Assembly: GCA_900104855.1 (NCBI GenBank)
Contig: FNSS01000001.1
Coordinates: 5,084,001-5,148,000, forward strand
Source: Rhizobiales bacterium GAS188
GTDB taxonomy: Bacteria > Pseudomonadota > Alphaproteobacteria > Rhizobiales > Beijerinckiaceae
Direction: 5' to 3'
Length of the DNA: 64,000 bases
Under the pieces are notes generated by a model. That model was not told the DNA's origin and made no database searches. It was given only the letters and a program-made list of their open reading frames with translations. Position 1 is the stretch's first letter. The number at the start of each line of letters is the position of its first letter. This document shows positions 1 to 64,000 of this stretch, in pieces. The position numbers and the translations under genes were made by a program.

Positions 1-68
1 CCGCTCCGGGCGCAGTCAATTGCGGTCCGGTTTTCCAACCAGCCGGCCGTGGGCCGCAGGAGAGATGC

Positions 69-743
69 ATGGCTTGGATGCGGTTTTCCCGTGGGTTCCG
101 GCTGGATCCGGTCACCAGGCCATCGCGTGAAGCGCTGGTTATCCTGCTACAGGATCACGGCACTTCAGCTGCCACGCTAGCCCCCGTTGCGGCGCGCTGG
201 GCAACGAGCGTCCCCGCGGCGGCGTTCGTTGTGCTCGACGGGTTTGGGCAGTTCGACCCGCTCTCCTCGCTCGGTCCCGCCGCCAATATCGAGCCGTTGG
301 CGCTTGATCGCATGGCGCAGCATCTCGAGCCTCTGCTCGGGGGCGAACTGCGCTCCAATCGCCTGGATGCCGGCCGCCTCGTCTTGGTCGGCTTTGGATA
401 TGGAGGCACGCTCGCCCTGCACATGGTGCTCCGCAGAGGCTTGGGCTGTGCTGGTGCCCTTGCTTTTGATGCGAAGGTGATGCGCCCTCTCCCTCGGATT
501 CTGAGAGTTGACCAAAAGCTTCGGCTGATTGCGTGCGGAGAGGATGGTGATCACCGCAGCTTGCGCGAGGTGGTGGCGTTGCTCACCACTTACGGAATCG
601 ATACGCGCGCAGCTCTGTTGCCCGGCACTGCGCTGTCCGACCAGGCCATTCGGCACGGCAGCGCCTATCTGGTCGAGCTGGTCGCCACAGCGCAGCGAGG
701 TGATCGATTCCACCTCGACCGAGAGAGCAGCCATGCCCTGTAG
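69..743 (+). CDS. Alpha/beta-hydrolase-fold protein (carboxylesterase-like), probably catalytically dead
   Basis: 224 aa. The order of elements resembles the phospholipase/carboxylesterase (Abhydrolase_2) family: an N-terminal strand ALVILLQDHG, a central nucleophile-elbow region and a late LRLIACGEDGD acid strand. The elbow reads GFGYGG (about 391-408), so tyrosine sits where the family has the catalytic serine of GxSxG. The usual late GH is PGTALSD, so the histidine also looks lost. No signal peptide is obvious. A GGAG lies just upstream of the start; a second ATG lies at 65 in another frame. It lies 100 bp before the RND pump genes on the same strand and may share their transcript. The fold assignment is moderate; loss of catalysis is inferred from the missing residues. 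Confidence 0.6.
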   Translation: MAWMRFSRGFRLDPVTRPSREALVILLQDHGTSAATLAPVAARWATSVPAAAFVVLDGFGQFDPLSSLGPAANIEPLALDRMAQHLEPLLGGELRSNRLDAGRLVLVGFGYGGTLALHMVLRRGLGCAGALAFDAKVMRPLPRILRVDQKLRLIACGEDGDHRSLREVVALLTTYGIDTRAALLPGTALSDQAIRHGSAYLVELVATAQRGDRFHLDRESSHAL

Positions 744-843
744 ACGGTCTGCCACGACCGAGATCGGCGCTGTGCGCGCGCGTGGCCACGACATGGCTCG
801 CCTAGCGAGCGAACGGATCTGAGGACATCCCGGAGGTTCGATC

Positions 844-3800
844 ATGGTTGGCATCGTCAAGCTCGCGCTTCGGCGCCCCTACACATTTGTCGTCATGGCG
901 CTGCTGATCATGATCTTTGGCGTCGCGTCGGCGCTGCGCACGCCGACCGACATTTTTCCGAACATCAACATTCCGGTGATCAGTGTCGTCTTCAGCTATA
1001 CCGGCCTGCCGCCTGACGATATGGCGGGCCGCGTTGTCACCTATTACGAGCGCTCGCTCACCACGAGCGTGAACGACATCGAACACATCGAATCGCAGTC
1101 GATTCCGAATTATGGGATCATCAAGATCTTCTTCCAGCGGACCGTGAACATCAACGCGGCGTTGGCGCAGGTGTCCGCCATGTCGCAAACGGTGCTGAAG
1201 CAGATGCCGGCCGGCATCACGCCGCCGCTGATCTTGAGCTTCAACGCTTCCAGCGTGCCGATCCTGCAGCTCGCGCTTTCGAGCGACAAGCTCTCCGAGA
1301 CGACCTTGTTCGATGATGCGTCGAGCTTCATCCGCCCGCAATTGGCTTCGGTCGCCGGTGCCGCGATCCCATTGCCCTATGGCGGCAAGGTCCGGCAGGT
1401 CCAAGCCGACCTCAATCAGCAGGCGCTGCACACCTACGGCATCTCCGCCAACGACGTCGTCAACGCCTTGTCGATTCAAAACCTGATCACCCCGGTGGGT
1501 ACCCAGAAAATCGGCTCGTTCGAATACACGGTGAATTTGAACGATTCGCCGAGCGCGATCGGCGCCTTCAACGCTCTGCCGATCAAGACCGTCAATGGAA
1601 CGGCCATCTACATGCGCGACGTGGCCCACGTGCATGACGGCAGCCCGCCGCAGACCAATGTGGTCCATGTCGACGACAAGAGCGCCGTGCTGCTGGCGGT
1701 GGTAAAGGCAGGCGCGACCTCGACGCTCGCCATCATTTCCGGCATTAAGCAGTTGCTTCCGAGCGTCGCCAAGACTTTGCCGGCGAGCCTCAATCTGACG
1801 ACAGTCGGTGATCAGTCGGTGTTCGTCACCAGCGCCGTCTCGGGCGTCGTTCGGGAAGGCGCGATCGCGGCCGCGCTGACCGGAATGATGATCCTTCTGT
1901 TCCTCGGCAGCTGGCGCTCGACCCTGATCATCACCGTCTCGATCCCGCTAGCCATTTTGGCTTCGGTGACGACGCTTTCCGTGCTCGGTGAGACGATCAA
2001 CGTCATGACCCTTGGTGGGCTGGCGCTCGCGGTCGGCATTCTGGTCGACGACGCGACCGTGACAATCGAGAACATCAACTGGCATCTCGAGCACGGCAAG
2101 GAGATCGAGACCGCGATTCTCGACGGCGCCAGGCAGCTCGTCATCCCGGCCACCGTGTCGCTGATGTGCATCTGCATCGCCTTCGGGCCGATGTTCGGAC
2201 TGGGCGGCGTCGCCGGCTATCTGTTCCGCCCCCTCGCCGAGGCGGTGGTCTTTGCGCTGATCGCGTCCTACATCCTCTCGCGGACGCTCGTGCCCATCTT
2301 GGCGAATTACCTGCTGCGCAAGCAGGTGCTCCAGGCGCATCCGGTTCAGCATCAGGTGGACGGCGATCCAGAGGCTGTCGCGACCCAACCCAGCCGCAAC
2401 CCCTTGCGGCGATTCCGGCAGGGCTTCGAGCGCCGCTTCAAATCGATTCGCGGCGCCTATGGCGGTCTCCTCCACCTGTGTCTGCAGAACCGCGCCAAGC
2501 TGATCGCCGGGTTCTTGAGCTTCACCCTCGCCTCATTCGCGCTCACCCCCTATCTGGGCCAGGACTTCTTCCCGAGCGTCGATGGCGGCCAGATCAAGAT
2601 GCATGTGCGGGCGCAGACCGGGACGCGCATCGAAGAAACCACCAAGCTCGCCGACCGGATCGGCGAAGCGATCCACAAGATCATCCCGGCCAATGAGCTT
2701 GGTGGCATCGTCGACAATATCGGGCTGAGCGTCAGCGGCATCAACATGGCCTACAACAACTCCGGGACGATCGGGGTCGAGGATGCCGACATCCTGATCA
2801 GCCTCAAGCCGAAACACGCGCCGACCGCAGACTACGTCAAGACGATGCGCGAGCAGCTGCCGCGCCAGTTCCCCGGCACTTCCTTCGCCTTCCTGCCGGC
2901 CGACATCGTCAGCCAGATCCTGAATTTCGGGGTGCCCGCCCCGATCGACCTGCAGGTGGTCGGCAATGATGTGCAGGCGGACCGGACATATGCCAACACG
3001 CTATTGGCGAGGATCAAGCAGATCCCCGGCATCGCCGACGCACGGATCCAGCAGGCCTTCCAACAGCCGACATTGAACGTCAATTTCGATCGTTCGCTGG
3101 CCGGGCTGGTCGGTCTCAGCGAGAAGGACGCGGCGACGGCCATGCTGACTACGCTCGCCGGCAGCTCGCAGACCTCTCCGACCTATTGGCTCGATCCCAC
3201 GACCGGGGTCTCCTATCCAGTGTCGATCCAGACGCCGACGCGCGATATCGGCACGATGAGCGGGCTGAAGAACATACCGGTGACCGCCAGCGCCGGCGCT
3301 GGCGGACAGCTGCTTGGAGGTCTCGCTACCATCGAGCGGACGCCGAGCGATGCCGTCGCCTCGCATTACAATGTTCGCCCCGTCATCGACATCTACGCGA
3401 CGCCGCAGGGACGCGACCTCGGCGGCGTGGCTGCCGATATCCAGAAGGTTATTCAGGACACGGCCCACGACGTACCGAACGGCGCGAGCGTCGTGCTGCG
3501 CGGCCAGGTGACGACGATGACGAGCGCCTATCAGCAGCTCTATGTTGGCCTCGCCTTCGCGATCGTCCTGATCTACCTCTTGATGGTCATCAATTTCCAG
3601 TCCTGGCTCGATCCGTTCGTGATCGTCATGGCGCTGCCGAGCGCACTGGCCGGCATCGTCTGGATGCTGTTTGCCACCGGCACCACGCTCTCCGTCCCGG
3701 CGCTCACCGGGGCCATCATGTGCATGGGCGTCGCCACTGCGAACAGCATTCTGGTGATCAGCTTCGCGCGCGAACGCCTGGCGGCCGGCGTCGACGCGCT

Positions 3801-4056
3801 TGCCGCGGCCCTCGACGCCGGCAGCACCAGGTTCCGGCCCGTGCTGATGACGGCGCTCGCGATGATCATCGGCATGGCGCCGATGGCGATCGAGCCCGGC
3901 CAAAACGCGCCACTCGGCCGCGCGGTGATCGGCGGCCTGCTTTTCGCCACCTGCGCGACGCTGTTCCTCGTGCCGACTATGTTCAGCTTCGTCCACGGCC
4001 TTCAGCACAAGAAGGCAGAGCCCGCCCCAGCCGAGGTTCAACCAATCCAAGCTTGA
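844..4056 (+). CDS. RND-family efflux transporter, permease subunit (AcrB/HAE1 superfamily)
   Basis: 1070 aa, full length for the family. It would be the inner-membrane proton-driven pump of a tripartite efflux system. Visible: TM1 near residues 15-35, large periplasmic loop, TM4 motif GILVDDATVTIEN with the proton-relay acids D402/D403, a second cytoplasmic stretch and periplasmic loop, then TM10-12 with RFRPVLMTALAM, in which the conserved Arg and Thr of the relay are kept. The TM10 lysine of AcrB (K940) is replaced: the aligned stretch is GVATANSILV with Ala966 at that place. A GGAGG about 10 bp upstream supports the start. It is followed 17 bp later by its adaptor gene; no outer-membrane factor is encoded nearby. 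Substrate unknown. Confidence 0.93.
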   Translation: MVGIVKLALRRPYTFVVMALLIMIFGVASALRTPTDIFPNINIPVISVVFSYTGLPPDDMAGRVVTYYERSLTTSVNDIEHIESQSIPNYGIIKIFFQRTVNINAALAQVSAMSQTVLKQMPAGITPPLILSFNASSVPILQLALSSDKLSETTLFDDASSFIRPQLASVAGAAIPLPYGGKVRQVQADLNQQALHTYGISANDVVNALSIQNLITPVGTQKIGSFEYTVNLNDSPSAIGAFNALPIKTVNGTAIYMRDVAHVHDGSPPQTNVVHVDDKSAVLLAVVKAGATSTLAIISGIKQLLPSVAKTLPASLNLTTVGDQSVFVTSAVSGVVREGAIAAALTGMMILLFLGSWRSTLIITVSIPLAILASVTTLSVLGETINVMTLGGLALAVGILVDDATVTIENINWHLEHGKEIETAILDGARQLVIPATVSLMCICIAFGPMFGLGGVAGYLFRPLAEAVVFALIASYILSRTLVPILANYLLRKQVLQAHPVQHQVDGDPEAVATQPSRNPLRRFRQGFERRFKSIRGAYGGLLHLCLQNRAKLIAGFLSFTLASFALTPYLGQDFFPSVDGGQIKMHVRAQTGTRIEETTKLADRIGEAIHKIIPANELGGIVDNIGLSVSGINMAYNNSGTIGVEDADILISLKPKHAPTADYVKTMREQLPRQFPGTSFAFLPADIVSQILNFGVPAPIDLQVVGNDVQADRTYANTLLARIKQIPGIADARIQQAFQQPTLNVNFDRSLAGLVGLSEKDAATAMLTTLAGSSQTSPTYWLDPTTGVSYPVSIQTPTRDIGTMSGLKNIPVTASAGAGGQLLGGLATIERTPSDAVASHYNVRPVIDIYATPQGRDLGGVAADIQKVIQDTAHDVPNGASVVLRGQVTTMTSAYQQLYVGLAFAIVLIYLLMVINFQSWLDPFVIVMALPSALAGIVWMLFATGTTLSVPALTGAIMCMGVATANSILVISFARERLAAGVDALAAALDAGSTRFRPVLMTALAMIIGMAPMAIEPGQNAPLGRAVIGGLLFATCATLFLVPTMFSFVHGLQHKKAEPAPAEVQPIQA

Positions 4057-4073
4057 TGAGATGGAGGCAGATC

Positions 4074-5294
4074 ATGTCCGAGCAACTTGCGTCCTCGCAA
4101 CCCCTCAAGACGCCGAGCCGCCGCCGGCTGCTGCTGATCGGTATTTGTGCCATCGTTGCCGCAGGAGCCATCGCCGCCGATGGCCTCATGAGCCGGGCTC
4201 GCAGCAAGCGGGAGCTCGTGCAATGGACGAACGCACAGGCGATCCCGACCGTGGCGCTTGCAGAGCTCACGCGTGGTGATGCCCAGCAGAGCCTGACCCT
4301 GCCCGGCAACATCCAGCCCTATAGCAAGGCAGCGATCTATGCGCGGGTCAGCGGCTATCTCAAATCCTGGCAGCAGGATATCGGCGCGCATGTGACGGTC
4401 GGCCAACTGCTGGCGACGATCGACACGCCGGACCTCGATCAGCAGCTGGCACAGGCCAGGGCCGATCTGGCGACGGCCGAAGCCAACGAGCAGTTGGCGG
4501 CAATAACCGCCAAGCGCTATGGCGCGCTCGTCGGGCGGCAAATCGTGGCCCAGCAAGTGATGGATGAGAAGGCGGCCGATGCAGCCGCCAAGAAAACCAT
4601 CGCAGACTCTGCCCGGGCGAATCTGGGGCGGCTGCAAGCGATGGAATCCTTCAAGAGTGTCGTCGCCCCCTTCGCCGGCGTCGTTACCCTGCGCAATACC
4701 AGTGTCGGTGCCCTGATCAATGCCGGCAACACGGCCGGGCAGGAGCTGTTCGAGGTTTCCGATCTGCACCGGGTCCGGATCTACGTCCAGGTTCCGCAGT
4801 CATTCTCAGCCGATCTCCGACCGGGCCTGAAGGCGACCTTCGAGATGCCGCAATTTCCGGGGCGGAAATTCGATGCGACCCTCATCACCACATCGAATGC
4901 AATGGATCCGGCATCGCGCAGCGTGCGGGTCGAGCTGCAGGCCGATAATGCGGACGGGACGCTCGTCGGCGGCGATTATTGCAGGGTCGACTTCCGGCTT
5001 CCCGGCGACCCGAACATGGTGCGCCTGCCGGCCACGGCGTTGATACCGGTCAACCGTGGCGTGCAGGTCGCGACTCTCGGTCCGGACAACAAAGTGACTC
5101 TCAAAGCCGTCCAACTCGGCCGGGATTTCGGTGACAGCGTCGAGGTGACGGCCGGCCTCGCTCCACAGGACCGGGTGATCGATAGCCCACCCGAGACGCT
5201 GCAAAACGGCGATATGGTGCAACTGGCGGTCGCGACACCAGCGTCGATTTCGCCACAGGCCGGGGCACCGAGCCTACCAACCAAAGGGAGTTGA
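4074..5294 (+). CDS. RND efflux periplasmic adaptor (membrane fusion protein)
   Basis: 406 aa, HlyD/AcrA-type membrane fusion protein linking the upstream pump to an outer-membrane channel encoded elsewhere. An N-terminal hydrophobic anchor lies at about residues 18-38 (RRRLLLIGICAIVAAGAIAA). It is followed by the biotinyl-lipoyl half motif YARVSGYLKSW, an alanine-rich coiled-coil hairpin (about 115-190), the second lipoyl half VVAPFAGVVTLRNTSVGALI, and a beta-barrel with a membrane-proximal domain. The start ATG at 4074 lies 17 bp after the permease stop and begins the hydrophobic anchor; the reading frame is open further upstream inside the permease gene, but that part is a shadow. Same operon as the pump. 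Confidence 0.92.
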   Translation: MSEQLASSQPLKTPSRRRLLLIGICAIVAAGAIAADGLMSRARSKRELVQWTNAQAIPTVALAELTRGDAQQSLTLPGNIQPYSKAAIYARVSGYLKSWQQDIGAHVTVGQLLATIDTPDLDQQLAQARADLATAEANEQLAAITAKRYGALVGRQIVAQQVMDEKAADAAAKKTIADSARANLGRLQAMESFKSVVAPFAGVVTLRNTSVGALINAGNTAGQELFEVSDLHRVRIYVQVPQSFSADLRPGLKATFEMPQFPGRKFDATLITTSNAMDPASRSVRVELQADNADGTLVGGDYCRVDFRLPGDPNMVRLPATALIPVNRGVQVATLGPDNKVTLKAVQLGRDFGDSVEVTAGLAPQDRVIDSPPETLQNGDMVQLAVATPASISPQAGAPSLPTKGS

Positions 5295-5397
5295 CCGATG
5301 CCACATCGCGGCCAAAGCGAGCTACCGAAGGGAAACCGTCGGCAGTCGTGATATAGGTCGGGGCCACCGGACAACTCTCAATGAGGAGCTCATCGCG

Positions 5398-5802
5398 ATG
5401 ACGAGAACCTACAAGGGCAGCTGCCATTGCGGCAAAGTCCGTTTCGAGGCCGATCTCGATCTCAGCGCCGGAACGGGCAGGTGCAACTGCTCGATCTGCG
5501 CCAAGCGGAGATATTGGGGAACGCAGGTCAAGCCGGAACAGTTCCGGCTGCTTTCAGGCGAGGCGGACCTGGCCGACTACCAGTTCGGCTCCATGAGCGC
5601 GCATCATCGCTTCTGCAAGACGTGCGGCGTTGCCCCCTTCGGGCACGGATATATCGAGGAGATCGGCGGCGCCTATTATTCGGTCAACCTCGCCTGCCTG
5701 GATGAGGTCGACGCCAAGGAGCTAGCCGAAGCGCCGGTGCGCTTCATGGATGGCCGCAACAACAATTGGTGGGAGACGCCTGCCGAAACGCGGCACCTGT
5801 GA
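5398..5802 (+). CDS. GFA family protein (glutathione-dependent formaldehyde-activating enzyme/CENP-V fold)
   Basis: 134 aa, the usual size of a single GFA domain. The zinc-binding cysteines are all in place: SCHCGKVRF near the N-terminus, CNCSIC (about residues 29-34) and FCKTCGV (about 76-82). Family members bind structural and catalytic zinc and include S-(hydroxymethyl)glutathione synthase; most paralogues like this one have no proven substrate. ATGAGGAGCTCATCGCG ahead of the ATG holds a GAGGAG ribosome site. It follows the efflux genes on the same strand with a 103-bp gap. Confidence 0.88.
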   Translation: MTRTYKGSCHCGKVRFEADLDLSAGTGRCNCSICAKRRYWGTQVKPEQFRLLSGEADLADYQFGSMSAHHRFCKTCGVAPFGHGYIEEIGGAYYSVNLACLDEVDAKELAEAPVRFMDGRNNNWWETPAETRHL

Positions 5803-5872
5803 CCCTGCCGGTCGACAGCTGAAAGCCGCGGCACCGTGGCGTTGAATTGAATGCAATCGCGAGGGCGCCGAT

Positions 5873-6229
5873 TTGACCATCACGATCTACGGCATCAAGA
5901 ACTGCGACACGATGAAGAAGGCCCGCTCATGGCTGGACAGCCGGGGCGTGGCCTATGCGTTTCACGACTACAAGGCGTCCGGGTTGGAACGAAAGCGCTT
6001 GGAGCGCTGGTGCCGGGAGCTGGGCTGGGACACCCTGTTGAACCGCGCCGGCACGACCTTCCGCAAGCTCCCCGACGCGGACAAGCAGGGGCTCGATGCC
6101 GCAAAGGCGATGGCGTTGATGCTGGCGCAACCGTCGCTGGTCAAACGTCCTGTCCTCGATCTCGGCAGTCGATTGCTGGTGGGCTTCAGGCCGGAGCTGT
6201 ACCAGAATGCGGTGAGTGCGGCTGGATAG
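5873..6229 (+). CDS. ArsC/Spx family reductase (YffB-like)
   Basis: 118 aa thioredoxin-fold protein of the ArsC superfamily, closest in pattern to the YffB/Spx-like branch. It starts TITIYGIKNCDTMKKA with the single active Cys in NCDT, has the GVAYAFHDYKASGL strand-helix, and ends with LVKRPVLDLGSRLLVGF, the conserved cis-Pro region. True arsenate reductases have HNPxCGTS here, so arsenate reduction is not implied; a glutathione-dependent thiol reductase role is the usual guess. The start is TTG at 5873 with GAGGG about 8 bases upstream; no in-frame ATG precedes the conserved first strand. Confidence 0.85.
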   Translation: MTITIYGIKNCDTMKKARSWLDSRGVAYAFHDYKASGLERKRLERWCRELGWDTLLNRAGTTFRKLPDADKQGLDAAKAMALMLAQPSLVKRPVLDLGSRLLVGFRPELYQNAVSAAG

Positions 6230-6324
6230 GTCCGGGATGGAGCGAAGGGGCGGGCAGGGCCGAACCGATCAATGGCTCCCTGCATCTCCGCCGCGCTCCA
6301 TCCACCCAGATGATTGCGCCGCTG

Positions 6325-7026
6325 CTAAGCCGCGAGACGGGGGCTCAGCTCTCCGAGCGAGACATGGCCGATGAACTTGCCGCTCGAGGTTGCCGGCTTC
6401 TCGTCTTCGATCGCATGGGCGAAGATGACGGCGCTGTCGGCTTCCAGCTTCTGCAGATGCGCGTGCAGCCTTGCATAGTCCCGTTTGAGATCGAAGAGGC
6501 CAAGGTCCTCGCCCCAGCGTGCGATCCCGCACAGATAGGCGTCGGCGACGCTTCGCCTATCGCCCGCGAGCCACTCCTTGCCGGCCAGCATCGTCTCCAG
6601 GCGAGCATAGGCCTTGGCCACTTTTTCGCTGCCCATCGCCCTCAGCATCGCCTTTTCGGGCGCAGCATCGGCCATCTTGTAGGCGGCCCAGATCGGCGCG
6701 AAGGCGCCATGGACGCCGGTGTGAAGATAGGCAAGCACGTGGTTGAGCCGATCGAATTCCGACGTTCCTTGCCGGAAGCCCAATCCCTGGTTCAGGCCCC
6801 TCGCGGCAACGTGATGCAGGATCGCAAGGCTTTCGCTCAGCGCCTCGCCATTTTCTAGAAGCAGAGCCGGTGTCAGGCGCGTCGGATTCACGCGAGCATA
6901 GCGCTCGTCCTTGGGGGCGAGCATGTCGATGCGGCAAAGCCGATAGGGCTCGTCGAGCCATTCGAGCGCCACGATGGACCCGAACGAACAGCCATGGGGG
7001 ACACCGTAAAAGAGCACCGGTTCCAT
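6325..7026 (-). CDS. Glutathione S-transferase family protein
   Basis: 233 aa. N-terminal thioredoxin-like domain begins MEPVLFYGVPHGCSFGS; ENGEALSESLAILHHVA carries the Glu-Ser glutathione-binding pair; an all-alpha C-terminal domain follows, ending in SVADAYLCGIARWG, the typical N-capping/dimer region. ATG at 7026 is chosen because the thioredoxin strand begins there; the frame stays open for 27 further codons upstream but that would run across the divergent regulatory region. Divergently arranged with the HxlR gene at 7147, which is its likely repressor. Substrate unknown (conjugation or thiol-disulfide chemistry). Confidence 0.85.
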   Translation of the reverse strand: MEPVLFYGVPHGCSFGSIVALEWLDEPYRLCRIDMLAPKDERYARVNPTRLTPALLLENGEALSESLAILHHVAARGLNQGLGFRQGTSEFDRLNHVLAYLHTGVHGAFAPIWAAYKMADAAPEKAMLRAMGSEKVAKAYARLETMLAGKEWLAGDRRSVADAYLCGIARWGEDLGLFDLKRDYARLHAHLQKLEADSAVIFAHAIEDEKPATSSGKFIGHVSLGELSPRLAA

Positions 7027-7102
7027 TCCTGATCTCCATTTTTCGGCCGAGAGCGACCGTCGGAGCGGAACATGGCGAAGCTGGTTCCTTTTGTGAAGAA
7101 GG

Positions 7103-7117
7103 CACAATATTGTTGTG
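7103..7117. promoter_or_regulatory. Candidate HxlR operator (inverted repeat CACAA-N5-TTGTG)
   Basis: CACAATATTGTTGTG lies between the divergent GST and HxlR genes, 29 bp upstream of the HxlR start. Perfect 5-bp arms around a 5-bp AT-rich centre suit a winged-helix dimer. Function is inferred from position and symmetry only. Confidence 0.4.
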
Positions 7118-7146
7118 TTGCTACATATTTTATACCGAGGTGGAAC

Positions 7147-7485
7147 ATGAAAGAGAGCGTGTCGGGATGTCCGGTCGAAGAGGCGATGCGCCTGCTCGGC
7201 GGGCGCTGGCGCATCGTGCTGATCTACTACCTGTTGGAGGGACCCAAGCGCTTCAGCGACTTGCGCCGCTCGATGCCCAATATCTCGCTGCGCATGCTGA
7301 CGCTCGACCTGCGTGCCCTCGAGGAATTAGGGCTCGTATCTCGCACCGCCTATCCCGAGGTTCCGGTGCGGGTGGAATACAAGCTCACCACCGAGGGCCG
7401 GCGCCTGCGTAAGCTCGTCGACGTGCTCGGCGAGCTTGGCGAGAGGCTGGCGAAGCGACGGTTGCATCAAGCAGCGAAAACGTGA
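7147..7485 (+). CDS. HxlR-family winged-helix transcriptional regulator
   Basis: 112 aa from the ATG at 7147, which has GAGGTGG immediately upstream; the frame is open 25 codons earlier but that stretch overlaps the intergenic control region. The signature is clear: CPVEEAMRLLGGRWRIVLIYYL, then RFSDLRRSMPNISLRMLTLDLRALEE (recognition helix and wing) and VRVEYKLTTEGRRL. A Cys at residue 7 occupies the position used for redox or electrophile sensing in several HxlR/DUF24 proteins (for example YodB, HypR). Divergent from the GST, which fits control of electrophile detoxification. Confidence 0.9.
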   Translation: MKESVSGCPVEEAMRLLGGRWRIVLIYYLLEGPKRFSDLRRSMPNISLRMLTLDLRALEELGLVSRTAYPEVPVRVEYKLTTEGRRLRKLVDVLGELGERLAKRRLHQAAKT

Positions 7486-7506
7486 TCGGGCTGGTTCGCA
7501 ACGCCT

Positions 7507-7530
7507 GGGACCGCGACCGTCGCGGTGCCC
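7507..7530. repeat. Partial copy of a dispersed GGGACCGCGACCGTC element
   Basis: GGGACCGCGACCGTCGCGGT followed by GCCC sits just after the HxlR stop. The same opening 15 bases start the two 51-bp repeats at 60978 and 62796. It is self-complementary (ACCGCGAC/GTCGCGGT) and lies at the convergent end of two genes. Confidence 0.5.
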
Positions 7531-7572
7531 TTTGCCCAGCGGGGTGGGCGCCGCCGCCCGCGATGTGGCCGT

Positions 7573-10176
7573 TCAAGAGGCGCGCTTGCGGGCCTTGAAC
7601 ACACGTTGGTTTGAGCTCGAGCTTAGTGGGGAGAGCAGGCGGCTGGGCTGGAGCAGAGCGGAAAATTCGGCAAGTGGGAGCGGCCGGCTGAAAACATAAC
7701 CCTGGACTGTGGTGGCGCCGTTCTCGGCAACGAAGTGCAAATCCTCCGCGGTTTCGACCCCTTCGGCGACCGTCTCGAATCCGAGCTCGCTTGCCAGGCG
7801 GATGGCAATGCGCACGATCGATTGCTTTTCCGGGTCTGCAGCCACGCCGGACACCAGCGAACGGTCGAGCTTGACCGAATCGAAGGGGAGCCGCGCCATG
7901 GTCGCAAGATTTGAATAGCCCGCACCGAAATCGTCGAGGGCAAAGCGAATTCCCAACTGCCGCAGCAAGGTGATCCTTTCGCAAACCAGTTTGGGATTGC
8001 GCATGGCGACCGATTCCGTGATTTCGAGCTCCAGGCGTGAAGGTGGAAAATGGGCCTTGCGAACCGCCTTGACGACATGCTTGATGAAGAGCGGATCCTC
8101 GATCTCCGTCGCCGTGACATTCACCGCGAGCACGATGTCCGAGCCTCCTCGGATCAAATCGCCGATATCTCCGAGAGCGCGCTTGAGGACGAAGCGATCG
8201 ATGTCGCCGATCAGGCCGATCTCCTCCGCGATCCTGACGAAATGTTCGGGCGAAATATTCCCCAAGGTCGGATGGACCCAGCGCACCAGCGCCTCGACGC
8301 CGCGAATGCGGCCATCCGCGCACGAGACCTTGGGTTGGTATTCAACCGACAATTCCTCGTTGCGGATCGCCAATGTGAGGTCGTATTCGAGTGCTTGGCG
8401 CTCGCGCGCCTTTTCGGCAAGCTCCGCCACAAAGAATGCGTAAGTGTTCCGACCCGAGCTCTTCGCGGCATACATCGCCAGATCGGCGTTGACGAGAAGG
8501 TCTTCGTAGGTCGTGCCGTCGGCTGGGTACATCGCGATTCCGATACTGGCGCCGACGCTGGCGTGATCGCCCCCCAAATTGAACGGCGCGCGCAGAGTAG
8601 CGATCATGCCGCGAGCCACTTCGCGAGCAGCCTCCATGGAGGAGATCCCTGGCAGGATGGCGGCGAATTCGTCGCCCCCGATTCGCGCCAGGAGCGGCTT
8701 TCCGATGCTATTATCCATGGCGCCCAGCAGCTCGGTGAGCCGCAAAGCGACCTTTCGCAGGAGCGCGTCGCCGGCTTTGTGACCGAAGGTGTCGTTGATC
8801 GACTTGAACCCGTCGAGATCGAGAAAGAACAGCGCACCGTGCCCCGTCGCCGAGATGACGCCTGGCGCATCGTCTCGGATCTTCTCGCGGTTGGGCAGCT
8901 GGCTGATCGCATCGTAGAAGGCGAGCTGGCGGATCTTGCCTGTGCTCGCCCTCAAATTGGCGAGCATGCGTTCGAAGGCCATCCCGAGGCTACGGACCTC
9001 TCCGACCCCCATGGCGCGAAACGGCACATCGAGATTGCCGCCGGCGATTTCTTTTGCGGCGGAGGCGAGAGTGGAGAGGCCCTTGGTCGTATGCCGCACG
9101 ACTAGCAGCAATGCGGCGACCAGAGCGCCGAGGGCGAGCGCGGCAGACGCCAAGAATTGCCCCATCAGGGCTCGCGTCTGGGCGGCGCCGATCTGGAACA
9201 TCTGATCGCGCGTGGTTGAGATGATCGCGGCGTCGGTGAAGACGCAGACCCTGATCGCCGCCTCGTAGTCGACGCAGCGCGCCACGTAATTGCCGTCGTC
9301 GGAATGCTGCAAGCTGCCGACCTTCGTCTCCAACCTGGTGAAGGTCACGCCCTGGGGGCCCGCAGCCGACACGACCCTGTTGTCTTGGAGGATTGCGACG
9401 CCGGCATTGGCCAGCGACGTGAAGTTCTCCAGCGTGCGCTCGGTCTGGCCGATCGGACGGATGGCGAAGAGCGCACCGACGAGGTCACCGAATTCATCAA
9501 ATACCGGCTCAACCGCGATGTGCGCGATGGTCGGGCGAAGCGGAAGCTTCAGGGGGGACATGAAGTCGAATGCGAGCTCGCGCGTATCTTCATATCCTTG
9601 TGGATGTAGGCGGTTATTGTCCCCGAACAGCGGCTTCAGCTTAGCGGCGATATCCGAACCTTGGAGCGCAGTATTGATAGGAAGCAGTTCGAGCTGCGCG
9701 TTCGCGCCAATGACCCGCCCCGTCTCGTCCAATGCGATCAGCCTTTCAAAGCCGGATGTCTTGGCAACGGGTGTCAGCGACTCCATGATGGTCACGTCAT
9801 TGCGTGAAGCGACGGCCCTGGCGACGTCGGCGCGTTGCGCGAGCTGACGCAACCGATCGGCCGCGTCTGCGCCCAGCGCCTCGATGCGCGCGCGCGCCAA
9901 TTGCGCTTCGCCGTCGAGACGGTGGGCGAGCTGCTGTTCGGACAAATGGCCGAGTGCATCGGCCTGGCTGTTGAGCTGCTGGTGCAAACGCAAGGCGGTC
10001 AGGCCGCCGATGATGCCGAAGCCGAGCACGCCGGTCGCCAGCACGACAGCGACAAGGCGCATGGCAATTGAGGAAAACGGTCGGGTGACGGAAAAACGCA
10101 AAGTCAAACGGCGCCAAGGTCGCGTCGGCGCCGGAGACTTTGACCGCACATCCTTTTGAGCCACCACGACGATCAA
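7573..10176 (-). CDS. Membrane GGDEF-EAL protein with periplasmic sensor and HAMP (c-di-GMP turnover)
   Basis: 867 aa. Layout: cytoplasmic start, TM1 (about residues 40-62), a large periplasmic domain (about 63-350, dCache-like in size and pattern), TM2 (about 352-378), HAMP (about 380-430), GGDEF (about 435-590) and EAL (about 610-850). The cyclase signature RIGGDEF is intact at residues 500-504. The phosphodiesterase signatures are also intact: EALVRW (E628), LEITES, DDFGAGYSN and ETVAEGVET. Both synthesis and hydrolysis of c-di-GMP are therefore possible. The start is a TTG at 10176 with AAGGG upstream; ATG at 10062 would remove the N-terminal cytoplasmic tail. Divergent from the PstS-like gene at 10479. 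Confidence 0.92.
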   Translation of the reverse strand: MIVVVAQKDVRSKSPAPTRPWRRLTLRFSVTRPFSSIAMRLVAVVLATGVLGFGIIGGLTALRLHQQLNSQADALGHLSEQQLAHRLDGEAQLARARIEALGADAADRLRQLAQRADVARAVASRNDVTIMESLTPVAKTSGFERLIALDETGRVIGANAQLELLPINTALQGSDIAAKLKPLFGDNNRLHPQGYEDTRELAFDFMSPLKLPLRPTIAHIAVEPVFDEFGDLVGALFAIRPIGQTERTLENFTSLANAGVAILQDNRVVSAAGPQGVTFTRLETKVGSLQHSDDGNYVARCVDYEAAIRVCVFTDAAIISTTRDQMFQIGAAQTRALMGQFLASAALALGALVAALLLVVRHTTKGLSTLASAAKEIAGGNLDVPFRAMGVGEVRSLGMAFERMLANLRASTGKIRQLAFYDAISQLPNREKIRDDAPGVISATGHGALFFLDLDGFKSINDTFGHKAGDALLRKVALRLTELLGAMDNSIGKPLLARIGGDEFAAILPGISSMEAAREVARGMIATLRAPFNLGGDHASVGASIGIAMYPADGTTYEDLLVNADLAMYAAKSSGRNTYAFFVAELAEKARERQALEYDLTLAIRNEELSVEYQPKVSCADGRIRGVEALVRWVHPTLGNISPEHFVRIAEEIGLIGDIDRFVLKRALGDIGDLIRGGSDIVLAVNVTATEIEDPLFIKHVVKAVRKAHFPPSRLELEITESVAMRNPKLVCERITLLRQLGIRFALDDFGAGYSNLATMARLPFDSVKLDRSLVSGVAADPEKQSIVRIAIRLASELGFETVAEGVETAEDLHFVAENGATTVQGYVFSRPLPLAEFSALLQPSRLLSPLSSSSNQRVFKARKRAS

Positions 10177-10478
10177 TCCGAACCCTTAGACTCCATCGAA
10201 GTTCGGTCGATGCGACGTCTCTGTCTGACCGTCTTCGGGACGCCGACAGTGCAAATTCGACGCTAAATAAGCATGAAAGCCGACGAATCTATCAGCCACT
10301 GCCTATCCTTTTATGTTCTTTTGTTTAGTAAACCCTTGCGGTGATCGGTCGGATTGTCTGCTTTACGCAACCGGCCGCGCGATGAATTTACGGATCGTCA
10401 AAGATACGATGCTGGAGCAACGAAAGATTTATTCTTCTGCGCTAACGTGCGCGCCCAATGGTTAACGCAGGTGGTCAC
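10177..10478. other. Intergenic region between divergent GGDEF-EAL and PstS-like genes
   Basis: About 300 bp, noticeably more AT-rich than its neighbours around 10255-10330 (CTAAATAAGC, TTTTATGTTCTTTTG). It must hold the promoters of both divergent genes. No clear operator, RNA gene or protein gene was seen. Confidence 0.5.
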
Positions 10479-11309
10479 ATGCCTCTTTGCAAAAACGCGG
10501 TCATTGCCCTTTTCGTCGTCGCCTGCGGGTTTTGCCTCGCAACAAAAACCCAGGCGCAGACGCAGGTTTTGGAGGTCGTCGGGACCGGAGACGGTATCGA
10601 CCTTCTGCGCGCCCTCAGCGCCAGCTTCATGGAGCAAGACAAGTCCGTCCGCATCGAGGTCCCGCCGAGCATCGGGTCCGGCGGCGGCATCGCGGCGGTG
10701 GGGTCCGGCAAGGCGATCCTCGGTCGTGTCGCGCGCCGGCTTTCGGATGCCGAGAAGGCGGCGAACATCGTTTACAAACCGGTCGCACGCCTGCCGTCGG
10801 CGTTCTTCGTCAATCCCCTCGCCAAGGTCAGCTCCATTACCAGCGAGCAGCTTCTCGGCATCTATTCCGGCAAGATCACCAATTGGAAGGAGGTCGATGG
10901 CGCCGACCAGCGGATCCGTGTCGTGCGGCGGGAGGACGCGGACAGCACCTTGACGGTGCTCCGCGAGAGCATGCCCGGATGGCACGATCTGATGATCACC
11001 GAGAAATCGAAGACGGCTTCCACCACGCAAGAGGCCGTCGAAACGGTCCGGGACGTGCCGGGCGCGATCGGCTTTGGGCCGTTCTCCCGGCCATTGGAGC
11101 AGGAGCTGACCGTGCTTCGCATCGACGGCCATTATCCGACGGATGCGGAATATCCATCGAGTGTCGTGCTGGCGCTGATCTATATGAACGATATCAAGAA
11201 TGCCGAGGCGCTTGCCTTCATTAAATTCTTCGATGGTCCGAAGGCCCGTGAGGTGATCGCCAATCTGGGCAGCGTGCCCGTCAAGCCGCAAGCCACCGCG
11301 GCGCAGTGA
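10479..11309 (+). CDS. PstS-like periplasmic substrate-binding protein (PBP-like domain)
   Basis: 276 aa with a signal peptide (MPLCKNAVIALFVVACGFCL, cleavage near TQAQ). The mature part follows the phosphate-binding-protein-like fold: VVGTGDGIDLLRALSASFM, PPSIGSGGGIAAVGSG, FFVNPLAKVSSITSEQLLGI, YSGKITNWKEV and PGAIGFGPF. The serines and glycines of the oxyanion loop (GSGGG) are present. No ABC permease or ATPase lies next to it, so it is a stand-alone binder. AGGTGG six bases before the ATG at 10479 favours this start over an in-frame ATG at 10458. Divergent to a membrane GGDEF-EAL sensor, hence possibly a ligand-presenting partner (inference). Confidence 0.85.
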   Translation: MPLCKNAVIALFVVACGFCLATKTQAQTQVLEVVGTGDGIDLLRALSASFMEQDKSVRIEVPPSIGSGGGIAAVGSGKAILGRVARRLSDAEKAANIVYKPVARLPSAFFVNPLAKVSSITSEQLLGIYSGKITNWKEVDGADQRIRVVRREDADSTLTVLRESMPGWHDLMITEKSKTASTTQEAVETVRDVPGAIGFGPFSRPLEQELTVLRIDGHYPTDAEYPSSVVLALIYMNDIKNAEALAFIKFFDGPKAREVIANLGSVPVKPQATAAQ

Positions 11310-11348
11310 CCCGCCACGAATGGCGGCAGGCAGGTTGGCGCCTGAGCA

Positions 11349-12359
11349 TCAGGCGTCCTGCCGCTGCGGCTCCTGGCGGACACGCCACCGACGCGTGATC
11401 CGGTCCATCAGCGACAGCCCTTGCGAACTGGGGAGAAATGCATCGCCGTAGCACGGCGCGTTCGCAGAGCGTGCCTTGTTCTTCACCGCATCGACAAGTG
11501 CGGAAGGACCGGCGACGTGAACGGTGTCCTCGATCCCGAGCAAGGGCAAGTATTGCGTCGGTCGCCCGGGCTTGATCGGGTGCACGGCTCCGATTTCCGT
11601 CGTTGCGATGATCTCGCGGACCCCATCATCGCTGAGCCAATCGAGCGAAGGCCGCATGTAGAGGTTGTCGGCATCCCGGCTGCCGGCGATGATCATCAGC
11701 TCACGCCCGGGTTGGCTCAACCGCGCTGCGCGGGCCAAGGCCCAGATCGGGGCCCATCCCGTGCCGCCCGCAACCAGGACCAAGGGGCCTTCGCCACCGC
11801 GGAGATAGGCCTGGCCGAACGGGCCTTGCACATGAGCAGCGTGCCCGGGCCTGATGCCCGCGCCGAGCTCGCTCGACACGAGACCATCCGTCAACCGCCG
11901 GACATGGAAGACGAGCTCGGTGCTCTTGGACGAACCGTCCATCCGGAAGGTCGGGCTGAATTCGCGGGCCGGAAATCCCGCAAGCTTCAGGCGAACATAT
12001 TGGCCAGGCCGAAATTCGAGAGGCTGGCTCGTCGCCATCACCACCTCGACGATTTCGGGAGACAAATTGTTGATCTCGACAATCACGCCGGCACGCTTCA
12101 CCGGCAGCGGCAATTCCTCGAACAGGACTTCGGCGTCGCCCGACACGGTCGCCTGACAGGCCAGCACCGTGCGGCCTTCGGCAGTGCCATGATCATCGAC
12201 CAGCCCTGAGAGGATCGTCACCCGGCAGCTTTCGCATTGGCCCGAGCGGCAATCATGCGGAATGAGAATCGATCCGCCGAGCGCGGCGTCGATCAGGCTC
12301 TCGCCGGCAGTCGCTTCGACGGGCTTGCCATTGAAAACAAGATGACGACGCCTGGACAT
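11349..12359 (-). CDS. 2Fe-2S / FAD / NAD(P)H oxidoreductase (CDP-glucoseen reductase or phenol-hydroxylase reductase type)
   Basis: 336 aa with three domains. The N-terminal plant-type ferredoxin carries its cluster cysteines in IPHDCRSGQCESCRVT plus a late Cys in RTVLACQA. The FAD-binding barrel shows FRPGQYVRLKL and FSPTFRM (in place of RxYS). The NAD-binding domain shows LVAGGTGWAPIWALA, the late VHVAGP and a C-terminal stretch CYGDAFLPSS. Such proteins pass electrons from NAD(P)H through FAD to the 2Fe-2S centre and on to a partner. It lies 20 bp downstream of the cytochrome b/EB_dh fusion on the same strand, which makes that protein the natural partner. Confidence 0.9.
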   Translation of the reverse strand: MSRRRHLVFNGKPVEATAGESLIDAALGGSILIPHDCRSGQCESCRVTILSGLVDDHGTAEGRTVLACQATVSGDAEVLFEELPLPVKRAGVIVEINNLSPEIVEVVMATSQPLEFRPGQYVRLKLAGFPAREFSPTFRMDGSSKSTELVFHVRRLTDGLVSSELGAGIRPGHAAHVQGPFGQAYLRGGEGPLVLVAGGTGWAPIWALARAARLSQPGRELMIIAGSRDADNLYMRPSLDWLSDDGVREIIATTEIGAVHPIKPGRPTQYLPLLGIEDTVHVAGPSALVDAVKNKARSANAPCYGDAFLPSSQGLSLMDRITRRWRVRQEPQRQDA

Positions 12360-12379
12360 GGATTACGCCTGTACGCTCT

Positions 12380-14131
12380 TCATTCCTGCAGGACGACGCG
12401 AACCGGACGCGAGTGGACTGTGTGGCGCGTCTGGGTGTGATCGAACACCGCGACCCACATATAGAGAGGCTGTCCTGCGACGAAGTTCTTGCCGTATTTG
12501 CTGCTTATCTTCAGGTCGCGGGCGGTTACCAGCGTCCAATGCCCGTCCTTCCACTTTGCCCGGCCGATGACATCAGCCCGCTCCCCGTCATTGTCGCCGT
12601 TGATGATCACGCCCGGCAGCACGGTGCCGACCGGGATCTTCGCATCGGCCTCGGGCGTATAGGGCTCGCTTTCGGATTCGAACATGTACCAGCGCCCGTT
12701 CTCGTCATCGCTGCTGTTCGGGTCGAGGTCGTATTTGCCGAGCGCCGCCACCTGCGCCTTCCAGTCCTTCGGCAGGCGAACGATGGTCGCCGGTGCGTTC
12801 GGGTCCTTGTCCTTGCGGATGAATTTGAAGTTGTAGCTGTAGAGGCTGCGACCAGGTTTATTCCAATAACCGCCCTGGTAGCGCGCATTGTAGCTCGCCT
12901 CGTCCTTGCTCGGTTCGTAAGGAGGCCCGAAATATTGGCTGTCCACCCGTCCCAGCAGCCCGCCGCGCGAGGCTTTCCATTGCCACATATCCATATAGCT
13001 GCCGTCGGTCGTGTAGTGGAAACCCCGCTCGTTCAAAGGCTGCGGCTTGCCGTCGGGGAGGGGATTAGGTCCGAGAAAAGTGGAGCCCGCCCCGCCGAGC
13101 GACGGGTTGTCGGAGAAGACGATGGCGAGCTTGTCCTCGTAATAATCGACGACATCCTGGCGGGCGGTGTTGACATCGAGGACGTGCCAGCCATCTTCCT
13201 TCTTGATGATCGGAATGCGTTTCAGCGAGCGTGTCGGATCCTCCCAACGGAAGGCAAAATAAGCCTTCTGTCCGTCCTGCGCCGCGCGCACCTCCACCAA
13301 CGATTCACCGGTCCCGCCGAGATTGGCACCCTGTTGCGTCTGGATGAAGACCGGGCGGGCACGCGACCATACGGGGTCGTCGAGGAGAGCCTCGAGCTTC
13401 GGTGCTTCGTTCACGCGGCCCATGATCAGGGTGTCTCGCGTCGCCCAATCCGAGGCGGCGACAAGGGCTGCGAACAGGACGCCGGCGCCAAGAGCGATAA
13501 GCACCGGCTTCGGTCGAACGGCCCTCGTGATCGCCAATCGCGCCGGTCGGAACACCCGGAAAACCTGCCACCAGCCGCCTTGCAGATAATGCCCGGTGAC
13601 ATGGATGAAGATGTAGGCGAGCCCGACGAAAGCGGCGACCGAGTGCAGATAGACCCACCAGTTTCCGTAACCGAGATAGAGGATGATGCCGGTGACGGTA
13701 AGGAAGACGACCAGCGCATAGACGAACCAATGCAGCGCAACATTGACGGCGCCCCATTTCATTTTTGCCGGCGCCGGCATCGATAGCACACGCGTCTTCT
13801 TGAGGCTGTTGCGCTGGCCAAGGCCGCTGCGCATGAGATAAGCGACATAGGCCGACCCGCTAAAGAACAGGGTCAGGCCTGCCAGGAAATGCCAGGACCA
13901 TATTTCGCCCTGTGGCAAGATCGGCGAGAGCCATTTTGAGACCGGGGCGTCCAGTGCATCCGCGGCGATGCGGATTCCCGTGAAGAGACTGACGATGAAC
14001 GCGATCGCGGTCGCCCAATGCAAGATCAGCGTACCGATATCCGTGCGCGGCGGTTCGTCTCGAGAACTCGGCCGTCTCCCACTCTCGTCCGCCAAAGCAC
14101 TGGCGCTTGGCTTAGTGACGGCATCGTCCAT
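12380..14131 (-). CDS. Fusion of cytochrome b561-type membrane domain and ethylbenzene-dehydrogenase-type heme-binding domain
   Basis: 583 aa from the ATG at 14131 (the frame is open 30 codons further up without a better start). The N-terminal half has four to five membrane helices with histidines placed as heme b ligands: LILHWATAIAF, WSWHFLAGLT, VALHWFVYAL and FIHVTGHYLQGG. A further helix (VLIALGAGVLFAALVAA) leads into an exported domain of about 330 residues resembling the EB_dh heme-binding family (WEDPTRS, TDGSYMDMWQWKA, DENGRWYMFESE, HWTLVTARDL). In known systems EB_dh is the gamma subunit of DMSO-reductase-type enzymes; here no molybdenum subunit is nearby. Probably a quinone- or reductase-linked redox protein in the inner membrane, paired with the reductase downstream. 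Confidence 0.82.
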   Translation of the reverse strand: MDDAVTKPSASALADESGRRPSSRDEPPRTDIGTLILHWATAIAFIVSLFTGIRIAADALDAPVSKWLSPILPQGEIWSWHFLAGLTLFFSGSAYVAYLMRSGLGQRNSLKKTRVLSMPAPAKMKWGAVNVALHWFVYALVVFLTVTGIILYLGYGNWWVYLHSVAAFVGLAYIFIHVTGHYLQGGWWQVFRVFRPARLAITRAVRPKPVLIALGAGVLFAALVAASDWATRDTLIMGRVNEAPKLEALLDDPVWSRARPVFIQTQQGANLGGTGESLVEVRAAQDGQKAYFAFRWEDPTRSLKRIPIIKKEDGWHVLDVNTARQDVVDYYEDKLAIVFSDNPSLGGAGSTFLGPNPLPDGKPQPLNERGFHYTTDGSYMDMWQWKASRGGLLGRVDSQYFGPPYEPSKDEASYNARYQGGYWNKPGRSLYSYNFKFIRKDKDPNAPATIVRLPKDWKAQVAALGKYDLDPNSSDDENGRWYMFESESEPYTPEADAKIPVGTVLPGVIINGDNDGERADVIGRAKWKDGHWTLVTARDLKISSKYGKNFVAGQPLYMWVAVFDHTQTRHTVHSRPVRVVLQE

Positions 14132-14657
14132 CGCTGCTGCCCCCAATTTCCGGGAATGACGGATCGATCGTACGGGATCGGCCCGCGTCGAATAGGATCG
14201 GCGCATCACTCCTGGATGCAATTTCGCAGGACTATAGCAAATTTTACATAAGATGCACCTCTTCAGCTAGGCTCGGGACAGGAGGGCCTTGGGACAAGGT
14301 GCCGGCGCGCCGGGAGGCAAGTAGGATGCGGGCGAGTTGCGCAGTGTCTTCAGGGCCTTGTCATCCGAGTGCGATTTGCTGTCGCATGCGTCCAAATTGC
14401 CGGAGCCATCCTCGATATATCAATAACTTAGCCCGGCAGCTGACAGCGGCTCGACGCAGAGATCCAGCTTTGCGACGTTGAGACGTGACGAACCTTTCCC
14501 GTCGTGCCGGACACAGGCGGCCGGTCGATGCGGCCTTTGGCGAAGCCCCTGAATGCGTCATGAGGCGACCACCTCTGTCTCGACGTCGTCGCATCAGGCG
14601 GCGACGGATTCGCCTCGTGCATTGCCCCAAAGTGATACGAAGTTCGGATTCGCTGCA
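14132..14657. other. Gene-free stretch between the cytochrome fusion and the DsbB-like gene
   Basis: 526 bp. It must hold the promoter for the leftward cytochrome/reductase pair (AT-rich GCAAATTTTACATAAG near 14240) and the end of the leftward DsbB-like gene. A weak hairpin (GTCGTCGC/GGCGACGG, about 14583-14606) follows the dsbB-like stop. No ORF here has a recognisable protein pattern. Confidence 0.5.
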
Positions 14658-15206
14658 TTAGCGCTGCAGGAGCTCGTAGAGCACCGGATTTTCGGCGCAT
14701 TCGCGGAATCCGCATTCGACCAGCGTGCTGAGGACGCTGGCCGCAGCGACGGTGATGATGAGCCAGACCGCGGCCCGTTCGAAGAGCGCCGGCGTGCGGG
14801 CATCCTGCGAGGGATGGAATTGCTCGTCGAACAGCATGATCAGACCGAGGAGCAAGAGGGCCGCCGCGAAGCTGAGGAAGGCCCATGTGTAGTAGTGATA
14901 GCCCAGGATCGCCGTGCCATAGCCCGGATCGCCCGGCATGATGTGCAACAGGATCTGGCGCCCAGCGAAGCCTGCGCCGAGGAGCGCGGCGATGATCGAC
15001 AGCGCATAATGGCTCGGTCGCGGGCCATAGCGCAGATTCAGCACCGGCCCGACCGCAAGCAGAGCGAAGGCGAGGCGCTGCAGGAGGCAGAGCGGACAGG
15101 GCAGCTCATTGAGGATGAACTGCGCCGCGAAGGCGGCGACCAGCACGCCGGCAACGCCATAAAGGCTGAGCGCGTTGAGGGTGAGCGCGGCCCTGCGTGT
15201 GAGCAT
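14658..15206 (-). CDS. DsbB-like disulfide-bond formation protein
   Basis: 182 aa membrane protein with four predicted helices. The first periplasmic loop carries ELPCPLCLLQR with the CPLC redox pair (C37, C40), the hallmark of DsbB, which re-oxidises DsbA and hands electrons to quinone. The second cysteine pair is unusual: the second periplasmic loop (HIMPGDPGYGTAILGYHYY) has none, and the only other cysteines are C165 and C170 in the C-terminal tail (ECGFRECAE). A 52-residue membrane protein lies 11 bp upstream on the same strand. No DsbA is encoded close by. Confidence 0.85.
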   Translation of the reverse strand: MLTRRAALTLNALSLYGVAGVLVAAFAAQFILNELPCPLCLLQRLAFALLAVGPVLNLRYGPRPSHYALSIIAALLGAGFAGRQILLHIMPGDPGYGTAILGYHYYTWAFLSFAAALLLLGLIMLFDEQFHPSQDARTPALFERAAVWLIITVAAASVLSTLVECGFRECAENPVLYELLQR

Positions 15207-15217
15207 GTCTCAACTCC

Positions 15218-15376
15218 TCAGAAGGACAAGGGCAGCTTGTCGGTAGCGTGGTGCAGATAGACGGCGACCGCCACCGCGAAGGTCAATGCGGATAGGCCAA
15301 GCACAGCCCCTCGCGGTCCATGCCAGGCTAGCATCAGCAGAAGAGTGGCGAGCGGGAATGTGAGTGTAAGATACAT
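15218..15376 (-). CDS. Small single-helix membrane protein, DUF5993-like
   Basis: 52 aa, reading MYLTLTFPLATLLLMLAWHG at the start and ending HHATDKLPLSF. It has two hydrophobic stretches with almost no loop between them. Small proteins of this pattern (DUF5993) are known beside DsbB-like genes; here its stop is 11 bp from the DsbB-like start on the same strand. ATG at 15376 has GGAGATCTCAT just upstream. Function unknown; a DsbB partner subunit is the natural inference. Confidence 0.7.
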   Translation of the reverse strand: MYLTLTFPLATLLLMLAWHGPRGAVLGLSALTFAVAVAVYLHHATDKLPLSF

Positions 15377-15512
15377 ATGAGATCTCCACACAGAGAGACG
15401 ACTGGTTATGCCTCACTTTCGAAAAATGGTCTTCCGTTTTTCGAGACAAACGACCTGACAACAAAGACCATGTGCAAAAGATGCGTGCCGGATCCACATG
15501 GCGGGCACATCG

Positions 15513-16289
15513 TCAGATGATCGAGCGCATGATCAAATCCGCGCCGAGCAGGAGAAGCCCGACGAAGAAGAAGAGACGGAAGGTCGCTGGATCGACCCTT
15601 CCCCGGATCCATTGGCCGATGAACATGCCGACGAGTGCAGGTGCCGTATAGAGCATTGACGCGCCTGCTCCGGTGAGATGAAAAGCGCCGTGACTTGCAA
15701 GACCCGCGGCAAGCGCGATGGTCGAGACGGTAAATGAGAGGCCGAGTGCCTGCACCAGGTCCTCCTTTTCCAGTCCGAGCGCCTGCAGATAGGGCACGGC
15801 TGGAAGCACGAAGACGCCAGTGGCACCGGTGACGAGCCCCGTCGTCGCCCCGATCACCGGAGAAAGCCAAGGTTCGAAGCGGGCGGGCACCGAGACGCGA
15901 AGCTTCGTCAGGCCCGTGATCGCGTAGGCGAGCAGTGCCGCGCCGAGCGCCGTCGTGGCCGCTCCCGTGCCGCTCCCGGTCAAAAGCCCGGCTCCGGCCC
16001 AAGTCGCGACCGAGATCGCAAGCAGCATCGGCCAGGTTCGGCGCAACAGGCGTAAACGATGCGGGCCCGCGGCGAATTGCCAGACATTGGTGACCATGGA
16101 GGGAATGATGAGCAGTGCCGCAGCCTGTGCGGGCGCCATCATGAGCCCCAATAGCCCGATCGCCACGGTCGGCAATCCCATGCCGGTGACACCTTTGACG
16201 AAGCCGGCGAGAACGAAGGTGACGGCTGTGAGGACGAGCGCCGTGTGGTCGGCGTCGATCCAGGAGATTTGCATCGAGAGGATTTGCAT
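15513..16289 (-). CDS. TauE/SafE-family sulfite/organosulfonate exporter-like permease
   Basis: 258 aa, about eight hydrophobic helices, with the family features FVLAGFVKGVTGMGLPTVAIG near the start and GATTGLVTGATGVFVLPAVPYL in the middle (the duplicated G-x-T-G-x-G half repeats). It ends FRLFFFVGLLLLGADLIMR. Family members move sulfite, sulfonates or other small anions; substrate here unknown. The start is uncertain: ATG 16289 and ATG 16274 both fall inside a 15-bp tandem repeat. Divergent from a LysR regulator 91 bp away, which probably controls it. Confidence 0.85.
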   Translation of the reverse strand: MQILSMQISWIDADHTALVLTAVTFVLAGFVKGVTGMGLPTVAIGLLGLMMAPAQAAALLIIPSMVTNVWQFAAGPHRLRLLRRTWPMLLAISVATWAGAGLLTGSGTGAATTALGAALLAYAITGLTKLRVSVPARFEPWLSPVIGATTGLVTGATGVFVLPAVPYLQALGLEKEDLVQALGLSFTVSTIALAAGLASHGAFHLTGAGASMLYTAPALVGMFIGQWIRGRVDPATFRLFFFVGLLLLGADLIMRSII

Positions 16290-16305
16290 CCAGGAGACTT
16301 GTTCT
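16261..16305. repeat. Three 15-bp tandem units at the 5' end of the TauE-like gene
   Basis: Units CAGGAGATTTGCATC, GAGAGGATTTGCATC and CAGGAGACTTGTTCT follow each other exactly. On the coding strand they give a 5-residue repeat (SWMQI/LSMQI/SW) and duplicate the possible start codon. Confidence 0.75.
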
Positions 16306-16380
16306 CCCGGGATGCGGGTGACAATCTGGAAGTCTCGGAGCCAGGATTCGGATTTGACGAAGCCAGATAGGAGCCGATGA

Positions 16381-17322
16381 ATGCGCTTCGATCTCGTCGA
16401 CCTTCGGCTGTTCCTGCATGTGGCCGAGGCCGCCAGCATCACCCACGGAGCGGCGAAAGCCAATATGGCGCTGGCCTCCGCGAGCGAGCGCATTCGCGGC
16501 ATGGAAGAGCTGCTCGGCGTGGCGCTGCTCGAGCGCGGTCGGCGAGGGGTGCGGCCGACGCCTGCCGGACGGACGCTGCTGCATCACGCGCGGGTCGTGA
16601 CGCAGCAGATCGAGCGGATGCGCGGCGAGCTCTCCGGTTATGCAGGTGGCTTGAAAGGCTATGTCCGGCTCTTGGCGAACACATCGGCGCTGAGCGAGTT
16701 CCTGCCGGAAGTGCTCAACGGCTTTCTCGCGACGTACCCGAATATCGACATCGATCTCGAGGAGCAGCCGAGCTACGACATCGTCCGTTCGGTGGCGGAT
16801 GGTTTTGCCGATGCCGGCATCGTCGCCGACATCGTCGATTTCGCGGGCCTCGAGACCTTCCCGTTCGCGACCGACAGGCTGGTCATCATCATGCCGCGCC
16901 GGCACCCCCTCGCTCGCCGCCGAAGCCTGCCCTTTCGCGAACTGCTCGACCATGATTTCGTCGGGCTCGGTGCCACGAGTGCGCTGCAGCAGCATCTGGG
17001 GCAGCATGCCGTCCAGGCCGGTCGGCCGCTCAAGCTGCGCGTGCGGCTGGGCAGCTTCGATGCCGTCTGTCGCATGGTGGAGAACGGAGTCGGTGTCGCG
17101 GTGATCCCCGAAACCGCGGCCCGCAGGAGCGGCAAGGCGATGGCGATCCGCATCGCCCGGCTGACGGATCCCTGGTCGCTGCGCCGCCTGACCGTCTGCG
17201 TCCGCAGCCTGGAGGCGTTGCCGATCCATGCGCAGCGGCTCGTCGAGCATCTGCGGCTGCAGGGGGCGAAGGCGGCTTCGGCGGCCGGTGCTGCGCCAGC
17301 TCGCCATGGCTTCGCCCGATGA
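16381..17322 (+). CDS. LysR-family transcriptional regulator
   Basis: 313 aa, standard LTTR length. The N-terminal winged helix is MRFDLVDLRLFLHVAEAASI ... ALASASERIRGMEELLGVALLERGRRGVRPTPAG; a linker helix and the LysR substrate-binding domain follow (LLANTSALSEFLPEVLNGFL, LVIIMPRRHPLA, RMVENGVGVAVIPE). AGGAG ten bases upstream supports ATG 16381. Divergent from the TauE-like exporter; LysR regulators usually activate the divergent gene in response to a small-molecule effector. Confidence 0.93.
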   Translation: MRFDLVDLRLFLHVAEAASITHGAAKANMALASASERIRGMEELLGVALLERGRRGVRPTPAGRTLLHHARVVTQQIERMRGELSGYAGGLKGYVRLLANTSALSEFLPEVLNGFLATYPNIDIDLEEQPSYDIVRSVADGFADAGIVADIVDFAGLETFPFATDRLVIIMPRRHPLARRRSLPFRELLDHDFVGLGATSALQQHLGQHAVQAGRPLKLRVRLGSFDAVCRMVENGVGVAVIPETAARRSGKAMAIRIARLTDPWSLRRLTVCVRSLEALPIHAQRLVEHLRLQGAKAASAAGAAPARHGFAR

Positions 17323-17660
17323 CCGCTCCAGCGCATGCTGCTTGGCGTTGGCGCTGGACCCCGATCTCCGAGCCGTTATTCTCGGGCGATGTCGAGCTCC
17401 GCGCCGAAAAGCTGCTATTCTACCCCCGGGATCGCAACCGAGATCCCAGACCCCAAGATCCGAGACATTTGGAACGACGAGAACCTATCGATGTCACACC
17501 ACCCGCCGCGGGTCATCGCGATTTCGGCTCCGGTACCCAACGCGGCGCCAGCCAGATGATCGACCGTCTCGAGGCTAGGCGACGTGCCGGCAACATGGCG
17601 ACCGGGCGCGCGACACGAAGCGCCGGCATCCCCACGCATCTGCCGGAGCCTCGGCGCTGA
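17319..17660 (+). CDS. Doubtful ORF interlocked between LysR and ferredoxin reductase
   Basis: 113 codons. Its ATG overlaps the LysR stop (ATGA, 17319-17322) and its TGA overlaps the next start (TGATG, 17658-17662), the layout of translational coupling. Against it: the product is very rich in Arg and Pro with no recognisable domain, and other frames across the same 340 bp look no worse. It may be a non-coding spacer or the remains of a small gene. Kept only because the interlocking is exact. Confidence 0.2.
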   Translation: MTAPAHAAWRWRWTPISEPLFSGDVELRAEKLLFYPRDRNRDPRPQDPRHLERREPIDVTPPAAGHRDFGSGTQRGASQMIDRLEARRRAGNMATGRATRSAGIPTHLPEPRR

Positions 17661-18910
17661 TGGCGGGCGCCGGGATCGTCGTCGCCGGCACGGGCCAGGC
17701 GGGATATCAGCTTGCCGCATCGCTGCGGGAGCTCGGATATGAGGGCGCGATCACGCTTGTGGGTGAGGAACCTCACGAGCCCTATCGCAGGCCGCCCTTG
17801 TCGAAGACGTTCCTGGCGGCAGAGGCCTCACAAGAGAGCCTGATGCTGCGGCCGAGCGCCTTCTTCCGTGACCGCCGGATCACCATGCTGCCGGATATGC
17901 AGGTCGTCAGCATCGATCGCGCGCGCCGCCAGGTCGCGCTCTGCGATGGCGGGCGCCTCGAATATGATCATCTCGCCCTCGCGGTCGGTGCGCGCAACCG
18001 GCTCCTTCCGGTCCCGGGGGCCGGGCGCGAAGGCGTGCGATATCTGCGCAGCCTCCCCGAGTCGCGGGCCCTGCGCGACCTCCTGCAAGGGCCGAAGCTG
18101 TCGATCATCGTGATCGGAGCCGGCTTCATCGGGCTCGAATTCGCGGTCGTGGCGCGCAAGCTCGGCCATGGGGTCACCGTCCTCGAGATCGGCGATCGGG
18201 CCATGGGGCGGGCCATCTCCGCCACTTGCGCCGCCTACTTCGCCTCCGCCCACCGGGGTTTGGGGATTGATCTGCGGTTCGCGACGGCCGCGCTGCGCAT
18301 CTTGGGTGAGGGCGAGCACGGCCGCGTCCGGGCGGTCGAGTTGACAGACGGTGTGACGTTGCCTGCCGATCTCGTGGTGGTCGGCATCGGCGTCATCCCC
18401 AATGTGGAGCTTGCGGCCGAGGCCGGCCTGGCGACCGGGGACGGGATACGGGTCGATCCCTATCTCTCGACGGATGATCCGTCAGTGTCGGCGTTCGGCG
18501 ATTGCGCCGTCTTCCCGACGCCGCATGCCGGTGGCCGGCAGGTGCGGCTCGAATCCGTCCAGAACGCAGTCGACCAGGGGAAATCGCTCGCGGCGCGCCT
18601 CGTCGGACGTCCGGCCGTCTATGAGGCGCTACCATGGTTCTGGAGTGATCAGGGGGCTCTCAAGCTGCAGATCGCCGGCCTTTCCCACGGGAGCGATCAT
18701 GAGGTCACGCGGGGCGATCCGGCATCGGGCAGCTTCTCGGTGTTCCGTTTTTGCGGGGCGCGCCTGATCGCGGTCGAATCCCTCAATCGCGCCGGTGACC
18801 ATGTCGCGGCGCGCCGCCTGCTTGCCGCCCGCGCCCCGGTGAGCCCGGCGCAAGCGGCCGATCTCAGCCACGATCTCAAGGCGCAGGCTCATTCCGTGTC
18901 CGCTGCCTGA
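17660..18910 (+). CDS. FAD-dependent ferredoxin/rubredoxin/putidaredoxin reductase
   Basis: 416 aa. Two dinucleotide-binding folds are clear: IVVAGTGQAGYQLAASLRE (FAD; the second Gly of GxGxxG is Thr-Gly) and IIVIGAGFIGLEFAVVARKLG (NAD). Also visible are PYRRPPLSK, VGARNRLLPVPG, and VSAFGDCAVFPTP, the late FAD-binding motif TxxxxVFAxGD of this family. The C-terminal domain (WFWSDQGALKLQIAGL) matches the reductase clamp. Such enzymes feed P450s or Rieske oxygenases via a ferredoxin; neither lies beside it, so its partner is encoded elsewhere. Confidence 0.9.
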   Translation: MAGAGIVVAGTGQAGYQLAASLRELGYEGAITLVGEEPHEPYRRPPLSKTFLAAEASQESLMLRPSAFFRDRRITMLPDMQVVSIDRARRQVALCDGGRLEYDHLALAVGARNRLLPVPGAGREGVRYLRSLPESRALRDLLQGPKLSIIVIGAGFIGLEFAVVARKLGHGVTVLEIGDRAMGRAISATCAAYFASAHRGLGIDLRFATAALRILGEGEHGRVRAVELTDGVTLPADLVVVGIGVIPNVELAAEAGLATGDGIRVDPYLSTDDPSVSAFGDCAVFPTPHAGGRQVRLESVQNAVDQGKSLAARLVGRPAVYEALPWFWSDQGALKLQIAGLSHGSDHEVTRGDPASGSFSVFRFCGARLIAVESLNRAGDHVAARRLLAARAPVSPAQAADLSHDLKAQAHSVSAA

Positions 18911-19311
18911 GCTTCGGCGCGCTTCGCTCCTGCGAGCAAGACCTTCGCGAAATGCCAACGGCCGGTCATCCCGGACGCGGCCGGCATGAAATGATGCGCC
19001 GCAGATCCGAGGAGCGCGTTCGGCTTTGTCCTTTGTTAACCATTTGTAAGGTAACGGAGCGTTAAGGTTGACGAAAGACTAACGCAGCGGATGACCCGAC
19101 GATGGCTCAGATGTTGGAGAGCCCGAGCCTGAGCCCGCCCCGGCAGCGCCGATGCGCTCGCCGAGGACAGCGCGTCGATCTCGGCACAGCCGGTCGGCCT
19201 TCTGGTCCTGCGCCAAGGGGGATTTGAAGCGGGCTTTGACGGCAACACAACAATTGCAAGGTGACGGGGTTCGCCGGCCTTCAACGGGCCGGAGCAGGGG
19301 CGGAGGGAATT
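18911..19311. other. Gene-free upstream region of the UDP-glucuronate decarboxylase gene
   Basis: About 400 bp. It contains AT-rich TTAA motifs at 19036-19065 and otherwise ordinary GC-rich sequence. Reading frames crossing it have no recognisable protein pattern. It probably holds the promoter of the gene starting at 19312. Confidence 0.4.
19036..19050. promoter_or_regulatory. Possible CtrA-type box (TTAACCATTTGTAAG)
   Basis: TTAACCAT followed by an imperfect second half (TAAG instead of TTAA after 7 bases), with GTTAAGG again at 19061. CtrA sites of alphaproteobacteria are TTAA-N7-TTAA. One half site is exact and the other is not, so this is a weak candidate for cell-cycle control of the downstream sugar gene. 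Confidence 0.25.
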
Positions 19312-20379
19312 TTGCACAATCGACGTGTCTTGATTACGGGTGGGGCCGGCTTCATCGGCTCGCATCTGTGCGAAGAGCTTCTGGCGCGCGGCGACGAGGT
19401 GCTGTGCGTCGATAATTTCTACACCGGCACGCGCCACAACGTGCAGCATCTCATCGCCAATCCGCGTTTCGAGCTGATGCGCCATGATGTGTGCTTTCCG
19501 CTCTATGTCGAGGTGGACGAGATCTACAATCTCGCCTGCCCGGCCTCGCCGGTGCACTACCAGCATGATCCGGTGCAGACGACCAAGACGAGCGTGCATG
19601 GCGCCATCAACATGCTCGGCCTCGCCAAACGCGTCAAAGCCAAGATCCTGCAAGCCTCGACCTCGGAAGTCTATGGCGATCCCGTCGTGCATCCGCAGCC
19701 GGAGAGCTATTGGGGCAACGTCAATCCGATCGGCCCGCGCTCCTGCTATGACGAGGGCAAACGCTGCGCCGAGACCTTGTTCTTCGATTATCGCCGCCAG
19801 CACGAGCTGCGCATCAAGGTGGCCCGCATCTTCAACACCTACGGGCCGCGCATGCATCCCAATGACGGGCGCGTCGTCTCGAACTTCATCATGCAGGCGC
19901 TGCGCGGCGAAGACATCACCATCTATGGCGACGGCAGCCAGACGCGCTCATTCTGCTATGTCGACGATCTCGTCGACGGCCTGATCCGGCTCATGGACAC
20001 GCCGGACGAGGTGACGGGCCCGATCAATCTCGGCAATCCCGGAGAGTTCACCATCCGGCAATTGGCGCAAGCCGTCATCGAGCTGACCGGATCCTCATCG
20101 CGGCTCGTGGCGCGGCCCTTGCCGCAGGACGATCCGAGGCAACGGCAGCCCAATCTCACACTGGCCAAGGAGATGCTGGGCTGGCAGCCGACCACCAAGC
20201 TGCGTGAGGGGCTCACCATGGCGATCGCGCATTTCCGCCAGGTCCTCGCAGGCAGGTCGACGCAAGAGATCGCGGCGCAAGACATCGCGGCCCAAGATAT
20301 TGCGGCTAGGGACGCTGCACAAGCAGGTTCCGGGGGACATCAGGTGATGGAGGAGCAAGTGCTCGCATTGACCAGGTGA
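19312..20379 (+). CDS. UDP-glucuronate decarboxylase (UDP-xylose synthase), SDR family
   Basis: 355 aa. The extended SDR pattern is intact: [16 protein letters not shown] (NAD binding), [40 protein letters not shown] with the catalytic Tyr-xxx-Lys, [26 protein letters not shown] and [10 protein letters not shown]. These match UXS enzymes, which convert UDP-glucuronate to UDP-xylose through a 4-keto intermediate. The start is best placed at TTG 19312, with GGAGGG five bases upstream, rather than GTG 19261. The C-terminal tail ([20 protein letters not shown]) is a 15-bp tandem repeat and probably unstructured. It lies 600 bp before the giant repeat-protein gene. Confidence 0.92.
20263..20307. 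repeat. 3 x 15-bp imperfect tandem repeat in the 3' end of the UDP-xylose synthase gene
   Basis: CAAGAGATCGCGGCG, CAAGACATCGCGGCC and CAAGATATTGCGGCT in direct succession; they encode the (QEIAA)(QDIAA)(QDIAA) tail that lies outside the SDR fold. Confidence 0.75.
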
Positions 20380-20986
20380 GGGTTTGGCGAGAACGTCGGC
20401 AGAACTTACGACCACTGCTGCCGTCTCGTGGCTTGACATGAATGAACTTCAATCTTGCCGACACTGCACCGAGGTGCCGGAAGTCGACTTGCATTGCCAT
20501 GGTGCCGGGGAGTCGGCTTCGCGCACGTCTTCCCTCGCGCTCATGCAACCGATCGCCGCCGGATTGCACAATATCTCGGCATTGCCGGCTAAAAGGTTAG
20601 AGTTCTTTAAGAAGTTCGTGGGATCGTCTCGATAGCAAGGCCCAATCTCATTAGGTGGCCGAGCATTCGCGCTGGATGGGACGGATGATCTGTCCGTAGC
20701 CGGCCTGGAAGCGCTCCGAGGCGATAAGCGTTCGGAGCAGTTCCATTGGGCCCTGGCACAGTGCGACGGTGTCCAAACCTGTGGCGAGAGCAGCGTGACC
20801 TATGTCGCGTCGGAGCCGGAGCTCGGTCCGGCTCCCGAGGCATCGAGCATGTTGTGCGCCGCTAACCGTAACATTGGATTCGAGCGTCGTCGCTCCGCTC
20901 GACTCCAAACAGACATCGATGCTCGCCGACTGGCCCTCATGCAACCCCATCTGCAAAACAGCATTCGTTGAGGCGGAGTACTACTT
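20380..20986. other. 607-bp region without a confident gene, upstream of the giant repeat protein
   Basis: Codon-third-position composition is weaker than in neighbouring genes. The longest plausible frame is a leftward 20651-20956 (about 100 codons, beginning GLHEGQSASIDVCLESSG), with no recognised domain. The stretch before 20987 must carry the promoter of the repeat protein, whose ribosome site GGAG is at 20975-20978. Confidence 0.4.
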
Positions 20987-23900
20987 ATGACCTCGATCAT
21001 ATCTTCTCTTTCGTTGCCGCAGATTGCCGGTCTTTCAACGACCACAATGGCGCATCTGAGCACCACCGATATTGCCGCACTGTCCACGTCCCAGACGGCC
21101 GTGCTGAGCGCAACTCAGGTCAATGCGCTGAATTCGACCGATCTGCAGGCGCTGGTAACGACGCAAGTGCAGGCCCTGTCGACGAAGGCGATCAGCGGGC
21201 TCGCGCTGGCGCAGATCATGAATCTCACCACCACCGAGACCAGCTCCCTCACGACGTCGCAGATCGGCGCCCTCACCACATCCGAGATCGGGGCTCTGAC
21301 CTCGACCGAGCTGCAGGCCTGGAGCCCGGCCCAGGTGGGAGCTCTCACCACGACCCAGATCGGCGGGCTGACCACGACGGCGCTCAACAATCTCTCGACC
21401 ACGCAGGTCGGAGGGCTGACGACGACTCAGGCGCATGGCCTCACCGCGATCCAGATCAACGGCTTGGCGACCGCGAGCCTCAACGCGCTGACCGTCGGCA
21501 ACCTGACGAACACGCAGGTAGCCGGCCTGAACACGACCGCGATCGGCAACCTCTCGACCACCCAGGTCGGCGCCTTGTCGACAGGACAGATCGGCGCCCT
21601 GACACCCTCCGAGATCGGGGCTCTGACATCGACCGAGGTTCAGGCCTGGAGTGCCGCCCAGGTCGGAGCTCTGACCTCGAGCCAGATCGGCGGCCTGACG
21701 ACGACGGCGATCAGCAATCTGTCGACCACGCAGATCAGCGCGCTTTCCGGGACGCAGGTGCGCGGCCTGACGACGGCGCAGCTCAACTCCTTGTCGACGA
21801 CGGATCTGCTCGCCGTGACGGTCGCCAATCTGTCGACCTCGCAGGCGGCAGGCCTGAGCACCACCACGATCGGCAATCTGTCGACCACTCAGGTCGGCAC
21901 CTTGACGACCTCGCAGATCGGAGCCCTCACTGCGACCGAGATCGGCGCTCTGACCTCGACCGAGCTCCAAGGCTGGAGCGCGGCGCAGATCGGCGCCTTG
22001 AGCTCGACCCAGCTCGGTAACTTGACCGCGACGGCGCTTGGCAATCTGTCGACGACGCAGCTCGGCGCGCTGACGTCGACACAGGAGCATGGCTTGAAGG
22101 CTGCCCAGATGAACGGCCTGGGCGTTTCGAGCCTCGACGCCCTCAATGTCGCCAACCTCACGAACACGCAGGTGGCCGGCCTCAGCACGACCACGATCGG
22201 CAACCTCTCGACCACCCAGGTCGGCGCTTTGTCGTCGACCCAGATCGGGGCCCTCACCGCGACCGAGATCGGCGCCCTGACCTCGACCGAGGTGCAGGCC
22301 TGGAGCCCGACCCAGCTCGGCGGCCTCACTTCCGCGCAGCTTGGTGGCCTGACGACGACGGCGATCGGCAATCTGTCGACCACCCAGCTCGGCGCCCTGA
22401 CCTCGACGCAGGTGCATGGCTTCACCGCGGGGCAGTTGAACGGATTGACGGTGACGGCTCTCGATGCGCTGACCATCGGCAGCCTGACGGCGACGCAAAC
22501 CGCCGGCTTGAACACCACCGCGATCGGCAACCTCACCACCACTCAGGTCAATGCCTTGACGACCTCGCAGGTCGGGGCGTTGACGACGGCCGAGATCGGC
22601 GCCTTGACCTCGACCGAGGTGCAGGCCTGGAGCGCTTCGCAGCTCGGCGCCTTGACCTCGACCCAGATCGGCGGCTTGACGGCGACGGCCCTCGGCAATC
22701 TGTCGACCACGCAATTCGGCGCCCTGACCGCAACGCAGACGCATGGCTTGACAACGGTGCAGCTCAACGCTCTGTCGACCGCGAACCTCGACGCGGTGAG
22801 CATCGCCAATCTGACCACGACGCAGATTGGCGGCCTCAGCACCACGACCATCGGCAACCTCACGACCACCCAGGCCGGCGCCTTGACGACGACGCAGGTC
22901 AGTGCCCTGAAAGCACCTGAGATCGGTGCTCTGACCTCGACCGAACTCCAGGCCTGGAGCGCGGCGCAGGTGGGAGCTCTCACCTCGACCCAAATCGGGG
23001 GGCTGACGACGACGGCGCTCGGCAACCTCTCGACCACGCAGATCGGAGCCTTGACCTCGACGCAGGCGCATGGGCTGACGGCGACCCAGATCAACGGTCT
23101 GGGGGCTGCGAGCCTCAACGCGCTCTCGGTCCCCAATCTGACCGCGACGCAGGTGGCCGGCCTCAGCACCACGACGATCAGCACCCTGTCGACGACGCAG
23201 GTCGGCACCTTGACCACCACGCAGGTCGGCGCCCTCACAGCCCCGCAGATCGGCGCCCTGACCTCGACCGAGGTTCAGGCCTGGAGTGCCTCACAGGTCG
23301 GAGCTCTCACCTCGAACCAGATCGGCGGCCTGACGACGACGGCGATCAGCAATCTGTCGACCACGCAGATCAGCGCGCTTTCCGGGACGCAGGTGCGCGG
23401 CCTGACGACGGTGCAGCTCAACTCCTTGTCGATGACGGATCTGCTCGCCGTGACGGTCGCCAATCTGTCGACCACCCAGGCGGCTGGCCTGAGCACCACC
23501 ACGATCAGCAATCTGTCGACCACACAGGTCGGCAGCTTGACGACCTCGCAGATCGGAGCCCTCACGGCAACCGAGATCGGCGCTCTGACCTCGACCGAGC
23601 TCCAGGGCTGGAGCGCGGCGCAGATCGGCGCCCTGAGCTCGTCGCAGCTCGGTAACTTGACCGCGACGGCGCTCGGCAATCTGTCGACGACGCAGCTCGG
23701 CGCCCTGACCTCGACGCAGGAGCATGGCTTGAAGGCGACCCAGATGAACGGCCTGGGCGTCTCGAGCCTCGACGCCCTCAACGTCGCCAACCTCACGAAC
23801 ACGCAGGTGGCCGGCCTCAGCACGACCACGATCGGCAACCTGTCGACCACCCAGGTCGGTGCCTTGTCGGCGACCCAGATCGGGGCCCTCACTTCACCCG

Positions 23901-26134
23901 AGATCGGCGCCCTGACCTCGACCGAGTTGCAGGCCTGGAGCCCGACCCAGCTCGGCGGCCTGACCTCCGCGCAGATTGGTGGCCTGACGACGACGACGCT
24001 CGGCAATCTGTCGACCACCCAGATCGGCGCCCTGACCACGACGCAGACGCATGGCCTCACGGCAACCCAGATCAACGGCCTGACCGCGGCGAGCCTCGAC
24101 GCCGTCACCGTGACCAATCTGACCGCGACGCAGGTCGCCGGCCTCAGCACCACTACGGTCGGCAATCTGACGACGACGCAGGTCAATGCCTTGACCACGT
24201 CGCAGATCGGCGCCCTGACCGCTCCGCAGATCGGCGCGCTCAGCTCGACCGAGCTGCAGGCCTGGAGCGCCTCGCAGGTCGGCGCTCTGACCGCGACCCA
24301 GATCGGCGGCTTGACGACGACCGCGATCGGCAACCTGTCGACGACGCAGATCGGAGCCCTCAGCTCGACACAGGTGCGCGGTCTCAACGCCACGCAGCTC
24401 AACTCCCTGTCGGTGACGGACCTCCTGGCGGTGACGGTCGCCAACCTGTCGACGACGCAGGCCGCGAGCCTGAGCACCACCACGATCGGCCATCTGTCGA
24501 CCACTCAGGTCGGCACCTTGACCACCTCACAGATCGCGGCCCTCAGCGCGCCTGAGATCGGGGCTCTCACTTCCACTGAGCTCCAGGCTTGGAGCCCGGC
24601 GCAGGTCGGCGCAATGACGTCCGCACAGCTTGGTGGGCTGACGACGACGGCGATCGGCAATCTGTCGACGACCCAGCTCGGCGCCCTGACCTCGACGCAG
24701 ATGCATGGCCTCGGAGCGGCGCAGCTCAACGGCCTGACGGCGACCAGTCTCGACGCGCTGACGATCGGCAATCTGAGCGCGACGCAGGTGTCGGGCCTGA
24801 ACACGACGGCGGTCGGCAATCTGTCGACCACACAGGTGAATGCCCTCTCGACGTCGCAGGTGAGTGCCCTGACGCCGGCCGAGATCGGGGCCCTGACCTC
24901 GACCGAGCTGCAGGCCTGGAGCGCGGCCCAGGTGGGAGCTCTCACCTCGAGCCAGATCGGCGGCCTGACGACGACGGCGATCGGCAACCTCTCGACCACC
25001 CAGATCGGGGCGCTGTCGGCAACCCAGGTGCATGGCCTGACGACGACGCAGCTCAACTCCATGTCGCCGACCGACCTGATCGCGGTCGCCATCACCAGCC
25101 TGACGACCTCGCAGGCGTCCGGCTTGAGCACCACAACGGTCGGCAATCTGTCGACGACGCAAGTCAACGCCCTGTCGACCACGCAGATCGGCGCCCTGAC
25201 CTCGTCCGAGATCGGCGCCCTGACCTCGACCGAGCTGCAGGCCTGGAGCGGAGCGCAGGTCGGCGCCTTGACCTCGACGCAGATCGGCAAACTGACGACC
25301 ACGGCGATCGGCAATCTGTCGACCACCCAGATCAGTGCTCTGAGCACGACCCAGGTGCGCGGCATGACCACCCAGCAGCTCAACGCCCTGTCGGCGACCG
25401 ATCTGCTCGCCATAACGGTCGCCAATCTGTCGACCTCGCAGGCGGCGGGCTTGAGCACCACGACGATCGGCACTCTGTCGACGACGCAGGTCGGCGCCCT
25501 GACCACCTCGCAGATCGGCGCCTTGACGACGGCCGAGATCGGAGCCTTGACCTCGACCGAAGTCCAGGCCTGGAGCGCGTCGCAGGTCGGCGCTCTGAGC
25601 TCGGCGCAGCTCGGCGGCTTGACGTCGACCGCGCTTGGCAACCTGTCGACGACCCAGATCGGAGCGCTGACCTCGACCCAGGAGCATGGCTTGACCTCGA
25701 GCCAGCTGAACGCTCTGTCGGTGGCCAATCTCAACGCGCTGACGATCGGCAGCCTGACGACGACGCAAGTCGGCGGGCTGAACTCGACGGCGGTCGGCAA
25801 TCTGACGACGACGCAGGTCGGTGCCTTGACGACAGCGCAGGTCGGAGCCCTGTCGGCGTCCGGGGTCGCCGCCTTGACCTCGACCGAGCTGACGTCCTGG
25901 AGCGCGGCCCAGGTCGGCGCCATGACCTCGGCTCAGGTCGCGGCCTTGACGACGACGAACTTCTCGGCTTTCACCAGCACGACCGGCATACCGGCACTCA
26001 GCACCTCGGCGATCGCGGGGCTGAGCACCGCCGATATCAGCGCCTTGACCTCGACCCAGGGCCACGCCTTCACGACCCCGCAGATCCAAGCGATGTCGAC
26101 AGCGCAGGTCAACGCGCTTATTGCGCTCGGCTAA
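20987..26134 (+). CDS. Giant octapeptide-repeat protein, Ser/Thr-rich solenoid
   Basis: 1715 aa, almost wholly built from 8-residue units of consensus L-[ST]-[ST]-[ST]-[QE]-[IVL]-x-[AGN], for example LTTSQIGA. Units are grouped into a 109-residue super-repeat (twelve octads plus one 13-residue unit ending VTVAN or LTIGS). The only tryptophans seen, in QAWS/QGWS/TSWS, are W112, W221 ... W1638, exactly 109 residues apart. No Cys or Tyr was seen, and Lys and Arg are rare. Each octad has a hydrophobic residue, then Ser/Thr, then Gln/Glu three residues later and a hydrophobic residue after that. This is the pattern of a helix capping box with hydrophobic staple, so stacked short helices are likely (inference). 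No signal peptide, membrane helix or barrel is visible. ATG 20987 has GGAG eight bases upstream. The gene between UXS and an OGT-type glycosyltransferase suggests a glycosylated structural or surface protein. Function unknown. Confidence 0.9.
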   Translation: MTSIISSLSLPQIAGLSTTTMAHLSTTDIAALSTSQTAVLSATQVNALNSTDLQALVTTQVQALSTKAISGLALAQIMNLTTTETSSLTTSQIGALTTSEIGALTSTELQAWSPAQVGALTTTQIGGLTTTALNNLSTTQVGGLTTTQAHGLTAIQINGLATASLNALTVGNLTNTQVAGLNTTAIGNLSTTQVGALSTGQIGALTPSEIGALTSTEVQAWSAAQVGALTSSQIGGLTTTAISNLSTTQISALSGTQVRGLTTAQLNSLSTTDLLAVTVANLSTSQAAGLSTTTIGNLSTTQVGTLTTSQIGALTATEIGALTSTELQGWSAAQIGALSSTQLGNLTATALGNLSTTQLGALTSTQEHGLKAAQMNGLGVSSLDALNVANLTNTQVAGLSTTTIGNLSTTQVGALSSTQIGALTATEIGALTSTEVQAWSPTQLGGLTSAQLGGLTTTAIGNLSTTQLGALTSTQVHGFTAGQLNGLTVTALDALTIGSLTATQTAGLNTTAIGNLTTTQVNALTTSQVGALTTAEIGALTSTEVQAWSASQLGALTSTQIGGLTATALGNLSTTQFGALTATQTHGLTTVQLNALSTANLDAVSIANLTTTQIGGLSTTTIGNLTTTQAGALTTTQVSALKAPEIGALTSTELQAWSAAQVGALTSTQIGGLTTTALGNLSTTQIGALTSTQAHGLTATQINGLGAASLNALSVPNLTATQVAGLSTTTISTLSTTQVGTLTTTQVGALTAPQIGALTSTEVQAWSASQVGALTSNQIGGLTTTAISNLSTTQISALSGTQVRGLTTVQLNSLSMTDLLAVTVANLSTTQAAGLSTTTISNLSTTQVGSLTTSQIGALTATEIGALTSTELQGWSAAQIGALSSSQLGNLTATALGNLSTTQLGALTSTQEHGLKATQMNGLGVSSLDALNVANLTNTQVAGLSTTTIGNLSTTQVGALSATQIGALTSPEIGALTSTELQAWSPTQLGGLTSAQIGGLTTTTLGNLSTTQIGALTTTQTHGLTATQINGLTAASLDAVTVTNLTATQVAGLSTTTVGNLTTTQVNALTTSQIGALTAPQIGALSSTELQAWSASQVGALTATQIGGLTTTAIGNLSTTQIGALSSTQVRGLNATQLNSLSVTDLLAVTVANLSTTQAASLSTTTIGHLSTTQVGTLTTSQIAALSAPEIGALTSTELQAWSPAQVGAMTSAQLGGLTTTAIGNLSTTQLGALTSTQMHGLGAAQLNGLTATSLDALTIGNLSATQVSGLNTTAVGNLSTTQVNALSTSQVSALTPAEIGALTSTELQAWSAAQVGALTSSQIGGLTTTAIGNLSTTQIGALSATQVHGLTTTQLNSMSPTDLIAVAITSLTTSQASGLSTTTVGNLSTTQVNALSTTQIGALTSSEIGALTSTELQAWSGAQVGALTSTQIGKLTTTAIGNLSTTQISALSTTQVRGMTTQQLNALSATDLLAITVANLSTSQAAGLSTTTIGTLSTTQVGALTTSQIGALTTAEIGALTSTEVQAWSASQVGALSSAQLGGLTSTALGNLSTTQIGALTSTQEHGLTSSQLNALSVANLNALTIGSLTTTQVGGLNSTAVGNLTTTQVGALTTAQVGALSASGVAALTSTELTSWSAAQVGAMTSAQVAALTTTNFSAFTSTTGIPALSTSAIAGLSTADISALTSTQGHAFTTPQIQAMSTAQVNALIALG
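21314..25900 (+). repeat. Perfectly phased 327-bp super-repeat array inside the repeat-protein gene
   Basis: TGG codons begin at 21320, 21647, 21974, 22301, 22628, 22955, 23282, 23609, 23936, 24263, 24590, 24917, 25244, 25571 and 25898: fifteen marks, every interval exactly 327 bp. Within each period lie 24-bp subunits. Units beginning at 21647 and 21974 are nearly copied at 23282 and 23609. Confidence 0.97.
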
Positions 26135-26152
26135 GCGAGCCCAAGATCAATA

Positions 26153-26181
26153 CCTTCGGCGGCTCAGGAAACCGCCGAAGG
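26153..26181 (+). terminator. Hairpin after the repeat-protein gene
   Basis: CCTTCGGCGG and CCGCCGAAGG form perfect 10-bp arms around a 9-base loop, 19 bp after the stop codon. No long T-run follows (CTGTTGTG), so it may be a weak terminator or an mRNA 3'-end stabiliser that reduces read-through into the glycosyltransferase gene. Confidence 0.6.
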
Positions 26182-26224
26182 CTGTTGTGCGTAGAGTATC
26201 CTAGATTGGCATTCCCACGGTCGA

Positions 26225-28306
26225 ATGTCGCGTTCGTGTCATCAATGCCAGACGGACTCATGTATGCACAACCACCCAGGCGAGCTGGAAATCGCCTCGA
26301 AGATCTACGCCGAATCGATCAAGCAAGCCTTTCTGCGGCAGTCATCGATAGCCGAGCTCTTTTCCAGCGCCGCGCGGCTGGCGGCGCTCCAGCAAAAGCA
26401 GCTGGTGGCGGATCTCTACAAGGCCTGGATCGCCTATAACGCCGACGACAGGCTCATCTACGCCGTCTATTTCAACTACGGAACGGCTCTCGCGGATGCC
26501 GGCGATCGCCCCGGCGCCATGAACGCCTTGCGCGAATGCATCAGGCTGAAGCCGGATTTTTATCCGCCCTATATCAATCTCGGCCGCATCCTCGAGGATA
26601 GCGGCCAGATTGGGCCTGCGGTCGCGCAATGGCTCGATCTCATCAACCATGCATCCGCCGTCAACGGCGATTCCGTCTCGCATAAATGCAACGCCCTGAT
26701 CCAGATGGGGCGCGTCCTCGAAAGCATCCACAACGACACGGCCGCCGAGGATGCGCTGAAGCAATGCCTCGACATCAACCCGACCCAGATCGAGGTCATC
26801 CAGCATTGGATCGCGCTGCGGCAGCGGCAGTGCAAATGGCCGGTGATCACCGAATGGGAGCGCGTCAAGCGTGAGAATCTGGCGGCGGGGATCTCGCCCC
26901 TGTCGCTCGCCAATCTCTCGGACGATCCGATGCTGCAGCTGGCGCGGGCGCATCACTACAACAAGCAATCGATCGGCATGCCGAAGGGCGGTCGACGGCC
27001 TTATGCCCATTTGCCGGCGGCGCGGCACGAGACGCGGCGGCTGCGCATCGGCTACGTCTCGTCCGATCTGCGCGAGCACGCCGTCGGCTTCGCGATGACC
27101 GACGTCATGGAGCTGCATGATCGCGAGCATTTCGAAGTCTTCGCATACTATTGTGGAATAGAGCGCACCGATTCGACACAAGAGCGAATCAAGGCCGGCG
27201 TCGACCATTGGGTCGACATCATCGGCCTCGGCGACGAGCAGGCAGCGGCCCGGATCGCGGAGGACAAGATCGATATCCTGGTCGACCTGAACGGCTACAC
27301 CAAGTTCGCGCGCACCAAGGTCTTCGCCTTGCGGCCGGCTCCGATCGCGGTGAACTGGTTTGGGTTCCCGGGGACGATGGGGAGCCCCTATCATCACTAT
27401 ATCGTCGCGGATCCGCACATCATCCCGCAAGAGCTGGAGATCTACTACTCCGAGAAGGTGCTGCGCCTGCCATGCTATCAGCCGAACGACCGCAAGAGGG
27501 TCGTCGCCTCGAGGCGGCCCTCGCGCCAGGACGAGAAGCTGCCTGAGAACGCCTTCGTCTATTGCTGCCTCAACGGGATGCAGAAGCTCACTGCGCTGAC
27601 CTTCGGGCGCTGGATGACCATCCTCAAGGCCGTCCCGGACAGCGTGCTTTGGCTGCTCTCGGGGACCACTGACACCAATGAGCGGGTACGCCAGATCACT
27701 ACACAACATGGCGTCGCGCCGGAGCGGCTGATCTTTGCCGAGAAGCGGGCCAATCCGGAACATCTCGCACGCTACGCGCTGGCGGACCTGTTCCTGGACA
27801 ACCTGCCTTACGGAGCCCATACCACGGCGGCGGACGCGATGTGGATGGGTGTGCCCATCTTGACGCTGACGGGACGAAGCTTCGCGTCCCGCGTCTGTTC
27901 CAGCCTGGTGCGCGCGGCCGGCATCGCCGAAATGGTCTGCGCGACGCCTGACGCCTATGTGGCGCGCGCCATCGAGCTCGGCCGGGACCGGAAGAGCCTC
28001 GCTGCCATCAAGGACAAGCTAGTGGCCGGGCGCGATTCCTGCCTGCTCTTCGACACGCCGCTCGTGGTGCGCGGCCTCGAAGACCTGTATCGGCAGATGT
28101 GGGCGGATTTCCAGGGCGGGCGCCTGCCGGTCCCCGATCTCAGCAATCTCGAGATCTACAACGAGATCGGCCTCGAGCTCGATCTCGAGAACACCGAATT
28201 GCTTTCGGACGATGCCTATCGCGCGCTCTACCGCGACAGGCTCGCGGACCGGCACAGCATCTACCCCATCCGGCCGGACGGCCGGTTGTGGCAGACGACG
28301 AGCTGA
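26225..28306 (+). CDS. O-linked N-acetylglucosamine transferase (OGT/SPINDLY) family protein, TPR + GT41
   Basis: 693 aa. The N-terminal part has TPR-like helical repeats (about residues 80-220, e.g. YFNYGTALADAGDRPGAMNA and YINLGRILEDSGQIGPAVAQ). The C-terminal two-lobed GT41 domain shows RIGYVSSDLREHAVGF, ILVDLNGYT, NWFGFPGTMGSPYHHYIVAD, FLDNLPYGAHTTAADAMWMG and VPILTLTGRSFASRVCSSLV, all family signatures including the donor-binding region. Such enzymes add a sugar (GlcNAc or others) to Ser/Thr in cytoplasmic proteins. The first 16 residues contain a Cys/His cluster (CHQCQTDSCMHNH). ATG 26264 is an alternative start; neither has a good ribosome site. It directly follows the giant Ser/Thr-rich repeat gene, its probable substrate (inference). 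Confidence 0.9.
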   Translation: MSRSCHQCQTDSCMHNHPGELEIASKIYAESIKQAFLRQSSIAELFSSAARLAALQQKQLVADLYKAWIAYNADDRLIYAVYFNYGTALADAGDRPGAMNALRECIRLKPDFYPPYINLGRILEDSGQIGPAVAQWLDLINHASAVNGDSVSHKCNALIQMGRVLESIHNDTAAEDALKQCLDINPTQIEVIQHWIALRQRQCKWPVITEWERVKRENLAAGISPLSLANLSDDPMLQLARAHHYNKQSIGMPKGGRRPYAHLPAARHETRRLRIGYVSSDLREHAVGFAMTDVMELHDREHFEVFAYYCGIERTDSTQERIKAGVDHWVDIIGLGDEQAAARIAEDKIDILVDLNGYTKFARTKVFALRPAPIAVNWFGFPGTMGSPYHHYIVADPHIIPQELEIYYSEKVLRLPCYQPNDRKRVVASRRPSRQDEKLPENAFVYCCLNGMQKLTALTFGRWMTILKAVPDSVLWLLSGTTDTNERVRQITTQHGVAPERLIFAEKRANPEHLARYALADLFLDNLPYGAHTTAADAMWMGVPILTLTGRSFASRVCSSLVRAAGIAEMVCATPDAYVARAIELGRDRKSLAAIKDKLVAGRDSCLLFDTPLVVRGLEDLYRQMWADFQGGRLPVPDLSNLEIYNEIGLELDLENTELLSDDAYRALYRDRLADRHSIYPIRPDGRLWQTTS

Positions 28307-28367
28307 GGCCGGTCGGGCCTGCCTGACCTGTCGACTTAGGCCCGACTACCAGGGCGAACTCGGCTAT

Positions 28368-29243
28368 TCAATCGGGTGCAGCGCCAGCTTGCGCGATTAT
28401 CGACAGGTATTGCTCGACCGAACCAGGCGGGGCCACCTTCCTCTCGATCAGGCGATGAATGCAATTTGCCGCCAAGTCGTAGGATGCGTAACAGTGATGA
28501 GAAATCAGCGCTAGCTGCTTCAGTTGCTCTGCCGACATCCTCTCCGGCTGCGTAAAATCGCGAACGTAAACGATATCCGCTTCGAGGAGCTGGTTCATGG
28601 AGGCAAAAGGCCTGGCGGAATCATGAATCGGCAAGATCATGCGCTTGTTCAAATTGACGAACATATGCGGAATGAAACCGAACCCTCGCAAGGCCAGGTC
28701 TATCTCTCCGAATACCGGTTGCCTCAGATAGAGAGGGACAAATGAGACTTCGGTCTGCAGCGCCACGGCATTCGATAATCGCGACCTTCCGTTGAGAAAC
28801 ACCGAAAGCTCCTGACCCTGCACGTCAATCTTGAGCAGGTCGATCTCTCTGATTTCGTCAATGCTATCCAGCGTTCGCGTTTCGACGGGTATCTCCTGGA
28901 TGACCTGTCCATAATCGAGGAAGCCGGGAAACAGGCTCAAGCTGCGTGGATCGGGACTGAGGAGGCTTGACATCCCACGAGCCCTGCAGACCTTCAGGAT
29001 GCCGACCGAGCCATCTCCGACCGCATAGGGAAGATAGGCCTCGAGATCACCCTTCTTTTGATTGAGCTCGGCATGTGCATCGGGCTGCGGTTCAAAGCCA
29101 ACAACGGTGCATAGGCGCTTCGCGAGCATTTGCCGGTAAGGCGGTTCGCCATCCGAGCTCAGCGGGTTGGCGCCAATGTCGACGATCGCCGTCAAGCGTT
29201 CGGGGCGCAGCATCTCAACAAGCGGATCGGACGCGGCGATCAT
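28368..29243 (-). CDS. FkbM-family methyltransferase
   Basis: 291 aa from ATG 29243, which has AGGA five bases upstream; the frame stays open to a TTG at 29318. SAM-binding features are AIVDIGANPLSSDG (motif I), VVGFEPQPDAHAELN (motif II) and LLKIDVQGQELSVFLNG (the FkbM DVQG/EG motif). FkbM enzymes O-methylate sugars and polyketides and are common in polysaccharide and glycoprotein loci. It is convergent with the OGT-type gene (61 bp between stops), consistent with methylating a glycan made by this locus (inference). Confidence 0.87.
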   Translation of the reverse strand: MIAASDPLVEMLRPERLTAIVDIGANPLSSDGEPPYRQMLAKRLCTVVGFEPQPDAHAELNQKKGDLEAYLPYAVGDGSVGILKVCRARGMSSLLSPDPRSLSLFPGFLDYGQVIQEIPVETRTLDSIDEIREIDLLKIDVQGQELSVFLNGRSRLSNAVALQTEVSFVPLYLRQPVFGEIDLALRGFGFIPHMFVNLNKRMILPIHDSARPFASMNQLLEADIVYVRDFTQPERMSAEQLKQLALISHHCYASYDLAANCIHRLIERKVAPPGSVEQYLSIIAQAGAAPD

Positions 29244-29382
29244 GATATCCTGCACCTCACAAACGAACTCCAAGCTGTCGCCCATTTGCGTGGCGATCGG
29301 GATGAGAATGAGCGACAATCAGGTTGCGAATCTGCGGTCGCGTCGAGAAAGATGATTGTCGTTGCGCGGCAGGAAGGCAAGC

Positions 29383-29423
29383 ATCCTTGAACCAATCATC
29401 CTTGAACCGCGCAATCCTTGAAC
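29383..29423. repeat. Three direct copies of ATCCTTGAAC at 15-16 bp spacing
   Basis: Copies begin at 29383, 29398 and 29414 between the divergent FkbM and Cys-cluster genes. Spacing of about one and a half helical turns and intergenic position could mean a regulator-binding array or a slippage product. Confidence 0.6.
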
Positions 29424-29571
29424 TGCATTTGTCGCGCGTCACGGGCGCTGCGCCCAAATCTCCTGGATCGTTTCCGGCGATCATGGGTGTGAGCTCTCGA
29501 GGCCGCCCCTTTCCTTGCGGCGAATTTCTCCGCTATGGTCGCGGCGAGCATGTCGCCAAGTTGAGGCCGAG

Positions 29572-30069
29572 ATGACGACCACGCGTTCCTGCGGTACCTG
29601 CACCTTGTGCTGCAAGACGATGGCGGTCTCAGCCCTGAACAAGCCGCGCGATACCTGGTGCAGCCACTGCCGCCCCGGCAAGGGCTGCGGCATCTACGAC
29701 ACGCGCCCGCCGGAATGCCGGAGCTTCGGCTGCCTGTGGCTCGCCGATCCGAATTTCCCCGACGAGCTCAAGCCTGAGCGATCCAAGCTCGTCTTCGTGG
29801 TCGAGGCCAACGGCAACCGTCTCGTGGCTCATTGCGATCCGGGGCGTCCCACCGCCTGGAAGGAGCCGCGCACCTATCGCCTCATCAAGGACATGGCCGT
29901 CCGGGCGGCCCAGAACGGCCGCCAGGTATTGGTGATGCTGCGCGGCGATTATACGGCCATCCTGCCCGATCGCGACGTGCCGCTCGGAGCGGTCGAGCCG
30001 GGGCGCAGCATCATCTATCGCGAGATGGGCGCTGGGCTGCTGCGCCGCATCGAGCCGGTCGTGGAATAG
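29572..30069 (+). CDS. Cysteine-cluster protein (YkgJ-like zinc/iron-chelating domain)
   Basis: 165 aa. Nearly all cysteines sit in the first 55 residues: SCGTCTLCCKTM, then WCSHCRPGKGCGIYDTRPPECRSFGCLWL, the pattern of the CxxCxxCC...C cluster of YkgJ-type proteins, thought to bind zinc or an iron-sulfur cluster. The rest is a small alpha/beta tail without known motifs. ATG 29572 starts directly at the cluster; the frame is open 19 codons earlier but without features. No operon partner on the same strand. Biochemical role unknown. Confidence 0.78.
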   Translation: MTTTRSCGTCTLCCKTMAVSALNKPRDTWCSHCRPGKGCGIYDTRPPECRSFGCLWLADPNFPDELKPERSKLVFVVEANGNRLVAHCDPGRPTAWKEPRTYRLIKDMAVRAAQNGRQVLVMLRGDYTAILPDRDVPLGAVEPGRSIIYREMGAGLLRRIEPVVE

Positions 30070-30074
30070 GCGTT

Positions 30075-30734
30075 TCAGCGCCAATGGGGCGGCCACGTGC
30101 TGCGCGTCGAAGGCAATGCTTCCATGCGCGCCATCCAGGCCCCCATTCGCGGCCCGAGGATTTGCTCCCTCGCGAAACCGGGCAGCCGCCCCGTTATGCG
30201 CAAGATGAGCGCCAACAGGGGGAAGAGAGTGAAATCGACGGCCGATAGCGGTCCGGCAAGATAATCGCCGGCGACGCCTGCTTCCCAAGACGCCAATTCC
30301 TCCCAAGCCGCCAACTCCTGGCGCAAGTCGGCAAGGCGGGCGCCGATCTCGTCCTGCGACCAACGCTCCCGCGGGGTGAGCAGCACCGCTTGCACGAGGC
30401 GCTCGAGGATTGCGACGACATAAGCGTCAGCTTCGCGGATCATGCGTCGCTGCTGGGCGCGCTGCCCGAGATCGGCGGAGAACAGGCGCGGTTCGCCAGG
30501 CCATTTCTCCTCGATATATTCGACGATCGCCGCGGACTCGCCGAGCGCGAAGCCGTCATCGACGATCACCGGCACCTTTCGACGAGGATTGAGCGCCGTG
30601 AATTGCGGCGTCTCGAGGTCACCGGCGTCGAATGACATGGTCTTTTGCGTGTAGGCGATGCGCTTAAGCTCGAGCGCCAGCCAGACGCGCCACGCATAGG
30701 GCGATCCGGAGCCGTAATAGAAGGTGAGGGCCAT
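30075..30734 (-). CDS. Glutathione S-transferase family protein
   Basis: 219 aa. Thioredoxin domain MALTFYYGSGSPYAWRVWLA with Ser/Tyr candidates for thiol activation, then RKVPVIVDDGFALGESAAIVEYI (cis-Pro VPV and the ES glutathione-binding pair), then an all-helical C-terminal domain with LSAVDFTLFPLL. It is convergent with the Cys-cluster gene (5 bp apart) and lies in the same orientation as the next GST. The two GSTs differ in sequence and are not a recent duplication. Confidence 0.88.
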   Translation of the reverse strand: MALTFYYGSGSPYAWRVWLALELKRIAYTQKTMSFDAGDLETPQFTALNPRRKVPVIVDDGFALGESAAIVEYIEEKWPGEPRLFSADLGQRAQQRRMIREADAYVVAILERLVQAVLLTPRERWSQDEIGARLADLRQELAAWEELASWEAGVAGDYLAGPLSAVDFTLFPLLALILRITGRLPGFAREQILGPRMGAWMARMEALPSTRSTWPPHWR

Positions 30735-30865
30735 CGCGCTGCATCTCCGCTACTGCGCCGAAACGACATCGCCGTCGTCGCGCTGAGGCCCTATGCCAGC
30801 TGGAGCCGGATTGACCAATGGCCTGCGCCGCCGCGCCCCGCAGGCGTCGGCGGCGCCGATGCAGA

Positions 30866-31501
30866 TTACGCTGCGTCCTTGCGAGCCTGTTCCTCAGTGA
30901 AGAGGGCGAGCTCCTCGGCGAAGGCCTTCGCGACGCTCGGCCGCTTGTGCAGCCTCTTGAAATAGGCGAGCACCGCCGGCCAATTCGCAAGGTCGATGCC
31001 GCTCGTCTTCGACCAGTTCAGCACCGTGATCAGATAGGCGTCGGCGATGGTAAAGCGATCGAGGAGGTACTCGCGTTCCCGGAGATGGGCGTCGAGAAAG
31101 TCGAAGCGCACTTTCGTCTTGCTCCGCGCATAGGCCTTGGCGCCTTCCGTGCTCGTATGGTCGAGCAGCGGGATGTAGACGACCTTGTGCAGCTCGGAGG
31201 TGATGAAATTCAGCCATTGCTGCAGACGGTAGCGCTCCATGCCTTTTTCCGGCGCCAGGCCGGCATCGGGGTACTGATCCGCCACGAATTGCAGGATGGC
31301 CGGATTCTCCGTCAACAGCTCGCCGGCATCGGTGCGCAGCACGGGCACCTGGCCCATCTTGTTGACGGCGAGGAAATCAGCTCCATCCGCGGTCCGCTTC
31401 GCCTTCGTGTCCACATAGCGGAAAGTGGCATCGGCACCGGCCTCGTACAGCGTGATCCGGGTGGCGAGGGAGCAGGCGAGGGGCGCGAAATACAATTCCA
31501 T
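30866..31501 (-). CDS. Glutathione S-transferase, beta-class-like
   Basis: 211 aa beginning MELYFAPLACSLATRITLYE, with the Cys at position 10 that beta-class bacterial GSTs use to form a mixed disulfide with glutathione. NKMGQVPVLRTDAGELLTENPAILQF supplies the cis-Pro and the acidic/Asn glutathione contacts, and FTIADAYLITVLNW the C-terminal capping box. ATG 31501 is the natural start. Divergent from a TetR regulator with a pair of inverted 18-bp sites between them, so it is probably repressed until an electrophile is present. Confidence 0.9.
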   Translation of the reverse strand: MELYFAPLACSLATRITLYEAGADATFRYVDTKAKRTADGADFLAVNKMGQVPVLRTDAGELLTENPAILQFVADQYPDAGLAPEKGMERYRLQQWLNFITSELHKVVYIPLLDHTSTEGAKAYARSKTKVRFDFLDAHLREREYLLDRFTIADAYLITVLNWSKTSGIDLANWPAVLAYFKRLHKRPSVAKAFAEELALFTEEQARKDAA

Positions 31502-31551
31502 GATGTTCTCCTCGATCTCGAATTCTCGGGTCTCGACCTTTTGGGTCTTGA

Positions 31552-31614
31552 TTTTTGTACCGTATCGCATGAAATTGGAAGCAGTCAAGGATTTTTTGCG
31601 ATATGGTACAAAAA
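31552..31614. promoter_or_regulatory. Paired inverted 18-bp sites, candidate TetR operators
   Basis: TTTTTGTACCGTATCGCA (31552-31569) and TGCGATATGGTACAAAAA (31597-31614) are inverted copies matching at 17 of 18 positions, 45 bp centre to centre. The right copy covers the TetR start codon, the left lies 50 bp upstream of the GST. This suits autoregulation plus control of the GST. Confidence 0.7.
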
Positions 31615-32244
31615 ATGATGAGCACGCCAAACCAGACTGCCAAGCGCGGCCGGCCGCGGGCCTATGATCCCGATGTGGCGCTCACCCGCGCCAGGGATGT
31701 GTTCTGGGAGGGAGGCTTCGCCGCCACCTCGCTCGACGATCTGAGCCAGGCCACCGGCATGAACCGGCCGAGCCTCTATGCGGCCTTCGGCGACAAGCGG
31801 GCCCTCTACGGCAAGGCGCTCGAGGAGTATCGCGACACGGCGCGCCAGGACATGAAGACGGCGCTCGCGAGCGAGCGGCCGCTGCGCCACGGGTTGCGCC
31901 GCGTGTATGACATTGCCTTGTCGCTCTACTTCTCTGGCGCTCCGGAGACGCCGCGCGGCTGCTTCCTGATCGGCACGGCCGTGACCGAGGCCGTCCTCGA
32001 TCCCGGGGTGCGCGCGGCCTTGGAGGAGGGCTTCCAGGCGTTCGACGAAGCGTTCGAGACGAGGCTCCGATATGCTCGGGAGCAGGGCGAGCTGCGGGCC
32101 GATGCCGATCCGGCGCTGTTGGCGAAGATCGCTTCGGCCGCCCTCTATTTCCTGGCCATCCGCTCGCGGACGGGCGAAAAGCGCGAAGTGCTGGAAGCAA
32201 CCGCGAATGCCGCGATCGACCTCATCTGCGGCGTGCCGGCTTAG
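31603..32244 (+). CDS. TetR/AcrR-family transcriptional regulator
   Basis: 213 aa from ATG 31603 (AAGGA 11 bases upstream); ATGs at 31615 and 31618 are alternatives just before the conserved part. Helix-turn-helix: RGRPRAYDPDVALTRARDVF ... ATSLDDLSQATGMNRPSLYAAFGDKRALYGKAL, typical of TetR_N. The C-terminal half (RGCFLIGTAVTEAVLDPGV) is like the TetR_C branch found beside oxidoreductase genes. Divergent from the beta-class GST; the start codon lies inside one of two matching inverted sites, implying autoregulation. Confidence 0.92.
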   Translation: MVQKMMSTPNQTAKRGRPRAYDPDVALTRARDVFWEGGFAATSLDDLSQATGMNRPSLYAAFGDKRALYGKALEEYRDTARQDMKTALASERPLRHGLRRVYDIALSLYFSGAPETPRGCFLIGTAVTEAVLDPGVRAALEEGFQAFDEAFETRLRYAREQGELRADADPALLAKIASAALYFLAIRSRTGEKREVLEATANAAIDLICGVPA

Positions 32245-32245
32245 G

Positions 32246-32334
32246 AACCGCCCCCACCCGTTCCCTTACCCGTACCCTCCCCACCACGAAGCCGGCTTCC
32301 AGCCGGCTTCGTGGCGGAGGGAGAGTGGGGGGTT
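32246..32334. repeat. Hairpin repeat element, short form (same family as 59324-59425)
   Basis: Core hairpin CCACGAAGCCGGCT / AGCCGGCTTCGTGG (32284-32297 and 32301-32314, perfect 14-bp arms, 3-base loop). It is flanked by C-rich TTACCCGTACCCTCCCCACC on the left, with AACC...CCCCAC and GTGGGG...TT at the outer ends. It begins 2 bp after the TetR stop and may act as terminator. The reverse complement of the element near 59.3 kb has the same left arm. Confidence 0.8.
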
Positions 32335-32387
32335 CTTTCAGCTAAACGCGATTCGATTGTTCCCGGCCGAGCCTGTAGGATCGGCGC

Positions 32388-32984
32388 ATGACCCTCCTGC
32401 CTCTCATCCTCGGCCTGATTCTCTTCCTCGGCGGCCACGCCCTCACCATGAACCGCCAGGCGCGCGCCTCGCTGATCGCCCGGATCGGCGAGGGGCCCTA
32501 TAAGGGGCTCTATTCGCTGGTCTCGGTCGTCGGCCTGGTGCTGATCGTCTGGGGCTTCGGCGTCTATCGCGCCTCGGGCATGATCCCTGTCTGGTATCCG
32601 CCGGCCTGGACGCGCCATGTCACCTTCCTTCTGGTGCTGATCGCCTTCGTGCTGATCGCGGCGACCTATCCGCCTTCCCATATCCGGGCCGTCGTGAAGC
32701 ATCCGATGATCACCTCGGTGATCCTGTGGTCGCTCGGCCATCTCCTGGTGCGCGGCGATCTCGGCTCGATTCTGATGTTCGGCGGCTTCTTCGTCTGGGG
32801 CGTCCTGGCCCGCATCTCGATGGGGCGGCGCGCTCCTGCGGACGTGCAGGGCCCGGCCGCCATCTCCCGCGAGCCGCGCTGGGGTGCCGATGTCGGCGTC
32901 ACCGTCATCGGCATCGCCGTCTATCTCGCCGTGCTGTTCTGGCTGCATCCCCTGCTGATCGGCGTGAGCCTCATGCCGGGCTGA
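32388..32984 (+). CDS. NnrU family membrane protein
   Basis: 198 aa with six hydrophobic helices. The pattern fits NnrU: LILFLGGHALTMNRQARASL, YSLVSVVGLVLIVWGFGVYR, THIR-type loop PPSHIRAVVKHPMITSVILW and SLGHLLVRGDLGSILMFGGF. NnrU-type proteins are tied to nitrite/nitric oxide metabolism in some denitrifiers, but many homologues occur with no denitrification genes, as here; the related NnrUfam/DWNN-type proteins may handle heme or carotenoid intermediates. Precise role unknown. Confidence 0.85.
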   Translation: MTLLPLILGLILFLGGHALTMNRQARASLIARIGEGPYKGLYSLVSVVGLVLIVWGFGVYRASGMIPVWYPPAWTRHVTFLLVLIAFVLIAATYPPSHIRAVVKHPMITSVILWSLGHLLVRGDLGSILMFGGFFVWGVLARISMGRRAPADVQGPAAISREPRWGADVGVTVIGIAVYLAVLFWLHPLLIGVSLMPG

Positions 32985-33056
32985 GCCGAAAGAACTGGCC
33001 ATATTCGGCGGGTTCGGCTATCACACCGGCGGTTTTCGAGAGAGAGCGTCCACCTC

Positions 33057-33770
33057 ATGAAGAAAGTCTATGCCGACGCCACGTCGGCACTCGCCGGCAT
33101 CCTGAAGGACGGCATGATGGTCCTGGCCGGCGGCTTTGGCCTTTCGGGCATTCCCGAGGCACTCACGCTCGCCTTGCGCGATTCCGGCGTGAAAGGCCTC
33201 ACCGTGGTCTCGAACAATGCGGGCGTCGACGGCATCGGGCTCGGCCTGCTGCTCGAGACGCGCCAGATCAAGAAGATGATCTCGTCCTATGTGGGCGAGA
33301 ACAAGCTGTTCGCCCAGCAATATCTGGCGGGCGAGCTCGAGCTCGAATTCAACCCGCAAGGCACGCTCGCCGAGCGCATCCGCGCCGGCGGCGCCGGCAT
33401 CCCGGCCTTCTTCACCAAGACTGGTGTCGGCACCTTGATCGCCGAGGGCAAGGAGACGCATGAGTTCGACGGCGAGACCTTCGTGATGGAGCGCGGCATC
33501 GTCGGCGACCTCGCCTTGGTGCATGCCTGGAAAGGCGACACCGAAGGCAATCTCGTTTTTCGGAAGACGGCGCGGAACTTCAACCCGATGATGGCCACGG
33601 CCGCCAAGGTGACGGTCGCCGAAGTCGAGCATCTCGTCCAGCCGGGCGAGATCGACCCCGATCAGATCCACACGGCGGGAATTTTCGTGCAGCGTATCGT
33701 GCATGTGCCGGTGACCGGGCCCAAGCGCATCGAGCATCGCACCACAAGGCCGCGATCCGCGGCCGCATGA
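33057..33770 (+). CDS. scoA: 3-oxoacid CoA-transferase subunit A
   Basis: 237 aa. The family I CoA-transferase alpha subunit pattern is complete: [20 protein letters not shown] (CoA-binding G-rich loop), [50 protein letters not shown] and [16 protein letters not shown]. With subunit B it moves CoA between succinyl-CoA and acetoacetate or another 3-oxoacid, for ketone-body or PHB-derived acetoacetate use. Subunit B follows after 26 bp on the same strand. The symbol rests on family similarity; AtoD-type substrates cannot be excluded. Confidence 0.88.
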
Positions 33771-33796
33771 CTATGAGCTGATCGAGGAGACGAGAC

Positions 33797-34453
33797 ATGG
33801 CCTGGACCAGGGAACAGATGGCGGCGCGCGCCGCGAAAGAGCTGCGGGACGGCTTCTACGTCAATCTCGGCATCGGGATTCCCACGCTTGTCTCGAACTA
33901 TATCCCCGAGGGCATGAGCGTCATCCTGCAAAGCGAGAACGGCATGCTCGGCATGGGGCCCTTTCCCTATGAGGGCGAAGAGGACGCAGATCTCATCAAT
34001 GCCGGCAAGCAGACCATCACCGAGCTGCCGACGACGAGCTATTTCTCGAGCGCCGACTCCTTCGCGATGATCCGCGGTGGCCATATCGACCTGTCGATCC
34101 TCGGCGCCATGCAGGTCGCCGAGAATGGCGATCTCGCGAACTGGATGATCCCGGGCAAGATGGTCAAGGGCATGGGTGGGGCCATGGATCTCGTGGCCGG
34201 GGTCAAGAAGGTCGTGGTGGTCATGGAGCATGTGGCCAAGGACGGGCCGAAGCTGCTCAAGCGCTGCAACTTGCCGCTGACCGGCCAGCGCGTCGTCGAT
34301 CTGGTGATCACCGATCTCGGCGTTTTCAGCATCGACAAGCATGGCGATCGCGGCATGCGGCTGATCGAGCGCGCCGACGGCGTGTCGCTCGACGAGATCC
34401 GGGCGAAGACGGAAGCAACCTTCAGCGTCGAGGAACACGCCAAGGCCGCCTGA
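33797..34453 (+). CDS. scoB: 3-oxoacid CoA-transferase subunit B
   Basis: 218 aa. It contains the catalytic glutamate in [12 protein letters not shown] (the S-E-N-G motif whose Glu forms the glutamyl-CoA intermediate), [19 protein letters not shown] near the start, the [14 protein letters not shown] strand and [17 protein letters not shown] (oxyanion/CoA loop). GAGGAGACGAGAC directly upstream provides the ribosome site. Encoded with subunit A; the two would form an alpha2beta2 enzyme. Confidence 0.9.
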
Positions 34454-34612
34454 GGGCGGGCCGGTCTTGGCCCTGTCCGCGAGGATCGCTAGAGGGCCGC
34501 GCCGCAACCCCCATTGCGCCGCCGGACCCTCCGCAAGGCGCTTCGCGCTCCTTGGCGGATCGCTCATGCCGGAACGGTCAGGCGAGGTCGTGCACGCGGC
34601 GATATCCATTTC

Positions 34613-36409
34613 ATGACGGCGCTCGATGACACCAGGCAGGCGGCGCCGAGCGATCACTTGGACCGCGAGCCCATGCCTTGGCGCCCGATCCTGATCGGCG
34701 CGGCCGCGATCCTGCTCGCAGCTGTCGCCTTGATCGGGCCGCGCCTCGTCTCGCGCACCACCCTCGCTTCCATGATCGAGACCCGCCTCTGCGGCGGCTT
34801 CGGCGTCGAATGCAGTCTCGCCGGCCCGATCCATGTGCGCCTCCTTCCCTATCCGATGATCGAGGCGAAGGGGCTGACGCTCACGATTCCGCAAGCCAAG
34901 GCGACGGTTCGCGCCGCCCGGGTCGAGGCGGAGCTGCGGGCCTTGCCGCTGCTTCTCGGGCGCATCAGCGTCAACCATCTCGATCTTGCGGGAGCAGAGA
35001 TCGACATCGCGGCCCCGCCTGGCGGGATGCGGCTGTTCGCGTCGGCGGATGGTGCGGGCGCAGCTCTCGTCGACGCCCTCGTCGGGGCCGACAAGCTCGG
35101 CAACCGGCTGACCCGGATCAGCCTCGACAGCTCGCGGATCCTGATCCGCGGCGAATCTCCCAGGCACAATGTCGCGCTGGAGGCCATTTCGGGGGTCGTT
35201 GCCTGGCCGCAAGGCGAGGAGCTCTTCGCTCGTGTCTCCGGCTTCATGGCCGGTCAAGCCTTGCGCCTGCGCATCGAGGGGCCGAGCATTCCTGACCTGA
35301 CCCGGAGCGGGGGGGCTCCGATGACCGTCAACGCGATCCTGGGCGAGGACGAGTTCTCCTATCGGGGACGGCTCGTCAAAGCCCCCGATCTCGTCGCGGC
35401 CGGCACGCTCGAGGCGATCCTGCCTTCGGCGAAGCGGTTGTTGACGCTGTCGCGCGGGGTGAGCTGGCCGTCCTTCCTGCCCGACCAGGCTTTGCATATC
35501 GGCGGGCAGGCCTTCGTCACCAGTCGCGGCATCGATTTCGAGAATGCCGAATTCGCCGTCGGCCGCTCACGCTTCTCGGGCGGCATGTCGTTGCGCATGA
35601 CGGCGGATGGGCGCCCCTCGCTGTCGGGGACGATCGCAGCCCAGCTCGTCGACCTCGACAGCCTTCCGCCTATGCCGTTCGGGCAGATCCGCTTGCCCAG
35701 TCTCGGCCGCGTGCCCGATCTCGATCTGCGCATGTCGGCGCGCCGCGTCGTCATCGGCGGAGCGCGGTTCGACGGCGTGGCGGCCGGCCTGATCCTTGCC
35801 GATCACCGTCTCGACCTTTCCATGTCCCAAGGCTCGCCCGCCGAGGGTAGCGGCAAGCTGCGCATCATCGCCATGCCCGATCCGCAAGGGCTCGCGGTCA
35901 AGCTGCAGGCCTCCTCCGATACTATCGACATCGGCTCGGCGCTCGCACATCTGTCGAGCCGTCCCTTCCTCTCGGGATCGGGCGGCTTCAACATGGTGCT
36001 CGAAGGGCGCGGCGGCGATCTCGAGGCGCTGACCCGGTCATTATCCGGCAAGGCCAGCCTGCAGATGAAGAAGGGGGCGCTGTCGATCCCCGACGAGGGC
36101 GAGCCGGTCATGTCGATCGGCGAGGATCAGACCCGCCGCGATGTTCCCGAAGGGGCGCCGCGTACGACCCTGTCGCGCCGCTTCTCCGAGGCGAACTTCG
36201 TAGGCGTCGCCGAGCACGGCATACTGAGCTTGACCGAAGGGTGGATCGGGGAGGGCGCCACCCAGATCGCCATCGGCGGCAAGCTCGATCTCGGCGAGCG
36301 CAGCCTCGATGTGTCGCTGAACGGCAGCGGCGAGACAGCGGCGGAAGCGCCATGGCGCCTGCGCATGACCGGGCCCTGGTCGGCTCCGACGGTAGCGAGT
36401 GGCAAGTAG
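34613..36409 (+). CDS. AsmA-family protein
   Basis: 598 aa from ATG 34613. One N-terminal membrane helix (PILIGAAAILLAAVALIGP) is followed by a long beta-rich periplasmic part (FGVECSLAGPIHVRLLPYPM, LEAISGVVAWPQG, RFSGGMSLRMTADGRP) typical of AsmA/TamB-type lipid-transport or outer-membrane assembly proteins. Near the C-terminus come SFKGKA-like repeats (LSGKASLQMKKGALSIPD) and SLDVSLNGSGETA. The last six codons (VASGK and stop) lie inside a 7-bp tandem repeat array, so the natural C-terminus may have been replaced by the repeat. 159 bp after scoB. Confidence 0.8.
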   Translation: MTALDDTRQAAPSDHLDREPMPWRPILIGAAAILLAAVALIGPRLVSRTTLASMIETRLCGGFGVECSLAGPIHVRLLPYPMIEAKGLTLTIPQAKATVRAARVEAELRALPLLLGRISVNHLDLAGAEIDIAAPPGGMRLFASADGAGAALVDALVGADKLGNRLTRISLDSSRILIRGESPRHNVALEAISGVVAWPQGEELFARVSGFMAGQALRLRIEGPSIPDLTRSGGAPMTVNAILGEDEFSYRGRLVKAPDLVAAGTLEAILPSAKRLLTLSRGVSWPSFLPDQALHIGGQAFVTSRGIDFENAEFAVGRSRFSGGMSLRMTADGRPSLSGTIAAQLVDLDSLPPMPFGQIRLPSLGRVPDLDLRMSARRVVIGGARFDGVAAGLILADHRLDLSMSQGSPAEGSGKLRIIAMPDPQGLAVKLQASSDTIDIGSALAHLSSRPFLSGSGGFNMVLEGRGGDLEALTRSLSGKASLQMKKGALSIPDEGEPVMSIGEDQTRRDVPEGAPRTTLSRRFSEANFVGVAEHGILSLTEGWIGEGATQIAIGGKLDLGERSLDVSLNGSGETAAEAPWRLRMTGPWSAPTVASGK

Positions 36410-36602
36410 CGAGTGGCGAATGGCGAATGGCGAATGGCGAATAGTGAGTAGCGAGTGGGGAGAAGCCTGGCGCTGCTCTGTCTACTCGCCACTCGCTATT
36501 CGCTCCACTATCTTGAGGCTCGCCCCTTTTTCTGCTCACTGCTCACTACTCACTACTCACTACTCACTATTCGCTATTCGCCATTCGCCATTCGCTACTC
36601 GC
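36392..36602. repeat. Inverted pair of 7-bp tandem-repeat arrays (GCGAATG/GTAGCGA type)
   Basis: Left array, ten heptads (36392-36461): GTAGCGA, GTGGCAA, GTAGCGA, GTGGCGA, 3 x ATGGCGA, ATAGTGA, GTAGCGA, GTGGGGA. Right array, ten heptads (36533-36602) in opposite orientation: 2 x TGCTCAC, 3 x TACTCAC, 2 x TATTCGC, 2 x CATTCGC, TACTCGC. Three more heptads lie at 36482-36502. The left array supplies the AsmA stop; the right one ends 5 bp before the next start codon. Confidence 0.95.
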
Positions 36603-36607
36603 CCACG

Positions 36608-37768
36608 ATGAGCATGATCATGACAGAGAGTTCCCATGCCGAGGCCTCCGTCTTCGATCGCTTCGAACGGGTGGTCGACCCATCGCTCTATCGGCCGCTG
36701 CCGGAGGACGATCTGATCGGGATGACGGATGTCGTCAACTCGACCAGGGCCATTCAGGATGGCCGCTACAAGGCGGTGAACATGGCGGGCGCGGCCGCCA
36801 TCACGGCCGTGATGAACGCCGTGCCGAGCGAGAGCTTCCCCTTCGTGTTCGGGGGCGATGGGGCGACGCTCGCCGTCTCCTTGCGGCATGAGGCCCCGGT
36901 TCGCGACGCGCTCGCACGAACCGCCGCCTTCGCGCGCGATGAGCTCGGCCTCGATCTGCGGGCGGCGCTCATTCCGCTATCGGCCATCCGGGCCGCCGGC
37001 GGAGATGTCAGGCTCGCCTGGTTCGAGCCGAACCCGCATGTCCGCTATGCCATGTTTTCGGGCGGCGGCCTCGTTTTTGCCGAGCAGGCGATGAAGGCCG
37101 GGCGCTTCGCGATTGATGCGGCGCCGGTCGGGCAGAGGCCCGATCTCGCCGGGCTCTCCTGCCGCTACATGCCGGTCGCGAGCCGCAACGGAGTGATCTT
37201 GTCGCTGATCGTCAAGCGTGCCGAAGGGGCGCGCGAAAGCGAGTTCGCCCGCGCCGTCATGGATATCCTGTCCATGTTGCGGGCGCTCGATCGGGACGGC
37301 CATCCGGTTCCGGCCGAAGGGCCGCCGGTGAATTGGCCTCCCCAGGGCCTCGATCTCGAAGCGCGTGCCTCGCGGCGCAGCGAATCGCTGGCGCTGCGCA
37401 AGTTCAAGCTGCGCCTCATCACGGCCGCGTCCTGGTTCATCCTGAAGACCGGCATGAAGGTCGGCAGCTTCGATCCGGCCCATTATCGCCGCCAGACGAC
37501 GCAGAACACCGATTTCCGCAAGTTCGACGACGGGTTGCGCATGACCATCGATTGCTCGGCCGAGACGGCCGACAGCGTCGAGCGGCGCCTTGGCGAGTTG
37601 CGCGCCTCCGGCGTGCTCAGCTTCGGTGCTTTCCGCCAGAAGCAGGCGCTCGTCACCTGCATCGTCCCGGACCCGATGCATGATGATCACATGCATTTCG
37701 TCGACGGCGCTGAAGGCGGCTACGCGCTCGCAGCGCGCATGCTCAAGGGCGAGGCCATGCCGGCGTAA
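36608..37768 (+). CDS. DUF3095 family protein (possible nucleotidyl-cyclase-like fold)
   Basis: 386 aa from ATG 36608; the upstream open frame is only translated repeat. DUF3095 features: LIGMTDVVNSTRAIQDGRYK, VNMAGAAAITAVMNAV, FPFVFGGDGATLAV, and the C-terminal RQTTQNTDFRKFDDGLRMTI. The D-VVNST-R and FGGDG blocks resemble the metal-binding strand and hairpin of class III cyclases, so a related fold is plausible, but no activity is established. There is no ribosome site because the heptad array runs to within 5 bp of the ATG. Confidence 0.8.
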   Translation: MSMIMTESSHAEASVFDRFERVVDPSLYRPLPEDDLIGMTDVVNSTRAIQDGRYKAVNMAGAAAITAVMNAVPSESFPFVFGGDGATLAVSLRHEAPVRDALARTAAFARDELGLDLRAALIPLSAIRAAGGDVRLAWFEPNPHVRYAMFSGGGLVFAEQAMKAGRFAIDAAPVGQRPDLAGLSCRYMPVASRNGVILSLIVKRAEGARESEFARAVMDILSMLRALDRDGHPVPAEGPPVNWPPQGLDLEARASRRSESLALRKFKLRLITAASWFILKTGMKVGSFDPAHYRRQTTQNTDFRKFDDGLRMTIDCSAETADSVERRLGELRASGVLSFGAFRQKQALVTCIVPDPMHDDHMHFVDGAEGGYALAARMLKGEAMPA

Positions 37769-37949
37769 GAGCTGCGGCCGAGTAGCCGATCCGCGCCGCG
37801 GGGCGCTTGCGTAGCCGGAACATTTGTGGAACATTGCCACGCAAGAAGTAGTGGATTACGTGCATTCGGCGTGACCGGCGAGGCTCGGGCTTTGCTAGGG
37901 TCCCGGCTGCGCAACGAGGGTATGATGCGTTCGAAAGAGAGGTGGTGTG

Positions 37950-38456
37950 ATGGCGGGAAGCGTGAACAAGGTTATCCTGATCGGTAATCTCGGCAAAGAT
38001 CCCGAGGTGCGCCGCCTCAATTCAGGCGAGCCGGTCGTGTCGCTGCGCATTGCCACCTCCGAGAGCTGGCGCGACAAGACCTCGGGCGAACGCAAGGAAC
38101 GCACCGAATGGCATGATGTCGTGATCTTCAACGAGAATCTCGGCAAGGTCGCCGAGCAGTTTCTGAAGAAGGGCTCGAAGGTTTATGTCGAGGGCCAGCT
38201 GCAGAATCGCGAATGGCAGGATCAGCAGGGCAATAAGCGCCGCTCGACCGAAGTCGTGCTGCAGCGTTTCCGCGGCGAGTTGACGCTGCTCGATGCACGT
38301 GGCGGCGGAATGGGCGGAGGCGCCGAGGAGATCGGCGATGAAAGCCGCAGCTCCGGACAGTTCGGCCGGTCCTCGCCCATGGAGCGTCGCCCGGCGCCTG
38401 CGGGTGGCGCTGGCGGCAAATATGCGGGCGAGCTCGACGACGACATTCCGTTCTGA
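37950..38456 (+). CDS. ssb: Single-stranded DNA-binding protein
   Basis: 168 aa. OB-fold: [60 protein letters not shown] Gly/Ser-rich linker follows and the conserved acidic tip DDDIPF that recruits partner repair and replication proteins. GAGAGGTGG precedes ATG 37950 (a GTG lies one codon earlier). ssb next to marC and gyrA is a common order in Hyphomicrobiales. Confidence 0.97.
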
Positions 38457-38474
38457 CGCCGCCACCTTCGCGCC

Positions 38475-39104
38475 TCAGCCTCGTCCGAAGGCGGCGCTCG
38501 CGCCGTTGATGACGAATTGCACCGCGAGCGCCGCGAGGATGACGCCGAGCAGGCGCGATAGCACTACATTGCCGGTGACGCCGAGCAGGCGTGAGATGCG
38601 CTCGGCCAAGAGGAAGACCAGGGCGCATGCGGCGAGCACCGCCCCGATAAGCGCCACCAGGATGGCGAGGAGGCGCGGATCGGATCCGGCCCGCCCGGCG
38701 AGCAGGATGGTCGCCGTGATGGCGCCGGGCCCGGCGAGCAGCGGGATGGCGAGCGGGAAGGCCGCGACATTGCGGATGTGATCGATGGTGATGGCGCTCT
38801 GCGCCGTCTCCGCCTTGCGCTCGGTCCTCGCCTCGAAGACCATCTCGAAGGCGATCCAGAACAGCAACAGCCCGCCCGCTATGCGGAAAGCCGGCAAGCC
38901 GACGCCGAGCACGGTCAGGATGCGACCGCCGCCGAGCGCGAAGAAGGTCATGATCACGAAGGCGATAAGGCAGGCCCGCAGCGCCACCTGGCGGCGCTCC
39001 GAGGCCACCATGCCAATGGTGAGCGAGATGAAGATCGGTGCGAGGCCCGGCGGATCGAGCGTGACCAGCAGGGTCGCAAGCGTCGAGGAGAAGAAATCGT
39101 ACAT
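38475..39104 (-). CDS. MarC family integral membrane protein
   Basis: 209 aa from ATG 39104, six hydrophobic helices. Family features: TLLVTLDPPGLAPIFISLT, RILTVLGVGLPAFRIAGGLL, FWIAFEMVF, and AAFPLAIPLLAGPGAITATI. Despite the name, MarC proteins are not shown to be part of multiple antibiotic resistance; function remains unclear. Convergent with ssb (18 bp between stops), divergent from gyrA. Confidence 0.92.
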   Translation of the reverse strand: MYDFFSSTLATLLVTLDPPGLAPIFISLTIGMVASERRQVALRACLIAFVIMTFFALGGGRILTVLGVGLPAFRIAGGLLLFWIAFEMVFEARTERKAETAQSAITIDHIRNVAAFPLAIPLLAGPGAITATILLAGRAGSDPRLLAILVALIGAVLAACALVFLLAERISRLLGVTGNVVLSRLLGVILAALAVQFVINGASAAFGRG

Positions 39105-39492
39105 TGTTGCGAGGGCAAGGTCTTTGGGTGCGGGGGCAAGGCTCTTTGTGCGCGACGCTAAACGCTTTGCGGCGGCAGTGCGAGATCGCCGCAAACATGG
39201 CGCCACCGGCCGGCGGGGCCATGCCCCCTAGATCACTGCACCACAACCGATTTACGCCCGATCAGGGCAGGTTTTCGGGGCCACAAGGCCGCTAACCCGA
39301 CCAGGTTGCGCCTGCGGCTCGCGGACGCAGCCGTGTTCATCGCTCAAGAGCTTGAAAAACCAGCGTTTTGTTTTTGATGAATGCGGCGTGTGACGGTAGC
39401 GAAACGGATGAGATTCGATTATGTAACAGACAGCGTATTCCGGGAAGATTCGGAATTCCGCGAAGGCTCGGAACTCTAGGAAGATTTGCCCC
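39105..39492. other. Intergenic region upstream of gyrA
   Basis: About 390 bp between divergent marC and gyrA. An AT-richer patch near 39355-39430 (GTTTTGTTTTTGATGAATG, GATTATGTAAC) is the likely gyrA promoter zone. No gene or strong repeat seen. Confidence 0.5.
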
Positions 39493-42243
<2,751 letters not shown>

Positions 42244-42313
42244 GCATCCACACCGGATGCCACGGGGCGGCTACCGTATTCACACTTCTCATCGGACGGG
42301 CGCCAGCGCAGCT

Positions 42314-42343
42314 CCCTCTCCTCGCCACTTTGCGGGGAGAGGG
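42314..42343. terminator. Hairpin after gyrA
   Basis: CCCTCTCCTCGC / GCGGGGAGAGGG, 12-bp arms with one mismatch and a 6-base loop, 71 bp after the gyrA stop. No T-run. A related hairpin follows at 42497-42524, so this belongs to a dispersed REP-like family that may also stop transcription. Confidence 0.55.
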
Positions 42344-42496
42344 CGGGGGGGAGGGGCCAAATATGCGCAAAGAGCTTGGCGATTGGCTTCCAGGTGATGA
42401 GCTGCGGAGCTATCAGGAAGAACTCGGCGAGTGTGAAACGACGTTTACCCAAATCACCCGGCCCCTCACCCGCTCCCTCGCTGCGCTCGGGATCGA

Positions 42497-42535
42497 CCTC
42501 TCCCCGAAAAAGCGCGGGGAGAGGTGGGCGCTCGA
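42497..42535. repeat. REP-like hairpin CCTCTCCCCG ... CGGGGAGAGG
   Basis: Perfect 10-bp arms (42497-42506, 42515-42524), followed by TGGGCGCTCG. The 19-base stretch GGGGAGAGGTGGGCGCTCG recurs at 55347-55365, just beyond the other copy of the gyrA tail. Confidence 0.75.
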
Positions 42536-42630
42536 TAGTGTCTCAGTTTGAAATTTGCCGCCCTTGACGCGACCGGCTCGCCGTCCCCATCTCATTCCTG
42601 TATGCTTAGCGCAAAGCAGGATCGAAGCAG

Positions 42631-42852
42631 ATGGAACTGAAAAATCTGAAAAATCTCCCACACGTTCTAACGACATTTGATTCTCAAGATGGCGTCGGCC
42701 ATTGCGTCCTCAACGTTGGGACCGACCTCGTCGAGCGTCCAGGTATGCCGGGGTATGATGCGGAAGCGCTCGATAGACTCAGACACCACCTGGCGAAGCT
42801 GATCAATCCGCAGCAAGGCTATGACAAGTTCACCATACACTTCAAACGATAG
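42631..42852 (+). CDS. Small hypothetical protein
   Basis: 73 aa beginning MELKNLKNLPHVLTTFDSQD and ending GYDKFTIHFKR. Its amino-acid make-up is that of an ordinary small cytoplasmic protein, and its GC is lower than the flanks, but no family was recognised. The ribosome site is poor. It lies at the left part of the segment between the two gyrA tails, next to gene fragments, so it may be transferred or degenerating DNA. Confidence 0.4.
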   Translation: MELKNLKNLPHVLTTFDSQDGVGHCVLNVGTDLVERPGMPGYDAEALDRLRHHLAKLINPQQGYDKFTIHFKR

Positions 42853-42861
42853 AGCGACGTA

Positions 42862-42939
42862 ATGCCCACCGGACCTAAAGGCCAGAAGCGCCCCGCCGGG
42901 CGATGCCGCGCTTCTTCGCGATCGCTTCGGCGGAAGTGA
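42862..42939 (+). pseudogene. Fragment of a small MPTGPKGQKRP-type protein
   Basis: The frame starts MPTGPKGQKRPA, which is the usual beginning of a short basic protein widespread in alphaproteobacteria, but after 12 residues it turns into unrelated Arg/Ser-rich sequence and stops at 25 codons. It appears cut at the junction with the leftward fragment described next. Confidence 0.4.
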
Positions 42940-43033
42940 CAACGCCGCGCGCGATGAGGCCTTGCCCGCCCTCGTTCTCGCTCGCGAACACGAAAACCGT
43001 GTCGCCTTCGGCGACATGCCTACCACCACACAT
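42875..43033 (-). pseudogene. Truncated EVE/PUA-like protein fragment
   Basis: Reads MCGGRHVAEGDTVFVFASEN, then EGGQGLIARGVVTSAEAIAK, KKRGIARR, and ends GASGL-stop after 52 codons. The opening looks like the start of an EVE- or PUA-like small domain protein, of which only the N-terminal third remains. The break coincides with the start of the rightward fragment at 42862, so the two relics are fused head to head. The family call is tentative. Confidence 0.4.
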
Positions 43034-43138
43034 CGTCTTTTGCGCGGTAAGGCCCTCCCATTAGAGTTAGGGCATGTGCGAATATGGAAATCCCAGAGGC
43101 CACGAGGGCCAGACTGCGGATGAAGTTGCCATTCGACC

Positions 43139-44284
43139 TCAGGTGCTCACGAGTAGCTCTGCTGCCTCGGATATTTGCGCCGGAGTGTTGTAGAGATGAG
43201 GTGATATCCGGATTGCTCCCATCCTCATCGCGGTGTGTATTCCAGCGTCGTTCAATCTCTTTCGCAATGCAGAAAGGCGTCCGACCTGTGGATCTCCGAA
43301 CAGCACCAATGTTGAGCGCCGTGCCGATGATTTCGGCGGGCTGATCAGTCGGAAGTTTGTCTTTGCGACGGCTTCCACAATCGCTTGAACAAGCATCTGA
43401 TTGTGGGCCTCAACATTTTCCGGCCCCAACTCCACGTGAAGCTCTACCGCCTCGGCAAATGCGGTGAAATTGAATAAATTTGCAGTCCCGAAAATGTCGA
43501 ATTCAGCGGCAGAGGTCAGCGGCCCCACCGTGAGTTCGCCAAGATCACCTGCAAGATCGGCCGCGCTGAGCGTTGACAACCAATAGGCCTTCGTCCGCTG
43601 AAGACGATCCAGCAATCGAGGAGCGAGCCAGCAAAAGCCCGTCCCGTATGGGCCGCACAGCCATTTGAACCCGACACACGTGACGGCATCGATGGGATGG
43701 CGCGAGACGTCCAACGGGCGGGCTCCAACCGCCTGCGATCCGTTCAGGATGAACAGCACATCGTGCAGGCGGCAAATGTCGCCGAGCGCATCGAGATCGA
43801 TCGCGTGGCCGGAAAACGAGTGAACCCAGGTGGTACAGAAGAGGCGGGTCCTCGGGGTAATCGCCGCGCGAAGCTCTTCAGATGATATTACTTTCCCTTC
43901 AGGTCGTAGTCGGCGCACCGTCACCCCGCAGCGCTGTTCCAGCATGAGCCAAGGCAAGATATCTGACGGAAAATCGGTCGCCATCACGATCACTTCGTCG
44001 CCCGGTCGCCACGGCAGAGAGTTGGCGATCAGATGCAGGCCATAGGACGCGCTGTTGGCCAGCACGATCTCGTCCTCACTACTCCCTATCAGTCGTGCCA
44101 GTGCTGCGCGGAGACGGCCTGGAACTTCCGCAAAACTCTCATTTGTTAGTTCCGTCAACGTTACTTTCCGATCGACGGCCTGCTTCGCGGCCGCAGCAGC
44201 CCTTAGGGGTAGCGCCCCTTGATGCGCTGTGTTCAGCCAGATCGCCTCCCCAAGGCCGAAATGGCCTGAAAAATCGGTCTTCAT
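43139..44284 (-). CDS. Class V aminotransferase-fold PLP protein
   Basis: 381 aa, selenocysteine-lyase/isopenicillin-epimerase-like branch. Visible: WLNTAHQGALPLRAAAA, EIVLANSASYGLHLIANSLP, DEVIVMATDFPSDILPWL, TTWVHSFSGHAIDLDALGDI and CVGFKWLCGPYGTGFCWLA with the PLP-binding lysine. At the motif that is normally DG(A/S)Q, where Asp holds the PLP ring nitrogen, this protein has LNGSQAVGA (Asn181, codon 43742-43744). Its ATG overlaps the MarR stop by 4 bp (ATGA), so the two are translationally coupled. Reaction unknown. Confidence 0.82.
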   Translation of the reverse strand: MKTDFSGHFGLGEAIWLNTAHQGALPLRAAAAAKQAVDRKVTLTELTNESFAEVPGRLRAALARLIGSSEDEIVLANSASYGLHLIANSLPWRPGDEVIVMATDFPSDILPWLMLEQRCGVTVRRLRPEGKVISSEELRAAITPRTRLFCTTWVHSFSGHAIDLDALGDICRLHDVLFILNGSQAVGARPLDVSRHPIDAVTCVGFKWLCGPYGTGFCWLAPRLLDRLQRTKAYWLSTLSAADLAGDLGELTVGPLTSAAEFDIFGTANLFNFTAFAEAVELHVELGPENVEAHNQMLVQAIVEAVAKTNFRLISPPKSSARRSTLVLFGDPQVGRLSALRKRLNDAGIHTAMRMGAIRISPHLYNTPAQISEAAELLVST

Positions 44285-44769
44285 CGTACGCACCTCCCAA
44301 CCACGCATTTGTCGCCTCGGCACACGCTATGATCGCAGCTTCGGCACATACGCCATGCCTGAAGCCGGTCTTCGGCGGCGCCATCAAGGATGCGTTCAAG
44401 GATTGCTCCAAGCCGGCTGGACTCTTGAGGCGAGAGCCGATCCAAACGCCGATCGATCAACGACATCTGCTCCGTCAGCGCCTGCCTGGCGCGGGCGCTT
44501 CCGCGCGCGGTCAGTCGAAGCGCCACGTTTCGACGGTCTTCGCCTACTTCGCGCGCCACCTCGCCCGCGTCTTGCAGTCGGTCGATTGCCCGCACCGCAC
44601 CAGAATGTGTCAGCCCGAACATCGTGGCGATTTCTCGGATCGACGCCCCTGAATGCGCGTGAATTGCGAGGATGATTGAACTGTCGGGTTCCGGTCGTGA
44701 AGCCGCGTCATGCCGCGCTTCCAGAATCCAGTTCGAGAAGGCGCAGACCAAGTTCCTCAGAGTTGTCAT
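44281..44769 (-). CDS. MarR-family regulator with C-terminal cysteine cluster
   Basis: 162 aa. Winged helix: SIREIATMFGLTHSGAVRAIDRLQDAGEVAREVGEDRRNVALRLT in register with MarR proteins. The extreme C-terminus carries CRSCDHSVCRGDKCVVGRC, five cysteines and a histidine that could bind zinc or sense metal/redox state. First gene of a two-gene unit with the PLP protein. A pair of inverted TTATATGC/GCATATATAA sites lies at and just upstream of its start. Confidence 0.85.
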   Translation of the reverse strand: MTTLRNLVCAFSNWILEARHDAASRPEPDSSIILAIHAHSGASIREIATMFGLTHSGAVRAIDRLQDAGEVAREVGEDRRNVALRLTARGSARARQALTEQMSLIDRRLDRLSPQESSRLGAILERILDGAAEDRLQAWRMCRSCDHSVCRGDKCVVGRCVR

Positions 44770-44804
44770 TATATGCCCCGATCATGTGACTGAAGCATAT
44801 ATAA
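44769..44804. promoter_or_regulatory. Candidate MarR operator (TTATATGC ... GCATATATAA)
   Basis: Inverted AT-rich arms at 44769-44776 and 44795-44804 flank 18 bp, directly upstream of the MarR start and in the only AT-rich patch of the divergent region with the AI-2E-family gene. Confidence 0.4.
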
Positions 44805-44953
44805 CGTCTCAAAAGCCGTCAATCGACATCCAAACTGAGTGGCACAGAGACCTCAGAGCGGCTCGGGAGGCACAGGGCCCTACAAACAATAACTTGCTAG
44901 TGCAGTGGGATTCGCTTCACTGGTCACGTCAAACAGTGCGCAGGCCCCTCATC

Positions 44954-46036
44954 ATGCGCGACCCCATACGATTGACGAGCGACCGCGGGCTCCTCGCGCT
45001 GGTCGGGGTGTGCACCGTGATCCTCGTTGCCGCGGCGCTTTATCTCGCCCGCTCCGTCTTCGCGCCATTGGCGTTCGCCCTCTTCATCATCGCGATCGTG
45101 TGGCCCCTTCAAAGAGTGTTGCAGGCGAGAATGCCAAAACTCCTGGCTCTCGCGGTGAGCATCCTTGCGACGATCGTGATCGTCACCACGGCTGCATCGA
45201 TGATCGTCTGGGGATTCGGCAGGGTCGGGCGTTTCATCGCCAATGATGCCCCCCGCTTCCAACTTCTCTACGACCAGTCCACCAGCTGGCTCGAGGGACA
45301 CGGCATCGTCGTGGCGGGGCTTTGGGCGGAACACTTCAACATGGGTTGGCTCATCCGCCTCCTGCAACAGGTCACGGCCAGGATCAACAGCACTCTGAGC
45401 TTCTCGTTCATCGTGTTGATCTATGTGCTCCTCGGTCTTCTCGAAGTTGACACCGTCGCCTTGAAGCTTCGAGAGATGAAGAACAGGGCAGCGGGGAAGG
45501 TGCTGCTGGCCGGGAGTGCCGAGACCGCCGCCAAGCTCCAGAAATACATGCTCGTCCGAACCCTGATGAGCCTCATGACGGGCATACTCGTCTGGGGCTT
45601 CGCCTCACTCGCCGGCCTCCAGCTCGCGGCGGAATGGGGCGTGATTGCATTCGTGCTGAACTACATCCCGTTCATTGGCCCTCTTGTCGCGACAGTCTTC
45701 CCGACATTATTCGCCATCGCGCAGTTCCAGTCTTGGCAGATGGCAGTCATCGTCTTTTCGGGCCTGAACCTGATCCAATTCCTGGTGGGCAGCTACCTCG
45801 AGCCCAGGATTTCCGGCCGCGTCCTCTCCATCTCGCCGTTCATGGTCTTGTTCGCCGTTCTCTTCTTCAGCTTCTTGTGGGGCATTGCCGGAGCGTTCAT
45901 TGGCGTGCCGATCGTAATTGCAATGCTGACCATGTGCAGACAGCACGAGTCCAGCCGATGGCTTGCGGATCTATTGGGGGGACCGGCAGCGCAGGTGATT
46001 GAGCGCCAGGTGATTGAGCGCTTGGAGGGGCGTTGA
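44954..46036 (+). CDS. AI-2E family transporter (PerM/UPF0118-like)
   Basis: 360 aa from ATG 44954. Family layout: two N-terminal helices (LLALVGVCTVILVAAALYLA and FAPLAFALFIIAIVWPLQR), a helix near residue 70, a large soluble loop, then five helices including LNYIPFIGPLVATVFPTLFA and the conserved LEPRISGRVLSISPFMVLFAV. Members export autoinducer-2 or sodium, or are of unknown function; no quorum-sensing genes are nearby. The last residues duplicate a 15-bp unit (QVIER twice). Divergent from the MarR gene, convergent with the metallophosphoesterase. Confidence 0.88.
   Translation: MRDPIRLTSDRGLLALVGVCTVILVAAALYLARSVFAPLAFALFIIAIVWPLQRVLQARMPKLLALAVSILATIVIVTTAASMIVWGFGRVGRFIANDAPRFQLLYDQSTSWLEGHGIVVAGLWAEHFNMGWLIRLLQQVTARINSTLSFSFIVLIYVLLGLLEVDTVALKLREMKNRAAGKVLLAGSAETAAKLQKYMLVRTLMSLMTGILVWGFASLAGLQLAAEWGVIAFVLNYIPFIGPLVATVFPTLFAIAQFQSWQMAVIVFSGLNLIQFLVGSYLEPRISGRVLSISPFMVLFAVLFFSFLWGIAGAFIGVPIVIAMLTMCRQHESSRWLADLLGGPAAQVIERQVIERLEGR
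45992..46021. repeat. Perfect 15-bp tandem duplication at the end of the AI-2E-family gene
   Basis: CAGGTGATTGAGCGC occurs twice in direct succession, adding one extra QVIER pentapeptide to the C-terminal tail. Confidence 0.85.
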
Positions 46037-46038
46037 TC

Positions 46039-47769
46039 TTAGGGCTTGGATCGCTCCGTCGCACCTGCGTCGCGGCCGGGCAGATGAACCCGATCGGGTT
46101 CGTAGAGCGCCAATCGGCCCCGCGCATCGAGGCCGAGATTGTGAACGTAGAAATAGGTATCCTGATCATCGGTCACGTCCATGACGGGCGACGGAGCGGA
46201 GACGACCGGCACCCCACCACACATGCCTATCCAATCGATGTGACGATGACCGTGCATCACGATCGCACGGCCAGCCAAAGTCTGCAGCCAGCGGACGAAC
46301 CACGTGCCATTGACCAATGCAGTACCGATGCGCTCGGAGAGCGCTTTTGCGGCCTTGGGATACTCGACCATATGGTGATGGAGAGCCACAATCCAAAAAG
46401 CCCGCGGAAACTGCGCGGTGACGCGCCTGAGCGCCCGGGCCTGCTCCCGCGATACGAGACCGAGCGCGTTCGTGAAGGAGAAATGGGTTTCCGCGTTCGA
46501 GTTGAGCACCACGACGCCGAGGCCGTCGTCGGCCTGCGGTGGCAGGATCATGGGAAAGGCCATCGCCCAGACGTCCGCGAGCGCCCATGCCATTGCCAGG
46601 GAACCGCGATCCACAAACTGCGAAATCGCCTGCCGATGGGGCTCGAGCGCTTGCGCCAGGGTTTGACCGGGCTTGCCTTCAGCGGCGTCGAAGAGATGCA
46701 GCCGCGAGCCCTGCAGGCTGGCCAAGGCTGACAGCGTCCGCATCTGGCGCAGGCGTTTGGCTGGGCTTGTCGGGAGATCGAGGCGCGCCGGATTGGCCCG
46801 GTCGACGACGTTGAGATCATGGTTTCCGGGGAGGGCCACGACCAGCCCGGATAGCTCCGGATAGTTTGCGAGCGCGTCGAAGAACTCTGCCCATTCGGCT
46901 GATCGCCCTGCGTCGGTAACGTCCCCGGTGATCAGGACGATGTCGAGGGGTTTGCGTCGATGCAGCGCATCGAGTGCGGCAAGCACCATTGTCAGGCGAT
47001 CATTGCCGCGTGGTCCCGCGCGCCCGCTTTCGATCCTGAACCCGTATCGCTCTCCCACGATGTGAAGGTCTGAAAGATGAGCGACCCGCCAGCACACTCC
47101 ATTCGGCGGTCTGGCCGTGTATCCTTCGAGGTCGTGTGGCTGGGCCATGATGGTGTCGGCGAGACCCCAGACCAGCGCTGCGACCGCGACGTAGCCGGCG
47201 ACGAGAACGACGCTATTGCAGAGGACTTCAAGGGCAAATCGCGCCGGTGACGACAAGTCGAATAGAGATCCCGTCCAACGCGCTCCCGGCCAGGCGAGCA
47301 CCACCAGCCAGGCGGAAACGGCGCAAACGAGAATGCCGGCAGCCGCGGCGCTGATGGCCCTCAACGCATCCCGCGATCGGCTGCTCACGCCGACCGGGAG
47401 AAATGCCTCGGCGAGATGGCGCACGCCCTCACGCGCCAAAGCGTAACCCGGTTGCACGGCAAGTGCATTCAACGACCAGAAGTTCGCCTCGGCGAGGCGC
47501 CAGAGCTTCGCCCCTCCGAACCACGCCAGACAGATCAAAATCGCGATGACTGTCGGCGGCCAAAGCCCCGTGAAAACTGTCGCGGCCTTTGTCGAAATCG
47601 TGCTGATCCAGATCGACGCGAGCAGCGGAGCGACCCCGAGCACGAGCACCGGAATGACAATGAGTATTGTCCATGCCGCGAGAAGCTTGGGCAAGCTGAT
47701 TTCCGCCAGCAGGCTGCCTGCGAGCGAAACGAGAGACCTGCGCTTCGTGCTGGATGCGTCATCCTCCAT
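46039..47769 (-). CDS. Membrane-anchored metallophosphoesterase
   Basis: 576 aa from ATG 47769. The N-terminal third has four hydrophobic helices (AAWTILIVIPVLVLGVAPLL, VFTGLWPPTVIAILICLAWF, AAAAGILVCAVSAWLVVLAW, EVLCNSVVLVAGYVAVAALV). The catalytic domain has every calcineurin-like metal motif: HLSDLHIVG (D-x-H), ITGDVTDAG (GD), ALPGNHDLN (GNHD), ALHHHMVE (H) and MHGHRHID (GHxH). A dinuclear-metal phosphodiesterase facing the cytoplasm is likely. 58 bp downstream of the amidohydrolase on the same strand. Confidence 0.88.
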   Translation of the reverse strand: MEDDASSTKRRSLVSLAGSLLAEISLPKLLAAWTILIVIPVLVLGVAPLLASIWISTISTKAATVFTGLWPPTVIAILICLAWFGGAKLWRLAEANFWSLNALAVQPGYALAREGVRHLAEAFLPVGVSSRSRDALRAISAAAAGILVCAVSAWLVVLAWPGARWTGSLFDLSSPARFALEVLCNSVVLVAGYVAVAALVWGLADTIMAQPHDLEGYTARPPNGVCWRVAHLSDLHIVGERYGFRIESGRAGPRGNDRLTMVLAALDALHRRKPLDIVLITGDVTDAGRSAEWAEFFDALANYPELSGLVVALPGNHDLNVVDRANPARLDLPTSPAKRLRQMRTLSALASLQGSRLHLFDAAEGKPGQTLAQALEPHRQAISQFVDRGSLAMAWALADVWAMAFPMILPPQADDGLGVVVLNSNAETHFSFTNALGLVSREQARALRRVTAQFPRAFWIVALHHHMVEYPKAAKALSERIGTALVNGTWFVRWLQTLAGRAIVMHGHRHIDWIGMCGGVPVVSAPSPVMDVTDDQDTYFYVHNLGLDARGRLALYEPDRVHLPGRDAGATERSKP

Positions 47770-47827
47770 GTCGCCCTGCCGCGGGTCGAGGATGGGATGC
47801 ACCGCTGATCTCCTATGGACAAAACCT

Positions 47828-49237
47828 TCACTTTGGCAGTGTATTCTTGTAGATCCCGCCATCCTTCATGATGACCAGAAAATTCTTGCCGGGGTCTTCG
47901 ACGAGCTTGAGATTTTCCAACGGATTGCCATCGACCAGAAGGAGGTCCGCGAGTGCGCCCTCTTCCACGACACCAAGCTTGCCGGGATAGGGATTGCTGA
48001 ACCCGGAGAGCGCCACCAACTCGCCATTGTCCGCGGTTGCCATCGTGAGCGCCTCGGCGGGCGTGTACCAGCGGAGCAGCTTGACGAGCTGCGCTCCCTG
48101 TCTGTTGGCGACCCTCGCATTGAACAAGATGTCCGTTCCAAAAGCCGTCTTCACATTGTACTTCTTCGCCAGCTTGTAGGCATTGTCGGTTCCCGCGAAG
48201 ACTTGCAATGCCTTCTCCCGGGATACCGGGCTCAGTGCTGGTACATCTTCATCATCCAGGAGCGGCTGCAAGCTCCACCAGATGCCTTTGTCTGCCAGCA
48301 GCTTTGCGGTGGGTTCATCGATCAGATGCCCGTGCTCTATGCACTTGACGCCGGCGGCGATCGCCTGCCGGATTGCGCGCGGAGTATAGGCGTGAACGGT
48401 CACATAGGTGCCCCAATTATCGGCCGCCTCGACCGCCGCACGAATCTCGGCTTCGGTGTACTGGGTCGATTCGATCGGATTGTAAGGCGAGTTGACGCCG
48501 CCCCCCGCCATCAGCTTGATCTGGCTTGCGCCGCTTCGCAACTGCTCCCTCGCCCGCAGGCGGACCTCATCAGGGCTGTCCGCAATGGCTGCGACGCCCT
48601 CGAGCTCGGAGTGGCTCAAGGGGCCGCCAAGCGTGCGCGGAACCTCGAAGGGAAAGCGAAAGTCTCCATGTCCGGAGGTTTGCGATATGAAGGCGCCCGA
48701 GGGATAGATGCGCGGACCGATCATGACGCCTTCGTCGATGGCGCTCTTCAGTCCGAAGACTGGTCCCCCAAGATCGCGCACGGTGGTGAAGCCTCGCATC
48801 AATGTGGCCTCGGCCTGACGCGCTGCCAACAGCTGCAAGTAAGAGGAGTCGGCGGTCAAGAGGAGCGCCTGGGGCGCCGCCGCCATGAACCCGTGCCAAT
48901 GGGCGTCGATGAGGCCGGGCATCAGCACGCGCCCGCCACCCGCGACGACGACGGCGTTCGAGATGACCGCGTTCGACCTGGCGTCGGCGGAGATCGGGCT
49001 CGCCGATATGCGGTCAATGATGTCGCCTCTGACCAGAACGTCGGAAGGAGGGGAGAGCGCCGCGGTCTTGCCGTCGAAGATGCGGACATTCTGGAAGAGC
49101 GTCGCTCCGTCGCCGGCCGGTGCGGCGCGAGGCGGCAAGCCCGGCGCCGCCAACTCATAGTCCTGAGCCAGGCCCGCCTGGCAAAGCCCGACCAGGAGTG
49201 CGGCGAACACCAATGCCCGGCCACTTTTCGTGTTCAT
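47828..49237 (-). CDS. Secreted metal-dependent amidohydrolase (imidazolonepropionase/prolidase-like)
   Basis: 469 aa with a signal peptide (MNTKSGRALVFAALLVGLCQ, cleavage near GLAQ). Amidohydrolase motifs: LMPGLIDAHWHGF (HxH), QIKLMAGGGV (Lys that can be carbamylated), YVTVHAYT (H), CIEHGHLID (H) and AFGTDILFN (Asp). This arrangement occurs in periplasmic Xaa-Pro dipeptidase-type and related hydrolases of amide bonds. It stands between the autotransporter and the metallophosphoesterase genes, same strand. Substrate unknown. Confidence 0.9.
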   Translation of the reverse strand: MNTKSGRALVFAALLVGLCQAGLAQDYELAAPGLPPRAAPAGDGATLFQNVRIFDGKTAALSPPSDVLVRGDIIDRISASPISADARSNAVISNAVVVAGGGRVLMPGLIDAHWHGFMAAAPQALLLTADSSYLQLLAARQAEATLMRGFTTVRDLGGPVFGLKSAIDEGVMIGPRIYPSGAFISQTSGHGDFRFPFEVPRTLGGPLSHSELEGVAAIADSPDEVRLRAREQLRSGASQIKLMAGGGVNSPYNPIESTQYTEAEIRAAVEAADNWGTYVTVHAYTPRAIRQAIAAGVKCIEHGHLIDEPTAKLLADKGIWWSLQPLLDDEDVPALSPVSREKALQVFAGTDNAYKLAKKYNVKTAFGTDILFNARVANRQGAQLVKLLRWYTPAEALTMATADNGELVALSGFSNPYPGKLGVVEEGALADLLLVDGNPLENLKLVEDPGKNFLVIMKDGGIYKNTLPK

Positions 49238-49480
49238 TGCATTTGCTCCTCTTCTGCCGTCCGAGCCGCAGAATTGAGTCTAGACGCGGTGGCGTTGTCC
49301 GCGTGCCGCGCCGGCGAACCGAGCCACCCGTTGCCGCTGCGACGGTTAGGCTCGACGCTGGCCTACGCGCGCGGCAGACCCCAACCGGGCTGAGCGCGGG
49401 CATCGATCGCAAAGCGGCCAGGCGTCTGGAACGTCTCGCTTAAGTTCACATGCCGAGGCGTCGCTCGCCGTTGACCGTGA
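49238..49480. other. Short intergenic region between amidohydrolase and autotransporter
   Basis: 243 bp. It holds the promoter of the amidohydrolase and the 3' end of the autotransporter transcript. No gene or clear hairpin was seen. Confidence 0.4.
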
Positions 49481-52400
49481 TCACCAGAAGACTTTGAGCT
49501 CGGCGTTGCCGGTGACCCCGCGGCGATGATTGCCGCCGATATTGGTCACATAGCCCGCCGAAGCCTGGAAAAGCAGGTTCCTGTCGAGCTGCACCACCAT
49601 CCCGCCATTGGTCTCGAGGGAGGTCGCGCCGAGATTGGTGATGATCGGCGTCGTGGCGAAGATCGCCGTGTCCCTGCCCGAAAAGGTCCTCCACAGATTG
49701 GCGGTGATGAAGGGCTTGATCACATGTCCGTTGATCTCGAAAAGATCGGAGAGCCGCAGACCCACGCGGCCGGAGACGGTGTTCGGCGTCGAATAGGAAA
49801 GGGTCGAGAACTGGTCCTGGTTGTGCCCGAGCGACAGATGCTGCCACACGAGCTGCGCCTGCGGCTCCAGCACGAACTGCGATACGATGCGCACCGGATA
49901 GCCGCCCTCGAGGGAGGCGGTGACGATATTGCCGCTCCCGGTCGTCTCGATCGGACGGTAGGAGCGGGCGTCGGTGTCCAGCGCCGTGTCCATGAGCGTG
50001 GCATCGATATGCCAGCCTGACGGCCCGGTATGGGTCCAATAGGTGCCGATGCTGAGGCCGTCGACAGCGAGCCGCCCGGTGAAGGCGCGCAATAGTCCGA
50101 GCGCTGATCCATGGACGTCGCCATTCTCGCGCGCATAGCCCATGAAGGCGCCGAACCTGTCGCGTTGTCCGTTGAGCCAATCGATCCTGTAGAGGTCGAG
50201 CCCAAACTGCAGTCCATACACGCGTCCGTTGAATTCCGGATTGACGGTGCCGGTCCAGCGCTGGCTATGCGATTGGCCGATGAAACGTCCCCAGACCGCG
50301 GATGGCCCGTTTGCCGCGGGCGTCGTCTGATAGGCAATGCCGCCGGCGGCCTTGCCCTGCGCGGGAGCGCCGGGCTGCACCGCGGTCCCGGCAGGTGCGT
50401 TGGCGATCGGTGCGGCCCCGGCTGGCGTCGGCGCGACCGGTGCAGCCCCGGCTGGTACCGGCTCGACCGGACCGCCGAACAACGGGGCACCACCAAAGGC
50501 CGCGTCCGGCGGTTCGGGATTGCGGATATCGGCCGTGCCGAGCATCGACAGGGCGACGTCGCGGGCGACCGCCGGCACCGCGACATCAATCGCGATCTCC
50601 GGACGGAAGAAGGGGATTTCAGGCTCACCGGGTATGGGAGCCGGAATGAAGGGCGTTCCGGGCGCCGGTGTCGGCGTACCGCTGCTCGTGGGCGTCGGTG
50701 CGGTCGTGCGCAGATACCAATTATCGGCGGTGCCGGGCGTCTCGCCGCCATGATAGAGGAAATACTCGTATGGGCCGGCGCCGGCCGGTGCCGAGAGCGT
50801 GAAGGCCCCGGGCGCGGTCGTGGCGCCATTGATGGCCTGGATGACCTGGATCCCATTCGCCTGAGTGATGGCGCCGACACCCCCGACATTGGTGACATTC
50901 AGGCCCGATGAACCGGTCGCGCTGCCATGGCTGATGATCAGCTGATCGGAGGGCGAGCCGTCGCCTCCAAGCTGCGTGTTGAGCGCGACCGTGCCGTTCT
51001 GCCCGATATAATTTCCGGCAATCGTCAACGCGTTGCCGGGTGTGGTGCCGATGCCGCCGATCTGCGCGAGGCCGGCGTTCGTCACATTGCCGTTGATGGT
51101 GAAATTGCCAGTCGACCCGCCTGACAGGGCCGCAAGCGTATTGCCGACCCCGATCGTGCCGGCATTGGTCACGTTTCCGGTGACGCTGCCATAGCCGCCG
51201 AGCGTGCCCCCGGCCGCGACCTGGATAGGCCCGCCTCCCGACAAGACCGCGCCCGGATTATTGGCATCGCCGATCGCCAGCGTGCCGGCGTTGATCGTGG
51301 TGCCTCCCGTATAGGTGTTGTTGCCGTTGAGGATCGTGGTGCCGCTGCCGATCTGCGAGACGCTGCCGGCGCCCGAAATAACGTCGGAATAGGTTGCGAC
51401 ATCCGAGCGATCGAACAGCAGCGAGCCGTTATTGGTGATGTTGCCGAGGATGCTGCCGGTCGTCCCGCCATTGCCGAGTTGGAGCGTGCTACCCGAGTCG
51501 ATCGTCTTCGGCCCACCGGAATCGATGGCTCCGGTGGCGATGACGTTCGACCCGTTCGTCAAGCTCACGGCGCCGGTGCCGGTGACGGTGTTCACGAAGG
51601 TGCCCGTTGCGGCATTGAAGATCAGCGCGCCGTTATTCGCGATCGCGCCGCTGCCGAGGCCACCACCATCATTCAGCATGGCGGTCGCGCCGGACGCAAT
51701 CGCGGTCGAAGCTGTCAAACCCGGATTGGCGCCGCTCACGTTGAGCGTGCCGCCGGCGAGGTTGAGCGATCCACCGCCGGTCAGGCTGCCCGGAGCCGTC
51801 GTCCCGCCATTGGCGATGTTGAGACTGCCGCCATTGATGTTCACGGTCGAGCCCGGATGCGTCGTCAGCGCACCCGTACCGAGAGCCGCGCTGGTCGAGA
51901 GCGTGCCTAGAGCAAGATCGAGAGTCCCGCCGATATCGAGCGCGCCAATGGTCTGCGTCGTGCCGTTGAGGATCGCGCTGGTGCCCGGATTGACGATCAG
52001 ATTGGAGCTCTGCCCAAGTGCGCCGTTGGCGCCGAGAGCCAGGGTGCCGGTGCCGACGGTCGTCGTGCCGGTATAGGTATTGGTGGAATTGTTGAGCCTG
52101 ATCGTGTTGGTGGCGTCGATGACGAGGTTGCCGGGCCCGATGATCCGCGCATGCAGCTCAGAGCCTGCCGGGGTGCCGTCATCGCCGGACAGCGTCAATG
52201 TCTGCCCCGTCTGCAAATTAAGCTGCGTCAGGCCATAGGAGACGTAAAGGCCGTTGTTGGCGGGACCGCTCGTCAGGCCATAGCCATAAGAGCCAACCGC
52301 AACGGTGTTGCCGCCCTGGGCGATGGGGACATTAAGACTCGCCGGAACGGGCGCCCCATTCTGGTCGAGCAGTGTCAGCCCGCCGGCGCTGCCGCTGACG

Positions 52401-54490
52401 GAAGTGGCGCTGACCAGCCGGTCGAGCACGCCGTCATCCTGCTGCAGCAGCGTCGAGGGGCTGCCCGGCCCGGCAAAGCTCGAAGGCGGCGTCGCCGGAT
52501 TGGCAATGATGACCTGCACCTGGCCGCTCGTGAGCGTGAGCGCGCCCGTGCTGATATTGGCGGGCGACACGGTATCGGACGGCACGGTCGTGGCGAATAT
52601 GGCCTTGCCGCCATTCATGGTCAGGCCGCCGATCGCCTGGGTGCCGGCGCCGACCGTGGTCGTATTGTTGGCATCGAGCTGCAGCGTCGCCGAAGTCAGC
52701 GCCGCCGTGTTGGTGCCGGCCAGCGCAAACTTGCCGTCCGCAAGCTCGGCAGTTCCCGCAAATGCCGTTCCGGCGCCTGCACCAAAGGCGAATGTATCGG
52801 CCGCGGCGCCCATCTTGGCGAACACCGTGCCTGTCCCAGTGAACGCATTGTTCAGGACGAACCCCGCGCCGGCCGTCGGCAGAAGCGACAACCTGGTGCC
52901 GCCATTGACCTGGATGCCGCCTGGCCCTGCGGCTGCGGGATTGGTCAGTTGCAGAGTGCCGCCGGCGACCGTGGTGCCGCCGCCATAGCTGTTGGCGGCG
53001 GTGAGGGTCAGCGTGCCGGCGCCCATCTTGGTCAGGGCTCCCGCGCCACCGATGCTTTGTGCGATCGTCGAGGTGAAGCCCTGGGTGTCGAAGGTGCCGC
53101 CGGGCGTGTTGAGCGTGATCGCGCGTGTTGGGGCCAAGTTGAAGCTGGTATTGAAGCGCAAGGTGCCGCCATTGAAGGTCAGGCCGCCGCTCGCCGCGCC
53201 AAGCGCTGTGTCGGCACCGACCGCGACGACGCCCTGGTTGAAGTTCGTGCCGCCCGAATAGGTGTTGAGGCCGGTCAGGGTCAGGGCGCCGGCGCTTGTC
53301 TTGGTCACGGAACCGGCGCCGCTGATGATGCCCGCATAGGTTCCATCGCTCGGCTGAGCGAACAGGACGAGGCCATTATCGGTGATGGTCGGGGGAAAAC
53401 TACCCGAAAACCCCTGCAACGTACCGGCCGGATCGACGATGACGCTACCGGTGTATTGGGAGTTGTTGCCGGTCAAGATCAATGTGCCTTGCTGCACCTC
53501 GGCAACCGTCACGCCGACCACCGAGCCTGTCAGCGTCCAGGTGCCGGTGTCCGTTTTGGTCAAGGTCTGGAAATTCTTGATCTGCCCCGGCAGGGAGTCG
53601 CTTCCGGTACCGTTCAGAAAGATGGAGTTGGTTCCGCCGCCGCCATCGAAATTACCGGTGATCGTCGAGCCGGTGAAGAGACGCAGAACGTCGTTGCCGC
53701 CGCCAAAGTTGAGGTTGCCGATCACCGTGCCTCGATTGGTGAAGTCGACGGCAGCGGCGCCAAAGCCGCCTATGACATTCCCCGACGCCTGAGATGTCTG
53801 GATGATGCCAGTCGCATTATTGACGACCGTATTGAGTCCGATGGTGTTCTGGAAGAAGATCGCGGCCGCGTTGGTCGCCCTGATGGTTCCGTTGTTGACG
53901 ATCAAGTTCCCCGAGCCCTCGGGGTTGATCGCCTCGGAGTTTCCGGCAGTGCCCAAGGACAGGATCTGAGCGCCCGCAGCGACCGTCAGTGTGCTGTTGT
54001 TGCGAAACTCGACCGTGTCGCCGCCTGTGCCGTACAGCCCTCCCGTGCCGGTCGACGTCGCTTGGACGATCGCTCCGGGGCCAAGCGTGATGTTGGCGCC
54101 GTCGGCGAGGCTGATCGCGTTCGCGTTCCCCACCACGATCTGTGAGTTCGCGAGCAGATTGAGGACCGAATTGGCCGGCGTCGCGGGACCGATGCCGACG
54201 GTTGCGGTGAATAGCCCAGCCGTATCGCAGGTCGTGATCAGCACCAGGGTGACGCAATTTGCGAAGACTGGTGTCGAGAGGAATTGGCCAGCGATTGGGA
54301 AAAGGAGCAAAGCCGCAAGGAATTCACGTGTTCGTGATCGTCCCACTCGACCCATTCGATGGCGGCAGGCCATGGCCGACTTCACACCGGCGGCCGGAAC
54401 GCACACCTCGCTTGACCGAGATAAGCCCCCCGAAAACCGAATTGCATCAAGTCCAAGACCAAGCCAGCGCGTCGATATGCACAGCGGCAT
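49481..54490 (-). CDS. Autotransporter (type Va secretion) with PATR passenger repeats
   Basis: 1669 aa. GAGGAG eight bases before ATG 54490 supports this long form; it gives about 54 residues ahead of the hydrophobic core EFLAALLLFPIAGQFLSTPV, an extended signal region as in many autotransporters. The passenger (about 78-1280) is a Gly/Thr/Asn-rich beta-helix with PATR units such as GAGTLTLTAANSYGGGTTVA, GSGTTILNGNNTYTGGTTIN and TNTYTGTTTVGTGTLALG. A Pro/Ala-rich linker with PAGAAPVAP-type repeats follows, then a C-terminal barrel (about 1395-1669: WGRFIGQSHSQRWTG ... GNAELKVFW) ending in an aromatic residue. Few cysteines. It would be displayed at or released from the cell surface; an adhesin is the usual role (inference). 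Confidence 0.92.
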   Translation of the reverse strand: MPLCISTRWLGLGLDAIRFSGGLSRSSEVCVPAAGVKSAMACRHRMGRVGRSRTREFLAALLLFPIAGQFLSTPVFANCVTLVLITTCDTAGLFTATVGIGPATPANSVLNLLANSQIVVGNANAISLADGANITLGPGAIVQATSTGTGGLYGTGGDTVEFRNNSTLTVAAGAQILSLGTAGNSEAINPEGSGNLIVNNGTIRATNAAAIFFQNTIGLNTVVNNATGIIQTSQASGNVIGGFGAAAVDFTNRGTVIGNLNFGGGNDVLRLFTGSTITGNFDGGGGTNSIFLNGTGSDSLPGQIKNFQTLTKTDTGTWTLTGSVVGVTVAEVQQGTLILTGNNSQYTGSVIVDPAGTLQGFSGSFPPTITDNGLVLFAQPSDGTYAGIISGAGSVTKTSAGALTLTGLNTYSGGTNFNQGVVAVGADTALGAASGGLTFNGGTLRFNTSFNLAPTRAITLNTPGGTFDTQGFTSTIAQSIGGAGALTKMGAGTLTLTAANSYGGGTTVAGGTLQLTNPAAAGPGGIQVNGGTRLSLLPTAGAGFVLNNAFTGTGTVFAKMGAAADTFAFGAGAGTAFAGTAELADGKFALAGTNTAALTSATLQLDANNTTTVGAGTQAIGGLTMNGGKAIFATTVPSDTVSPANISTGALTLTSGQVQVIIANPATPPSSFAGPGSPSTLLQQDDGVLDRLVSATSVSGSAGGLTLLDQNGAPVPASLNVPIAQGGNTVAVGSYGYGLTSGPANNGLYVSYGLTQLNLQTGQTLTLSGDDGTPAGSELHARIIGPGNLVIDATNTIRLNNSTNTYTGTTTVGTGTLALGANGALGQSSNLIVNPGTSAILNGTTQTIGALDIGGTLDLALGTLSTSAALGTGALTTHPGSTVNINGGSLNIANGGTTAPGSLTGGGSLNLAGGTLNVSGANPGLTASTAIASGATAMLNDGGGLGSGAIANNGALIFNAATGTFVNTVTGTGAVSLTNGSNVIATGAIDSGGPKTIDSGSTLQLGNGGTTGSILGNITNNGSLLFDRSDVATYSDVISGAGSVSQIGSGTTILNGNNTYTGGTTINAGTLAIGDANNPGAVLSGGGPIQVAAGGTLGGYGSVTGNVTNAGTIGVGNTLAALSGGSTGNFTINGNVTNAGLAQIGGIGTTPGNALTIAGNYIGQNGTVALNTQLGGDGSPSDQLIISHGSATGSSGLNVTNVGGVGAITQANGIQVIQAINGATTAPGAFTLSAPAGAGPYEYFLYHGGETPGTADNWYLRTTAPTPTSSGTPTPAPGTPFIPAPIPGEPEIPFFRPEIAIDVAVPAVARDVALSMLGTADIRNPEPPDAAFGGAPLFGGPVEPVPAGAAPVAPTPAGAAPIANAPAGTAVQPGAPAQGKAAGGIAYQTTPAANGPSAVWGRFIGQSHSQRWTGTVNPEFNGRVYGLQFGLDLYRIDWLNGQRDRFGAFMGYARENGDVHGSALGLLRAFTGRLAVDGLSIGTYWTHTGPSGWHIDATLMDTALDTDARSYRPIETTGSGNIVTASLEGGYPVRIVSQFVLEPQAQLVWQHLSLGHNQDQFSTLSYSTPNTVSGRVGLRLSDLFEINGHVIKPFITANLWRTFSGRDTAIFATTPIITNLGATSLETNGGMVVQLDRNLLFQASAGYVTNIGGNHRRGVTGNAELKVFW

Positions 54491-54821
54491 GAATCGCGCT
54501 CCTCAGAGTTCCTCCCTACCCCTGGCTCCCTTCTCCCCTCGTGTTTCGAAGTCTGCCCAGATTGTAACAAATGTCAACGCAACTTCTGGCGGCATTATTT
54601 CGCCGGCTTGCGATATGTTTATGACAGCTCTGGCGCAAGACCTCGAGACTTGTCCGGCAACCCTGTGACCATGTCAAATGAAGTAATCACTGGCCTTATC
54701 GTAAAGTCATATTCAATTGAGACCATCCAGAGAGGCTCAGCGAGCGCATCAGCCAAGAGATCAGATGGATGCGCAGCGGTATTTCGAAACGGCCAGACGA
54801 GAGCAAGGCTGATGAACGCGC

Positions 54822-55039
54822 CGAGATCATGCTGGTGACCGATGGCGGACAGCTGATCCGCCGCCCGGTCGACGGCATCCGGGTCGCCGGTCGTGCCACC
54901 CAGGGCGTCATCGTACTCGACACCGAGGAAGGCGAGCGGGTGGCCTCGGTGGAGCGTGTCGGCGAAGTGGGCGAAGGCGATGACGACGCAGCCCCCGAAG
55001 CGGAGGGCGAGGCCGACGAATAGGCATCACCGGATGCCA
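54822..55039 (+). pseudogene. Fragment of the gyrA 3' end
   Basis: Codes for [20 protein letters not shown] onward to the acidic tail and TAG stop, in the same frame as the last 67 codons of gyrA. Only four residues differ (C to R, A to E, V to A, G to A) although 16 of 200 bases do, so most changes are silent. Upstream sequence (from 54769) is unrelated to gyrA; no start or ribosome site makes it a gene. It marks the right edge of the segment that begins after the intact gyrA. Confidence 0.93.
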
Positions 55040-55675
55040 TGGCGCGGGCGCGGCGCGTTCTCCCCGCTAGGCAGCGCTGTCCGGGGCAAGCATCGATCGT
55101 AGCATAGGCGTGGATGGCCGGGCCAAATCTTCGGCAAAGAATCGGCCCGGCCAAGACGCGGTTGCGATGGCGAGCGTAGTGAAGATCCGGTGGTCATTCG
55201 GCTGAGGCGAATTGGGCCCATCCACGTCTTGGCCGGGCTTGGCCCGGCCATCCACGCCTGTCCTCTGCAAATTCCGAACCATCTGGAGTTGAGCGACCGT
55301 CCCGTATGCGATCAGTTTGGTTTCCCCGGACAGCCCTGCACGCAAGGGGAGAGGTGGGCGCTCGTGCAAGTGGCATTGGGCGCGATCATGATCTAACATA
55401 CCCGCCTGGCCGGTCCGGCTTGGGCGGTCAAATGCGGCTTGAATGCGGCGTTGGGGGAAGGATCAGCCGATGTCTCGACCGCCGGTCGCCATCGTTCTTC
55501 AGATGACAAGGTTCTCGGATCGCTCTGCCATTGCGGCTGCCATGGCCATCCAGGGGATAGGAACTTCAAATTCACCACACTCGGATGACTAAGCGGCGTC
55601 ATGACGCCGTCAGAATTCTGATGCCGATACCGTTTTCCGCGCCTGTCGCGGTTCGATGAGAAGGAGGGCAAGCGA
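55024..55675. other. Repeat-rich intergenic region
   Basis: About 650 bp. It contains the 152-bp inverted-repeat element 55107-55258 and the GGGGAGAGGTGGGCGCTCG piece at 55347-55365. The rest (55366-55675) carries the promoter and leader of the coiled-coil operon: TTCTGATGCCGATACC and GAGAAGGAGGGCAAGCG just before ATG 55676. No protein gene recognised. Confidence 0.5.
55107..55258. repeat. Element bounded by perfect 20-bp inverted repeats
   Basis: GGCGTGGATGGCCGGGCCAA (55107-55126) and TTGGCCCGGCCATCCACGCC (55239-55258) are exact reverse complements. Internal shorter copies (AATCGGCCCGGCCAAGACG, CCATCCACGTCTTGGCCGGG) make further inverted pairs. This resembles intergenic palindromic repeats common in Hyphomicrobiales. 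Confidence 0.85.
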
Positions 55676-56854
55676 ATGACCGATGTCGTTGTGAAGACCC
55701 CCATGCAATATCTCGACAAGGCGGTCGGGGCATTGCGCGACATGGGCGTCATGCCCACCAAGACGGAAGATGCGCCGATCACCGGGCTGATCTCGCAGAT
55801 TTCCGATCTCGAGCCCGACAAGATCGTGGTGATCGCCAAGACGCTCGGCCAAAGCTCCGTCTTCAACGAAGTGGTGCGCGAGCAGACGGCGGCCATGCAG
55901 ATCGGCCAGCGCTACCAGGACATCGCACAAAGCTTCAATTCCATCCGCGACGACGCCAAGAGGATGGTCGACCAGATGGAGGACGGGAAGGTCAATATCC
56001 TCGAGCGCGCCTCGAATGTCTGGATGAAGATCTCGCGCGGCGACATCTCGGCGCGTTTCGACAAGATCAAGTCGGTCTATCTCGACGTGACCAAATCGAC
56101 GAAGGACCAGATTCAACGCGAGAACACGATCCTCGAGGCCTATCGCGACTACAGGGGCGCTCTCAAACAGGCCGAGGTTCTGGCGCTCGAAGTCTTGAAG
56201 ACCGCGGACGGCAAGCTCGGCGACGCCAAGAAGGCCCTCCAGGCTTCGGCCGACAAGGTCACGAATTTCGCGGGGACCGAACCTGCCGAGCGCGCTAAGC
56301 TCGAATTGGAACGTGACGAGTATTTGCGCCGCTCGCAGGATGAGGACAAGCGCTACCAGATCGCCAAGGACCTCTCCGACAATCTGACCATCGGCTACAA
56401 CACCTCCGAGGTCATCATGGCGCGCCTGCTGCAGACCACCAATGCCAAGGAGCGCGTCTATTCCCAGGCGGTCAGTTTCTTCACCACCAATGACAGCGTG
56501 CTCACCGCGCTCAAGGCCTCCTTCACCGGCATGTTCGGCCTGCATGAGGCGACGCAATCGCTCGAGGTCATGAAGGAAGGGGTCTCGAAGAGCCTCGAAG
56601 TCCTCTCCGAGGTCGGCGGCAAGGTCCAGGAAGCCGCCGTCAGGGCCGGCTATGGGCCGACGGTCCGGGCCGATGCGGTCAAGAAGCTCGTCGACAGCGT
56701 CGTCGGTTTCCAGGAGAAGTCCTTGCAGATCGTCGCCGAGATGCGCGATCTGTCGACCAAGAACTCGGCCGAAATCCGCGACGCGGTCGAGGACGGCAAG
56801 CGGCGCATCGCGAACCTCGTGACCCAGGGCAAGGCGCTTGGCATCGCTCAGTGA
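55676..56854 (+). CDS. Soluble coiled-coil protein, TelA-like architecture
   Basis: 392 aa, almost entirely helical with no membrane segment or signal. AGGAGGGC eight bases upstream supports ATG 55676. Long amphipathic stretches (DIAQSFNSIRDDAKRMVDQM, ERAKLELERDEYLRRSQDED, KKLVDSVVGFQEKSLQIVAE) recall the layout of TelA/toxic-anion-resistance proteins, but no motif proves it. The last 17 bp overlap the next gene's TTG start. First gene of a three-gene unit; probably scaffolding on the cytoplasmic face of the membrane (inference). Confidence 0.8.
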   Translation: MTDVVVKTPMQYLDKAVGALRDMGVMPTKTEDAPITGLISQISDLEPDKIVVIAKTLGQSSVFNEVVREQTAAMQIGQRYQDIAQSFNSIRDDAKRMVDQMEDGKVNILERASNVWMKISRGDISARFDKIKSVYLDVTKSTKDQIQRENTILEAYRDYRGALKQAEVLALEVLKTADGKLGDAKKALQASADKVTNFAGTEPAERAKLELERDEYLRRSQDEDKRYQIAKDLSDNLTIGYNTSEVIMARLLQTTNAKERVYSQAVSFFTTNDSVLTALKASFTGMFGLHEATQSLEVMKEGVSKSLEVLSEVGGKVQEAAVRAGYGPTVRADAVKKLVDSVVGFQEKSLQIVAEMRDLSTKNSAEIRDAVEDGKRRIANLVTQGKALGIAQ

Positions 56855-57836
56855 AATCGCTCCGGCGAGCGCGATAACCGCTCCGCAGGCCGCTCCGCAA
56901 GCGGCCGCGGAGGCGCCGCGTCCGAAGCTCGACGACGTGATGCTCTCGATGGACGTGGTGGATACGCTGCGCCATCAGGAGAGCCTGGTGACGCGCGAGC
57001 TCGACGAGGATCAGCGCGAGGCGGAGCTGATCGACCGCCTGCGCACCATCTATCACAACCAGGGCATCGAGGTCCCGGACCGCATTCTCGAAGAGGGTGT
57101 GAAGGCGCTCAAGGAGAGCCGCTTCCTCTACACGCCCCCCGCACCGTCCCTGGGCACGCGCCTCGCGGGGTTGTGGGTGCATCGCGGCCGGATCGGGACC
57201 GTCGCTGCGGCGCTCGTCGGGCTGGTCGGCGCGGCCTGGATCGCCCATGCGGCGCTGGTCGATTGGCCCCGCGCCCGCGAGCACAAGCTGCAGCGCATCG
57301 AGATCAGCGAGACGCTGCCGAAGGGGCTGGAGGCGGCGCGGGCCGACGTCAAGGCGCAGTCGCGCGATCCCGCCGCCGACCGGCAGGCAGATCAGCTCGT
57401 CGCCGACGGCAGCGCGGCCTTGGGCCATGGCGATGCGGCCACGGCCAAGCAGGCCATCGCCGATCTCGGGCGTCTGCGGGACCAGCTGCGTCAGACCTAC
57501 CAGCTGCTCATCGTGACACGGCCCGGCGTGCCGAGCGGGGTCTTCCGGATTCCCGGCCGCAACCCGAATGCGCGCAACTACTATCTGATCGTCGAGGCGA
57601 TCGGTCCCGACAACCGGCCGATACCGATGGCCATCAAGAGCGAAGAGGACGGGTCGACCAAGACTGTGACGCAATGGGGCGTCAGGGTGGGCCAGGACGT
57701 CTATGACGCGGTGCGCCGCGACAAGATGGAGGACGGCATCATCCATAACCGCAAGGTCGGGGACAAGCAGCGCGGGCGGCTCGACGTGGATTATGCGATG
57801 CGCGTGCAAAGCGGCGCGATCACTCAATGGCAATGA
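56838..57836 (+). CDS. DUF6384-like single-pass membrane protein
   Basis: 332 aa. It starts at TTG 56838 inside the previous gene (17-bp overlap). Ala/Pro-rich N-terminus, then a helical cytoplasmic part with PRPKLDDVMLSMDVVDTLRH, one membrane helix (IGTVAAALVGLVGAAWIAHA, about residues 113-132), a helical periplasmic stalk and a C-terminal beta-rich domain (YYLIVEAIGPDNRPIPMAIK, TQWGVRVGQDVYDAVRRDK, RGRLDVDYAMRV). The pattern matches proteins catalogued as DUF6384. The stop is one base from the next start. Likely the membrane link of the three-protein system. Confidence 0.8.
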   Translation: MASLSEIAPASAITAPQAAPQAAAEAPRPKLDDVMLSMDVVDTLRHQESLVTRELDEDQREAELIDRLRTIYHNQGIEVPDRILEEGVKALKESRFLYTPPAPSLGTRLAGLWVHRGRIGTVAAALVGLVGAAWIAHAALVDWPRAREHKLQRIEISETLPKGLEAARADVKAQSRDPAADRQADQLVADGSAALGHGDAATAKQAIADLGRLRDQLRQTYQLLIVTRPGVPSGVFRIPGRNPNARNYYLIVEAIGPDNRPIPMAIKSEEDGSTKTVTQWGVRVGQDVYDAVRRDKMEDGIIHNRKVGDKQRGRLDVDYAMRVQSGAITQWQ

Positions 57837-57837
57837 C

Positions 57838-59304
57838 ATGATCAGCGGTCTTCAGGCACTCCAAGAGATCGAGACTGCCGCGAACCAGGCGCGCAGCCAG
57901 GAAGGGCAGCTCGACGGGGCGTTGCGCTCGGCCAGCGACGAGCTCACGAGGTTGCGCGTCGAGCGCGCCGGGCTGCTGCGCCAGTTCGCGCAAATACGTC
58001 TCGATCTCATCCAGCGCGAGGGGCTGGTCAGCGGCCTCGATGTCGCCGAACGCCGAGCCCTGGATCTCATCGGCCAGACGCGCGCCGCGCTCGATCAGTT
58101 GACGGGACGCCAGAGCGAAGTCGATGCTCAGCGACTGCAGGCCGAGACGGATCGTCATGCGCACGCCGACGAGGTCACGAAAATAATATCTACCCTCGAG
58201 GAATTGCAGGCGCGCGTGGAGCCGCAGATCAGGGGAGGCCAGGCCTGGATCGGCCAGAAGGGCATGGTCGACCGCGTCGAGGCCGTGTGGACAGCGGCCG
58301 ACAAGAAGGCCGCGCAGGCCGAGACGGACCGCGAGGCGAAGCGCAAGCCCTACGAGGCCGATCCCCTGTTCAGCTATTTGTGGAAGCGCAATTATGGCAC
58401 CGCCCAATACCGCGCGAACTACTTCACGCGATATGTCGACGGAAAGGTCGCAAACCTCGTCGGCTTCCAAGGCGCGCGGGCCAATTACGCCATGCTGAAC
58501 GAGATCCCGGCAAGGCTTCGCGAACATGCCGACCGCTGCAGGTCCGATCTCGACGCGGAACGCGGCAAGCTCGTCGGCATCGAGCAGGATGGCTTGAAGC
58601 AGGCGGGAAGCGAGGCGATCGAAACAAAGCTGGTCGCCGCGCGCGCCACCCTCGCCGAGGCTGACAACCGCCTCAATACGGCCGTTGCGGCGATGAAGGC
58701 GATCGACGAGGAACGAGCGAAGCTCCTGGTCGAGGGCGAGAACTCGAACTATCAGCGGGCCATCGACATGATCGCCGAGGCTGACAGCCATCAGGATCTG
58801 CAGAGCCTGCGCCGCAGCGCCGCGCAGACCCGTTCCGATGCCGACGATGCCATCGTGACGCAAATCGAGAAGGCCGATGGGCGCGCCGCAGCGGTCGAGC
58901 AACAGGTCGCCGAGCTGCGCAGCAAGGCGCTCGACCTGGCGCAGCGGCGTGCCGAGATCGAGGCGCAGCGCGAGACCTTCCGCCGGCGTGGCTACGACAA
59001 TCCCATGGGCCAGTTCAGCAACGAGCAGACGATCGGCAATGTGCTCGGCGGCATCCTGCAGGGCGTCGTCCAAGGCGCCGTGCTCGGGCAGGTGCTGCAA
59101 GGCGGCTATAGCCAGCGTGCGCCACGCGCCGATGGCGGCTTTGGGGGGCAGGGCGGTTTCACCTTCCCGTCCTCGCGCGGCGGGGGCGGCATGCAGCAGC
59201 CGCCGGGGGAGTGGATCAATCGGGGCCAGCCCGGGGGCAATTGGGGCCCCGATCAGGGCAGCTTCGGCGGCGACGACAGCTTCAAGACCGGCGGGAGGTT
59301 CTAG
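57838..59304 (+). CDS. Coiled-coil protein with glycine-zipper and Gly-rich tail
   Basis: 488 aa from ATG 57838, one base after the upstream stop. Residues 1-130 and 220-385 are long charged coiled coils (LASDELTRLRVERAGLLRQF-type). Between them is a conserved-looking globular patch PLFSYLWKRNYGTAQYRANY. Near residue 400 comes a hydrophobic glycine zipper (NVLGGILQGVVQGAVLGQVL), then a Gly/Gln/Pro-rich low-complexity tail. No known domain recognised. Last gene of the unit; a 31-bp-stem hairpin begins 19 bp after its stop. Confidence 0.8.
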   Translation: MISGLQALQEIETAANQARSQEGQLDGALRSASDELTRLRVERAGLLRQFAQIRLDLIQREGLVSGLDVAERRALDLIGQTRAALDQLTGRQSEVDAQRLQAETDRHAHADEVTKIISTLEELQARVEPQIRGGQAWIGQKGMVDRVEAVWTAADKKAAQAETDREAKRKPYEADPLFSYLWKRNYGTAQYRANYFTRYVDGKVANLVGFQGARANYAMLNEIPARLREHADRCRSDLDAERGKLVGIEQDGLKQAGSEAIETKLVAARATLAEADNRLNTAVAAMKAIDEERAKLLVEGENSNYQRAIDMIAEADSHQDLQSLRRSAAQTRSDADDAIVTQIEKADGRAAAVEQQVAELRSKALDLAQRRAEIEAQRETFRRRGYDNPMGQFSNEQTIGNVLGGILQGVVQGAVLGQVLQGGYSQRAPRADGGFGGQGGFTFPSSRGGGGMQQPPGEWINRGQPGGNWGPDQGSFGGDDSFKTGGRF

Positions 59305-59323
59305 AGCGGATCCGCCTCCTCCG

Positions 59324-59425
59324 CCACGAAGCCGGCTGGAAGCCGGCGGTCCAAGGGAAGATTGGACCGCCTGCTTCCAGCCGGCTTCGTGGTGGGGAGG
59401 GTACGGGTTAGGGTACGGGTGGGGG
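59324..59425. repeat. Long nested hairpin element (full form of the repeat at 32246)
   Basis: Outer arms CCACGAAGCCGGCTGGAAGC (59324-59343) and GCTTCCAGCCGGCTTCGTGG (59373-59392) are perfect 20-bp inverted repeats; inner arms GGCGGTCCAA (59345-59354) and TTGGACCGCC (59362-59371) extend the stem, leaving a 7-base loop. The right flank GGGAGGGTACGGGTTAGGG matches, in reverse, the left flank of the 32.2 kb copy. Probable terminator for the coiled-coil operon. Confidence 0.85.
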
Positions 59426-59548
59426 CCTTTCTGCCCATACGCCAGCAAGAGCCGAGCTTCGAAGACGTCTCAGCCGCGAAGGGAAGAGGTTGCGCTCGCG
59501 CCATCGGGTTGAAACTTCCGAAGGGGTTTTGCTCTAAGCCTTGCCGCC

Positions 59549-60970
59549 ATGTGGACCGGCGCTCTGTTCGCGCTCAATGCGCTTCTCAATCTCGGCCTGG
59601 CGCTCGCACTCGCCTGGGCGCTTCCGGCCGCGGCCTATGGCGCCTTCACGGTGTATTTCGCGGCGGCGCTGCTCATCGGCAACCTGTCCTATGACTGGGT
59701 CCGCTTCAGCGCCATGCGCTTCTACACGCCACTCGCGCGCAGCGCGGAGCCGGCCTTGCGGGCGACGCTCGATCTTTCATTATTCGCTTCGACCGGCCTT
59801 ATGGTCGCGCTGGCGGCGGTCATCGCCGCCACCGACGCCTTGCCGGAGGTGAGCCTTGCGTCGGTCGTCGGGCTCATCGCGGTCACGAGCTCGAATGCCG
59901 CCTTCGAATATTGGACGGCGCTATGCCGGGCGCGCTTCGATGCGCGCCGCTATGCGGTGATGGTGATCGCCCGCAACCTCATGACCTTCGGCCTGACCGT
60001 GCCGGTCGCGGCGCTCACCGGCTCCTTCACCGCGGCGATGTTCGCTTTCGCGGCGGCCGTCGTGCCCTCGATTCTCTACGGGGTGGTCACCCTCGACGAC
60101 AAGCAAGCGCGTTCGTGTCTCGCGACCCGCCTGCAGGCGATGCATTTCGCCCGCTACGCCACGCCTCTGGTGCTCGCCGAAGGCTGCTATCTGGTGATCG
60201 CGGTCGTCAATCGCACCTTCCTCGCGCATGGCGCCTCGCTCGCCGAGGCGGGCGCCTATGCGCTGACCTTCGACCTCGCCTTCCGGGCGCTCGCCGTCAC
60301 CGCCTCTGTCGGGGATGCGGTGCTGTTCCCGCGCCTCGTCGCCAATCTGCATGCGCAGGGCGCAGCCCGCACCCGCGAGGAGGTGGCACGCAACATCGCG
60401 GTGATGTTGCTGGTGCTGGCGCCGGCAGCCGCCGGCTATGCGCTCATTGCCGAGCCGATGGCGCAGCTTCTCCTCGCCGAGCATTTCCGCGACGCCTTCG
60501 CGCGCTATTCGCCGATCGCCGTCATGGCGGCCTTCGCCTACACGGTGCAGACGTTCGTGCTGCGCCCGGCCTTTCAGGTGCAACTGCGCACGGGCGACAT
60601 GCCGCTTGCCGCTGTCGCTGCCGTCCTGGTGGACCTCGCAATGCTTGCCCTGCTGCCGGCCGACGGCCTTCTCGCAGCGTCCTGCGCCCATCTTGCGGGC
60701 TTGAGCGTCGGCCTCATCCTGGTGCTGCGCCGGGCCATCGTGGCGCGGCTCGTCGATTGGCCGCTGCGCGACATCGGCAAGATCGCCGCGAGCGTCGCGG
60801 CGCTGGTTGCCTGCGTGGCAATGCTGCGCTTCGAGGGGCACCCGCTTCTCACGCTCGCGGCACGCGCCGTCTGCGGCATCCTCGTCTATGGTGCCGCGGC
60901 CTGGCTGTTCGACGCGGCAGGGCTGCGGGGGCTTCTCAGGCGGGGAGGGGCGGGAGCGGCGCCGGGCTGA
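59549..60970 (+). CDS. Polysaccharide flippase-like membrane protein (Wzx/MATE-fold family)
   Basis: 473 aa with about 12-14 hydrophobic helices, short loops and scattered Arg/Asp in the pattern of lipopolysaccharide/O-antigen flippases (ALFALNALLNLGLALALAWA, AAYGAFTVYFAAALLIGNLS, ARNLMTFGLTVPVAALTG, AVTASVGDAVLFPRLVANLH). It would flip lipid-linked oligosaccharides across the inner membrane. ATG 59549 has only a weak ribosome site. It precedes, on the opposite strand, a sugar-phosphate transferase gene at 62885 that could start synthesis of the same glycan. Confidence 0.82.
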   Translation: MWTGALFALNALLNLGLALALAWALPAAAYGAFTVYFAAALLIGNLSYDWVRFSAMRFYTPLARSAEPALRATLDLSLFASTGLMVALAAVIAATDALPEVSLASVVGLIAVTSSNAAFEYWTALCRARFDARRYAVMVIARNLMTFGLTVPVAALTGSFTAAMFAFAAAVVPSILYGVVTLDDKQARSCLATRLQAMHFARYATPLVLAEGCYLVIAVVNRTFLAHGASLAEAGAYALTFDLAFRALAVTASVGDAVLFPRLVANLHAQGAARTREEVARNIAVMLLVLAPAAAGYALIAEPMAQLLLAEHFRDAFARYSPIAVMAAFAYTVQTFVLRPAFQVQLRTGDMPLAAVAAVLVDLAMLALLPADGLLAASCAHLAGLSVGLILVLRRAIVARLVDWPLRDIGKIAASVAALVACVAMLRFEGHPLLTLAARAVCGILVYGAAAWLFDAAGLRGLLRRGGAGAAPG

Positions 60971-60977
60971 CTTGCTT

Positions 60978-61028
60978 GGGACCGCGACCGTCTCGGTCGC
61001 CCTTCTTCCCACCGATGGCGGCCTCGCC
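60978..61028. repeat. 51-bp dispersed repeat, copy A
   Basis: GGGACCGCGACCGTCTCGGT, then CGCCCTTCTTCCCACCGATG and GCGGCCTCGCC. It matches 62796-62846 at 50 of 51 positions; its first half also occurs at 7507. It begins 7 bp after the flippase stop. Confidence 0.9.
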
Positions 61029-61129
61029 GGCGCGCCAATTGCTGAAAGCGGGAAGGTTTCTCACCCGCTAGCGTCTGCGTGCGTGGACCGCGGCGATCCG
61101 CTCACCACCCGACGTCGCGTGTTGCTCGG

Positions 61130-61597
61130 TCACTCCCGGTGATAGCGTTCCAGGGCGCTACGGAGAGCGACAATGTCGCTTTGCAGCCGCAGGAGCTCGT
61201 CGACCTTGAGGTTCGAGGCCTCGAGGATGCAACCGGGGATCTCCCGCGCGTTTTTCCGGATCGCTCGCCCTTTATCGGTCAAACCCACCCGTACTTGGCG
61301 TTCATCGACCGGATCACGGGTTCGCTTGACGTGGCCTGACGCCTCCAGCCGCTTGAGCAATGGCGTGAGCGTGCTAGATTCGAGGAACAGCTTTTCGCCG
61401 AGACTTCCGACCGTCTGATCGTCCTGCTCCCAAAGCAGAACCATCACCAGATATTGTGGATAGGTCAGGCCGAGTTCGTCCAACAGCGGCTTGTAGACGC
61501 GATTGAATGCGTGGCCGGCGGAATAGACTGCGAAGCACAAGAACGCGCCCAGTCGCAAGGCGTCGTCCGGCTTCGGTGGACGTTTTGGATCGGGCAT
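61130..61597 (-). CDS. OhrR-type MarR-family redox regulator
   Basis: 155 aa from ATG 61597 (GAGG eight bases upstream; ATG 61609 and an earlier start are possible). It shows the OhrR hallmark near the N-terminus: GAFLCFAVYSAGHAFNRVY, with the sensing cysteine C21, then LTYPQYLVMVLLWEQDDQTV, the winged helix LEASGHVKRTRDPVDERQVRVGLTDKG and a C-terminal dimer helix. OhrR proteins are derepressed when organic hydroperoxides oxidise this Cys. Divergent from the Tat-exported hydrolase at 61736, with an exact palindrome between them. Confidence 0.88.
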   Translation of the reverse strand: MPDPKRPPKPDDALRLGAFLCFAVYSAGHAFNRVYKPLLDELGLTYPQYLVMVLLWEQDDQTVGSLGEKLFLESSTLTPLLKRLEASGHVKRTRDPVDERQVRVGLTDKGRAIRKNAREIPGCILEASNLKVDELLRLQSDIVALRSALERYHRE

Positions 61598-61677
61598 GGC
61601 GAACCTCATGACGATCGCACATATATCGCACACGATCGTATCGCAAGCGCTTGACATCGGTCCAGGCTTCGATATTT

Positions 61678-61706
61678 ATATCGCACGCGATCAAATCGTG
61701 CGATAT
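61678..61706. promoter_or_regulatory. Palindromic operator for the OhrR-type regulator
   Basis: ATATCGCACG and CGTGCGATAT form perfect 10-bp arms around 9 bp, 30 bp upstream of the hydrolase start. Further ATCGCAC direct copies at 61614-61635 lie next to the regulator's own start. Assignment inferred from position. Confidence 0.65.
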
Positions 61707-61735
61707 ATTAACCGTCGATTGCAGAGGAGTAAACC

Positions 61736-62722
61736 GTGAGCATCGACCCTTCCGATCATGCCGAGAGCAAGAGTTCAACGTCCCGCCGGCGGGTCCTTAT
61801 CGCCGGCGCCGGTATCGCTGCGCTGCCCTTGACCGCTGCGGCGGCCGGGAGCCCCAGCGGTCAGCCTTCCGCAACCCCTCACGGACAAGGAGCCAGAAGC
61901 ATGAACACGATCACGACCAAGGACGGAACCGAGATCTACTACAAGGATTGGGGGGCGGGACAGCCGGTCGTCTTCAGTCATGGCTGGCCGCTGAGCGCCG
62001 ACGCCTTCGAGGACCAGATGTTCTTTCTGGCGTCGCATGGCTATCGCGTCATCGCCCATGACCGTCGCGGCCACGGCCGCTCGAGCCAGCCTTGGCACGG
62101 CAACGACATGGATACTTACGCCGATGACCTCGCGGAGCTGGTGCGGAAGCTCGATCTGAAAGACGCGATCCATGTCGGCCACTCCACCGGCGGCGGCGAG
62201 GTCGCCCGCTATATCGGTCGCCACGGCACGAAGCGGGTCGCGAAGGCGGTTCTGATCGGCGCGGTTCCGCCGCTGATGCTGAAGACGCCCGCCAATCCCG
62301 GCGGTCTGCCGATCGATGTCTTCGACGGCATCCGCAAGGGCGTGCTGAGCGACCGCTCGCAGTTCTTCAAAGACCTGACCACGCCGTTCTATGGCTACAA
62401 CCGGGCGGGCGCGAAGGTTTCGGAGGGCGTGCGTGAATCCTTCTGGCTGCAGGGCATGATGGCCGGCATGCCCGCCAGCTATTTCTGCATCAAGGCCTTT
62501 TCGGAAACCGACCAGACCGAAGACCTCAAGAAGATCGACAAGCCGACCCTGATCCTGCATGGCGACGACGATCAGATCGTGCCGATCGGCGCTTCGGCAA
62601 TGCTGTCGTCGAAGCTTATCAAGGGCGCGACGCTGAAGATCTATAAGGGCGGCTCGCACGGCATGTGCACCACGCAAAAGGATGAGGTGAACACCGACCT
62701 CCTCGCCTTCATCAAAGGCTGA
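61736..62722 (+). CDS. Tat-exported alpha/beta hydrolase (cofactor-free haloperoxidase/esterase type)
   Basis: 328 aa starting at GTG 61736 behind AGAGGAG. It has a twin-arginine signal ([20 protein letters not shown]). The catalytic triad is intact: Ser150 in VGHSTGGGE, Asp in [10 protein letters not shown] and His in KGGSHGMCT. The oxyanion region [13 protein letters not shown] and [11 protein letters not shown] are typical of non-heme chloroperoxidase-like esterases, which act as perhydrolases or esterases. An internal ATG before NTITTKDG would give the cytoplasmic form. Control by the divergent OhrR-type repressor suggests a role under peroxide stress. Confidence 0.9.
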
Positions 62723-62792
62723 TCACCAAGCGCCGCGCCGGCAACGGCGCGGCGTCCAGGTGTCGGGCGCGGGCTTGGTGGTCAGGGCCGAG

Positions 62793-62882
62793 ACTGGGAC
62801 CGCGACCGTCTCGGTCGCCCTCCTTCCCACCGATGGCGGCCTCGCCATTCGTAAGTGCGGGCGAGACGCCGGCGGTCCCAGT
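62793..62882. repeat. 90-bp MITE-like element containing 51-bp repeat copy B
   Basis: Ends ACTGGGACCGC (62793-62803) and GCGGTCCCAGT (62872-62882) are perfect 11-bp terminal inverted repeats. The left part is the 51-bp repeat (62796-62846) shared with 60978-61028. It lies between two convergent genes and reaches to 2 bp from the stop of the sugar transferase gene. Confidence 0.85.
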
Positions 62883-62884
62883 CC

Positions 62885-64000
62885 TCAATACGCGTTCTTG
62901 GTGTTGAGGAGCGAGCCCGGCGTCTTCAGCAGGATGAGGAAGTCGAGCAGCAGCGACCAGTTCTCGATGTAATAGAGGTCGTGCTCGACGCGTTTCTGGA
63001 TCTTCTCCTGGGTGTCGGTCTCGCCGCGCCAGCCATGGATCTGCGCCCAGCCGGTGATGCCGGGCTTGACGCGATGGCGCGCGAAATAACCATCGACCAC
63101 CTGGTCGTAGAGATGGTCGGCGGCCTTGGCCTGCAGCGCATGCGGGCGCGGCCCGACAAGCGACAGATTGCCGAACACGGCTACGTTCAAGAGCTGCGGC
63201 AATTCGTCGAGCGAGGTCTTGCGGATGAAGCGCCCGACGCGGGTGACGCGCGCATCGCCCTTGGTGACGAGCTTCGCCGCTCCCTGGTCCGACTGATCGA
63301 CATACATCGAGCGGAACTTGAACACTTCGATGAGCTCGTTGTTGAAGCCGAAGCGCTTCTGCCTGAAGAGCACGGGCCCGCGCGAATCGAGCTTCACCGC
63401 AAGCGCCGTCAGCAGCAGCACGGGCGACAGCAGGATCAGCATCGCCCAGCCGACCGCCTTGTCGAAGATCCATTTCAGCACGAGGTCCCAATCGGCGATG
63501 GGCTTGTCGAACAGGTCGAGCACCGGAACCGTGCCGATATAGGAGTAGGCGCGGGGCCGCAGGCGCAGCCTCGCCATATGGGCCGAGAGGCGGATATCGA
63601 TCGGCAGCACCCAGAGCTTGCGCAGCATCTGCAGCAGGCGCTGTTCGGCCGAGACCGGCACCGTGAAGATGACGAGATCGAGCCTGGTGCGGCGGGCGAA
63701 TTCAACCAGGTCGTCGACCGTGCCGAGCTTGGGATAATTGGCCACCACGTCGGGCGAGCGGTTATCGGCGCGGTCGTCGAAGACGCCGCAGAGCTGCAGC
63801 CCGGTATCCTTCTCCTGGTCGAGCAGTCGGATCAGCGATTCGGCGGGCTCGCCGCCGCCCACGATGGCGGTGCGGCGATCGAGCCGCCCCTTGCGGGTGA
63901 GCCAGCGCACGGCCGAGGCCATCGCCATGCGCCCGAGGCTGATGACGGCGAGGCCAAGGAAGAACCAGATGACGAGGAAGACGCGCGAGAAGGCGTCCGC
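62885..64000 (-). CDS. Undecaprenyl-phosphate sugar-1-phosphate transferase (WcaJ/ExoY type), 5' end outside window
   Basis: At least 371 codons; the frame is open through the right edge, and the first 24 visible codons ([18 protein letters not shown]) are a membrane helix, so the true start lies beyond 64000. A middle Rossmann-like CoA-binding-type domain ([20 protein letters not shown]) is followed by a membrane hairpin ([19 protein letters not shown]) and the catalytic bacterial-sugar-transferase domain: [52 protein letters not shown] and [20 protein letters not shown]. It loads the first sugar phosphate (usually glucose) on undecaprenyl phosphate to start exopolysaccharide synthesis. Confidence 0.93.

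Follow-up and report, generated by a model that had tools for sequence, protein, structure and literature searches.

What does a bacterial protein of more than a thousand residues do when nearly all of it is a rigid repeat, and does the rigidity itself carry meaning? We address these questions for one gene in a 64,000-nucleotide stretch of the genome of Rhizobiales bacterium GAS188 (the window). The gene (positions 20987 to 26134, forward strand) encodes 1715 amino acids, 33% of them serine or threonine, and is identified by Pfam model PF20080 as an ALTTAQ octad-repeat protein. Residues 1-104 (20987 to 21298) are N-terminal octads ahead of the first full unit. There follow 14 complete 109-residue units (21299 to 25876), each of 13 octads and one pentad with tryptophan at unit position 8, and then the beginning of a degenerate fifteenth unit, with the fifteenth tryptophan, and C-terminal octads (25877 to 26134), all on the same strand. 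The initial annotation, made from the letters alone, had placed fifteen TGG codons at 21320 + 327n, a tryptophan at a fixed place in every period and not one indel across the repeat. All of this is borne out: the protein has exactly 15 tryptophans, each spacing is 109 residues, and Tandem Repeats Finder reports a period of 327 with 14.4 copies, 0% indels and 75% matches (score 4135). The division into octads and one 13-residue element per unit was also right, in that 12 octads and a 13-mer equal 13 octads and a pentad (consensus TVANL), but the elements in a unit number 14 rather than 13.

Mean pairwise DNA identity among the 14 complete units ranges from 73 to 81%, varying with the distance between units, and the means of pN, pS and pN/pS are 0.17, 0.41 and 0.40. 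Because of this divergence and this ratio, the units look like old copies held by purifying selection, and a two-unit block (units 2-3 versus units 7-8, 94-95% identical) looks like later copying.

The annotation recognised no named family, which proved incorrect. PF20080 (ALTTAQ repeat) matches the protein at E 5.5e-258, with 832.8 bits against a cut-off of 26.4 over 53 stretches, and the same profile also matches a solved structure, HeliScrew4. The octad pattern, L-[ST]-x-x-Q-[ILV]-A-[AG], is like that of the Pfam family, L-[ST]-x-x-Q-[IV]-x-A. The model itself covers 38 positions, and its description includes neither a 109-residue Trp unit nor a 3.42-octad period nor a GT41 partner. A match to a well-described family of known function would have counted against the annotation, and this applies only by half: the family has a name, but in a search of mainly open-access literature, with most subscription journals outside it, no paper naming ALTTAQ, PF20080 or HeliScrew was found. 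Two other models above their Pfam cut-offs, Gp5_trimer_C (132 bits) and DUF4351 (62 bits), are read as probable cross-matches of a Leu/Ser/Thr-rich repeat, since the ALTTAQ model reaches 833 bits in that same region. Kinship with leucine-rich repeats was rejected, the matches being weak and ascribed to Leu periodicity, as was kinship with TAL effectors, where the match arose only with HeliScrew4 (E 0.00055) and fell below the TAL cut-off.

Among PDB sequences, HeliScrew4 (9zem) is the sole match at E < 0.001 (phmmer E 7.2e-11). It matches a profile of the window's units at E 2.4e-15, and its 98 aligned residues match PF20080 at 111.6 bits (cut-off 26.4; E 1.3e-32). Judging by name and length, it is probably the alpha-helical screw that a 2025 preprint (PMC12822642) describes, a crystallised protein reported there as a new fold obtained from random repeats. 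HeliScrew4 thus resembles the window protein in sequence and in its PF20080 match, but has 120 residues; if it is the protein of the preprint, it also differs from natural ALTTAQ proteins in its random-repeat origin.

An AlphaFold model of three units (327 aa), with the 11 other unit trios of the same protein as input alignment, has a pLDDT of 93.5 and a pTM of 0.82, and contains 39 helices of at least 4 residues, one of about 5 residues for each octad. The annotation's solenoid of short elements therefore holds as a predicted, regular short-helix solenoid. A stretch of a relative (locus L050) folded from its single sequence gave the same helix pattern (best model pLDDT 85.4; five models 40 to 85). 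A Foldseek search of a PDB copy ending April 2026 returned no close match among the 50 matches listed, 9zem being absent from them. The best natural neighbour in that list is mesothelin (8cx3, E 9.4e-4; 7ued, E 1.1e-3), which differs from the repeat, with TM-scores of only about 0.2-0.3. We predict from these models and from the relation to HeliScrew4 that the ALTTAQ protein is a long alpha-helical screw in which each octad forms a short helix.

Homologues with the same period and the same tryptophan, which the annotation had anticipated, do exist. Three other genomes, belonging to another family of the same order (G598, G482 and G620; loci L219, L226 and L227), encode proteins with 13, 7 and 7 tryptophans spaced by 109 residues, whose consensus units agree with that of the window at 60, 66 and 62 of the 109 positions; in all three a GT41 glycosyltransferase gene lies 19 bp away. 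The unit is absent from the other 82 of the 86 unique ALTTAQ proteins compared, and a second ALTTAQ gene in the window's own genome (L038) has a period of 105 and no tryptophan. The family as a whole is patchy in PF20080 searches: it was detected in 7/60 relatives at E 0.001 and, at E 1e-8, in 6/385 genomes of the class, 16/397 of the order and 16/398 of the phylum, samples that overlap and include the window's genome.

The best clue to the function of the ALTTAQ protein is the set of neighbouring glycosylation genes, on which the initial annotation was silent. Beginning 90 bp past its stop codon, a gene on the same strand (26225 to 28306) encodes a 693-residue enzyme that joins TPR repeats to a GT41 domain of the O-GlcNAc transferase (OGT) type (PF13844, E 1.3e-84, plus TPR models). 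Its best matches of known activity are human OGT (7yea, E 2.6e-84) and XcOGT (2jlb, E 4.4e-78), with which it shares its architecture and aligned catalytic positions. H285, K454, T534 and D537, which we take to be the positions of the catalytic His, the Lys and the HTT...D loop of OGT, are invariant among five aligned GT41s; the HTT-loop His is kept in the window's enzyme, whereas three of these five enzymes have Gly in its place. The sequence therefore points to a putative OGT-type O-glycosyltransferase. To our knowledge, bacterial OGT-type GT41s mostly have no clear physiological substrates; the window's enzyme differs from human OGT and XcOGT in having one neighbouring repeat protein as its probable dedicated substrate. 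An HMW1C-type N-glycosyltransferase was rejected (NCBIfam NF049992, 21.2 bits against a cut-off of 1000). The HMW1C-HMW1 system is similar in that a GT41 is dedicated to a large secreted protein, and it differs by N-linkage and two-partner secretion.

Between the two genes lies a hairpin with a 10-bp perfect core (26152 to 26182, no strand assigned), which a repeat search at a minimum of 12 bp did not return. The fold z-score of this gap is -2.2. Across 35 ALTTAQ-GT41 gaps the mean is -2.1, versus -1.4 for 56 control gaps (one-sided p 0.02), and values below -2 occur in 16/35 and 21/56, respectively; these figures hint weakly at a conserved expression-ratio element.

Is the pairing more than local? 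Using the five-GT41 alignment as query, we scanned genome contigs and divided the best 80 of 583 relatives, which describe the closest GT41s, by identity into 52 close (47-65%; loci L047-L099 without L096) and 28 distant loci. An ALTTAQ open reading frame, called by its octad pattern, lies within 5 kb in 46 of the 52 close loci, with none in 3 and 3 undecided at contig ends, versus 2 of the 28 distant loci, with none in 18 and 8 undecided (best 80 of 583 in both cases). All four pattern-called frames checked against Pfam (two from L050, one each from L065 and L074) match ALTTAQ. A quick maximum-likelihood tree of 107 GT41s has 11 changes between the linked and unlinked labels, versus a shuffled mean of 23.5, with none of 500 shuffles as low. 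In the clade of 53 rows to which the window's enzyme belongs (support 89), 50 members are linked, 1 is unlinked and 2 are undecided, and linked enzymes occur on other branches too (L044, L232x, L122 and L040/L042). The ALTTAQ gene is upstream on the same strand in 52 of 66 linked cases, at a median gap of 95 bp.

Counted from the other side, a GT41 lies within 5 kb of 24 of 46 ALTTAQ frames, the window included, two of these matches being weak or partial (G706 and G883). The 22 unlinked frames include 12 from family f240 and 7 extra copies in genomes that also have a linked one. This count omits five ALTTAQ genomes (G032, G033, G901, G908 and G914), and stretches from three more (G199, G659 and G868) had no frame over the octad filter and so fall outside it. 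The two tests are not independent because some genomes apparently belong to both sets. With two GT41 genes across the 9.09 Mb of the window's genome, linkage by chance should be rare. Taken together, the ALTTAQ protein is a probable candidate for the dedicated substrate of the adjacent GT41.

We accordingly favour, as somewhat the better bet, a reading in which the screw-fold protein is O-glycosylated by its neighbour. The observed part of this explanation consists of the repeats, the family, the predicted short helices, the pitch in the sequence and the gene linkage. Each octad would form one short capped helix, and successive helices would wind round an axis, one turn taking about 3.42 octads (27.4 residues). 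Through its TPR part the GT41 would bind the repeats, either nascent or folded, and its catalytic part would add a sugar in the cytoplasm to exposed serine and threonine at octad positions 3 and 4. We infer the remainder, namely the glycosylation, the identity of the sugar, its methylation, export and function: the upstream enzyme would supply UDP-xylose as donor, a methyltransferase would possibly methylate the added sugar, and the glycosylated rod would leave the cell, in some lineages through an adjacent type I secretion system, to form a cell-surface or matrix fibre. Counting against the proposal, OGT-type enzymes usually act on extended peptides and not on folded solenoids.

Which sugar would be added can be read in two ways. 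Upstream, on the forward strand, a 372-residue UDP-glucuronate decarboxylase (UDP-xylose synthase, UXS; 19261 to 20379) ends 607 bp before the ALTTAQ gene. It matches human UXS1 (4gll) at E 5.2e-126, the best other kind of enzyme reaching 6.6e-42, and its TSEVYG and YDEGKR align with UXS1 at what is presumably the catalytic motif of this decarboxylase (TSEVYG / YxxxK). Three further copies elsewhere in the genome are 77, 74 (with one internal stop) and 73% identical. That this enzyme donates UDP-xylose and that the sugar on the ALTTAQ protein is xylose is a tentative suggestion, held with less than even confidence. We give even chances to the alternative that the sugar is GlcNAc or another hexose and that the UXS serves another polymer. 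The GT41's best matches of known activity are GlcNAc transferases, and among the best 80 of 583 relatives UXS was not seen at 40 of the 52 close loci, some of which end at a contig edge. Counter to this, UXS relatives (E < 1e-80) occur at 12 of the 52 close loci and at none of the 28 distant ones within the same best 80 of 583, and one lies directly upstream here. In addition, the position of OGT C917, which we take to be the Cys of the N-acetyl pocket, is Tyr in the window's enzyme, and this would narrow the pocket; the Tyr is not specific to UXS loci because it is invariant in all five aligned GT41s.

On the other side of the GT41, a convergent reverse-strand gene (28368 to 29318) encodes a 316-residue FkbM-type methyltransferase (PF05050, E 2.3e-19; TIGR01444, 51.9 bits, cut-off 37.7), which may be a candidate sugar methylase. 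Methyltransferases recur in close loci among the best 80 of 583: FkbM-like enzymes (L066 and L079), FkbM enzymes of a longer form (L068, L071, L073, L078, L088, L093 and L098) and enzymes of another type (L050 and L054).

As to whether the product leaves the cell, we place export slightly below an even chance. The principal alternative, that the GT41 modifies the ALTTAQ protein inside the cell as a regulatory or scaffold modification with no export, appears rather unlikely. In its favour, no signal peptide is evident by eye at the N-terminus, the start of which resembles, also by eye, those of the paralogue L038 and of L044, and RTX nonapeptide repeats are absent from the four Pfam matches of the protein. 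No HlyB, HlyD or type I secretion gene lies within the 64-kb window, and HlyB/HlyD are not adjacent in 44 of 52 close loci (best 80 of 583, some loci incomplete). Against it, HlyB/HlyD adjoin the ALTTAQ-GT41 pair in loci of several different families (L048, L050, L054, L076, L079, L090, L122, L159 and L161), and giant length together with a wealth of serine and threonine is usual in surface glycoproteins. HlyB-like genes adjoin 7 of the 52 close GT41 loci, and HlyB, HlyD and an outer-membrane factor adjoin 9 of the 28 distant ones (both best 80 of 583). At E 1e-100, HlyB is present in 16 of 26 ALTTAQ genomes and absent from 10, and is present in 7 of 26 genomes of a comparison set that includes one ALTTAQ genome (G045), or 6 of 25 without it. 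A type I system dedicated to the window's ALTTAQ protein was considered and is unsupported: HlyB of the L050 type, at a minimum of 60% identity, occurs in only 5 of 26 ALTTAQ genomes and is absent from the window.

A different possibility is that the ALTTAQ protein is a scaffold, adaptor or activator of a GT41 that modifies other proteins, for example flagellin. The model for this is Caulobacter FlmG, which joins TPR repeats to a glycosyltransferase, as the window's enzyme does, and modifies flagellins in the cytoplasm (PMC7591256). In the same text its TPR part binds flagellin, a precedent for TPR-substrate binding, and its system differs from the window's in having flagellin as substrate and pseudaminic acid as sugar. 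We regard this scaffold role as improbable. Of the 51 decided members of one GT41 clade, 50 are linked to ALTTAQ, no flagellin occurs among the ten annotated recurrent neighbour clusters (of 24 recurrent clusters in all), and between ALTTAQ paralogues it is mostly the linked one that is richer in serine and threonine.

This last point rests on within-genome pairs, on which we relied because a comparison of all proteins (65 linked, 6 unlinked) is confounded by ancestry and by GT41 genes elsewhere. Serine and threonine at octad positions 3 and 4 are more frequent in the linked paralogue in 5 of 6 genomes. The summed fractions, linked versus unlinked, are 1.29 versus 0.97 (G000), 0.98 and 0.89 versus 0.37 (G007, where the first linked protein is separated from the GT41 by 11 kb and by the second), 0.92 versus 0.70 (G031), 1.72 versus 0.52 (G233) and 0.83 versus 0.59 (G1084). 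In the sixth genome (G260; 1.22 and 1.39 versus 1.22), one linked protein ties with the unlinked paralogue and another is higher. Position 2 is also slightly richer in the linked paralogue in 5 of 6 genomes. Ser/Thr enrichment at positions 3 and 4 has no diagnostic value, because many ALTTAQ proteins of f240 genomes have Ser/Thr fractions of 0.3-0.8 there, mostly without a nearby GT41.

What, then, does the 109-residue period mean for the screw? The autocorrelation averaged over those 52 of the 86 unique ALTTAQ proteins that are free of recent duplication has a spectral peak at 3.41-3.43 octads (3.419) with a power of 268, versus at most 10.2 in 20 octad-shuffled controls and up to 26 and 43 when blocks of 2 or 4 octads were shuffled (10 repeats each). 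Random halves of the data place the period at 3.407-3.425 octads, and a bootstrap over proteins, with kinship ignored, at 3.413-3.425. Individually, 43 of the 86 proteins give a best period of 3.3 to 3.6 octads, and a further group, largely family f240, prefers about 2, the f240 set having its strongest period at about 2.1. Octad position 5 carries the strongest 3.42-octad signal and the core Leu almost none (45 proteins).

Among 59 ALTTAQ proteins at linked loci, the strongest super-period in 53 is 56, 80, 112, 136, 192 or 248 residues (7, 10, 14, 17, 24 or 31 octads), or twice 136 or twice 192. The remaining six are the window's at 327 (3 x 109), two at 218 (2 x 109), and 360, 16 and 32. The common values approximate whole turns at about 3.42 octads per turn: 7/2, 10/3, 17/5, 24/7 and 31/9. 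The annotation had equated 13 elements with one structural turn or domain. Going by the family period, one screw turn would instead take 3.42 octads (27.4 residues), so that a unit of 109 residues and 14 elements would span 3.98 turns, or about four. Our proposal is that the conserved tryptophan returns to nearly the same face because the unit spans about four turns. We find it very unlikely that the 109-residue regularity is a mere trace of tandem amplification without structural meaning: other ALTTAQ members do have other super-periods, and the blocks of units 2-3 and units 7-8 are almost identical copies, but the units have diverged (to about 75% DNA identity) under a pN/pS of 0.40, three genomes of another family retain the tryptophan and the 109 spacing, and the super-periods of ALTTAQ proteins in general sit on one pitch.

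Part of this picture is known already: the ALTTAQ family has a name, GT41-substrate pairs exist in other forms, and the fold appears to have been solved from a non-natural protein. New, as far as the open-access literature shows, are the ALTTAQ-GT41 pair, the link to a UDP-xylose synthase, the shared pitch of 3.42 octads and the conservation of the 109-residue Trp unit; no GT41 tied to octad repeats was found in the titles and abstracts of mainly open-access literature. At its most ambitious, the reading would be that the 'new' alpha-helical screw from random repeats is an old natural fold, present in bacteria of several phyla (many known from metagenome assemblies), where it forms the backbone of a proteoglycan-like fibre of fixed pitch (24 octads per 7 turns), decorated on exposed Thr/Ser with xylose or methylated xylose by its own OGT-type GT41 from a co-encoded UDP-xylose synthase, and exported by type I secretion where that is present. 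In its entirety we consider this speculative and unlikely.

The consequences of the better-founded parts are more immediate. A clade of GT41 enzymes gains a candidate substrate beside nearly every decided member (50 of 51), and because the candidate is adjacent, the question of what these enzymes modify becomes a two-gene co-expression experiment. ALTTAQ proteins would be natural examples of the screw fold, in chains of thousands of residues whose pitch can be read from the sequence. If the glycosylation is true, they would add a further dedicated pair of glycosyltransferase and fibre to HMW1C-HMW1 and FlmG-flagellin, perhaps with xylose. In dozens of bacterial genomes an ALTTAQ gene has a probable sugar-attaching enzyme as its neighbour, which suggests a class of sugar-coated bacterial proteins that had escaped recognition.

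The GAS188 genome carries a second gene of the ALTTAQ octad-repeat family (L038), which encodes a protein of 1454 aa on the minus strand (C1:2711490-2715854; 9491-13855 of the L038 stretch). Its N- and C-terminal octads resemble those of the ALTTAQ protein in the window. The super-period is 105 residues, which by eye comprise 12 octads together with one 5-residue and one 4-residue unit, and the protein contains no Trp. No GT41 (OGT-type glycosyltransferase) gene was found in the stretch, which covers 9.5 kb on one side of the gene and 6 kb on the other. In f240, a family of ALTTAQ-bearing genomes, each genome has several ALTTAQ genes, most of them with no GT41 close by (L234, L235, L242, L243 and L250-L254, in G853, G883 and G892). 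Their open frames reach 5692 aa and the period is mostly two octads, with many Trp at 16-residue spacing in two of the proteins (L234, L243).

Between the ALTTAQ and GT41 genes of the window lies a hairpin with a 10-bp perfect core (26152-26182); on the minus strand it has a tail containing T, which faces the ALTTAQ gene. Folding of comparable gaps elsewhere slightly exceeds that of control gaps (one-sided p 0.02).

Elsewhere in the window, a 1669-aa autotransporter (49481-54490, minus strand; Autotransporter beta-domain, AC_1 and PATR matches) is unrelated to the ALTTAQ repeat protein. Two long ORFs lack Pfam matches, one of 533 aa (57703-59304, plus strand) and one of 633 aa (15406-17307, minus strand); the latter is Arg/His-rich and resembles the antisense strand of a different gene.

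Two consecutive, different GT41 genes occur at L076, L077, L079, L085, L086, L090, L091, L097, L159 and L161, in several cases adjoining ALTTAQ and the type I secretion genes HlyB/HlyD. Perhaps such pairs add two sugars in succession. Among the distant relatives of the window GT41, nine (L101, L102, L107, L108, L110, L111, L113, L120 and L124) adjoin genes for HlyB, HlyD and outer-membrane efflux, in hosts that database records place mostly in the beta-proteobacteria. A filter search of these nine loci recovered a Ser/Thr-rich repeat ORF only in L111. These loci, for which no substrate was found, are a further instance of GT41-secretion pairing.
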